NCBI GenBank assembly: GCA_944385365.1
Contig: CALWWW010000024.1
Span: 1 to 36,239, forward strand
Source: an uncultured Oscillospiraceae bacterium
Lineage (GTDB): Bacteria > Bacillota > Clostridia > Oscillospirales > Oscillospiraceae
Reading direction: 5' to 3'
Length of the DNA stretch: 36,239 nt
Shown here: in pieces, positions 1 to 36,239 of the stretch
Layout: each line of letters begins with the position of its first letter
Position numbering within the stretch: position 1 is the first letter of the stretch
Notes under the pieces: generated by a model
Told to the model about the DNA's origin: nothing
Database searches by the model: none
Seen by the model: only the letters and a program-made list of their open reading frames with translations
Position numbers and translations under genes: made by a program

Positions 1-61
1 ACTAGTTTCCTGGGCATATCCGTCACCCCCACTAGTATTTTACCTCATAACTCTATATTTG

Positions 62-205
62 TCAGGTTTTGTTAGGCGCTCTAAAGTCCTGCTTCAACAT
101 CCCCGAGGTTTTGACCTGCATATCGAGCCGCTGGCCCTCCTCGGGAGAAACCCGGAAGGCTACGGTTTTACAGCGCCAATGCCCTTTGGAATCTCTATTT
201 TTCAC
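62..205 (-). pseudogene. Remnant of a MobC-like mobilisation protein
   Basis: A GTG-started frame of 47 codons reads MKNRDSKGHWRCKTVAFRVS and on through PEEGQRLDMQVKTSGMLKQ. The phrase 'RDSKGHWR-KTVAFRVSPEE...SG-KQ' is, from memory of the family, the conserved N-terminal ribbon-helix-helix part of small mobilisation (relaxosome accessory) proteins carried by Clostridia integrative elements. Those proteins are usually more than 100 residues; this one stops at a TGA after the first 47, so it is a broken stub. It overlaps the 3' end of the integrase remnant by a few bases, one nucleotide out of frame at an A-run (198-203). Family assignment is moderately sure; lack of function is inferred from length. 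Confidence 0.5.
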
Positions 206-663
206 CGACAAACTCCATGCCTCCTCTCATCATATCATCCAGTTGTCGGGAAATGATTTCATCTTTATTGGCATTCCGATGGGAATAGATCATGGTAATA
301 TCAGGGGATTTATGCTCGGCCCGCTTTGCAATATCCATGACCGATGCACAGCTGATATCGAATACCTTCCGATGGCCGAAGCAGGGAACAATCTTTGTTT
401 CTATGATATTGGCCTTCATTTCTACGGTGCTTGCGCGTCTGCGGAGATTTGTGAATTACATGTACTCTGCAATCAGCTCGACCATGGACAGGTTTTCGTC
501 CAGGGTCTTTTCCTGTCCAAGTTGCTGGACTACTTTGGACAGTTCATGCCGCTGCCATTTGACGGCATCCCGCTGTAATTTGAAACTGCGTTTACATGTG
601 CGATGACGTACCCCATCGGGAGAACGATAGCTGTAATCCCCACGGTATTTTCCAGCGGGGCAT
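195..663 (-). pseudogene. Decayed tyrosine-type integrase (internal deletion plus nonsense codon)
   Basis: Read leftward from about 663, the frame shows an arm-DNA-binding domain (KYRGDYSYRSPDGVRHR, then FKLQRDAVKWQRHEL) ending in LIAEYM. An in-frame TAA (452-454 region) follows, and the same frame then continues with the start of a core-binding domain (STVEMKANIIETKIVPCFG). After FDIS the sequence jumps to what looks like the extreme C-terminus of the catalytic domain (MDIAKRAEHKSPDITMIYSH). The middle of the protein, including the R-H-x-x-R active site, is missing: about 150 codons remain against the usual 380-400. There also appears to be a frameshift near 650, since the start ATG (661-663) lies in another frame than the arm domain. 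This is a dead recombinase marking an old integrative element. Confidence 0.7.
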
Positions 664-676
664 TTGTGAATACTGC

Positions 677-736
677 CTGGCTCAGTTCATCGTTTAGTTC
701 CTTGATAATACGATAGGCATATACTGTGCCTACAGA
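677..736 (-). pseudogene. Possible remnant of an element-borne helix-turn-helix (excisionase-like) protein
   Basis: About 20 codons just upstream of the integrase remnant read SVGTVYAYRIIKELNDELSQ. This resembles the recognition-helix segment of small HTH proteins ('S-STAYRII-ELN-EL') that precede integrases in Clostridia mobile elements. Nothing upstream of it continues the protein and it runs into the integrase region without a stop in the same frame. The identification rests on one short motif, so it is weak. Confidence 0.3.
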
Positions 737-789
737 TATAAAAAAGGTGAAAGCGTACACTCAGCCTGTAATAATCTGACAAACTGTGT

Positions 790-818
790 TTGAATTTTGT
801 CATATGGTATATTATAAT
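790..818 (+). promoter_or_regulatory. Sigma-A promoter of the GmrSD-type gene
   Basis: The -35 box TTGAAT (790-795) and the perfect -10 box TATAAT (813-818) are separated by exactly 17 bp. The start codon it serves is at 904, which leaves a leader of about 78 bases. The leader contains a 21-codon open stretch (835-900, FTEEQDAVKKLENAIYEEVM) with no clear start, which may be the tail of a lost upstream gene. Confidence 0.75.
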
Positions 819-903
819 GGAAAAAATAGTATGATTTACCGAGGAACAGGATGCGGTAAAAAAATTGGAGAATGCAATTTATGAGGAAGTGATGGGGTAA
901 ACC

Positions 904-3450
904 ATGAAAGGCTCAGAGACAAAATTGGTTTCCTACATGCAGGGTTCAGACAAGCGGTTTATCATCCCTGTATACCAGAGAAATTATGATTGGAAAACCG
1001 AAAACTGTAAGCAGCTGTACGATGACTTAATTAAGGTTGTAAGACGAGGGCGGAAAAGCCATTTCTTTGGCAGCATTGTATCGGTACACAATGACGGTGA
1101 ATTCAACGAATATCTTGTGATCGACGGCCAGCAGCGTTTAACCACGATTTCATTGCTTTTGCTGGCAATGTATAATCTGATGAAAAATGGCATCCTTACG
1201 CCGCAAAGGGGCAATTTGGCAGAGAAAATTTACAAAACCTATTTGATTGATGAATGGCAGGAAGACGACACCAGAATCAAGCTAAAGCCCGTAAAAAATG
1301 ACCGAAATGCTTTTGGCAAGCTATTTGATGAGGAATCCCAGCATATCCCGGATTCTAATCTGACCATAAATTATAACTACTTCTATTCTCGCATTCAGAA
1401 AGAAGAGGTTACCGTAGACGAACTGTATGACGCGGTTACAAAACTGGAAATTATCAATATTACACTGAACCAGGATGATAATCCGCAGTTGATATTTGAA
1501 AGTTTAAACTCCACCGGCGTTGCGCTCAGTGAGGGCGATAAGATCAGAAACTTTATTCTCATGGGTTTGCCCACCAAGCAGCAAACTAATTTCTATGAGA
1601 AATACTGGAACAAAATTGAGATCTGTACAGACTATGATGTCAGCCTGTTTATTCGTGACTATCTCAGTGTCAAACAGCAGATTATCCCTGCCATGAGCAA
1701 GGTGTACTTTACATTCAAGGCATTTGTTGAAGAAAACGGGACAGATGTTGAGCCACTGTTGCAGGAGCTTTTAAACTACGCTGAATGGTACGAAATTCTT
1801 TTGAAGGGAAAGACCACTGACAAGGAGTTGAATTCTTGCATTTATCGCTTAAATCGATTGGAAACAACCGTCACAAGACCATTCTTTCTTGAGGTACTTC
1901 GGCTGCAAGCAGCAAATAAGATTTCCCTTGCCAATGTAAAAGAAATTTTCCTCTATACAGAAAACTATCTGTTCCGAAGGTCTATTTGTGATCTTCAGAC
2001 CAATGCGTTAAATAAGATTTTTCTGATGCTGCACCGTGAGATCATTCGATATGACGGGACAGAAGAAAACTATGTGGAAAAATTCAAGTATGCATTGCGT
2101 TCCAAATCAGAGCGCGGAAGGTTCCCCGATGACGGCGAATTTATTGAAGCGTTTACAGCTCGGCAGGTTTACCAGATGAACAGCAAAAATAAGATTTATA
2201 TGCTGGAACGCTTTGAAAACTACGGCACGGTGGAAGTACAGAACGTTTACAAACAAGTTGATGATGGTGTATATTCGATTGAACATATTATGCCCCAGCA
2301 TCTTACCCCGGCCTGGGTTAAGGAACTTGGCGAGGAGTATGAAACCATCCACGAGGTATGGCTGCATCGGCTGGCCAACCTCACCTTAACGGGATATAAT
2401 GCCAAATACAGCAACAGTGCATTTTTAGAAAAGCGTGATATGAAAAATGGATTTCGTGACAGCCATCTCCATATGAACGCTTGGATTGGCCACCAGGAAC
2501 ATTGGGGACTGGCAGAGCTGGAAGCACGCAATCAAGTTTTGATGCAGCAGGCAGTGATGATCTGGCCGCTGCCGGATACAAACTTCAAGCCGACAGAAAA
2601 GCAGATGGATTCCTATTCCCTGGATGATGATGTGGACTTGAGTGGCCGCGACATTGTCCGCTTTGGATATAAGAATACAGAGCAGCCGGTTACCAGTTGG
2701 ATTGATATGATGGAACAGGTTCTGAAAATCCTTCATGCAGAGGATAAATCGGTTCTGTCCAGACTGGCCTATGCCCAGGAGGATGCAAATGATTTGGCTG
2801 CTTATGTAAGCAATAACCCACAGAATTTAAGGAATGCCCTGAAAATTGATAGCGATATTTTTGTAGAAAGAAATACCAGTACATCCACTAAAATTTCCAT
2901 GCTGCGCAAGTTCTTTAAGGCATATGGAGTAAATGAGTCGGATTTGGTATTTTATCTCAAGGATTCCAATGCGGATAGCCGCTCCCAGGAAGCTGGCACA
3001 CGGTATGAGCTGCGGCGTAGATATTGGACCTTTGCGCTGCCGCATATCCAGCAGGCACATGATGATGGAACCGGACACGGCTGCTTTGCCGGATGCACAA
3101 CCTCAAAAGAAAACTGGATGAGCAGCGGTTTTGGCATTATGGGATTTAACTTGGCCTGTGTCGCAAATTACAATAAAGCAAAGGTCAGCTTATGGCTTTC
3201 CAGTTCCACCAAAGAGCGCAATAAAGCCGCGTTTGACTATTTATATAGTCATAAAGTGGAAATAGAGGACCGTCTTGGTACCAAGCTGGAATGGCTGCGC
3301 AGTGATGATACCAAGGGTTCCTATATCGTGATTTATTTGGAAGGTGTTAGTATCGAGAAAGAAACGGACTGGACACAAATGGCCAAGTTCCATGCTGAGT
3401 GGAGCAAAAAGTTTTATGATGTATTGGTTCCTTTTTTGAGGAGTTGGTGA
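904..3450 (+). CDS. GmrSD-type restriction-like defence protein (DUF262-DUF1524-DUF4268)
   Basis: This 848-residue protein has the full DUF262 signature: IPVYQRNYDW near residue 21 and VIDGQQRLTT near residue 73, the ParB-like NTP-using half of GmrS-type enzymes. Around residues 458-512 follow SIEHIMPQHL and HRLANLTLTGYN, the His-Me (HNH) nuclease core of DUF1524/GmrD. The last ~150 residues (YWTFALPHIQ, then FGIMGFNLAC, to YDVLVPFLRSW) match DUF4268, often found at the end of such proteins. In this family the single-chain form is a modification-dependent (type IV-like) restriction enzyme acting on phage DNA; that activity is inferred. It stands alone between its own promoter and terminator. 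Its base composition and AT-rich codons differ clearly from the GC-rich genes to the right, and it lies beside a dead integrase, so it was probably acquired. The start ATG lies 3 nt after an upstream stop and has only a weak ribosome site. Confidence 0.88.
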   Translation: MKGSETKLVSYMQGSDKRFIIPVYQRNYDWKTENCKQLYDDLIKVVRRGRKSHFFGSIVSVHNDGEFNEYLVIDGQQRLTTISLLLLAMYNLMKNGILTPQRGNLAEKIYKTYLIDEWQEDDTRIKLKPVKNDRNAFGKLFDEESQHIPDSNLTINYNYFYSRIQKEEVTVDELYDAVTKLEIINITLNQDDNPQLIFESLNSTGVALSEGDKIRNFILMGLPTKQQTNFYEKYWNKIEICTDYDVSLFIRDYLSVKQQIIPAMSKVYFTFKAFVEENGTDVEPLLQELLNYAEWYEILLKGKTTDKELNSCIYRLNRLETTVTRPFFLEVLRLQAANKISLANVKEIFLYTENYLFRRSICDLQTNALNKIFLMLHREIIRYDGTEENYVEKFKYALRSKSERGRFPDDGEFIEAFTARQVYQMNSKNKIYMLERFENYGTVEVQNVYKQVDDGVYSIEHIMPQHLTPAWVKELGEEYETIHEVWLHRLANLTLTGYNAKYSNSAFLEKRDMKNGFRDSHLHMNAWIGHQEHWGLAELEARNQVLMQQAVMIWPLPDTNFKPTEKQMDSYSLDDDVDLSGRDIVRFGYKNTEQPVTSWIDMMEQVLKILHAEDKSVLSRLAYAQEDANDLAAYVSNNPQNLRNALKIDSDIFVERNTSTSTKISMLRKFFKAYGVNESDLVFYLKDSNADSRSQEAGTRYELRRRYWTFALPHIQQAHDDGTGHGCFAGCTTSKENWMSSGFGIMGFNLACVANYNKAKVSLWLSSSTKERNKAAFDYLYSHKVEIEDRLGTKLEWLRSDDTKGSYIVIYLEGVSIEKETDWTQMAKFHAEWSKKFYDVLVPFLRSW

Positions 3451-3509
3451 AGTGAGAAGCCGGTGAAGGGGGATAAAGTGAAAGAGCGGGCGAATCTGCA
3501 TGGATAACA

Positions 3510-3552
3510 AACGAGCGAACTGCACGCAGCTGGGCAGTTCGCTCGTTTTATC
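3510..3552 (+). terminator. Intrinsic terminator after the GmrSD-type gene
   Basis: A perfect 14-bp stem, AACGAGCGAACTGC (3510-3523) with GCAGTTCGCTCGTT (3534-3547), has a 10-base loop and ends in a T-rich tail. The gap 3451-3784 holds this hairpin and the pepF promoter; I see no gene in it. Confidence 0.85.
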
Positions 3553-3662
3553 TTGTAGTTACACCGCCGGATGCACTGACGAACGGAACACGGTCCTGTC
3601 CGGCTCCAATTGGGCGTTGCTGCCGGCTGTCCGGTGGGACGTCCCGTTCCCGTAAGAACCTC

Positions 3663-3691
3663 ATGACAGCGGCGGCAGACTGTGCTATACT
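3663..3691 (+). promoter_or_regulatory. Sigma-A promoter of pepF
   Basis: The -35 box ATGACA (3663-3668, five of six consensus bases) and the -10 box TATACT (3686-3691) are 17 bp apart. The start codon at 3785 follows after a leader of about 87 bases. Confidence 0.65.
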
Positions 3692-3784
3692 AATACAATA
3701 TGGTTTCCGTATGCTGCGATTGCCCCAAATTGCGATGGATGCAGCAGAGACGAATTTGATTCAATGATTAAAGGAGTGCGTACC

Positions 3785-5587
3785 ATGGCACAAACCATTC
3801 CAAACCGCAGTGAACTGGCGAAGGAGTACACCTGGAATCTGGCCGATCTGTTCCCCAGCGACGACGCCTGGCGGGAGGCGTTTGCCCGTATGCGGGAGAC
3901 GCTGGCCAAGCTGTCCGACTATCAGGGACGGTTGGGCGAAAGCGCCGAAACGCTGCTGGCGTTTCTCCAGTTACAGGACCAGTTGGAAGAGGACGGCGAC
4001 CGTCTGCTGTCCTATGCTTTCCGTAAGACCGACGAGGACACCCGGAATCCGGTCTATCAGGAAATGAGCGCCCAGGCCCATCATCTCCTGGTGGAATTGG
4101 AGCAGGCGCTGGCCTTCCAGACGCCGGAACTGCTGGCCATTGACGCCGGACGTCTGGAGTCCTTCTATCGGGAGGTCCCGGCGCTGGAGCACTACCGGCT
4201 GCTGCTGACCCGCATTCTCCGCAAAAAGGACCACACCCTGTCCGGAGAAGGGGAGGGGCTGCTGGCCGCCGCCGGCAGCATGGGACAGGCCCCCGGAAAC
4301 ATCTTCTCCCTGTTGAATAACGCTGACCTGACCTTCGATGACGCGGTGGACAGCCAGGGCAACCGCCATCCCGTGTCCCACGGCAATTATGGCCCCCTGC
4401 TGGAATCCCCGGACCGCACCCTGCGGGAGTCGGCGTTCCGGTCCCTCTACGCCGGTTACGGCAAGCTGAAGAACACCTGTTCCGCTGTTCTGAGCGCCCA
4501 GATGAAGCAGCTGCAATTTTTTGCCGAAGCCCGCCGGTATCCCTCGGCCCTCCATGCGGCCCTGGCGGAGACGGAGGTCCCGGTGGAGATCTATCACAAT
4601 CTCATTGAGACGGTCCACAAGCATCTGCCCACCATGCACCGCTATGTGCGTCTGCGGAAGAAGCTGCTGGGGGTGGACAAGCTCCATTACTACGATCTCT
4701 ACACCCCCATGGTGGCTGACCAGCGCATGGAGGTACCCTTTGAGCAGGGCAAGGAGCTGGCCCGTGCCGCCCTGGCCCCTCTGGGAGAGGACTATCTGCG
4801 GGTGCTCAACGAGGGCTTTGAAAACCGCTGGCTGGATGTCTACGAAAACCAGGGCAAGCGTTCCGGCGCCTATTCCGCCGGTGTCTACGGCGTCCATCCC
4901 TTTGTGCTGCTCAACTACACCGATACCCTCAGTGACGCCTTTACCCTAGTCCACGAGATGGGCCACGCCCTCCATTCCTACCTGTCCAACCACAACCAGA
5001 GCGTCACCTATGCCGGTTATAAAATCTTTGTGGCGGAGGTGGCTTCCACCTGCAACGAAGCCCTGCTGATTCACCATCTGCTGGACGGCGCTCAAGACCC
5101 CAAGCGCCGCGCCTATCTGATCAATCACTTCCTGGAGCGGTTCCGCGCCACGCTGTACCGGCAGACCATGTTTGCCGAGTTTGAGCTGTGGTGCAGCGAG
5201 CAGACCCGCCTGGGCAACGCCCTGACGGCAGACGCCCTCTGCACCAAGTACGCCGAGCTGAACCGGCTGTACTACGGCGAGGACATTGAAGCCGACCCGG
5301 AGATCGCGCTGGAGTGGGCTCGGATTCCCCACTTCTACTATAATTTCTATGTGTATCAGTACGCCACGGGTTTCGCTTCTGCCGTGGCCCTGTCCCGCCG
5401 GATTCTCCGGGAGGGCCAGCCGGCCGTGAAGGACTATCTGCGCTTCCTCAGCGGCGGCTGCTCCGCCGACCCGGTGACGCTGCTGCAAGGCGCCGGTGTG
5501 GACCTGTCCACCCCGGCCCCCATCGACGACGCCCTGCAGTATTTCAGCCGCCTGCTGGACGAGCTGGAATCCCTGATGACGCTGTAA
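3785..5587 (+). CDS. pepF: Oligoendopeptidase F, M3B metallopeptidase
   Basis: The 600-residue product has the usual length of oligoendopeptidase F. Its zinc site is HEMGH at residues 390-394, followed by the downstream glutamate region (VAEVASTCNEALL) typical of M3 enzymes, and the N-terminus (NRSELAKEYTWNLADLFPSD) is the classic PepF opening. It is a cytoplasmic enzyme that cuts short peptides, commonly 7-17 residues, after import. I chose ATG 3785, not the in-frame ATG at 3764, because AAAGGAG (3770-3776) lies 8 nt before it. It is followed by the peptide importer operon, which would supply its substrates, although each has its own promoter. No clear T-tailed terminator follows; only a 5-bp CCGGT/ACCGG hairpin is visible near 5626-5638. 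Confidence 0.95.
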   Translation: MAQTIPNRSELAKEYTWNLADLFPSDDAWREAFARMRETLAKLSDYQGRLGESAETLLAFLQLQDQLEEDGDRLLSYAFRKTDEDTRNPVYQEMSAQAHHLLVELEQALAFQTPELLAIDAGRLESFYREVPALEHYRLLLTRILRKKDHTLSGEGEGLLAAAGSMGQAPGNIFSLLNNADLTFDDAVDSQGNRHPVSHGNYGPLLESPDRTLRESAFRSLYAGYGKLKNTCSAVLSAQMKQLQFFAEARRYPSALHAALAETEVPVEIYHNLIETVHKHLPTMHRYVRLRKKLLGVDKLHYYDLYTPMVADQRMEVPFEQGKELARAALAPLGEDYLRVLNEGFENRWLDVYENQGKRSGAYSAGVYGVHPFVLLNYTDTLSDAFTLVHEMGHALHSYLSNHNQSVTYAGYKIFVAEVASTCNEALLIHHLLDGAQDPKRRAYLINHFLERFRATLYRQTMFAEFELWCSEQTRLGNALTADALCTKYAELNRLYYGEDIEADPEIALEWARIPHFYYNFYVYQYATGFASAVALSRRILREGQPAVKDYLRFLSGGCSADPVTLLQGAGVDLSTPAPIDDALQYFSRLLDELESLMTL

Positions 5588-5697
5588 AAAAGACAGGATT
5601 CCATACTGCAAAGACACCAAAAAGACCGGTTTCACCGGAAAAAACGAGACGAATGTCCAATATTTCAGGTGATTTTCAAAAAAAGTACACTTTTTGG

Positions 5698-5726
5698 TTG
5701 CAATTTTCTAATTTTTTTGCTAAAAT
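5698..5726 (+). promoter_or_regulatory. Sigma-A promoter of the peptide transporter operon
   Basis: TTGCAA (5698-5703) and TAAAAT (5721-5726) are separated by 17 bp, inside a locally AT-rich stretch that stands out from the surrounding GC-rich sequence. The first gene starts about 100 bases downstream. Confidence 0.7.
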
Positions 5727-5828
5727 GATACAGATTCCACTGAGACAACCCGGCAGGCGGCAATTTGCCGCTCTGTCCGGCTGTCCCGGCCAGAAATCCA
5801 CGGTACAAAACCGGAAAGGAAGAAACGC

Positions 5829-7742
5829 ATGAAAAAGAGAAAACTGCTGTCTCTGCTTCTGACGGCTGTTCTGGCAGTTTCCATGGTTGCCTGCGGCAAT
5901 CAGGAAACCGTCACCAACAATGCGCAGGACAGCGGCAACACCCAGACGGAGGGTACCACCAACACCGAGGGTACCACCGAGGAGAGCACCCGTCCCACAG
6001 AGCCTGCCGGCCAGCTGGTCATCGGCACTGTCACCCAGATGGGCAACGACTTCTACGACCCCAGCTTCTCCAACAACGCCACCAACTACAAGACCTATGA
6101 CCTGATCCATGGCTATGCCACCGTTGTGGCTGACATGGAGGGTGCGCTGGTCTATGACCCCACCGTTGTGGCCAGCCATGAGACCACCGAGAATGATGAC
6201 GGCACCAAGACCTACACCGTCACCATCAACGACGGTCTGACCTGGAGCGACGGCACTCCCATCACCGCCAAGGACTACGTCTTCCAGCTGCTGCTGGAGA
6301 GCTCCCCCGAGATGAACGGCGTGGACGGCTATCCCAGCCAGGCCGGTTACTCCCTGGTGGGTTATCAGGACTTCTTCGACGGCAAGACCGAGAACTTCGC
6401 CGGTGTGCATCTGGTGGATGACATGACCTACTCCGTCACCGTCCGTGCCGAGGAGCTGCCCTTCCACTACGATATCTATTACGTCACTGCTATGCCCCGT
6501 CCCATGCACGTCATCGCTCCCGACTGTGACGTGGTGGATTCCCCCGAGGGCGCTTCCATCACCGGTGACTTCACCACCGAGCTGCTGCTGAAGACCATCA
6601 ACGATCCCTCCACCGGCTATCGTTACAACCCCACGGTCACCTGCGGCCCCTATCTGTTTGAGTCCTTCGATGTGGCCAGCGCCCAATGTACGCTGACGGT
6701 GAACCCCAGCTATGTCGGCGACTACCGCGGCGTGAAGCCCGCCATTGAGAAGCTGGTCATCAAGACCGTCAAGAGCGACACCATGATCAACGAGCTGAAG
6801 TCCGGCTCCGTGGATCTGCTGTTCCAGTGCAGCGGCGCTGATACCATCAACGCCGGTCTGGACCTGGTGGATGCCGGTGAGGCCCAGAAGAACACCTTCT
6901 TCCGCAACGGCTACGGCAAGATTCAGTTCGACTGCAGCCAGTTCCCCACCGATTCCGCCAATGTCCGCCAGGCCATTGCCTACTGCCTGGACCGCAGCGA
7001 GTTCGCCCGTCAGTACAGCGGCGGTTACGCTGCCGTTGTTCACTCCTACTATGGTCTGGCCCAGTGGGAGTATCAGGAGTCCAAGGACTGGATCGACCAG
7101 AATCTGAACACCTATGAGAAGAACCTGGACGAGGCCAAGAAGCTGCTGGAGGCCGACGGCTGGACCCTCAACGCCGACGGCACCGAGTATTCCGGCACCG
7201 GCACCCGTTACAAGGATGTCAACGGTGAGCTGAAGCCCCTGGTCATCGAGTGGGCCAACACCGACGGCAACCCCGTTTCCGATCTGCTCTCCACCATGCT
7301 GCCCGAGGCTATGAACGAGGTGGGCATGGAGCTGAAGGCCACCACCATGGACTTCCCCACGCTGCAGTCCGCCATCACCCACAGCAGCGATAAGATCTAC
7401 AACATGTACAACCTGGCCGTTGGCTTCTCCACCGTCAGCTCCCCCTGGTACTACTACTCCACCGATCCCCAGTGGATGCAGGGCGGCTACAACAGCAACT
7501 GGATCGTGGACCAGGAGCTGGCCGACGCCACCGCAGCCATGAAGCCCATCGCCTATGAGGACACCGAGGCTTGGCTGAGCGCCTGGCAGACCTTCATCGA
7601 CCTCTGGAACGAGAAGCTGCCCGACATCCCCCTGTACTCCGACGAGTACTACGACTTCTACTCCAACAAGCTGCACGGCTGGCAGTCCACCTCCGTTTGG
7701 GAGTGGTCCCGCGCCGTTCTGGATGCCTGGGTTGACGCCTAA
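5829..7742 (+). CDS. Oligopeptide ABC transporter substrate-binding lipoprotein (SBP family 5)
   Basis: The 637-residue protein starts with a lipoprotein signal (MKKRKLLSLLLTAVLAVSMV then Ala-Cys), so Cys22 would be lipidated and the protein tethered outside the membrane. A Thr/Glu/Gly/Asn-rich linker (about residues 26-60) leads to the family 5 fold: YTVTINDGLTWSDGTPITAK is the hallmark segment, and NVRQAIAYCLDRSEF is the conserved helix. It binds peptides and hands them to the permeases encoded next. It is longer than the usual 520-560 residues, mostly through the linker and internal loops. The ribosome site AAAGGAAG precedes ATG 5829. The next gene follows after 152 bases containing a strong hairpin, so this gene may be made in excess of the membrane subunits. 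Confidence 0.93.
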   Translation: MKKRKLLSLLLTAVLAVSMVACGNQETVTNNAQDSGNTQTEGTTNTEGTTEESTRPTEPAGQLVIGTVTQMGNDFYDPSFSNNATNYKTYDLIHGYATVVADMEGALVYDPTVVASHETTENDDGTKTYTVTINDGLTWSDGTPITAKDYVFQLLLESSPEMNGVDGYPSQAGYSLVGYQDFFDGKTENFAGVHLVDDMTYSVTVRAEELPFHYDIYYVTAMPRPMHVIAPDCDVVDSPEGASITGDFTTELLLKTINDPSTGYRYNPTVTCGPYLFESFDVASAQCTLTVNPSYVGDYRGVKPAIEKLVIKTVKSDTMINELKSGSVDLLFQCSGADTINAGLDLVDAGEAQKNTFFRNGYGKIQFDCSQFPTDSANVRQAIAYCLDRSEFARQYSGGYAAVVHSYYGLAQWEYQESKDWIDQNLNTYEKNLDEAKKLLEADGWTLNADGTEYSGTGTRYKDVNGELKPLVIEWANTDGNPVSDLLSTMLPEAMNEVGMELKATTMDFPTLQSAITHSSDKIYNMYNLAVGFSTVSSPWYYYSTDPQWMQGGYNSNWIVDQELADATAAMKPIAYEDTEAWLSAWQTFIDLWNEKLPDIPLYSDEYYDFYSNKLHGWQSTSVWEWSRAVLDAWVDA

Positions 7743-7765
7743 GATTCATCCAGTCTAACATTCGT

Positions 7766-7801
7766 CCGGCGGAGCCCCGCATTGTGGCCGGGTTCCGCCG
7801 G
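7766..7801 (+). promoter_or_regulatory. Intercistronic hairpin between the binding protein and first permease
   Basis: CCGGCGGAGCCC (7766-7777) pairs with GGGTTCCGCCGG (7790-7801) over 12 bp with one G-U pair. There is no T-run after it (ATTTCC follows). In comparable ABC importer operons such hairpins stabilise the binding-protein mRNA or partly stop transcription; that role here is inferred. Confidence 0.6.
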
Positions 7802-7894
7802 ATTTCCAGTGTTGCGGCAGATTCCGCAGCCCCGACTGTATGGGTACTGGGCAAAAAAGCCAATCCCCAAAATTTTGAAATGGAGGAACGGTGA

Positions 7895-8887
7895 ATGGGA
7901 AAAGGTAGATACCTGCTGAAGCGATTGATTTACATTATCTTCGTCTTCTTTATCATTTCTATTCTGATGTTCGCGATTTACAAATCCATGCCCGGCGACC
8001 CCGTTGAGATCATGCTGGGCGACAGCAAAACCACCATGAAACCCGATGCCTATCAGGCCCTGTACGACAAAACAAGGGAATCCCTGGGCCTGGACGCGCC
8101 CCTGCCGGTGCAATATCTGAGCTGGATGGGCAATATGCTGACCGGTGAATTCGGCTATTCCACCCAGTACAAGCAGGAGGTCATCAACATCATTGGCGCT
8201 CCCATGGCCAATACCGTAATTTTGAATATTCTGACCATGTTTGTGGTCTTTATCATTGCTATCCCCCTGGGAATTCTCACCGCAGTGCGAAAAAACAGCG
8301 TCTTTGACAAGGCGGTTCAGGTTTTGACCATTGTGGGCTACAGTATCCCAACCTTTATTATCGCATTGCTGGCCATCTTCCTGCTGGCTGTCAAGATTCC
8401 CATTTTCCCCATTAGCGGCGTCCAATCCGCCGGTTCCACAGCCACAGGCATGGCCTATGTGCTCGACAGGCTGCACCATATGGTCCTGCCGGTGCTGGTC
8501 ATGTCCGTTTCGGGCATCGGCGGCATCACCCGCTATGTCCGCGCCGCCATGATCGACGTGCTGCGTATGGACTACATCAAGACGGCCCGGGCCAAGGGCC
8601 TGCGGGAGAAGACCGTCATCTATATCCACGCGTTCCGCAACGCCCTGATTCCCGTGGTGACCATTACCACCTGGTGGATCATCGGCCTGTTTGGCGGTTC
8701 CATCGTCATTGAGTCCGTGTTCCTGTGGCCCGGCCTCGGCAAAATGCTCATTGACGGCTTGCTGCAGCGCGACTTTGCGGTGGTGCTCACCATGCAGATG
8801 TTCTACGTGGTCCTGTCCCTGGCGGGCAACGTCATTATGGACATCGCCTATACGCTGGTGGACCCCCGCGTGAGACTGGAAAACTAA
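7895..8887 (+). CDS. oppB: Peptide ABC transporter permease, OppB/DppB type
   Basis: The 330-residue integral membrane protein opens with a first transmembrane helix (LIYIIFVFFIISILMFAIY), followed by the family's SMPGDPVEIMLGD loop. The cytoplasmic EAA loop is clear: DYIKTARAKGLREKTVIYIH, the contact site for the ATPase. The C-terminal DPRVRLEN is a typical OppB ending. It forms the channel together with the following permease. TGGAGGAA lies just before ATG 7895, and the stop is 13 nt from the next start, so the two are translated together. Nothing unusual is inserted in this subunit, in contrast to its partner. Confidence 0.95.
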   Translation: MGKGRYLLKRLIYIIFVFFIISILMFAIYKSMPGDPVEIMLGDSKTTMKPDAYQALYDKTRESLGLDAPLPVQYLSWMGNMLTGEFGYSTQYKQEVINIIGAPMANTVILNILTMFVVFIIAIPLGILTAVRKNSVFDKAVQVLTIVGYSIPTFIIALLAIFLLAVKIPIFPISGVQSAGSTATGMAYVLDRLHHMVLPVLVMSVSGIGGITRYVRAAMIDVLRMDYIKTARAKGLREKTVIYIHAFRNALIPVVTITTWWIIGLFGGSIVIESVFLWPGLGKMLIDGLLQRDFAVVLTMQMFYVVLSLAGNVIMDIAYTLVDPRVRLEN

Positions 8888-8900
8888 AGGAGGGAAGACG

Positions 8901-10709
8901 ATGCGTAACAACAAGAAGAAAACCCGACGCTCCACGGCGGCTACGGCGGCCCAGCGGATGGTTCTGGGCGGTCTCCCTCAGGAGGAAGAAGAGATTTTGC
9001 AGAGCCCGCTGCAAATGGTCATCAGTTCCTTTGTCCGGGACAAGATCGCCATGATCGGCGTGATCCTCTTCACCTTCATTTTCCTCTGCTGTGTGTTCCT
9101 GCCGTACTTTTTCCCCATTGACCTGTACTACCAGGACGTGACCCAGGCCAACGTGGCCCCCGGCTTCGGTATGCTCAGCGTGCCCACCCAGCTGAAGAAC
9201 AACGCCCAGGATTTGTCTGTGGGCAGCTCCTTCTCCGTGGGCCTGGACAAGGACGGCAACGTCTACGAGTGGGGTACCTTCCCCAATGAGAAGCTGAAAA
9301 ACATTCCCAGCACCAGCGAGACCGGCAAGCTGGTCCAGATTTCCGCCGGTCTTGACCACATTGTGGCCGTCAATGAGGATGGACAGGTCTTCACCTGGGG
9401 CAATGACCGTATGGGTCTGGCCAGCATCCCCATGGAGCTGCGCTCCGGCGGCAACGACATCAAGCAGATTCTGGCCGGTTACCAGATCTCTCTGGCTCTA
9501 ACCGAGGACGGCGAAATGTACAACTGGGGCAGCGATTACCTGTTGAGCATCACCTATCCCGAGGGCGTGCAGGGCAATATCGACAAGTTCGCGGCCAGCA
9601 CCAACATCGTCATGGCCCTGACCAAGGACGGCGAAGTGGTGCCCCTGACCAACAAGACCTCCGCCTACACCAACATTCCGGAAGAAATCCAGGGCAATGT
9701 GGTGGATTTGGCCCTGACCGACGAGAGCGCCGCTGCCGTCACGTCCGATGGTACCGTCTACACCTGGGGCAACAATATCAAAAAGACCCTGGACGTTCCC
9801 GAGGAAATCCAGGGCCAGGTGGTCTCCATCACCGGCGGCCGGTACCACTATACCGCTGTTTTGCAGGATGGCACCGTGTACAGCTGGGGTGACAACACCC
9901 ACGGCCAGACCGACGCGCCCAGCGGCACCACCGTCGCTTCGGTGGACAGCGGTTACTATGCCAACTACGCCATCACCCAGGATGGAACCGTGGTGGCCTG
10001 GGGCCTCAAGGGCTATCTGATGGGTACCGACGCTTTGGGCCGCGACCTGTTCCGCCGTCTCCTGGTGGGCGGCCGGATGACCATGACCGTCGGCGCTATC
10101 GCCGTTATCATCTCTTCCTTCATCGGCATTGTTATCGGCGGCGTCTCCGGCTACAAGGGCGGCAAGGTGGATAACCTGCTGATGCGTCTGACGGAGATTG
10201 TCTCGTCCATTCCGTTCCTGCCATTCTGTATCATTCTGTCGTCGATTCTCGGCAATAAGATCAGCGAGACCCAGAGAATCATTCTGATCATGTGTATTTT
10301 GGGCCTGTTGTCCTGGCCCGGCATCGCCCGTCTGGTCCGCGGCAGCGTTCTGGCGGAACGGGAGCAGGAGTTCGTCACCGCCGCCAAGGCGCTGGGCGTC
10401 CGGGAGTTCGGCATCATCTTCCGCCACATCCTGCCCAATATTATCACGGTCATCATCGTCAACGCCACGTTGAACTTTGCCACCTGCATGCTGACCGAGT
10501 CCTCTCTGTCCTTCATCGGCTTCGGCGTCAACGAGCCCAATGCCACCTGGGGTAATATGCTGACCGGCGCCCAGAACGGCCAGGTCATCGAAAATTACTG
10601 GTGGCGCTGGGTGTTCCCGGCTCTGATGCTGGGCATCTGCACCATCAGCATCAACTGCATCGGCGATGGCCTGCGCGACGCCATTGACCCCAAATCGAAG
10701 GAGAGGTGA
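8901..10709 (+). CDS. oppC: Peptide ABC transporter permease, OppC type, with an inserted RCC1-like beta-propeller
   Basis: This 602-residue protein is a normal OppC split by a large insert. Residues 1-71 hold the cytoplasmic N-terminus and the first transmembrane helix (about 49-71). Residues 372-602 are the rest of OppC: MGTDALGRDLFRRLLVGG, which is the conserved motif before the second helix, the EAA loop EQEFVTAAKALGVREFGIIF (489-508), and the C-terminus LRDAIDPK. Usual OppC proteins are about 300 residues and have only 20-30 residues between helix 1 and GTDxxGRD. Here about 270 extra residues made of seven repeats of the form 'V..I..G..H..A...DG.VY.WG' occupy that loop, which faces outside. 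The reading frame is continuous across both junctions and the ribosome site (GGAGGG) and spacing are normal. Transport function is secure; the role of the insert is unknown. Confidence 0.93.
   Translation: MRNNKKKTRRSTAATAAQRMVLGGLPQEEEEILQSPLQMVISSFVRDKIAMIGVILFTFIFLCCVFLPYFFPIDLYYQDVTQANVAPGFGMLSVPTQLKNNAQDLSVGSSFSVGLDKDGNVYEWGTFPNEKLKNIPSTSETGKLVQISAGLDHIVAVNEDGQVFTWGNDRMGLASIPMELRSGGNDIKQILAGYQISLALTEDGEMYNWGSDYLLSITYPEGVQGNIDKFAASTNIVMALTKDGEVVPLTNKTSAYTNIPEEIQGNVVDLALTDESAAAVTSDGTVYTWGNNIKKTLDVPEEIQGQVVSITGGRYHYTAVLQDGTVYSWGDNTHGQTDAPSGTTVASVDSGYYANYAITQDGTVVAWGLKGYLMGTDALGRDLFRRLLVGGRMTMTVGAIAVIISSFIGIVIGGVSGYKGGKVDNLLMRLTEIVSSIPFLPFCIILSSILGNKISETQRIILIMCILGLLSWPGIARLVRGSVLAEREQEFVTAAKALGVREFGIIFRHILPNIITVIIVNATLNFATCMLTESSLSFIGFGVNEPNATWGNMLTGAQNGQVIENYWWRWVFPALMLGICTISINCIGDGLRDAIDPKSKER
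9204..10010 (+). other. Seven-repeat RCC1-like propeller domain inside oppC
   Basis: Seven repeats of about 38 residues span residues 102-370 of the permease. Their cores are GLDKDGNVYEWG, AVNEDGQVFTWG, ALTEDGEMYNWG, ALTKDGEVVPLT (degenerate), AVTSDGTVYTWG, AVLQDGTVYSWG and AITQDGTVVAWG. Seven is the number of blades in an RCC1 propeller, so the insert can form one complete, self-closed ring whose two ends lie close together, as needed for insertion in a loop. Repeats 4 and 5 share the linker IPEEIQGN/VPEEIQGQ, suggesting internal duplication. RCC1 repeats are usually protein- or ligand-binding scaffolds; outside the cell it might dock the binding lipoprotein, cell wall or a host/diet ligand, which is inference. 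Confidence 0.88.
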
Positions 10710-10715
10710 CAAGCC

Positions 10716-11711
10716 ATGAGTCTGTTGGAAGTCAAAAACCTGCATACTTATTTCAAAACGAAAAAGGGCATCGTCAAGGCTGTCAACGATGTCAGCTACT
10801 CCCTGGAAGCCGGTAAGACGTTGGGTATCGTCGGCGAGTCCGGCTCCGGCAAGAGCGTGTCGGCCATGAGCATCATCAAGCTCCTGGACGGCAACGGCTA
10901 CATTGAAAGCGGCGAGATCACCTTCAATGGCCGCAACATTCTGGAGGCCAGCATCAAGGACCTGCACCACATCCGCGGCAATGAGATTTCCGTCATCTTC
11001 CAGGAGCCCATGACCTCTCTGAACCCGGTGTTCACCATCGAACGCCAGATCGGCGAGGTTCTGCGGCTGCACCAGAATCTGGACAAGAAGACAGCCTATG
11101 CAAAGGCTGCGTCTCTGCTGGCCGACGTCAAGATTCCCAACCCGGAGCGGGTGGCCAAGCAGTATCCGTTCCAGCTGTCCGGCGGTATGCGCCAGCGCGT
11201 CATGATCGCCATGGCTCTGGCCTGTAAGCCCAAGCTGCTGATTGCCGACGAGCCCACCACGGCGCTGGACGTCACCATTCAGGCACAGATTCTGAAGCTG
11301 ATGAACGAGCTGAAGCAGCAGACCGGCACGTCCATTCTCTTCATCACCCACGACTTGGGCGTCATCCACGAGATGGCCGATGAAGTGGCGGTCATGTACT
11401 GCGGACAGATTGTGGAAAAGGCCGACGCCAAGACCATTTTCCACGACGGCACCCATTCCCATCCCTATACGGAAGGTCTGATGATCTCCATTCCCCGGCT
11501 GAATACCCCCAAGGACCAGCGGCTGGAAGCCATTCCCGGCTCCGTGCCCAACCCCCTGTATCTGCCGGAGGGCTGCAAATTTGCGCCCCGCTGCAAGTAT
11601 TGCACCGAGAAGTGCAAAGCCAGCGAGCCGACTTTGCAGCAGATCGGCCCCAACCATTATATCCGGTGCTTCTATCCGGAGAAGGCGGTGAGAAAAGAAC
11701 ATGCAGAATGA
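10716..11711 (+). CDS. oppD: Peptide ABC transporter ATP-binding protein, OppD/DppD type
   Basis: The 331-residue ATPase has Walker A GESGSGKS (residues 40-47), the Q-loop [10 protein letters not shown], signature LSGGMRQR (154-161), Walker B LLIADE (174-179) and the switch histidine in LFITHDLG. The C-terminal oligopeptide-transport domain carries a cysteine cluster ([13 protein letters not shown] and a late C in IRCFYP), which in relatives can hold an iron-sulphur cluster. It powers the importer on the cytoplasmic face as a pair with OppF. It begins 6 nt after the OppC stop and its end overlaps the oppF start by 11 nt, so the operon is tightly coupled. Confidence 0.96.
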
Positions 11712-12711
11712 AACTCGTAAGGTGCTGCTGCGGGTCCGGGACGTCAAGCAGTATTTCCCCGTGAAAAAGACGAAGCTGCGGGAGAAGCAGCGGTATGTTC
11801 GCGCCAACGACGGCATTTCCCTGGATATCTACGCCGGTGAAACGCTGGGTCTGGTGGGAGAGTCCGGCTGCGGCAAGTCCACCCTGGGCCGAACCCTGCT
11901 CCAGCTCTATCCCCAGACTGACGGACAGGTTCTCTACTACAAGGACGGCAAGGAAATCGACCTGAAGAGCCTTTCCAAAGAGGAAATGCGTGTACTGCGC
12001 AAGGATTTGCAGCTGATTTTCCAGGACCCCTATTCTTCGCTGAACCCCAGAATGACCGTGGGCCAGATCATCGGCGAGGGTCTCGTCTCCCATGGTGTGT
12101 TCAAGCGGGGCGACCCGGCCATGCGGGACTATATCTTCCAGGTCATGGAGAATTGCGGTCTGGCAACCTATATGTTCGGCCGCTATCCCCATCAGTTCTC
12201 CGGCGGCCAGCGCCAGCGCATCGGCATCGCCCGCAGTCTGGCTCTGAATCCCTCCTTTGTGGTCTGCGACGAGGCCGTGTCGGCTCTGGACGTGTCCATT
12301 CAGTCCCAGATTCTGAACCTGCTGTCGGATTTGAAGGAACAGCAGAATCTGACCTATCTGTTCATCACCCATGACCTCAGCGTGGTCAAGTATATCAGCG
12401 ACCGCATCGGCGTCATGTACCTGGGCAATATGGTGGAGCTGGCTCCCACAGAGGAGCTGTTCGCCAATACCCTCCATCCCTATACGGAAGCCCTGCTGTC
12501 GGCCATTCCCGTGGTGGATGAAAACGACAAGCGGGAGCGCATTCTGCTGGAAGGCGATATTCCCAGCCCGGTCAATCCGCCCTCCGGCTGCAAGTTCCAT
12601 ACCCGCTGCCGCTACTGCCAGCAGAAGTGCAAGGAAGAAGTCCCCCAGTGGACGGATGTGGGCAACGACCACTATGTGGCCTGCCACTACCCCCTGCACC
12701 ATAAGGAGTGA
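11701..12711 (+). CDS. oppF: Peptide ABC transporter ATP-binding protein, OppF/DppF type
   Basis: The 336-residue second ATPase shows Walker A GESGCGKST (53-61), the Q-loop FQDPYSSLNPRMT, which is characteristic of OppF, signature FSGGQRQR, Walker B FVVCDEAVSALD and FITHDLS. It also has the C-terminal cysteine cluster (CKFHTRCRYCQQKC, then VACHYP). It pairs with OppD to drive peptide uptake. Its start overlaps oppD, and its stop is only 6 nt before the next small gene, which appears to belong to the same transcript. Confidence 0.96.
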   Translation: MQNETRKVLLRVRDVKQYFPVKKTKLREKQRYVRANDGISLDIYAGETLGLVGESGCGKSTLGRTLLQLYPQTDGQVLYYKDGKEIDLKSLSKEEMRVLRKDLQLIFQDPYSSLNPRMTVGQIIGEGLVSHGVFKRGDPAMRDYIFQVMENCGLATYMFGRYPHQFSGGQRQRIGIARSLALNPSFVVCDEAVSALDVSIQSQILNLLSDLKEQQNLTYLFITHDLSVVKYISDRIGVMYLGNMVELAPTEELFANTLHPYTEALLSAIPVVDENDKRERILLEGDIPSPVNPPSGCKFHTRCRYCQQKCKEEVPQWTDVGNDHYVACHYPLHHKE

Positions 12712-12717
12712 GTTCCC

Positions 12718-12924
12718 ATGCTGTTTGGGAAAAAGATCAACCGGGTCGTCAATGTCCGGGAGGCAGAGGAGCGGTTTGAGGAAGAACGCGCCCAGGTTCC
12801 CCTGGAAAAAAACGACCGGCTGGCCATGATTCTGGCAGCGCTGGTGGTATTTGTGCCGGTGTTTCTCGTCATCGTCGCCATTTTGCTGCTGGTGTTCTTC
12901 CTGTTTTTCTTCCGCCACCTGTGA
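12718..12924 (+). CDS. Small single-span membrane protein at the end of the opp operon
   Basis: This 68-residue protein has a charged, likely cytoplasmic first half (VNVREAEERFEEERAQVPLE) and a long hydrophobic C-terminal helix (about residues 36-66: LAMILAALVVFVPVFLVIVA onward to FLFFF). I do not recognise a family. The start is 6 nt after the oppF stop, and the operon's terminator comes after it, so it is probably co-expressed. It could be a small accessory subunit or regulator of the transporter, but nothing in the sequence proves that. Good base composition match to its neighbours and the position argue it is real. Confidence 0.6.
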   Translation: MLFGKKINRVVNVREAEERFEEERAQVPLEKNDRLAMILAALVVFVPVFLVIVAILLLVFFLFFFRHL

Positions 12925-13008
12925 AACAGGGAAGCACGGCGTTATCTGCGAAACGCGCCGGATTGCTTGCCGGAATTCACAATAAGACAGTAACACGGAA
13001 AACAGTTG

Positions 13009-13044
13009 CCGGGTCCTGCTGTAGCGGGGCCCGGTGATTTTTTT
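13009..13044 (+). terminator. Intrinsic terminator of the opp operon
   Basis: CCGGGTCC (13009-13016) pairs with GGGCCCGG (13027-13034), including one G-U pair, and is followed by TGA and a run of seven T (13038-13044). Confidence 0.8.
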
Positions 13045-13071
13045 GTTGTTATACGCAAGCAAAAATAAGAA

Positions 13072-13113
13072 GGCAAGGGCGCAAGTGATGGGAATATCAC
13101 TTGCGCCCTTGCC
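13072..13113 (-). terminator. Second hairpin downstream of the minus-strand lipoprotein gene
   Basis: This is a perfect 18-bp stem (13072-13089 with 13096-13113) with a 6-base loop. Read on the minus strand it is followed by a T-rich stretch (TTCTTATTTTTGC), so it could act as a back-up terminator for the leftward gene, separating it from the convergent opp operon. Confidence 0.6.
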
Positions 13114-13129
13114 GGTATTCAGATACTCC

Positions 13130-13163
13130 AAAAAAATGCCCTCTGAACATGCGTTCAGAGGGC
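13130..13163 (-). terminator. Intrinsic terminator of the minus-strand lipoprotein gene
   Basis: GCCCTCTGAAC (13138-13148) pairs with GTTCAGAGGGC (13153-13163) over 11 bp with a 4-base loop. On the minus strand the stem is followed by A and seven T (13136-13130), right after the gene's stop codon at 13170-13172. Confidence 0.85.
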
Positions 13164-13169
13164 AATTCT

Positions 13170-14228
13170 TTATCCGGAAATCATGGAATTGTACAGGTCG
13201 ATCAGTTTGGAGCAGGCGGTGAAATAGGCGTCATAGGACTCGCTGTAATCCGTCTGATTCCGGGCCGCCGTCATAAAGCTTTCCAGGGCGGAGTTCACAT
13301 TGTTGGCAGCGGTGGTGAAAAGCTCCACTTCCGCATCTGCGGTGACGCTGTCGGGCCACACAACCTCGACACACGCCGGGTCGGCCAGTGCTTCGGTCAA
13401 GCTGGTATAGGCTTCCTGGTGCTCGGTGTACAGGGTTTCCAGATTGGTCATATCCAGCGGGGGCAGCGTTGTTCCAATTTCCACGGCGGACAGCTGCTCC
13501 CAGATTTCCGTGTCGATGTCGTTGGACACGCTGACCAGAATCCGGCTGTAGTAGGCGATGTCCCAGCCCTCGGCCTGGAGCCGCTCCAGTTCCTCAGCCT
13601 CGGTGGCCTCGTCCAGCACGTTCATGGACTCGATGAAGGGCAGAGCAACCTCGTCAAAGGCTTCGACGGCTTCATACAGCCGGGTGTGCAGCGCGGCGGC
13701 TTCGGAGAAATTGTCCTCGTCATACTCCTGATAGCTGATGTACCAGCCCAGCTCGCCCAAAACTTCGCCCATGGTCTGGTAGGGCTGCTCCAGCTGCTTG
13801 AGGAGCTCGTCCTGCTCGGGGTAGTCGGGGTCCTCGTCGCAGTAGCCCATGGCGTCCTCCATGATGTAGGAATTGAAGGTGTAGAAGCCGAAGACATCGT
13901 CCAGCATGCTGTACTCCGCGCCGTCCACCAGGGCAAACTCCGGCTGATACTGCACCACAGTGAAATAGTTGGTCAGCAGTTCGTCCATTTCATAGACATT
14001 GTCGAGCACTTCCAGATAGGCGTTGAATTTGCTGTAGTCCACGGGCTGGTCCGCGTCCTCCTGCTCTTCTGCGGCGCTGTCGGTACCGGCGTCATCGGAG
14101 ACGCTGGCGCCGTCGGTGTCCGTATCGGTGCTGCTTTTGCCGAAAGAGCAGCCGGACAACAGTAGCGCCAGGATCAGGACCCAAGCGCCAAGCAGACGGG
14201 GGAACGTGGTTTTGGTGATTCTCTTCAT
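13170..14228 (-). CDS. DUF3829-like lipoprotein
   Basis: The 352-residue protein has a lipoprotein signal ending LLLSGC, so Cys27 is the likely lipidation site. A short Ser/Thr/Asp/Glu-rich linker (about 30-65) follows, then a mostly helical, very acidic domain with regularly spaced aromatic residues (YSKFNAYLEVLDNVYEM, then YSRILVSVSNDIDTEIWEQL). This resembles the DUF3829 group of surface lipoproteins of unknown function; the match is by overall style, not by a diagnostic motif. ATG 14228 has a good ribosome site (AGGAGGAAAAAG on the minus strand). It ends just before a strong terminator. The gene upstream on the same strand is a membrane protein 173 bases away. Confidence 0.7.
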   Translation of the reverse strand: MKRITKTTFPRLLGAWVLILALLLSGCSFGKSSTDTDTDGASVSDDAGTDSAAEEQEDADQPVDYSKFNAYLEVLDNVYEMDELLTNYFTVVQYQPEFALVDGAEYSMLDDVFGFYTFNSYIMEDAMGYCDEDPDYPEQDELLKQLEQPYQTMGEVLGELGWYISYQEYDEDNFSEAAALHTRLYEAVEAFDEVALPFIESMNVLDEATEAEELERLQAEGWDIAYYSRILVSVSNDIDTEIWEQLSAVEIGTTLPPLDMTNLETLYTEHQEAYTSLTEALADPACVEVVWPDSVTADAEVELFTTAANNVNSALESFMTAARNQTDYSESYDAYFTACSKLIDLYNSMISG

Positions 14229-14401
14229 TCTTTTTCCTCCTGAACGGGACCCCGTCCCATGGCTGCCGCGGCAGTCCGTCCGTCCTGGGCAGGGTATCCT
14301 CTGATTTTCGATTTCCCCGGATGGGGAGAACCATACGAAGTTTGACAAACGATGTCCCCGGTCGGGACACCGGACAGGGGAGTGGGCGTTCCAATTCTCC
14401 C

Positions 14402-15349
14402 TCAGCCATCTGACGCCTCTTTGCGGCGAATGACGATCCAGAATGCGCCGTAGCACAGAATATACCCGCCGGACAATCCCAGAATGATGTACTGCCGCCG
14501 CCGCAGACCGTCCGTGTACTGCTGAGCGGTCAGGTGGGGCTCCACGGTGATGTAGGTGTCTTCCGACGGGATAGACAGGACCCGCCGTTCCACCGAACCG
14601 TTTTGGTACAGCTCTTCGGCCAGGACCCGGGCGGTGCCGCCCTCGTCCCGCCACTGATAGCCGGAGCCGTCGGTGGTCCGGTAATAGACCATATAGACGG
14701 TCTTGGTGGGGTGCAGACGGCGATACCGGCGGGTACCGGTGTTTTTCACCGAGACGGGCAGAATGTCGTAGGGTGCGAAGGTGTGAACGCCGCTGTCCGT
14801 ATATTGGTCGGCGGGGCGGATGGTGTTGAGATTCCGAATGCCCGTATAGAGACCGGCAGCCGCCAGAATCAGCAGGACCACGCCGCCGGATCCGGCAAAC
14901 CGTTTCAGAGATCTGCGCCATGTGCCGGAGGGCCGGACGGGCGCGGCCGCGCCCGAAGCCGTGTCCGGCGAGGATGCAGCGCGGACGGTGCGCCGGTTCC
15001 AGCAGAGAAAGCCCACTCCCACCACGGCCCACACCAAAGCGGCACAGCCGAGGGCGGGCAGCAACAGCAGCAGGATAAAGCCGCTCTGCAAAAGGGTGGG
15101 ATACAGGAACAGCACGATTCCCCAGGCGCACAGGCCGCCGACGCCGTTCATACACAGCCACAGAATCCAGCGGTTCAGGCTGAGACGGCGGGAAAAGCAT
15201 GCGCCCGCCGGAATAAAATAGGCGGCGGTGAGCAGGGGAGTACCCAAGAGAAATACAAGCCAGTTCCGCCCCATGGAACAGTGAAAGAGCAGCAGAAACA
15301 CGCCGATGCAACAGAGCACCGACGCCAGAATTGCAACAGCCTTTTTCAA
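14402..15349 (-). CDS. Multi-pass membrane protein of unknown function
   Basis: This 315-residue protein has about four hydrophobic helices in its first 120 residues (for example AVAILASVLCCIGVFLLLFH and GFILLLLLPALGCAALVWAV). A positively charged loop, a further helix (GVVLLILAAAGLYTG, about 155-170), a soluble segment of about 120 residues (YRRLHPTKTVYMVYYRTTDG is its core) and a final helix (YIILGLSGGYILCYGAFWIV) follow. The soluble part between the last two helices probably faces outside and looks like a small beta-rich fold, reminiscent of DUF3592-type proteins, but I cannot name it. The 173-base gap to the downstream lipoprotein holds no gene; it has an imperfect GC-rich hairpin near 14355-14385. 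Confidence 0.6.
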   Translation of the reverse strand: MKKAVAILASVLCCIGVFLLLFHCSMGRNWLVFLLGTPLLTAAYFIPAGACFSRRLSLNRWILWLCMNGVGGLCAWGIVLFLYPTLLQSGFILLLLLPALGCAALVWAVVGVGFLCWNRRTVRAASSPDTASGAAAPVRPSGTWRRSLKRFAGSGGVVLLILAAAGLYTGIRNLNTIRPADQYTDSGVHTFAPYDILPVSVKNTGTRRYRRLHPTKTVYMVYYRTTDGSGYQWRDEGGTARVLAEELYQNGSVERRVLSIPSEDTYITVEPHLTAQQYTDGLRRRQYIILGLSGGYILCYGAFWIVIRRKEASDG

Positions 15350-15451
15350 GTTTGGCTCCCCCTCTCTGTGATGACTGCCATGCAGTCTGTCCCCATGCTC
15401 TATGGTCTATGATACCAGAGAATGGACGGAAAATCCACTGTGCCGTGGGGC

Positions 15452-16480
15452 CTAGCGGTGGGCGGCGCGGCGGCTGACCACAGGCGTCACAGCGGCGGTT
15501 CTCCGGACCGGCGGGGCATCCTCCGGACGGACGCCGTAAATCTGGGCCAGGGCCAGGATTTTGGAGGCCCAGTTGGCATGGGTTTTGAATTCGTTCATGC
15601 GGGCGGCATCGACGCTGCGGGCCACCATGGGCGCGTTGTCCAGGTCCCAGGACAGAATGCTGCGGGCGTCGGCATAGTCCCGGGCCGTCACCTGCAAAGC
15701 GCGGTTGACAATGGGAATCTGGTTGGGATGGATGACGGTTTTACCGATAAAGCCGTTGAGGGCGTCGAGACGCAGCTCCCGTTCCAAACCCGTGTCCCAG
15801 CCTGGCCCGGCGTAATATTCCCACACGGGGCCGGAAATCACATAGTCGGCGGCAAAGGTGGAGACCACATCCAGCAGAATCCGGGCCACCGGCTGCAAAT
15901 CGTAAATGGTGTCGGAGACGCTCCGGCGCAGGCCGAAGACATGGGACAGGTCGTTGCCGCCCACCCGCAGATTGAGAATGCGGTCTGAGACAGGCTCCAG
16001 CTCTTCTTTTAATTGGGCCAGCTGCTCCAGCCGTCCGGCGGGGGCAGCCATGGCGTGGGATTCAAAAATCGGCATATAGGAAAACTCGGCGGACTGGGAG
16101 ATGTCCTCCATGGCCGCCAGATACGATTGGCTGTTGTCCGTGTAAAACTTGGGCAGGATAAAGCCCGTGAGCACCTGGGAGACGCCGGACAGACGGGCCG
16201 CCATGCGGCGCAGATGCAGGGGAGAGCGGATGCGGACAAAAATCCGCGGCAGATAGAAACTGTGTTCCGCGTGCAGGCGCTGAATCTGTTCCAGGGTGCG
16301 AAGCAGCGCGTCCTCCGCCTCCGCCAGATGGGCGTCGTTGACCGTATCCTCCAGGCAGAAGGCCAGAGAAAACGGCGCGGGAATGGCATTGTGCAGCAGC
16401 GTGTTCACAATGGAATCGTGCAGGCCCGCGGGACAGTACAGCAAAGCGCCCACCGAATATGCGGCAAGGCTGTGAAACAT
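15452..16480 (-). CDS. CitE-like (HpcH/HpaI) aldolase/lyase of the Ter biosynthetic module
   Basis: The 342-residue protein is a TIM-barrel C-C lyase relative: SLAFCLEDTV holds the conserved acidic metal/CoA-site residues, LPRIFVRIRSPL the arginine strand, and GKTVIHPNQIPIVN the typical C-terminal signature of the CitE/HpcH family. ATG 16480 was chosen over longer in-frame starts because GGGAGG lies just upstream, and the promoter (16513-16541) would not include the longer reading. CitE-like proteins of this branch recur beside ter genes together with PRTase, PELOTA/StiP and HAD proteins, all of which are present on the opposite strand here. The reaction in that pathway is not known; a carbon-carbon lyase step on a small acid is inferred. 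Confidence 0.82.
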   Translation of the reverse strand: MFHSLAAYSVGALLYCPAGLHDSIVNTLLHNAIPAPFSLAFCLEDTVNDAHLAEAEDALLRTLEQIQRLHAEHSFYLPRIFVRIRSPLHLRRMAARLSGVSQVLTGFILPKFYTDNSQSYLAAMEDISQSAEFSYMPIFESHAMAAPAGRLEQLAQLKEELEPVSDRILNLRVGGNDLSHVFGLRRSVSDTIYDLQPVARILLDVVSTFAADYVISGPVWEYYAGPGWDTGLERELRLDALNGFIGKTVIHPNQIPIVNRALQVTARDYADARSILSWDLDNAPMVARSVDAARMNEFKTHANWASKILALAQIYGVRPEDAPPVRRTAAVTPVVSRRAAHR

Positions 16481-16512
16481 GGAATTCCTCCCGGAAGATA
16501 AAGTTTCTCCCA

Positions 16513-16541
16513 TTGTAGCATACGGAGAGAAAATTGTAAAA
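16513..16541 (-). promoter_or_regulatory. Promoter of the CitE-like gene
   Basis: On the minus strand the -35 box TTTACA (16541-16536) and the -10 box TACAAT (16518-16513) are 17 bp apart, 33 bases before the start codon at 16480. It lies back to back with the promoter of the rightward ter operon, so the two arms may share regulation. Confidence 0.7.
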
Positions 16542-16594
16542 TAATTCTCGCAGTCTCCGCCGAACGCTCCGGTATACCGCGGATGCAATCGGGC

Positions 16595-16623
16595 TTGAAT
16601 ACACGCTGTAGGTGTAGTATAAT
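16595..16623 (+). promoter_or_regulatory. Promoter of the rightward ter operon
   Basis: TTGAAT (16595-16600) and a perfect TATAAT (16618-16623) are spaced by 17 bp. It lies 54 bases from the divergent promoter. The leader before the YceG-like gene is about 135 bases and AT-rich, with no recognised riboswitch. Confidence 0.75.
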
Positions 16624-16758
16624 GGGAAAAAACCAGGAAAATGATTGTAATTGAAAATTTCCGTATAATCTTGGACATTGAGACGCTTTTGAGGATGAAA
16701 CACAGCAATTACATGGTTTTTGTTGCAGTAATTGCGCATGGGAAAGAATAGGGCCGCC

Positions 16759-19026
16759 ATGTTTCAACTGGGAACTTTATCAAAACTTAACGACTTTTTA
16801 ACACCGCTTTCCCAACGGCGGGAGCCGTGCGTCTATTTTGTACGGGTGGAAGGATTTACCGAGGACCTGCCCGACGGCGTCAAGGAATTTTATCAGGAAG
16901 CCCGCCGGAACGGCGTCATCATCGACGGGCGCATTCCTAATCCCACGCCGGAAAATCTCGCATACTTTCAGGAGATGCTGGGGAGCGGATTTCAGCGGAA
17001 CCGGCCGTTTATGGATGACCAGCTGCGCCGGTGGCTGCCCCGGCTGTCTCCGGCCCAGCGGGGGAATATTGTTGTGTCCATGGACGCCATGCTGGAGACT
17101 CTGGCCCGTCAGGGCAAAAACGAGAACATGCTCCACAACGCCTATGTCAAATACCTCTGCTGGCTGTACTTTAAATTTGAACGGATTTTAGCGGCGCTGG
17201 GTCAGGACCGGCTGCCTAAAATCCTCTACGACGGCGCGGTAAGCGCCTACGAATTGCAGCTGCTGACCATTCTGGCCGGAGCCGGTGCAGACATCCTGAT
17301 GATCTGCCGGGATGGAGAGCAGTACCGCCGGGCGGACCCTACAGACCAGTGCTCCACCCGGCTGCCCCAGACCAATCCCGCCCCGTTTCCCGATTGGTTT
17401 ACGCTGAAATGGGTGCAGAAAGAACTGGAACAGGCGTGGAACCGCCAGCGGCTGTACGGTACGTTGCCCACGCTCCAGCCGTGTACCAACGCTTGGATGC
17501 GGTCGCCCGCCCTGCGGGAGGTGCTGACAGCGCCGCCTGCCCGGGGAGACGACGCCCATCTCTTTTACAACGCCTTTCTCTTGCAGCACGGTGTGGAGGA
17601 CCGGTTGCTGTTTTCCAATGATCTCTTTGGATTCTATCAGGAATTGGAGCGGTCCGGCCGCCCCATCTGTCTGGTGGACCAGGCCCTCCCGTCCCCCACG
17701 CCGGAGGAAATCGCCGCCATCCGGCGGCAGAACTATACGACGCTGGACCAGATGATTCTGGGCCTTTCTCAAAACATCCGCTATTCTTCCCAGGCAGAAT
17801 TGCAGCGGCTCATGGTCAAGGGCTTTGTGGACCTGCTCCTGGAGGAGGGACAGGCCCCGGACGCGTCGTTGCTGAAGCTGACCAACCGGGCGGTGTATCT
17901 GCTGGTCTGGCTGAAACGGTATCAACCGACGCTGTTCCCCGCATGGACGATGGGACAGGTGCCCGTGTTCCTGCTGTTCGGCAACTGCGGCAGCCGGAAC
18001 GAAGCGCTGTTTCTGCGGCTGTTGGCCCGGCTGCCGGTGGATGTGCTGGTATTGGTGCCCAACCGGGCCGCGGTGCCGGTGCTGGAAGACCCGGCCTTGC
18101 TGCGGCTGACCTATGATGACTCGCTGCCCATGGAGACGTTCCCCACGGCCTCCTCCCAGCGGCGGGTGGCAACCGCCGCCTATCAGGCGGAGCGGGACCT
18201 GGATTCCATCATGTACCAGGACTCCGGCATGTACCGCAATCAGCAGTACACCAGGGCCGAGGCCGTCACCCTCCAGACCATGTACGAGGAAATCGCCCTG
18301 CTGTGGGACCAGGAACTCAAATATCGCCCCTCTTTTGCGGTGTCCGGTGACCGGGTGACGGTGCCGGTGCTGCTGGAAAAGGTGTGCGGCGTCAAGGACG
18401 GGGACGTCCGGCGGTATTGGAGCGAGATTAAAAAGCTCCTGACCCCCGACACGGTCCTGGTGGACCGGTTCCCGTGGCTGTCTCCCACCGATGAAAACCC
18501 CATCAAGCCCTATGTGACCCAATTCCTGAAAAACGGCAAGCTGCTGCGGGACAAAATCCGGAACCATAAGGCGTATCCCTACGGGATTCTGCGGAAGGAG
18601 ATGCAGGAGTTCCTGCTGGATCAGGTCCAGTGCTTATTGGACCAAAAGATTATTGCCGGTACCTGGCAGAACGGAACCGAATATACGGTGCTGTCCACGG
18701 CGCTGAATCTGCCCAAGCCGGTCCTGCGCATGGTGCAGAAGTTCGACTTTACCAAAAAGAACCCCAAGCTCCTGCTGATCAATCCCACGGAGCGGGTGCT
18801 GAATCTGGAGGAGAGCATTGTGGTGGCGCTGCTGAACCGCATGGGCTTCGACGTGCTGCTGTTTATCCCCACAGGCTTTGAGTGCGTGGAAAAATTTTTC
18901 CCGCCGGACTATATCCATGAGCAGCAGATTGGCGAATACGTCTATGATTTGACGGTGCCCAATTTTGCCGCTGTTTCCACCCAGCAACCGAGTATCAACC
19001 CCCTGAGAAAACTGTTTGGAAGGTGA
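16759..19026 (+). CDS. YceG-like protein of the Ter stress cluster
   Basis: The 755-residue protein matches the YceG family that lies beside TerD and TelA genes in Bacillus and many other bacteria. It has two or three copies of a helix-strand unit: VKYLCWLYFKFERILAALGQ leading to ILYDGAVSAYELQLLTILAG, then AVYLLVWLKRYQPTLFPAWT leading to VFLLFGNCGSRNEALFLRLL, and a C-terminal version LLLINPTERVLNLEESIVVA. The unit looks like a Rossmann-type fold; its biochemical role is unknown. No signal peptide or membrane span is seen. I prefer ATG 16759 because TAGGG lies 5 nt before it; ATG 16738 or TTG 16732 would add 7-9 residues. It heads the rightward operon, 7 nt before telA. A related half-length domain is fused to a protease later in the cluster. 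Confidence 0.85.
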   Translation: MFQLGTLSKLNDFLTPLSQRREPCVYFVRVEGFTEDLPDGVKEFYQEARRNGVIIDGRIPNPTPENLAYFQEMLGSGFQRNRPFMDDQLRRWLPRLSPAQRGNIVVSMDAMLETLARQGKNENMLHNAYVKYLCWLYFKFERILAALGQDRLPKILYDGAVSAYELQLLTILAGAGADILMICRDGEQYRRADPTDQCSTRLPQTNPAPFPDWFTLKWVQKELEQAWNRQRLYGTLPTLQPCTNAWMRSPALREVLTAPPARGDDAHLFYNAFLLQHGVEDRLLFSNDLFGFYQELERSGRPICLVDQALPSPTPEEIAAIRRQNYTTLDQMILGLSQNIRYSSQAELQRLMVKGFVDLLLEEGQAPDASLLKLTNRAVYLLVWLKRYQPTLFPAWTMGQVPVFLLFGNCGSRNEALFLRLLARLPVDVLVLVPNRAAVPVLEDPALLRLTYDDSLPMETFPTASSQRRVATAAYQAERDLDSIMYQDSGMYRNQQYTRAEAVTLQTMYEEIALLWDQELKYRPSFAVSGDRVTVPVLLEKVCGVKDGDVRRYWSEIKKLLTPDTVLVDRFPWLSPTDENPIKPYVTQFLKNGKLLRDKIRNHKAYPYGILRKEMQEFLLDQVQCLLDQKIIAGTWQNGTEYTVLSTALNLPKPVLRMVQKFDFTKKNPKLLLINPTERVLNLEESIVVALLNRMGFDVLLFIPTGFECVEKFFPPDYIHEQQIGEYVYDLTVPNFAAVSTQQPSINPLRKLFGR

Positions 19027-19033
19027 GGATTCT

Positions 19034-20182
19034 ATGGCATTGGATTTCAACAGACCCGGAGCGTCCGGTTCCGCAGCGGAACCCGCAGCCGTGCCGGCTG
19101 TGCAGGAAGAGACATACCAGAAATACGACATTGTGGCCGACCGGCAGCAGATGAACCAGCAGCTGACCAATTCGCCGGAGGTGGACCGTCTGGCCAGCCA
19201 GATTGAGGTTTACAACCTGGAGACCATTGTATCCTTCGGCGCCGAGGCGGCGGAGGAGATTTCCAAGTGCTCCGACGTGGTCCTCAACAGCATGAACCTG
19301 TCGCAGCTGGACGAGTCCAGCGCCATGCTGACCACCCTGGCCAAGATCATGGACAAGTTCGACATTGAGGAAATCAAGGAAAATCCCGGTTTTCTCAACA
19401 AATTGTTCGGCAACCTCCGCAAGCAGTTGGACAAGATTCTGGCCAAATACCACACCATGGGTGAGGAAGTGGACAAAATCTATGTGCAGCTCAAGCAGTA
19501 TGAATCGGAGATCAAGCAGTCCAACCGGAAGCTGGAGGATATGTTCCAGGCCAACGTGACCTATTACCATGAGCTGGTGAAATACATTCTGGCCGGTGAG
19601 CAGGGCTGCCGGGAGATCGAGGCGTATATCGCCCAGCGGCAGGCCGATATGGAGGCCACCGGCGACAACTCCATCCAGTTTGAATTGACCTCGCTGAATC
19701 AGGCATTGATGATGCTGGAGCAGCGAACCCAGGACCTGCGCACGGCGGAAAATGTGGCCATGCAGGCTATCCCCATGATCAAAACCATGCAGTTCAGCAA
19801 TATGAATCTGGTGCGTAAGATCAATTCGGCGTTTATCATCACCCTGCCGGTGTTCAAGCAGGCATTGACCCAGGCCATCATGCTCAAGCGCCAGCGGCTG
19901 CAGGCCGAGGCCATGGCGGCCCTGGATGAAAAGACCAATGAAATGCTCATCCGCAACGCCCAGAATACGGCGGAACAGGCGAAGATGACGGCCCGGCTGG
20001 CTTCCGGCAGCTCCATTAAAATCGAGACGCTGGAAAAGACGTGGCAGACCATCGTCTCCGGCATCGACGAGACCAATCAGATTCAGGAGAACGCCCGCAA
20101 ACAGCGGATTGAGGACCAGAGACGGCTGGAAACCATCAAAGCCGATTTCAACAGACGCTATCACATGCCCAATCAGCACTGA
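19034..20182 (+). CDS. telA: Toxic anion resistance protein, TelA family
   Basis: The 382-residue, largely alpha-helical protein carries the TelA hallmarks: FLNKLFGNLRKQLDKILAKY in the first half, LEDMFQANVTYYHELVKYIL in the middle, and TLPVFKQALTQAIMLKRQRL towards the end. The long heptad-like helices point to coiled-coil assembly. TelA/YceH proteins are linked to resistance to tellurite, some bacteriocins and envelope stress; the mechanism is not settled. GTGAGGA lies before ATG 19034, so the shorter start is preferred over the in-frame codon at 19016. It sits between the YceG-like and first TerD genes, as in Bacillus yce loci. Confidence 0.93.
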   Translation: MALDFNRPGASGSAAEPAAVPAVQEETYQKYDIVADRQQMNQQLTNSPEVDRLASQIEVYNLETIVSFGAEAAEEISKCSDVVLNSMNLSQLDESSAMLTTLAKIMDKFDIEEIKENPGFLNKLFGNLRKQLDKILAKYHTMGEEVDKIYVQLKQYESEIKQSNRKLEDMFQANVTYYHELVKYILAGEQGCREIEAYIAQRQADMEATGDNSIQFELTSLNQALMMLEQRTQDLRTAENVAMQAIPMIKTMQFSNMNLVRKINSAFIITLPVFKQALTQAIMLKRQRLQAEAMAALDEKTNEMLIRNAQNTAEQAKMTARLASGSSIKIETLEKTWQTIVSGIDETNQIQENARKQRIEDQRRLETIKADFNRRYHMPNQH

Positions 20183-20233
20183 ATTTAGCTGCATAGATAT
20201 TGTGTGCCAATCATCAGAAGGAGGAATTTTGCT

Positions 20234-20815
20234 ATGCCCATCAATCTGACAAAGGGACAAAAAGTAGATCTGACCAAGGGAAACCCCAGTTTGACGAAAA
20301 TCGTCGTGGGCCTGGGCTGGGATGTCAACGCCTTTGACTCCGGCGCGGCCTTTGACCTGGACGCCGCGGCGTTCATGGTCGGCGGCAACGGCAAGTGCCC
20401 CACGGAAAAGGAATTTGTGTTCTATGGCAACCTGGAGCATACCAGCGGCAGCGTGAAGCACATGGGCGACAACCTGACCGGCGAGGGCGACGGCGACGAC
20501 GAGCAGATCGTCGTGGACCTGAGCAAGGTGCCTGCCAATGTGGAGCGGATTGCCTTTACGGTCACCATCTACGACGCCGAGAGCCGTCACCAGAACTTCG
20601 GCCAGGTTTCCAACGCCTACATCCATATTCAGGACCTGGTCGGCGGTGCGGACCTGATCCGCTACGATCTGGGCGAGGACTTCTCCATTGAGACGGCCAT
20701 TGTGGTCGGTGAGCTGTACCGGCACAACGGCGAGTGGAAGTTCAACGCCATCGGCAGCGGCTTCCAGGGCGGCCTGGCGGCTTTGTGCGGCCATTACGGC
20801 ATTGAAGTGGCATAA
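20234..20815 (+). CDS. terD: TerD family calcium-binding stress protein, copy 1
   Basis: The 193-residue protein has the typical TerD opening ([26 protein letters not shown]), the acidic site FDLDAAAFM and the conserved [20 protein letters not shown] calcium-binding loop, ending [19 protein letters not shown]. TerD proteins bind calcium through these aspartates and take part in tellurite, phage and envelope stress responses. AAGGAGGAA precedes ATG 20234; the in-frame start at 20204 has none. Its C-terminal third is nearly identical to that of copy 2, including a shared 40-base block, which suggests recent duplication or gene conversion. Confidence 0.95.
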
Positions 20816-20869
20816 ACAATCCAACAATGTTCCATAAAATATTCTAACAGTGTAGGGAGGAGACAGTAT

Positions 20870-21451
20870 ATGCCTGTCAGTCTGAAAAAGGGTCAGAAGG
20901 TTAGCTTGACCAAGGAAAATCCGGGCCTGTCCAAGGTGGTTGTCGGTCTGGGCTGGGACGTGAACGCCTTTGATACCGGCGGAACGTTCGATCTGGATAC
21001 GGCGGCGTTCCTGCTGGGGGATTCCGGCAAGACCACCCGCAGCGAGGATTTCATTTTCTACGGCAACCTGAAGCACCCCTCCGGCAGCGTGGAGCATCTG
21101 GGCGACAACCTGACCGGCGAGGGCGCCGGTGACGACGAGCAGATCAAGATCGATCTGACCAAGGTGCCCGAAACCATTTCCCGCATCGCCTTCACGGTCA
21201 CTATTTACGAGGCCGAGGAGCGGCGGCAGAATTTCGGACAGGTGAGCAACGCCTTTATCCGCATTTTCGACGAGGTTTCCGGCCAGGAGCTGCTGCGGTA
21301 CGATCTGGGCGAGGACTTCTCCATTGAGACGGCGGCCGTCTTCGGCGAGCTGTACAAGCACAACGGCGAGTGGAAGTTCAACGCCATCGGCAGCGGCTAC
21401 CAGGGCGGTCTGGCTGCTCTGTGCGCCAACTACGGCGTGGACGTGGAGTAA
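20870..21451 (+). CDS. terD: TerD family calcium-binding stress protein, copy 2
   Basis: This 193-residue paralogue opens [15 protein letters not shown] and keeps [22 protein letters not shown] and [20 protein letters not shown], so the calcium-site acidic residues are all present. It ends [19 protein letters not shown], as copy 1 does. The 54-base gap from copy 1 is AT-rich with GGGAGGAG before the start; no clear separate promoter. The three tandem copies probably form hetero-assemblies, which is inferred from the usual presence of several TerD paralogues in such operons. Confidence 0.95.
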
Positions 21452-21549
21452 ACACAAACACAAAACATGGATACCGGGCGGCCCTGTAATCTGCCCGACC
21501 GGCGGCAAAGGACGCCGGACATGCAAAGGAAATGAAGGAGGAATCCGTA

Positions 21550-22155
21550 ATGTCGATCAGTTTGCAAAAGGGTCAGAAAGTCAGCCTTTCCAAGGAGGGC
21601 CGCGAGGGTTTGAACCGTGTGGTCGTCGGTCTGGGCTGGGATGAAGCCAAGAAGAAGGGCGGCCTGCTGGGCGGCCTGTTCTCCGGCGGCTCCAACCAGA
21701 ACATCGACTGCGACGCTTCGGCCATTATGCTGCGGGGCGGAAAGCTGCTGGACCGGAACGACATTATCTTTTTCGGCAACCTGACCCACGGTTCCCGGTC
21801 GGTGCAGCATTTGGGCGACAACCTGACCGGCGCCGGCGAAGGCGACGACGAGCAGATCATCATTGAGCTCAACAACGTCCCGGCGGAGTACGACCGCATT
21901 GTGTTTGTGGTCAACATCTACCAGGCTGTGGAGCGCCACCAGCACTTCGGCATGATTCAGAATGCGTTCATCCGCATTGTGGACGCCCGCAACAATCAGG
22001 AGCTGTGCCGGTACAACCTGTCGGAGAACCACGACAATATGACGGCCATGATTTTCGGCGAGGTCTACCGCCACAACGGCGAGTGGAAGTTCAACGCCGT
22101 CGGACAGGCCACCCAGGACCCCGGTCTGGGCCAGCTCTGCGCCAGATTTACCTAA
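21550..22155 (+). CDS. TerD family protein, divergent copy 3 with a glycine-rich insert
   Basis: The 201-residue product opens MSISLQKGQKVSLSKEG and keeps GLGWD, but there follows an extra basic, glycine-rich loop (EAKKKGGLLGGLFSGGSNQN) before the acidic site IDCDASAIML. The loop LTGAGEGDDEQIIIELNNVP is kept. The C-terminus ([20 protein letters not shown]) follows a different TerD subgroup from copies 1 and 2, so this is an older paralogue and not a recent duplicate. AAGGAGGAA precedes ATG 21550. Its TAA stop is part of the CTAA target-site copy at the left edge of the MITE-like element. Confidence 0.92.
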   Translation: MSISLQKGQKVSLSKEGREGLNRVVVGLGWDEAKKKGGLLGGLFSGGSNQNIDCDASAIMLRGGKLLDRNDIIFFGNLTHGSRSVQHLGDNLTGAGEGDDEQIIIELNNVPAEYDRIVFVVNIYQAVERHQHFGMIQNAFIRIVDARNNQELCRYNLSENHDNMTAMIFGEVYRHNGEWKFNAVGQATQDPGLGQLCARFT

Positions 22156-22310
22156 GGCAACGCCGCACAATTATGCCTTCGGCCCTTTTGGCCCAACTGT
22201 GCAGTTTGAAAATCTTGAAATACATCCAGTATTCCTGCAATTTTCAAACTTTCATTTGGTCTAAAATGGATCCCCCAGTTCTCTTGTCAAATTGTGCGGC
22301 GCTGCCCTAA
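22152..22310. mobile_element. MITE-like palindromic element with 17-bp inverted ends and CTAA duplication
   Basis: The ends are GGCAACGCCGCACAATT (22156-22172) and its inverted copy AATTGTGCGGCGCTGCC (22290-22306), with one mismatch. Each is bounded by CTAA (22152-22155 and 22307-22310), a likely target-site duplication. The 151-bp interior has another inverted repeat (GTTTGAAAAT near 22206 and ATTTTCAAAC near 22240), so the RNA could fold into a long hairpin. There is no coding potential. The left duplication includes the TAA stop of the third TerD gene. It may act as a transcription attenuator between the terD genes and the P-type ATPase gene. A helper transposase is not visible here. Confidence 0.75.
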
Positions 22311-22392
22311 TATCCATAAGAATCCAATCATTGGCAAAGAGGAGCGAATGATACCATTCCTCCTCTTTGCCGTCGTATCGAGGTGAATGCCC

Positions 22393-25047
22393 ATGCACTT
22401 TAACGGACTGAACCAATCCCAGGTGGAGGAATCGAGAAAGAAATACGGCAGCAACGTGATTCCCGATTCGGAACCCACCACCTTTTGGGCGGAATTCAAG
22501 GAGACCTTCAAGGACCCCATGATCCGCATTCTGCTGGCCATTGCGGCACTGATGATCGTCATGTTTGCCTTTGGCTACGCGGATATCTACGAACCGGCCG
22601 GTACCATTGTGGCGGTGCTGATTGTGGCCTTTGTTTCGGCCAAAACCGGCGTGGCCAGTGATACCAAGTACCGCCAGCTGAAAGACAGCACCAAGAAAGA
22701 CCAATGTAAAGTCTACCGGGACGGCGTTGTGGTCGTCATCGATGTGGACGACGTGGTGGTCGGCGACAAGGTCCTGCTCCAGGCCGGTGACAAAATCCCG
22801 GCGGACGGCATCCTGATTGCCGGACATTTGAAGGTGGACAACTCCGCCCTCAACGGTGAGGCGGAGGAATGCCCCAAGTACGCGGCGGAAACGGAATTGC
22901 AGCTGGCCGATGAAATCACCGGCGACACCTTTGTGGACAAGCATTCCCTGTTCCGCGGCGCGGTGCTGTTCGACGGCGAAGGCGTCATGGATGTCCAGAA
23001 GGTGGGCCTTGCCACCATGATGGGCAAGATGGCCGAGGAGATGCAGGAGGACGAGCCCGATTCTCCCCTGAAGGTCAAGCTGGCCAAGCTGGCCGATATG
23101 ATCTCCCGCTTCGGCTATATCGGCGCCATTGTCATCGCCGTGCTCTACTTCGGCTACTTCATTCTCCAGGCCGGCGGCCCGGCGGCCTATTTCTCCATGG
23201 AAATGGCAGAGATCATCAAGGACGTGGTGGAAGCCGTATCCCTGGCCGTGGTTATCATCGTCTGCGCCGTGCCGGAGGGCCTGCCCCTGATGATCTCCCT
23301 GGTGCTGATGCAGAACACCAGCAAAATGCTGGACCACAATGTTCTGGTGCGCAAGGCCGTGGGTATCGAAACGGCCGGTTCCCTGAACATTCTGTTCAGC
23401 GATAAGACCGGCACCATCACCAAGGGCCATCTGGAGGTGGTGGAGTTCTTCACCGCCGACGGCACCGTGATTCCCCTGAATATGATGGCCGAACACAAGA
23501 ACATCCAGCAGCTGGTGAATCTGGCCATCGGCAAGAACTCCCAGTCCATGTTTGACGCGGAGGGCCGGGTCATCGGCGGCAACGCCACCGATCAGGCGCT
23601 GATGAAGTTCCTGGGGGCCGAAGCCTTCCATGCCATGGAAAACCAGTACACCGCCGATGCGTCCCAGAGCTTCAACTCCGCCAACAAGTTCAGCCAGGCC
23701 CATATCCGGGAGCTGGACAAGACGTTCTATAAGGGCGCGCCGGAACGGCTGCTGGCTGTGGCCACCCGCTGCCTGACGGCGGACGGCACCGAGCGTCCCA
23801 TCCACATGGAATCCCTCAACGCCAAGATCGACGAGCTGGCCAACAAGTCCATGCGTGTGCTGGCCTTCGGCTACTCCACCCAGGCGCTGTGCGAAAACCG
23901 CATCCAGGACGATACGGTCATCATCGGCTTTGTGGCCATCCGCGACGATGTCCGCCCCGAGGCACGGGAAGCCATTGCCGACGTGCAGAACGCCGGTATC
24001 CAGGTGGTTATGATCACCGGCGACCGGCTGGAAACGGCGGTGGCCATCGCCAAGGACGCCGGATTGCTCAAGTCCGACGACGACGTGGCGCTGACCTCTG
24101 CCATGCTCAATGAGATGAGCGATGAGGAAGTCAAGAAGATTATTCCCAGAATCCGCGTCATCGCCCGCGCCCTGCCCACGGATAAATCCCGTATGGTGCG
24201 GCTGTGCCAGGAGATGAATCTGGTGGTGGGTATGACCGGCGACGGCGTCAACGACTCCCCGGCATTGAAGCGGGCCGACGTGGGCTTTGCCATGGGCAGC
24301 GGCACCGAGGCGGCCAAGGAAGCCGGTAAGATCGTCATTCTGGACGACAACTTCAAGTCCATCAAGGACGCCATCTGGTATGGCCGTACCATCTACCATA
24401 ACATTCTCAAGTTCTGCAAGTTCCAGCTGGTCATCAATGTGGCCGCTGTGGTGGTCAGCGCCATCGCGCCGTTCTTCGGCGTGGAGGAGCCGCTGAAGGT
24501 GACGCACCTGCTGTTCGTCAACCTGGTCATGGACGGCCTGGGCGCCATCATGCTGGGCAACGAACCGGCCCAGAAGCGGTATATGACCGAAAAGCCCCGC
24601 CGCCGCGACGAGAGCATCGTCAGCAAGCCCATGATGGTGCAGATCGTCACCATGGGCCTGTGGCTGACTGTCCTCAGCTTTGTGTTCCTCAAGGCGCCGT
24701 TTGTGGACCAGTTCTTTGCCACAGAGGCACAGAAGCTGTCGGCCTACTTCGTGCTGTTCATCTGGAGCGCCCTGTTCAACGGCTTCAATGTCCGTGACGA
24801 CCGGTTCGGCATTTTCAAGGGCCTCAATGAAAACACCGGCTTTATGAAGGTATTTATTACCATCATTCTGGTGCAGGCCTTTATCGTCAATGCCGGGCTG
24901 ATTCCCATTCCGGTCTTCGGCGTGATCAGCAATATGTTCAGCTGCGTCCCCTTCTCTTTGACGGGATGGTGCGTTGTGGCGGTGTTTGCTGTGACCATGA
25001 TCCCTGTGGATATGCTCAGAAAGGTGATCACAGAAAAGCTGTCGTAA
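22393..25047 (+). CDS. Cation-transporting P-type ATPase, probably calcium efflux
   Basis: The 884-residue protein has all P-type landmarks: the phosphorylation site SDKTGTITKG with Asp337, the A-domain DNSALNGEAEE (TGE-type motif replaced by NGEAEE), PEGLPL in the fourth helix near residue 295 and TGDGVNDSPALKRADVGFAM near 615. PEGLPL and the overall order match Ca-type (P2) ATPases, so calcium export or uptake control fits the calcium-binding TerD proteins next door; the ion is inferred. GAGGTGA lies 6 nt before ATG 22393, so I prefer it to ATG 22387. It follows the MITE-like element and ends before a clear terminator. Confidence 0.92.
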   Translation: MHFNGLNQSQVEESRKKYGSNVIPDSEPTTFWAEFKETFKDPMIRILLAIAALMIVMFAFGYADIYEPAGTIVAVLIVAFVSAKTGVASDTKYRQLKDSTKKDQCKVYRDGVVVVIDVDDVVVGDKVLLQAGDKIPADGILIAGHLKVDNSALNGEAEECPKYAAETELQLADEITGDTFVDKHSLFRGAVLFDGEGVMDVQKVGLATMMGKMAEEMQEDEPDSPLKVKLAKLADMISRFGYIGAIVIAVLYFGYFILQAGGPAAYFSMEMAEIIKDVVEAVSLAVVIIVCAVPEGLPLMISLVLMQNTSKMLDHNVLVRKAVGIETAGSLNILFSDKTGTITKGHLEVVEFFTADGTVIPLNMMAEHKNIQQLVNLAIGKNSQSMFDAEGRVIGGNATDQALMKFLGAEAFHAMENQYTADASQSFNSANKFSQAHIRELDKTFYKGAPERLLAVATRCLTADGTERPIHMESLNAKIDELANKSMRVLAFGYSTQALCENRIQDDTVIIGFVAIRDDVRPEAREAIADVQNAGIQVVMITGDRLETAVAIAKDAGLLKSDDDVALTSAMLNEMSDEEVKKIIPRIRVIARALPTDKSRMVRLCQEMNLVVGMTGDGVNDSPALKRADVGFAMGSGTEAAKEAGKIVILDDNFKSIKDAIWYGRTIYHNILKFCKFQLVINVAAVVVSAIAPFFGVEEPLKVTHLLFVNLVMDGLGAIMLGNEPAQKRYMTEKPRRRDESIVSKPMMVQIVTMGLWLTVLSFVFLKAPFVDQFFATEAQKLSAYFVLFIWSALFNGFNVRDDRFGIFKGLNENTGFMKVFITIILVQAFIVNAGLIPIPVFGVISNMFSCVPFSLTGWCVVAVFAVTMIPVDMLRKVITEKLS

Positions 25048-25055
25048 GCAAAGCG

Positions 25056-25094
25056 AGAGGGTACGCCCGCCATTGGACGGGGTACCCTCTTTTT
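25056..25094 (+). terminator. Terminator-like hairpin after the P-type ATPase gene
   Basis: AGAGGGTAC (25056-25064) pairs with GTACCCTCT (25082-25090), followed by TTTT. The next gene starts only 26 bases later, so readthrough or partial termination is likely. Confidence 0.75.
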
Positions 25095-25119
25095 GACAGA
25101 AACAGAAAGGGAGAAGCGT

Positions 25120-25698
25120 ATGAAAAAGCTGGATTACAATTCGCCGGTGGTGCTGAGTTTGTTCTTCCTGTCTGCCGCCGCTCTGCTGCTGGGTAAGATC
25201 ACCAACGGCTGGACCACCCAGGCGCTGTTCAGCGTGTACCGGTCGTCTCCGCTCAATCCGCTGGCGTATGTGCGGCTGGTGGGCCATGTGCTGGGCCACG
25301 CCAACCTGGAGCATTTCCTGGGGAATATGCTCCTGCTGCTGGTCATCGGACCGCCGCTGGAGGAAAAGTACGGCAGCGGCCCCCTGGCCCTGGGCATCCT
25401 CGTCACGGCGGTGCTGTCCGGCGTTCTGCAAATCCTGCTGTTTCCCGGCGCAGCGCTGCTGGGGGCCAGCGGCATCGTATTTATGATGATCATGCTGGCG
25501 TCCCTGTCCGGCATGAAGAACGGCAAAATCCCTCTGACGCTGATTCTGGTGGCCCTGCTCTATCTGGGACAGGAAGTGTATTCCATGCTGTTCGTCCGGG
25601 ACAATGTGGCCAACCTGATGCATATTGTCGGCGGCGCCTGCGGCACGGTCTTCGGCTACGGCGTCACCCCCAAGCAGCGGCTCACCAAATCATTTTAA
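25120..25698 (+). CDS. Rhomboid family intramembrane serine protease
   Basis: The 192-residue membrane protein has the rhomboid pattern: HANLEHFLGNM (about 60-70) in the second helix, the serine in LLGASGIVF (Ser117) and the histidine in NLMHIVGGACG (His168), which would form the catalytic dyad. Six helices are predicted from hydrophobicity. It would cut membrane-spanning substrates. AAAGGGAG precedes ATG 25120. It lies 12 nt before the PRTase gene on the same strand, which makes it part of the ter operon rather than a bystander; a rhomboid is not a standard member of Ter clusters as I know them. Activity depends on confirming both residues line up in the fold. Confidence 0.85.
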   Translation: MKKLDYNSPVVLSLFFLSAAALLLGKITNGWTTQALFSVYRSSPLNPLAYVRLVGHVLGHANLEHFLGNMLLLLVIGPPLEEKYGSGPLALGILVTAVLSGVLQILLFPGAALLGASGIVFMMIMLASLSGMKNGKIPLTLILVALLYLGQEVYSMLFVRDNVANLMHIVGGACGTVFGYGVTPKQRLTKSF

Positions 25699-25710
25699 GG
25701 AAGCAATCAC

Positions 25711-26859
25711 ATGCAACAATATACCATGGAAGAGGTTTTGCGCATTGCAAAACGATATCGCAACACAAAACGGTCCTATCTGCTGGTCAATCCCTTGCAG
25801 GCCAAGCACCTGCCGGTGGACCCGGAAACGGCGCTGGCGCTGATGGAAACCCTGGGGGAATCCCTGCGGCAGACCTATCCGTCGGCCCGGCTGGTCATCG
25901 GCTTTGCCGAGACGGCCACGGCCATCGGCGCGGTGGCGGCGGCGCAGCTGGCCGGGGACTGTTTCTATGTACAGACCACCCGGGAGGACTGCCCCGGTGA
26001 CAGGAACTTTCTGGAATTTCAGGAGGAGCACAGCCACGCTGTGGAACAGAAGCTGTGCGGCGACGCCCTGGAAGCGGGGCTGGCAGCCACGGATACGGTG
26101 ATTCTGGTGGATGATGAAATCTCCACCGGCAAAACCATCCTCAATATGGTGGAACAGATGGCGGCCCGGTACCCGTCCCTGCGGGAAAAAACGGTGGTGG
26201 CGGCCTCCATCCTCAACCGGGTGACACCGGAACAGGAAGCGCGGCTGCGTCAGGCGGGAATCGTCTGCCACTGTTTGGTCCGGCTGCCCCAGGCCGATTA
26301 CGACAGCCAGGTGGCACGGTACACAGTGGAGGAAGCGCCGCAGCCGCCCCAGTGGACGCCGGAAACGCCGTTCCAATCGTGGACGCTGCCCGGTTCTTTC
26401 GACCGGAACCCCCGGCTGGGCGTGCCCATCGGGGACTATGTGGCCCAATGCCGGAAGATGGCCGACGCCTTTCTCCAATGGGCGGCGCTGCCGGAAGGGG
26501 GCCGGACATTGGTTCTGGGGACGGAGGAGTGTATGCTGCCGTCTCTGATTCTGGGCCGGCAGCTGGCCCGGCGGCCGGGGAGCGGGGCGGTCCGGTGCCA
26601 CGCCACCACCCGCAGCCCCATCGGCGTCAGCCAGGAGCCGGGGTATCCGATTACCTCGGGGGCCCAGGTCCGCAGCTTCTACAGCGACGACCGCAAGACG
26701 TATCTCTACAATCTGGAATCCTACGATGCGGTGGTGGTGGTATCGGACACCATGCGGGAAGACACGGCGGCGCTGTGCAGCGTTTTGTCCGCTTTGCCGG
26801 ACCGGGAGACCACGCGAGTTTTTTATCTGCAGGGAGGCAGCCATGTTTGGTACCTATAA
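25711..26859 (+). CDS. Phosphoribosyltransferase with C-terminal TRSP domain (Ter biosynthetic module)
   Basis: The 382-residue protein has a PRPP-binding loop VDDEISTGKT (133-142), typical of phosphoribosyltransferases. Its C-terminal domain contains the motif TRSPIG in CHATTRSPIGV and LVLGTEECMLPSLILGRQLA, which identifies the TRSP domain found with this PRTase class. Such proteins recur in ter-linked biosynthetic modules and are predicted to make or break a ribosyl bond in a nucleoside-like product. It is cytoplasmic. The last 17 nt overlap the start of the next gene, so translation is coupled. AAGGAAG precedes ATG 25711. Confidence 0.9.
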   Translation: MQQYTMEEVLRIAKRYRNTKRSYLLVNPLQAKHLPVDPETALALMETLGESLRQTYPSARLVIGFAETATAIGAVAAAQLAGDCFYVQTTREDCPGDRNFLEFQEEHSHAVEQKLCGDALEAGLAATDTVILVDDEISTGKTILNMVEQMAARYPSLREKTVVAASILNRVTPEQEARLRQAGIVCHCLVRLPQADYDSQVARYTVEEAPQPPQWTPETPFQSWTLPGSFDRNPRLGVPIGDYVAQCRKMADAFLQWAALPEGGRTLVLGTEECMLPSLILGRQLARRPGSGAVRCHATTRSPIGVSQEPGYPITSGAQVRSFYSDDRKTYLYNLESYDAVVVVSDTMREDTAALCSVLSALPDRETTRVFYLQGGSHVWYL

Positions 26860-27895
26860 ACAGGACGATGTGACCATTCTGTTGAAAGATCTCACCAACT
26901 GTATCGAACCCATGGACACCCTGGAGCGGGAACGGCGCATTCAGCAGGGCGTCCACTATTCGGAAATGCTGCCGGTGGAGTACGAACCGTCGGAACCGTA
27001 TCTCCGGGCCTATTTTGACGCGGTGGAGCGGTACGCCGCTATGACGGCGGACGCCGTGGCCTCTGTGTGCCAAAAGCTCTGGCAGCAGAAAGGGGAGCGG
27101 GTGGTTCTGGTCTCCCTGGCACGGGCAGGCACTTCCATCGGTGTGCTGCTGAAGCGGTACTTCCGGTTCCGCTACGGCGTGGACGTGCCCCATTACACCA
27201 TCTCCATCATCCGGGGCCGGGGCATCGATGAAACGGCCATGGCGTACATTCTGGACCGCCACCCGGCGGAAACCATCCAGTTTGTGGACGGCTGGACCGG
27301 AAAAGGAGCCATCCAGGCGGAGCTGTACCGGGCCGTCACCGCCTATAAAGGGGTGGACGGACGGCTGGCCGTGCTGTCGGACCCGGCTGGGCTGACGGAT
27401 TTGTGCGGCACCAAGGACGATTTCCTCATTGCCAGCTCCTGTCTCAATTCCACGGTCTCCGGTCTTCTCAGCCGGACGGTCTACCGGACCGATTTGATTG
27501 GGCCGGGGGAGTTCCACGGCGCGGTCTTTTATGAAGCGCTGCGGCCCAAGGATTTGACCTATCAGTTCATCGACGCCATTGCGGCCCATTTTTCCATGGA
27601 GCAGCAGCCGGAACCGGACCCCACCCCCAAATCCATCAGCGCATTGGAAGAGGTGGAGCGGATTCGGCAGGAATTTTCCATTTCGGACCGCAATCTGATA
27701 AAGCCCAGCATCGGGGAGACCACCCGGGTGCTGCTGCGCCGGGTGCCGTGGAAGATCCTGGTGCACAGTCTGCATGACGAGGCCTATCTGGGCCATATTT
27801 ACGCTTTGGCAAAGGAGAAAGGCGTGGAGCTGTGTGAGTATCCCCTGGTCAATTACCGGGCCTGCGGACTCATTCGGACCATGGCGGATCAATGA
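26843..27895 (+). CDS. StiP-type protein with PRTase-like core and C-terminal PELOTA domain
   Basis: The 350-residue protein shows the StiP/PRTase-like core (VLVSLARAGTSIGVLLKRYF; YTISIIRGRGIDETAMAYIL; FVDGWTGKGAIQ) and ends with a PELOTA-type RNA-binding domain (VPWKILVHSLHDEAYLGHIY, EYPLVNYRACGLIRTMAD). Database entries call this group 'cysteine protease StiP'; comparative work also treats the core as a PRTase relative, and the sequence alone does not decide between these. AGGGAGG lies before ATG 26843. It overlaps both neighbours (17 nt with the PRTase gene, ATGA-type with the HAD gene), the tight order usual in Ter biosynthetic modules. Confidence 0.88.
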   Translation: MFGTYKQDDVTILLKDLTNCIEPMDTLERERRIQQGVHYSEMLPVEYEPSEPYLRAYFDAVERYAAMTADAVASVCQKLWQQKGERVVLVSLARAGTSIGVLLKRYFRFRYGVDVPHYTISIIRGRGIDETAMAYILDRHPAETIQFVDGWTGKGAIQAELYRAVTAYKGVDGRLAVLSDPAGLTDLCGTKDDFLIASSCLNSTVSGLLSRTVYRTDLIGPGEFHGAVFYEALRPKDLTYQFIDAIAAHFSMEQQPEPDPTPKSISALEEVERIRQEFSISDRNLIKPSIGETTRVLLRRVPWKILVHSLHDEAYLGHIYALAKEKGVELCEYPLVNYRACGLIRTMADQ

Positions 27896-28656
27896 GTATG
27901 GAAGCAATGCTGTTTGCCAGTGATCTGGACAATACGCTGCTCTTTTCCGTGTCCCACCGACAGGAGGGGGACCGGTGTGTGGAGTGGCTGGATGGAAACG
28001 AGCAGGGCTTTATGACGCCCGAAACCGTCTCCCTCTTGGAAACGGTCCAAGGGCTGACGCGGCTGATTCCGGTGACCACCCGTTCTGTGGCCCAGTATCT
28101 GCGCATTCGATTCCCGGTGACGCCCGATTACGCGGTGGCGGCCAACGGCGCGGTGCTGCTCCACCACGGACAGCCGGACGCGGCGTGGGCGGCGGAGACT
28201 CAAGCACTGCTGTCGCCGTGGCTGGCGGAATTGGAGCGGATGGAATCGGTGATTCCCCAACGGCTGCCGGGCCGCCGTCTCCGCCGAATTGATGGGGCCT
28301 ACCTGTTTCTGTCCTGCCCAAACCCGGAGGACGCCGCGTATTGCCGGTCCTGCCTGACGGATACGACGCTGTCGGTGGAGACCACGGGGCGGAAACTCTA
28401 CCTGTTTCCGCAGCCGGTCAACAAGGGTGCGGCGGTGGCGCGGCTGCGGCAGCGGTTCGGCCCGTCCGGCGTCATCGGGGCGGGAGACAGTCCCATCGAC
28501 GTGCCCATGCTGCGGGAATGCGACTGGGCCATTGCGCCTAACAGCGCCCTGGTGGAAGGGATGGACCGGGACCGCGCAGCGGTCTGGGACGGCCGGGGCC
28601 GCTTTCCGGACTATGTGCTGCAACAGGCTGCGGCCTTTGCGCGGGCCGGACAATAG
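27892..28656 (+). CDS. HAD-superfamily phosphatase of the Ter module
   Basis: The 254-residue protein has HAD motif I FASDLDNTLLF with the nucleophile Asp11 and acid/base Asp13, motif II in the threonine region IPVTTRSVAQYL, a lysine in PVNKGAAV and motif IV GAGDSPIDVPML. The cap inserted between motifs II and III places it near the Cof/sucrose-phosphatase type. It would remove a phosphate from a small sugar- or nucleoside-like intermediate; the substrate is inferred only from its neighbours. ATG 27892 overlaps the previous stop (ATGA). Confidence 0.9.
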   Translation: MSMEAMLFASDLDNTLLFSVSHRQEGDRCVEWLDGNEQGFMTPETVSLLETVQGLTRLIPVTTRSVAQYLRIRFPVTPDYAVAANGAVLLHHGQPDAAWAAETQALLSPWLAELERMESVIPQRLPGRRLRRIDGAYLFLSCPNPEDAAYCRSCLTDTTLSVETTGRKLYLFPQPVNKGAAVARLRQRFGPSGVIGAGDSPIDVPMLRECDWAIAPNSALVEGMDRDRAAVWDGRGRFPDYVLQQAAAFARAGQ

Positions 28657-28671
28657 GAGGAGAAAGACCAT

Positions 28672-30135
28672 ATGAATCCGCTTTTCAACCAGTTTCAGGT
28701 GGTGCGCCTGGATACGGCCGACCATCCGGTGGAGGAATTTTTCCAGCGCCCGGGCCGGTATTCCAATTTTCAAAAAGAGACGTTTTTTCTGCGGTGGACG
28801 GCGGGGCAGGACTTTGACGCATGGGCGGACCTGTGCCGTTCTTGGCAGAACGACCGGTCCGGCTACGTCTACGCCGAACAGCTCCACCGTTTGGATACGG
28901 CAGCGGCGGAACGGTACCGGGAGCGGTACAGCCAGGGAAACTGCATTCCGTCCTTCCGCTTTCAGAATGTCCTCTGGGAGGAGACCTTTACCGGAGCACT
29001 CCAGGAAATTCTGGACCTGTTCCGGCGGGTACGGAATTGTACGGAGGATTCTATTCTGCGGAATTTTGCTGTGAAGCTGCTGTATTGGATCGACTGCTAT
29101 TTTCCCAAATTGTTTCTGGAAACCACAAAATTGACCCGGTTTCCAAAATTTGTGTGCAGCGGCACCGTGGGAACGGCGGAGTATCTTTTTTTGTACCTGC
29201 TCTACCGGCTGGGCTGTGATGTGCTGTACCTGGGAAAGGAACAGGACGTAACAGTACAATCGGCGGAACTGCTGGCCCTGTCCCAGCGGGTGGAGCAGAT
29301 GCCGGTACTGCCTAGGCGGCAGAACGCGCCGGAGACGGCCCAGCCGGAACCGATCATGGCCCAGCAGCGGCCCACTCTGTCCAGGGCATCGTTGCAGCGG
29401 GCGGACCGGGTAGCAGTTGCCCCGGCGGTCCCGGTGCAGCCCCAGCCCCAACCGTCCCTGTCCCGTGCATCCTTCCAGCGACCGGACCGGGCCGCGCCGC
29501 CGGTGCGGCAGCCTGCTCCACAGCCGGTACAGCAGCCCGCGGTCCAGACAGGGGCGCGGCGGCAGCCTATGGAGTTCGAAGAGCTGGCCCGCTTCGCGTC
29601 CTCGGTGGTTATGCTGAAGGTGTTTGACCGGAACCAGGAGTGCGTCAAAACCGGGTCCGGCATCATCATCAGCGACCAGGGATACATATTGACCAACTTC
29701 CATGTGGTGGCCGGCGGCGCCTATTATGGCATCGTGCTGGAGGAGGAATCGGATGTCTTCTATACAGACGAGCTGATCAAATACCACCCCGAGCGGGACC
29801 TGGCCATCCTGCGGTCCGACAAGCGGCGGCCCCCCATTCCCATTCTGGACCCGTCGGAACGGCTGGTGCGGGGCCAAAAGGTGGTGGCCATCGGCAGCCC
29901 CCTGGGACTGTTCAACACCATATCCGACGGCATTGTGTCCGGCTTCCGGGAACTGCGGGAGACCTCCATGGTGCAGTTTACGGCACCGGTTTCGCCGGGC
30001 AGCAGCGGCGGCGCGCTGCTGGATCTGTATGGACGGCTGATTGGCGTCATTACCGCCGGATTTGATGACGGCCAGAATCTGAATCTGGCCGTGGACCATA
30101 AAACCATCCGGCAATTCCTTGGAAATCTGATATAG
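28672..30135 (+). CDS. Fusion of a YceG-like domain with a cytoplasmic trypsin-like serine protease
   Basis: Residues 1-190 resemble one half of the YceG-like protein at the start of this cluster: FAVKLLYWIDCYFPKLFLET leading to FVCSGTVGTAEYLFLYLLYR and LGCDVLYLGKE match its VKYLCWLYFKFERI...ILYDGAVSAYELQLLTILAG...ADILMI. Residues 205-300 are a Pro/Gln/Arg-rich linker with two copies of a motif (RPTLSRASLQRADR and QPSLSRASFQRPDR). Residues 302-487 are an S1C-type protease with His344 in TNFHVVAGG, Asp376 in ERDLAIL and Ser445 in SPGSSGGAL. No signal peptide or PDZ domain is present, so it should act in the cytoplasm. AGGAGGAG precedes ATG 28672 and it is the last gene before the terminator. 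I do not know this domain order as described elsewhere. Confidence 0.85.
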   Translation: MNPLFNQFQVVRLDTADHPVEEFFQRPGRYSNFQKETFFLRWTAGQDFDAWADLCRSWQNDRSGYVYAEQLHRLDTAAAERYRERYSQGNCIPSFRFQNVLWEETFTGALQEILDLFRRVRNCTEDSILRNFAVKLLYWIDCYFPKLFLETTKLTRFPKFVCSGTVGTAEYLFLYLLYRLGCDVLYLGKEQDVTVQSAELLALSQRVEQMPVLPRRQNAPETAQPEPIMAQQRPTLSRASLQRADRVAVAPAVPVQPQPQPSLSRASFQRPDRAAPPVRQPAPQPVQQPAVQTGARRQPMEFEELARFASSVVMLKVFDRNQECVKTGSGIIISDQGYILTNFHVVAGGAYYGIVLEEESDVFYTDELIKYHPERDLAILRSDKRRPPIPILDPSERLVRGQKVVAIGSPLGLFNTISDGIVSGFRELRETSMVQFTAPVSPGSSGGALLDLYGRLIGVITAGFDDGQNLNLAVDHKTIRQFLGNLI

Positions 30136-30145
30136 GGAAAAGGAG

Positions 30146-30178
30146 GGCGCGCTGCAAAATGCATTGCAGCGCGCCTTT
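30146..30178. terminator. Terminator at the end of the ter operon
   Basis: GGCGCGCTGCAA (30146-30157) pairs with TTGCAGCGCGCC (30164-30175) over 12 bp, followed by TTT. The convergent minus-strand ABC permease ends at 30207, so the stem may serve both sides. Confidence 0.8.
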
Positions 30179-30206
30179 GATCTCCGTATGGCGGCAGTCC
30201 TCTGTT

Positions 30207-32870
30207 TTACTCCTGCCGCAGCCGTTCTACCACAGTGGAGCGGGACGCCCGGCGGTAACTGGCCAGGGGCAGCAGAACGCCCAGCAGCAAAAATACCGGC
30301 AGCAGCGCCACAATGGGCAGAACGGTAAAATGGTAGGTGAAGAACCAGAACATCCGCGATATGGTACCAGCCAGCAGGGGAGCCGTGATCACGGTCAGCG
30401 CCAGAGAAAGAAGCAGGGAACCCAGCGTGTAGAGCAGACCCTCCAGAATCAGCATCCGTTTGAGCTGGGGACCGGTCATGCCGATGGATTGCAGCACTGC
30501 AAATTCCCGGCGGCGGACGGTGATGCCCGTCAGAATGGCGTTAAAGAAGTTCAGCACGCCCACCAGACCCACAATAAAGCTCAGCGTACCGCCCAACAGG
30601 GCAAACATATTGCGGAAGCTCTCAAACTCCCCGGCATAGGTGGCCTTGCTCTCGTAGTCGAATTGGGGATTCTCATTCTCCGTGTAGTCCGCCAGGAAGG
30701 ACTCCATGGACGCAGTGGCCTCGTCGCTCTCCATATCGAAGGTGTAGTACATGACCGCGTCGGTGCCGCTGTCCCGGCAGAAGGTCTCGGAACCCAGGAC
30801 AAATTCATCCGCGCCGTAGTATCGGTAGCTCAGGACGGAGGGCACCGTCACCAGTGCGGCCACGGTATAGTCCACATCCCGGTATTCTGCCACCCGGCTG
30901 CCCCAGTTGGTGACGTCAGGGGCGGGAATGTTTTCCCAGTCGCCGTAGACCTCGCCGGTGTCAAGATTGTAATACTCCTCCCGCTCCACATAGCGGATGG
31001 TCACCGTATCGCCCAGCCGGGCCCAATGGCTGTCCATTTCCGCCTGGCCGTAGTCATCCTCGGAGTATACGGCGGCAATGGCATTGCTGCCCGGCTCATA
31101 CAGGGCCGACAGATCGCCCTCGAGTACCGTCAGGTAGTCCAGCGCGAAGGGGTCCATACCGTAGAGCTGCACCCGGTCCACCAGACGGCCGTCCGGCAGC
31201 CGTTCCATGGAGGCAATCCGCAGGTCCAGCGTTTCCGGAGAATCATACTTGCTCCAGACAGAACGGTAATAGTCCTCGGTGACAAACTCCACCGCGTCAA
31301 AGGTTTTGCCGTAGATTTTGCCCCCGGCCGCAATGCCGCCCTGGGCGTCGATGGTGTCTATGACCGATTGGGGCACGGCCATATCGGCGTTGAACGTATC
31401 GCCGCCGGTCTGGAACTGGCCCGCGTCGGCCACAATAAAGTCACTGGCCGTAAACTGTGCAATATATTTGTTCATATCAAAGCCGTTGGTAAAGGTGACC
31501 GCCAGATGGAGCAGCACCACGGCCAGCGACAGCGACAGAACGGTGATGGTGGTTTTGCCGCGGCTGCGGCCCAGATTGGCCCAGGCCATGGAAAAGAGGG
31601 ACACGCGCTTTTTGGCCCGGCGTTCCCGGCGGCGGGCCACGGTACCTTCGGTGTAACGGACGGCTTCCACCGGGGAGACCTTGCCTGCCATCCGGCCGGG
31701 ACGGCGGCAGGAGATCAGCACGGTGATCAGCGCAAAGGCCGCCGAACCCACAAAAATCCAGGGATTTACAGATACTACCGTAACAATGCCGTCCAGATTG
31801 CCCGCCACCACCGGTGTCAGTACGCTGCCCAACAGCCAGCCCAACACCAGGCCCACGGGAATGCCGATCACACTGAGACACAGCGCCTGGATACGGATGA
31901 TGCGCCGCAGCTGCCGGGGCGTGGTGCCGATGGTTTTCAACAGACCGTAAAAGCGAATATCGCCCGCCACGGAAATCTGGAAGACGTTATAGATAATCAG
32001 GTATCCCGTCAGCAGAATCAGCACCAGAACGGCGATGATCCCAAACAGGGTGATGGGGTCCATACTGCTGGAGAGTTGCGCACCGGTATACCCCCAGTTG
32101 ACGCCGATATTGATGTAATTTTCGCCGGGGGTGTCGGACTGATACCCATGGTTTTCCAGAATTTGCAGCATGTCCCGCTCGATGTGGCGGGAGCCGCTTT
32201 TGAGCATGACCTCCATGGTGTAATTGCCGGTCATCCCGTCATTAGCCGGCAGCGTCACGCCCACTTCATCCAGCACGGCTTCCACACGGCTCTGGGGTAC
32301 AAGAATATGATTAGCGATAATGACATCGTCATACTCCCACCAGCCGCAGAGGGTGAAGGTCTGGGTGGTCTCGTGGCCGTCCACGAAAAACGTCACGGTA
32401 AATTCCGCGCCCAGTTCCGGCTCCACGCCCAGTAGCTCCAGAACGTGGAGATCGGTGGCGGCTTCGTCGGTGCCCTCCTGGGGCAGACGCCCTTCCACCG
32501 GGTTACAGTACATCCAATGGGCCGTGTTGGCGTTGCAATAGCTTATTTCCACATGGGATTTATTGAACGGAATATCCGAGGGCATCCCCAGGAATTGCCG
32601 CATACCCCGCTGGGCAATGAGGGGGTCGTCCTGCAATGCGGCGTATTGTTCTTCCGTCAGGTCCTTGAAGGTGCCGTGACTCCAGCCGCCGGCCTGCCGG
32701 AAGTTGGACTGCTGGAATCCCTCGTTGATGGACAGGGCAATGGTAAACAGAGACGTAAACAGCACCGCTGTCAGGGCAATGGCCAGAATGGCCACCAGAT
32801 TGCGGGCCCGGTTGGCCGCCAGGGTCCGAAAGCTGAGACGGCGGATGCACTTGCCGTTGGCAACACGCAT
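30207..32870 (-). CDS. FtsX/MacB-type ABC transporter permease
   Basis: The 887-residue protein starts with a helix (NLVAILAIALTAVLFTSLFT), has an outside domain of about 220 residues, then the FtsX-type three-helix block (ITLFGIIAVLVLILLTGYLI, LCLSVIGIPVGLVLGWLLGS), a second outside domain and a second FtsX block (MFALLGGTLSFIVGLVGVLN, YTLGSLLLSLALTVITAPLL). This two-block layout is that of Bacillota lipoprotein/peptide exporters or resistance pumps of the MacB/FtsX superfamily. It works with the ATPase encoded just upstream; its ribosome site overlaps that gene's stop. The substrate is unknown. No two-component pair is next to it, so a BceAB-type bacitracin sensor role is not supported. Confidence 0.9.
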   Translation of the reverse strand: MRVANGKCIRRLSFRTLAANRARNLVAILAIALTAVLFTSLFTIALSINEGFQQSNFRQAGGWSHGTFKDLTEEQYAALQDDPLIAQRGMRQFLGMPSDIPFNKSHVEISYCNANTAHWMYCNPVEGRLPQEGTDEAATDLHVLELLGVEPELGAEFTVTFFVDGHETTQTFTLCGWWEYDDVIIANHILVPQSRVEAVLDEVGVTLPANDGMTGNYTMEVMLKSGSRHIERDMLQILENHGYQSDTPGENYINIGVNWGYTGAQLSSSMDPITLFGIIAVLVLILLTGYLIIYNVFQISVAGDIRFYGLLKTIGTTPRQLRRIIRIQALCLSVIGIPVGLVLGWLLGSVLTPVVAGNLDGIVTVVSVNPWIFVGSAAFALITVLISCRRPGRMAGKVSPVEAVRYTEGTVARRRERRAKKRVSLFSMAWANLGRSRGKTTITVLSLSLAVVLLHLAVTFTNGFDMNKYIAQFTASDFIVADAGQFQTGGDTFNADMAVPQSVIDTIDAQGGIAAGGKIYGKTFDAVEFVTEDYYRSVWSKYDSPETLDLRIASMERLPDGRLVDRVQLYGMDPFALDYLTVLEGDLSALYEPGSNAIAAVYSEDDYGQAEMDSHWARLGDTVTIRYVEREEYYNLDTGEVYGDWENIPAPDVTNWGSRVAEYRDVDYTVAALVTVPSVLSYRYYGADEFVLGSETFCRDSGTDAVMYYTFDMESDEATASMESFLADYTENENPQFDYESKATYAGEFESFRNMFALLGGTLSFIVGLVGVLNFFNAILTGITVRRREFAVLQSIGMTGPQLKRMLILEGLLYTLGSLLLSLALTVITAPLLAGTISRMFWFFTYHFTVLPIVALLPVFLLLGVLLPLASYRRASRSTVVERLRQE

Positions 32871-32882
32871 TTCGGCACCTCC

Positions 32883-33551
32883 TCAGCCCGTGACAATGCG
32901 CCCATCCTCAATGCGGATGATGCGGTCGGCCAGCTGGGCAATCTCTTCATTGTGGGTGATCATCACCATGGTCTGGGAAAAGCGCTGCCCCGTCACTTTC
33001 ATCAAACTCAAAACGTCCTGACTGGTTTTGCTGTCCAGATTGCCCGTCGGCTCGTCGGCCAGCACAATGGCCGGTTTGGTGGCCAGGGCCCGGGCGATGG
33101 CCACCCGCTGCTGCTGGCCGCCGGAGAGCTGACTGGGCAGATTGCGGAGCTTCGATTCCAGACCCAGGGTGTCGATAACGGCCCGGACATAGTCCTCGTC
33201 CACCCGGTTGCCATCCAGCTGAATGGGCAGGATGATGTTTTCCCAGACGCTGAGCACCGGCACCAGATTGTAGGACTGGAACACAAAGCCGATTTTCCGG
33301 CGGCGGAAAATGGTCAGCGCTTCGTCTTTCAGGGAGAAGAGGTCCTTTCCGTCCACGGTGACGGAGCCGGACGTGGGCCGGTCCAGACCGCCCAGCATAT
33401 GCAGCAGCGTGGACTTGCCGGACCCGGAGGTACCTACGATTGCCACAAATTCCCCCGGCTCCACCGCCAGATCGACGCCGTCCAGGGCGCGGACCTGGGT
33501 TTCCCCGTCGCCGTAATATTTTTTCAGATTGGTTGTCTGTAAGATTGCCAT
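32883..33551 (-). CDS. ABC transporter ATP-binding protein, MacB/LolD type
   Basis: The 222-residue ATPase has Walker [11 protein letters not shown]-loop [18 protein letters not shown], signature LSGGQQQR, Walker [12 protein letters not shown] and the switch histidine in MITHNEE. The [13 protein letters not shown] segment is typical of the partners of FtsX-type permeases. ATG 33551 has GGAGGGAG just upstream; the longer in-frame start at 33605 lacks one. It is the first gene of the two-gene leftward operon. A short palindrome-like sequence (TTGTCC-AA-GGACAG, about 33582-33595) sits upstream of the start. No confident promoter was found. Confidence 0.95.
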
Positions 33552-33712
33552 GGAATACTCCCTCCATACAAAAATCTTCGTCTGTCCTTGGACAAGATAA
33601 AGCATACCACATCAATCTTTCCAGGTCCTTTCGAGAAGATGACAATTTTGAAAGATTTCCCCCAATCGATGGACCAGGTATTCTTGGGACGGCGGTTCCA
33701 CTGATACGCAGA

Positions 33713-34051
33713 CTAGCAGACGAAACACATGAGAATGGTTTTGGCGGCGATGCGGCCCAGCTTTCGCATATCGTTCATGCCGCAGACGGACATGATGATG
33801 GAGAAGAGGACCATGGGGACAATCGCCAGCTTCAACGCATTGGTAAAGACGGTTTGAATGATATAGAACAGGCCGATGGCGCTGCGGCCCTCGGAGACGG
33901 AAATATCCTGAAAAAAGATTGTATTCAATACATTCCAGACGCCTTCGCCCATGGAAGGCTTCAAAAGGGCAACGACTGCGCCGACGATCACACCGAGCAC
34001 CAGTGCGATGACCATACGTTTTACAAAAGATTTTCTTCTCTTTTCAACCAT
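33713..34051 (-). pseudogene. Truncated dicarboxylate/amino-acid:cation symporter (N-terminal part only)
   Basis: The 112-codon frame opens MVEKRRKSFVKRMVIALVLG and continues through VVALLKPSMG, then FTNALKLAIVPMVLFSIIMS, the typical first helices of the DAACS (SDF) symporter family. Full-length members have about 400-450 residues and the substrate site is in the missing C-terminal part, so it cannot be functional as it stands. The stop TAG at 33713-33715 ends it abruptly, and the sequence to 33600 shows no continuation that I recognise. ATG 34051 has a good GGAGG ribosome site (minus strand), so it may still be translated. An in-frame extension to 34201 has no family match. Confidence 0.75.
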
Positions 34052-34201
34052 ACCTTCATCCTCCATATGTTCTGGATGAACAGGCTCCCACAGGGGAGAA
34101 TGTGCACCCGATGACGCAGTTCCGCCGGAATCCCAAGCCCATTGGCGCCATTGGGTTTGGCATACATCATAAAAACGGCCTGCGTTTCTGTTATCAAACA
34201 T

Positions 34202-34355
34202 ATCATTCTACACAAAATTATACAAATAAATTATTTTGCACATCTTTATCAAGTAATTAAATATATGGAGTTTTTGACGGGGCGAAAATGAGAAATAATC
34301 TGCTTAAATAAACACTTTATTTATAAACTAAATATTTCATATTATTTTAATTTAT
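34202..34355. other. Very AT-rich intergenic stretch
   Basis: This gap between the truncated symporter and the aminotransferase is strikingly AT-rich compared with all its neighbours and holds no open frame I can support. It directly precedes the aminotransferase promoter and may act as an UP-element or bend, or be a scar of the deletion that removed the symporter's 3' part. Confidence 0.5.
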
Positions 34356-34384
34356 TTTACAAATATATTTGACCATTTTATAAT
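34356..34384 (+). promoter_or_regulatory. Sigma-A promoter of the aminotransferase gene
   Basis: TTTACA (34356-34361) and a perfect TATAAT (34379-34384) are 17 bp apart. The start codon at 34480 follows after about 90 bases of leader. Confidence 0.8.
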
Positions 34385-34479
34385 GCAGGTATCCAATCCC
34401 GAAGCCGTCCACAGGAATCCGGATGGCAGAAACGGCGGTCCCAGGGACACGCCACACCATTGTAAGGAGCGATAATACT

Positions 34480-35655
34480 ATGGTTCAGACAGCAGCCCGC
34501 ATGGAAATGCTGCCCTTTTCCGAGATTCGTCTGATGCTGGAGAAGGCCACGCAGCTGCAAAAGCAGGGCAAGGATATCATTCATATAGAGATCGGACGGC
34601 CGGACTTCGACACGCCCCAGGTCATCAAGCAGGCCGCCTACGACAGCATTGCCCGCGGCAATGTCTTCTACACGTCCAACTACGGTTCGCCGGAGCTGCG
34701 CAAGGCCGTTGCCGAAAAGCTCCAGCGGGACAACCACATTGCCTACGAGCCGGAGGAAATTCTGGTGACCATCGGCGTCGGTGAGGGCACCTATGCCGCC
34801 GTGGCGGCGTTCCTGGAGCCCGGCGACGAAATCCTGGTACCCAATCCCATCTGGCTCAACTACATCCATGTGCCCAATTTCTTCGGCGCAGTTCCTGTCA
34901 GCTACGATTTGAAGGAGGAAAACGACTTTCAGATCGACATGGAGCAGCTGAAGTCCCTGATTACCCCCAAGACAAAAATGCTGGTCATCAACACGCCGGG
35001 CAATCCCACCGGCACGGTCCAGTCCCGGGAGACGCTGGAGGCGCTGGCCAAGCTGGCCACCCAGCACGATCTCATTGTTCTGTCCGACGAGATCTATGAA
35101 AAGCTGGTCTACGGCGGTGCAGAGCACATCAGCATTGCTTCGCTGCCCGGCATGAAGGAGCGCACCATCACCCTCAACGGCTTCTCCAAGTGCTATTCCA
35201 TGACCGGCTGGCGTCTGGGCTACGCCGCCGCACCCAGGGAGTTTATCCAGGCCATGGTCCGCGTCCATCACTACATCAACACCTGCGCTTCCTCCTTTGT
35301 CCAGGAAGCCGGTATCACCGCCCTGGAAAAGGCCGAACCCGACGTGCAGGAGATGGTCAAGGAGTACGCCCGCCGCCGTGACTACATGGTGCAGGCCCTC
35401 AATGACATCCCCGGCGTCCACTGCAAGACCCCCGGCGGCGCGTTCTATGTCTTTGCCAATATCAAATCCTTCGGTCTCAGCTCCAATGAGATGGCCGACT
35501 ATCTGCTGGAGCAGGCCGGAATCGCCACGGTGGCCGGTTCGGCCTTCGGCACCCAGGGCGAGGGCTACATCCGTCTGTCCTACGCCTGCAGCTACGAGCG
35601 CATTGTGGAGGGCATGGCCCGCATGAAGGACGCATTGGCCCGGCTCAAAAAATAA
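34480..35655 (+). CDS. Class I/II PLP-dependent aminotransferase (AspC-like)
   Basis: The 391-residue enzyme has a typical fold-type I layout: IGRPDFDTP at the N-terminus, the substrate strand PNPIW, NTPGNPTG, the PLP-contact SDEIYEKLVY and the Schiff-base lysine Lys237 in FSKCYSMTGWRLGY. The C-terminal RLSYACSYE contains the arginine that binds the substrate carboxylate. It would move an amino group between an amino acid and a 2-oxo acid; aspartate, aromatic or branched substrates are all possible in this group. AAGGAG (34464-34469) precedes ATG 34480, which is preferred over the in-frame codon at 34423. It is not obviously tied to the neighbouring fragments. Confidence 0.93.
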   Translation: MVQTAARMEMLPFSEIRLMLEKATQLQKQGKDIIHIEIGRPDFDTPQVIKQAAYDSIARGNVFYTSNYGSPELRKAVAEKLQRDNHIAYEPEEILVTIGVGEGTYAAVAAFLEPGDEILVPNPIWLNYIHVPNFFGAVPVSYDLKEENDFQIDMEQLKSLITPKTKMLVINTPGNPTGTVQSRETLEALAKLATQHDLIVLSDEIYEKLVYGGAEHISIASLPGMKERTITLNGFSKCYSMTGWRLGYAAAPREFIQAMVRVHHYINTCASSFVQEAGITALEKAEPDVQEMVKEYARRRDYMVQALNDIPGVHCKTPGGAFYVFANIKSFGLSSNEMADYLLEQAGIATVAGSAFGTQGEGYIRLSYACSYERIVEGMARMKDALARLKK

Positions 35656-35685
35656 GGCAGCGCCGCGATAGTCCGCGGCACTGCC
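35656..35685. terminator. Hairpin between the convergent aminotransferase and LysR fragment
   Basis: GGCAG and GCCGCG (35656-35667) pair with CGCGGC and CTGCC (35674-35685), with one C-A mismatch, giving an 11-bp stem. On the minus strand it is followed by TTATTTTTTG, so it terminates the leftward gene best; on the plus strand no T-run follows. Confidence 0.65.
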
Positions 35686-35686
35686 G

Positions 35687-36169
35687 TCAGTAGCGCTTCC
35701 AAGTCTGACCCAGCTTCAAATCGAAGCGAATGGTCTGCAAATGGTTGGCCAATTCCTCTTCAAACAGGGCCAGGGCCTTGCTGGTGGTGTTGAGGGGCGA
35801 GCGGTGCTTGATCTTGTAGCAGCACCGGTCCGGCGGGGGATTTTCCAGTTGGCTGACGTACAGCGGATGGATGCCGTACATCTCATGAATCACCGATTCC
35901 GGCGCGATCATCCAGTATTGCTCCTCGGGGCTCCAGAGTCGGGCAATCATGGTGATGGTGTCGGTGGAGACACAGGGGCGGGCGTAATTGGTGAGCCACT
36001 GGTTGTGCCATATCTGATAGGCGTCGTCCCACTTGAGGAAAATCTCCTTGGTGGGGTCCAGCTCGTCCGTGTGGACCAGGGGCTTGGCAATGGCTGGATT
36101 GGCCGACTGCACCAGATACAGCTTTTCTTCAAAGACCCGCTCACAAAGAATGTTTTTGTAATAGACCTG
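35687..36169 (-). pseudogene. LysR-type regulator lacking its N-terminal DNA-binding half
   Basis: The frame reads ERVFEEKLYLVQSANPAIAK, then VHTDELDPTKEIFLKWDDAY and WHNQWLTNYARPCVSTDTIT, which matches the effector-binding half of LysR-type regulators. It includes the 'W..W...P..V..H' aromatic segment and the NTTSKALALFEEEL C-terminal helix. An in-frame TAG (36170-36172) lies directly upstream and no winged-helix DNA-binding domain is visible before the window end. About 160 of 300 residues remain. It is therefore probably a broken gene, or its N-terminal part lies beyond the right edge in a shifted frame. A GTG start at 36112 exists but would give a useless fragment. Confidence 0.65.
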
Positions 36170-36239
36170 CTAACAAAAGTCAAGTAGAAATTTCAGATTT
36201 GGGGGAGCGGCAAAAAGGCAGCACAAAATTAAGCCGCTG

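Follow-up and report, generated by a model that had tools for sequence, protein, structure and literature searches.

The oligopeptide permease OppC described here carries about 280 additional residues in the loop between its first two transmembrane helices (TM1 and TM2), and these residues are predicted to form a closed propeller of seven blades with three strands each that probably stands outside the cell. The protein is encoded in the window, that is, the whole stretch of 36,239 nucleotides from an uncultured Oscillospiraceae bacterium that was analysed. The OppC-propeller fusion is genuine and ancient, and it has been conserved in Bacillota as a single lineage. By analogy with the region MalF-P2 of the maltose importer, the ring may act as an outside docking platform that positions the lipid-anchored peptide-binding protein (SBP) of the importer, a reading to which we assign a rough probability of 0.42.

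An OppC permease with an enlarged TM1–TM2 loop

Positions 8901–10709 (+) hold an uninterrupted open reading frame of 602 amino acids, free of stops, that encodes an intact OppC with an inserted propeller according to the reading frame itself, Pfam, NCBIfam and AlphaFold2. Pfam detected OppC_N at residues 35–87 (43.4 bits, cut-off 23.9) and BPD_transp_1 at residues 409–599 (123 bits, cut-off 26.4), with RCC1_2 repeats in the middle part (E = 7.7e-44, 146.9 bits, cut-off 22). WD40_RLD, the model for the whole RCC1-like domain, scored 147.2 bits (E = 1e-42), under its cut-off of 150. Since the NCBIfam Opp4C equivalog scored 321.1 bits, under its cut-off of 350, we refer to the protein as Opp4C-like only. 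The operon partners of an OppC-type permease, namely SBP, OppB, OppD and OppF, are all present in the window. An earlier note on this DNA had put the protein at about twice the normal length, which is a fair description: 602 aa compare with 285–333 aa in 14 of the 24 insert-free OppC reading frames that were read, and the lengths of the remaining ten (274–444 aa) are due to truncation at contig ends, to overlapping starts or to longer loops.

TM1 comprises residues 48–70 (9042–9110, +), as judged from a model helix over the same residues and a hydropathy peak at 49–67, and its N-terminus would lie inside the cell. The GTDALGRD motif (residues 375–382; 10023–10046, +), recognised by sequence and alignment, precedes TM2, and the remaining transmembrane domain including BPD_transp_1 follows at 10047–10706 (+), supported by Pfam, AlphaFold2 and Foldseek. 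The canonical loop is preserved on both sides of the insert, with QDVTQANVAP at its N-terminal and GYLMGTDALGRD at its C-terminal side. Because these flanks persist, the putative extracytoplasmic domain with its seven RCC1/BLIP-II-type repeats (Pfam, AlphaFold2, Foldseek) can be assigned to residues ~89–368 (~9165–10004, +), with junctions set by eye against short-loop OppCs (e.g., L060, L061 and L117). This agrees with the location between helix 1 and the GTDxxGRD motif that the earlier note had given. The repeat block that it had placed at 9204–10010 does consist of seven repeats, but the start was set 30–40 bases late: position 9204 marks the first strand of blade 1, and the inter-blade segment LSVPTQLKNN ahead of this blade, which begins at residue 92 (9174), represents the start of the repeat unit. 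Residues 92–370 are acidic (pI 4.3), lack cysteine and contain no hydrophobic segment (maximum 19-residue hydropathy 0.71).

Predicted fold of the insert

An AlphaFold2 model based on 47 aligned members exhibited 21 strands, arranged as seven triplets, between residues 102 and 368. Together with the alignment, it placed strands A–C of blade 1 at residues 102–125 (9204–9275), of blade 2 at 144–167 (9330–9401), of blade 3 at 187–210 (9459–9530), of the degenerate blade 4 at 227–248 (9579–9644), of blade 5 at 267–290 (9699–9770), of blade 6 at 307–330 (9819–9890) and of blade 7 at 347–368 (9939–10004), all on the + strand, the last one ending six residues ahead of the GTD motif. Block pLDDT values were 81–94 at residues 141–370 and 72–87 at residues 101–140. 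The mean pairwise score among the seven repeats amounted to 51.3, as against 18.2 ± 0.8 (maximum 20.4) in 300 shuffles. A DG-VY-WG core had been ascribed to all seven repeats, and this holds for six of the blades; blade 4 reads DGEVVPLTN, without WG, and the tryptophan is absent there in ten representative sequences.

A Foldseek search against the PDB returned BLIP-II on top, with five chains (E = 2.8e-21 to 4.2e-20) that matched the ring with TM-scores of 0.85–0.88 (on the target) and 29–30% identity. BLIP-II is a secreted, free β-lactamase inhibitor, whereas here the propeller belongs to a permease. Seven blades of only three strands are described for BLIP-II in the available part of PMC6121496, the same arrangement as in the predicted ring. 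Both the strand pattern of the model and the best PDB match are in agreement with the complete propeller that the earlier note had proposed. For the whole OppC, the model reached a mean pLDDT of 75.8 and a pTM of 0.60 with modest confidence in the membrane part, so that the placement of the ring on the pore in the model is not reliable. The window OppC has TM1, GTDxxGRD, BPD_transp_1 and the operon partners in common with E. coli OppC (8z21) and DppC (8z1v) and with M. tuberculosis OppC (8j5t). This likeness is backed by phmmer and by Foldseek, where the membrane helices matched 8z21, 8j5t and other solved OppC/DppC chains; the differences are the ~280 extra residues between TM1 and TM2 and the sub-cut-off Opp4C score.

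The importer operon

As far as the sequence can tell, the importer looks complete and of Opp/App type, since all five genes (SBP, OppB, OppC, OppD and OppF) are present and the motifs of OppD and OppF are retained. On the + strand, the lipoprotein-like SBP (5829–7742; SBP_bac_5 by Pfam, modelled fold like AppA/OppA) and the permease OppB (330 aa; 7895–8887; Pfam, NCBIfam) precede the fusion gene, and the ATPases OppD (10716–11711) and OppF (11701–12711), assigned by Pfam and motif reading, follow it. A PepF-type M3 oligopeptidase (3764–5587, +; Pfam) is encoded upstream of the importer. OppD and OppF each retain Walker A, the signature (LSGGM and FSGGQ, respectively) and a four-cysteine motif with the pattern C-x5-C-x6-C-x17-C, in which the residues are spaced exactly as 284/290/297/315, the cluster cysteines of E. 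coli DppD given in the available part of PMC12136057. The SBP model matched the peptide binders AppA (1xoc) and lactococcal OppA, and Cys22 was invariant across 41 sequences. No added docking domain was seen in the SBP model, which shows only a low-confidence N-terminal stretch (residues 1–51) including the signal peptide.

A pattern scan of a genome collection yielded 159 relatives, the best 80 of which correspond to 77 distinct loci: 46 full-length fusions, five loci cut by contig ends (L048, L055 and L057–L059), four OppCs without RCC1 (L060–L063) and 22 propeller-region matches (L064–L085). Linkage was examined for PepF and the importer genes. Among the 46 full-length loci (from the best 80 of 159 relatives), OppB and OppD accompanied the fusion in all cases and SBP and OppF in 45 each, both misses (L054 and L049) being located at contig ends. 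The SBP is circularly permuted in the RCC1-OppC operons L109:7052–9295, L154:1043–3370, L155:868–3147 and L156:314–2650, where the segment corresponding to the C-terminus of the window SBP (~586–636) is found near residues 130–207, before the N-terminal core; L154–L156 were the only such cases among 51 SBPs scanned, and L109 came from a separate scan. In distant RCC1 operons (L046, L047, L050–L054, L056 and L058), OppF comprises 480–532 aa and has, ahead of LIFQDPYSS, an insertion of ~150–190 residues that is charged and coiled-coil-like; 40 other OppFs of >50% identity measure 335–376 aa.

A candidate docking role for the ring

Residues 1–47 of OppC contain eight lysines and arginines, residues 71–91 none, and the TM1–TM2 regions of E. 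coli DppB and DppC are periplasmic according to the available part of PMC12136057. From these two lines of evidence we infer that the ring lies outside the cell, as the earlier note had assumed, rather than in the cytoplasm. With the six-residue spacing to the GTD motif and an N-terminal join ~18 residues from TM1, the tethers are so short that the ring should stay near the pore mouth.

We propose that the ring sits on the outside of the importer, near the pore mouth where the SBP must dock, and that it could hold or orient the lipid-anchored SBP above the pore in the manner of MalF-P2, as an OppC-side counterpart of the DppB scoop. This proposal is drawn from the precedents of both regions. 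MalF-P2 is a large folded outer insertion within an importer permease, a description that also suits the ring as judged from its predicted fold and probable outside location. The fold of MalF-P2 differs from that of the ring; furthermore, MalF-P2 belongs to another permease family and spans residues 91–271. It is the outer region of the maltose importer and contacts MalE, as stated in the available part of PMC3150292. In the E. coli Dpp importer, the equivalent loop of the pseudo-symmetric partner permease, between TM1 and TM2 of DppB, is a scoop motif reaching into the cleft of the SBP; it differs from the ring in having ~30 residues that form two short helices and a loop, with no propeller, in the description available from PMC12136057.

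Median dN/dS over 18 pairs was 0.091 for the propeller, 0.083 for OppB, 0.166 for SBP, 0.052 for OppD, 0.047 for OppF and 0.015 for the OppC membrane domain. The ring is under purifying selection and constrained about as strongly as OppB, which sets it apart from surface receptors that diversify. This constraint, the very short tether and the constant linkage to the SBP gene are easier to reconcile with docking or positioning than with a rapidly changing receptor for ligands of the wall or host. In distance matrices of 46 operons, the strongest partial correlation of the ring was that with SBP (0.50). A branch-rate analysis on one fixed tree (44 operons, 78 branches) gave partial correlations with the ring of 0.25 for SBP (bootstrap 0.04–0.47) and 0.24 for OppD (0.01–0.42); the membrane domain followed at 0.20 and OppF at 0.16, and OppB stood at –0.01. 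Since the on-branch signal of SBP was no stronger than that of OppD, covariation is not proof of docking, and ring–SBP co-evolution was dropped as an argument of that kind.

Further insertions in the same loop

In a tree of OppC membrane domains (71 rows), the 28 fusion rows formed one clade with a support of 100/100, and this clade was recovered with 100/99 when the tree was redone with the columns from the GTD motif onward; the propeller fusion has a single origin. For the first tree, each row contributed its C-terminal 245 residues, among them ~11 residues of blade 7 in the fusion rows. In both trees, close fusion rows (L009–L045, L089 and L090) were thinned to 12 plus the window, and contig-cut rows (L048, L055, L057, L058 and L059), a duplicate (L131) and overlapping false starts (L063 and L114) were omitted.

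A second group of OppCs (17 read; L096–L108 and L110–L113), which are Opp4C-like permeases of 511–734 aa, shares with the window OppC a large extra domain in the same TM1–TM2 loop as well as the importer genes. It differs in that the insert (~201–424 aa, with a shorter and a longer version) is another one and in that the group forms a separate clade in both trees. This clade includes the truncated L129, a row labelled as “other” but cut by the contig end, so that the presence of an insert is not readable there. Two proteins of the group were scanned, and their insert gave no RCC1 or other Pfam match over cut-off. Between the insert and the extra residues of the SBP of this group, hmmsearch revealed no significant similarity (best E = 0.24); with blastp, the lowest E was 0.019 among the matches listed. 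Three OppCs of 307–360 aa that lack so large an insert (L122, L130 and L117) branch beside the second group; the loop of L122 is moderately long. The branches that connect L122 and L130 with the second group were starred in both trees, whereas that of L117 was not (91/95 and 85/86). Because the second group differs and is adjoined by relatives that lack such an insert, it is the loop and not the RCC1 ring that recurs. The two insertions look as if they were acquired independently, unless an ancestral insert was lost several times. A Planctomycetota OppC of 665 aa (L062:4774–6771) exhibited a third, different large insertion in this loop.

Recurrent insertions in the OppC loop would be as expected for a docking site, and they could serve purposes besides docking. 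In ABC peptide importers, recognition is generally ascribed to the binding protein. Here, the pore subunit of one Bacillota lineage contains a large folded ring, and that of another group contains a different domain in the same loop. Docking of the SBP by these domains would explain how lipid-anchored SBPs stay at the pore, and binding of cargo would give the permease a share in recognition outside the cell. A broader reading, which we consider rather unlikely, takes the TM1–TM2 loop of OppC as a socket that was repeatedly fitted with an RCC1 ring, a repeat-like α/β domain or the third, planctomycete type. The pore subunit would then possess its own outside receptor that selects the loaded SBP or its cargo, resulting in a two-key importer in which SBP and permease share recognition.

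Alternative roles of the ring

The ring might also be a second recognition module with a ligand of its own, such as long peptides, wall fragments or host or diet polymers, enriching substrate close to the SBP or signalling that it is present; we hold this for a doubtful candidate. The A–B loops of the blades match the strands in conservation (mean 0.63). Y194, Q195, Y352 and Y353 exemplify the aromatic or polar residues there, and H316 is likewise among the conserved positions in or near these loops, but part of this conservation, assessed without a control set, is generic RCC1 consensus. BLIP-II, the nearest fold, binds tightly, with a picomolar Ki for TEM-1 in the available part of PMC6121496, and several carrier records name animal guts. 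Against this reading, the low dN/dS (0.09) disfavours a fast-changing ligand.

An unlikely role, of lower standing still, is that the ring makes no contact with the SBP and controls or closes the outer mouth, be it as a gate, a lid or a shield against proteases, or else brings in a further surface protein. The six-residue tie to the GTD motif would suit this role, and a PepF homologue of >60% identity is encoded nearby in 22 of the 46 full-length loci from the best 80 of 159 relatives (on the opposite strand in L025). PepF is missing from some loci, however, and it is expected inside the cell.

A tolerated insertion without selected function might seem plausible as short-loop OppCs are common, but we rejected it as highly improbable: dN/dS ranged from 0.02 to 0.24 across the 18 pairs, well below 1, and frame and repeats are retained down to 43% identity in the 46 homologues (best 80 of 159). 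Docking of the SBP is the role that we retain for the ring as the tentative main reading.

Distribution of the fusion

The 46 full-length homologues among the best 80 of 159 relatives are 43–98% identical to the window OppC and located in the same importer operon. RCC1_2 and BPD_transp_1 were each detected in 47 of 47 members and OppC_N in 46 of 47 (E ≤ 1e-5). An assembly or binning artefact that fused two genes has a negligible chance of being true, as the 46 loci stem from other records, the same junction occurs in independent assemblies, the carriers G323 and G340 are each a one-contig genome, and the fusions make up a single clade in which the junctions align. The same homologues and one-contig genomes speak against the frame break or assembly join that the earlier note had asked to be checked.

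The search for OppC-RCC1 fusions in other genomes, also suggested there, revealed named hosts in Oscillospiraceae, Lachnospiraceae, one Erysipelotrichaceae and others. Named sources of the carriers were mostly animal gut (chicken, goat, deer), and other carriers are presumably of gut origin too, judged from their taxon names. The fusion was present in 22 of 300 sampled genomes of the window's family (E < 1e-100; three matched only at contig ends), in 17 of 391 genomes drawn from the class and in 14 of 398 drawn from the phylum (G000 and G362 being in both), and the carriers in the drawn samples span 14 family codes. Within the window's genus, three of six genomes including that of the window carry it, and the three non-carriers are 80–90% complete, which points to a patchy distribution. 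The earlier note knew of no functional account of such a chimera, and no published account of an OppC-RCC1 fusion or of an added outer domain in such an importer was found in the open-access PMC literature, where the titles listed included three unrelated ones and a paper on the retinal importer ABCA4. Opp importers that bear an additional outer domain recur in Bacillota.

Other genes of the window

The region 16732–32435 of the window contains genes with YceG_bac, TelA, P-type ATPase and PRTase_2/TRSP, a set that we take to resemble a tellurite-resistance-like stress cluster. A protein encoded there at 28672–30135 combines a YceG with a trypsin-like domain. A gene for a GmrSD-type protein (GmrSD_N, GmrSD_C, DUF4268), possibly a defence gene, is located at 904–3450, two genes away from the importer.
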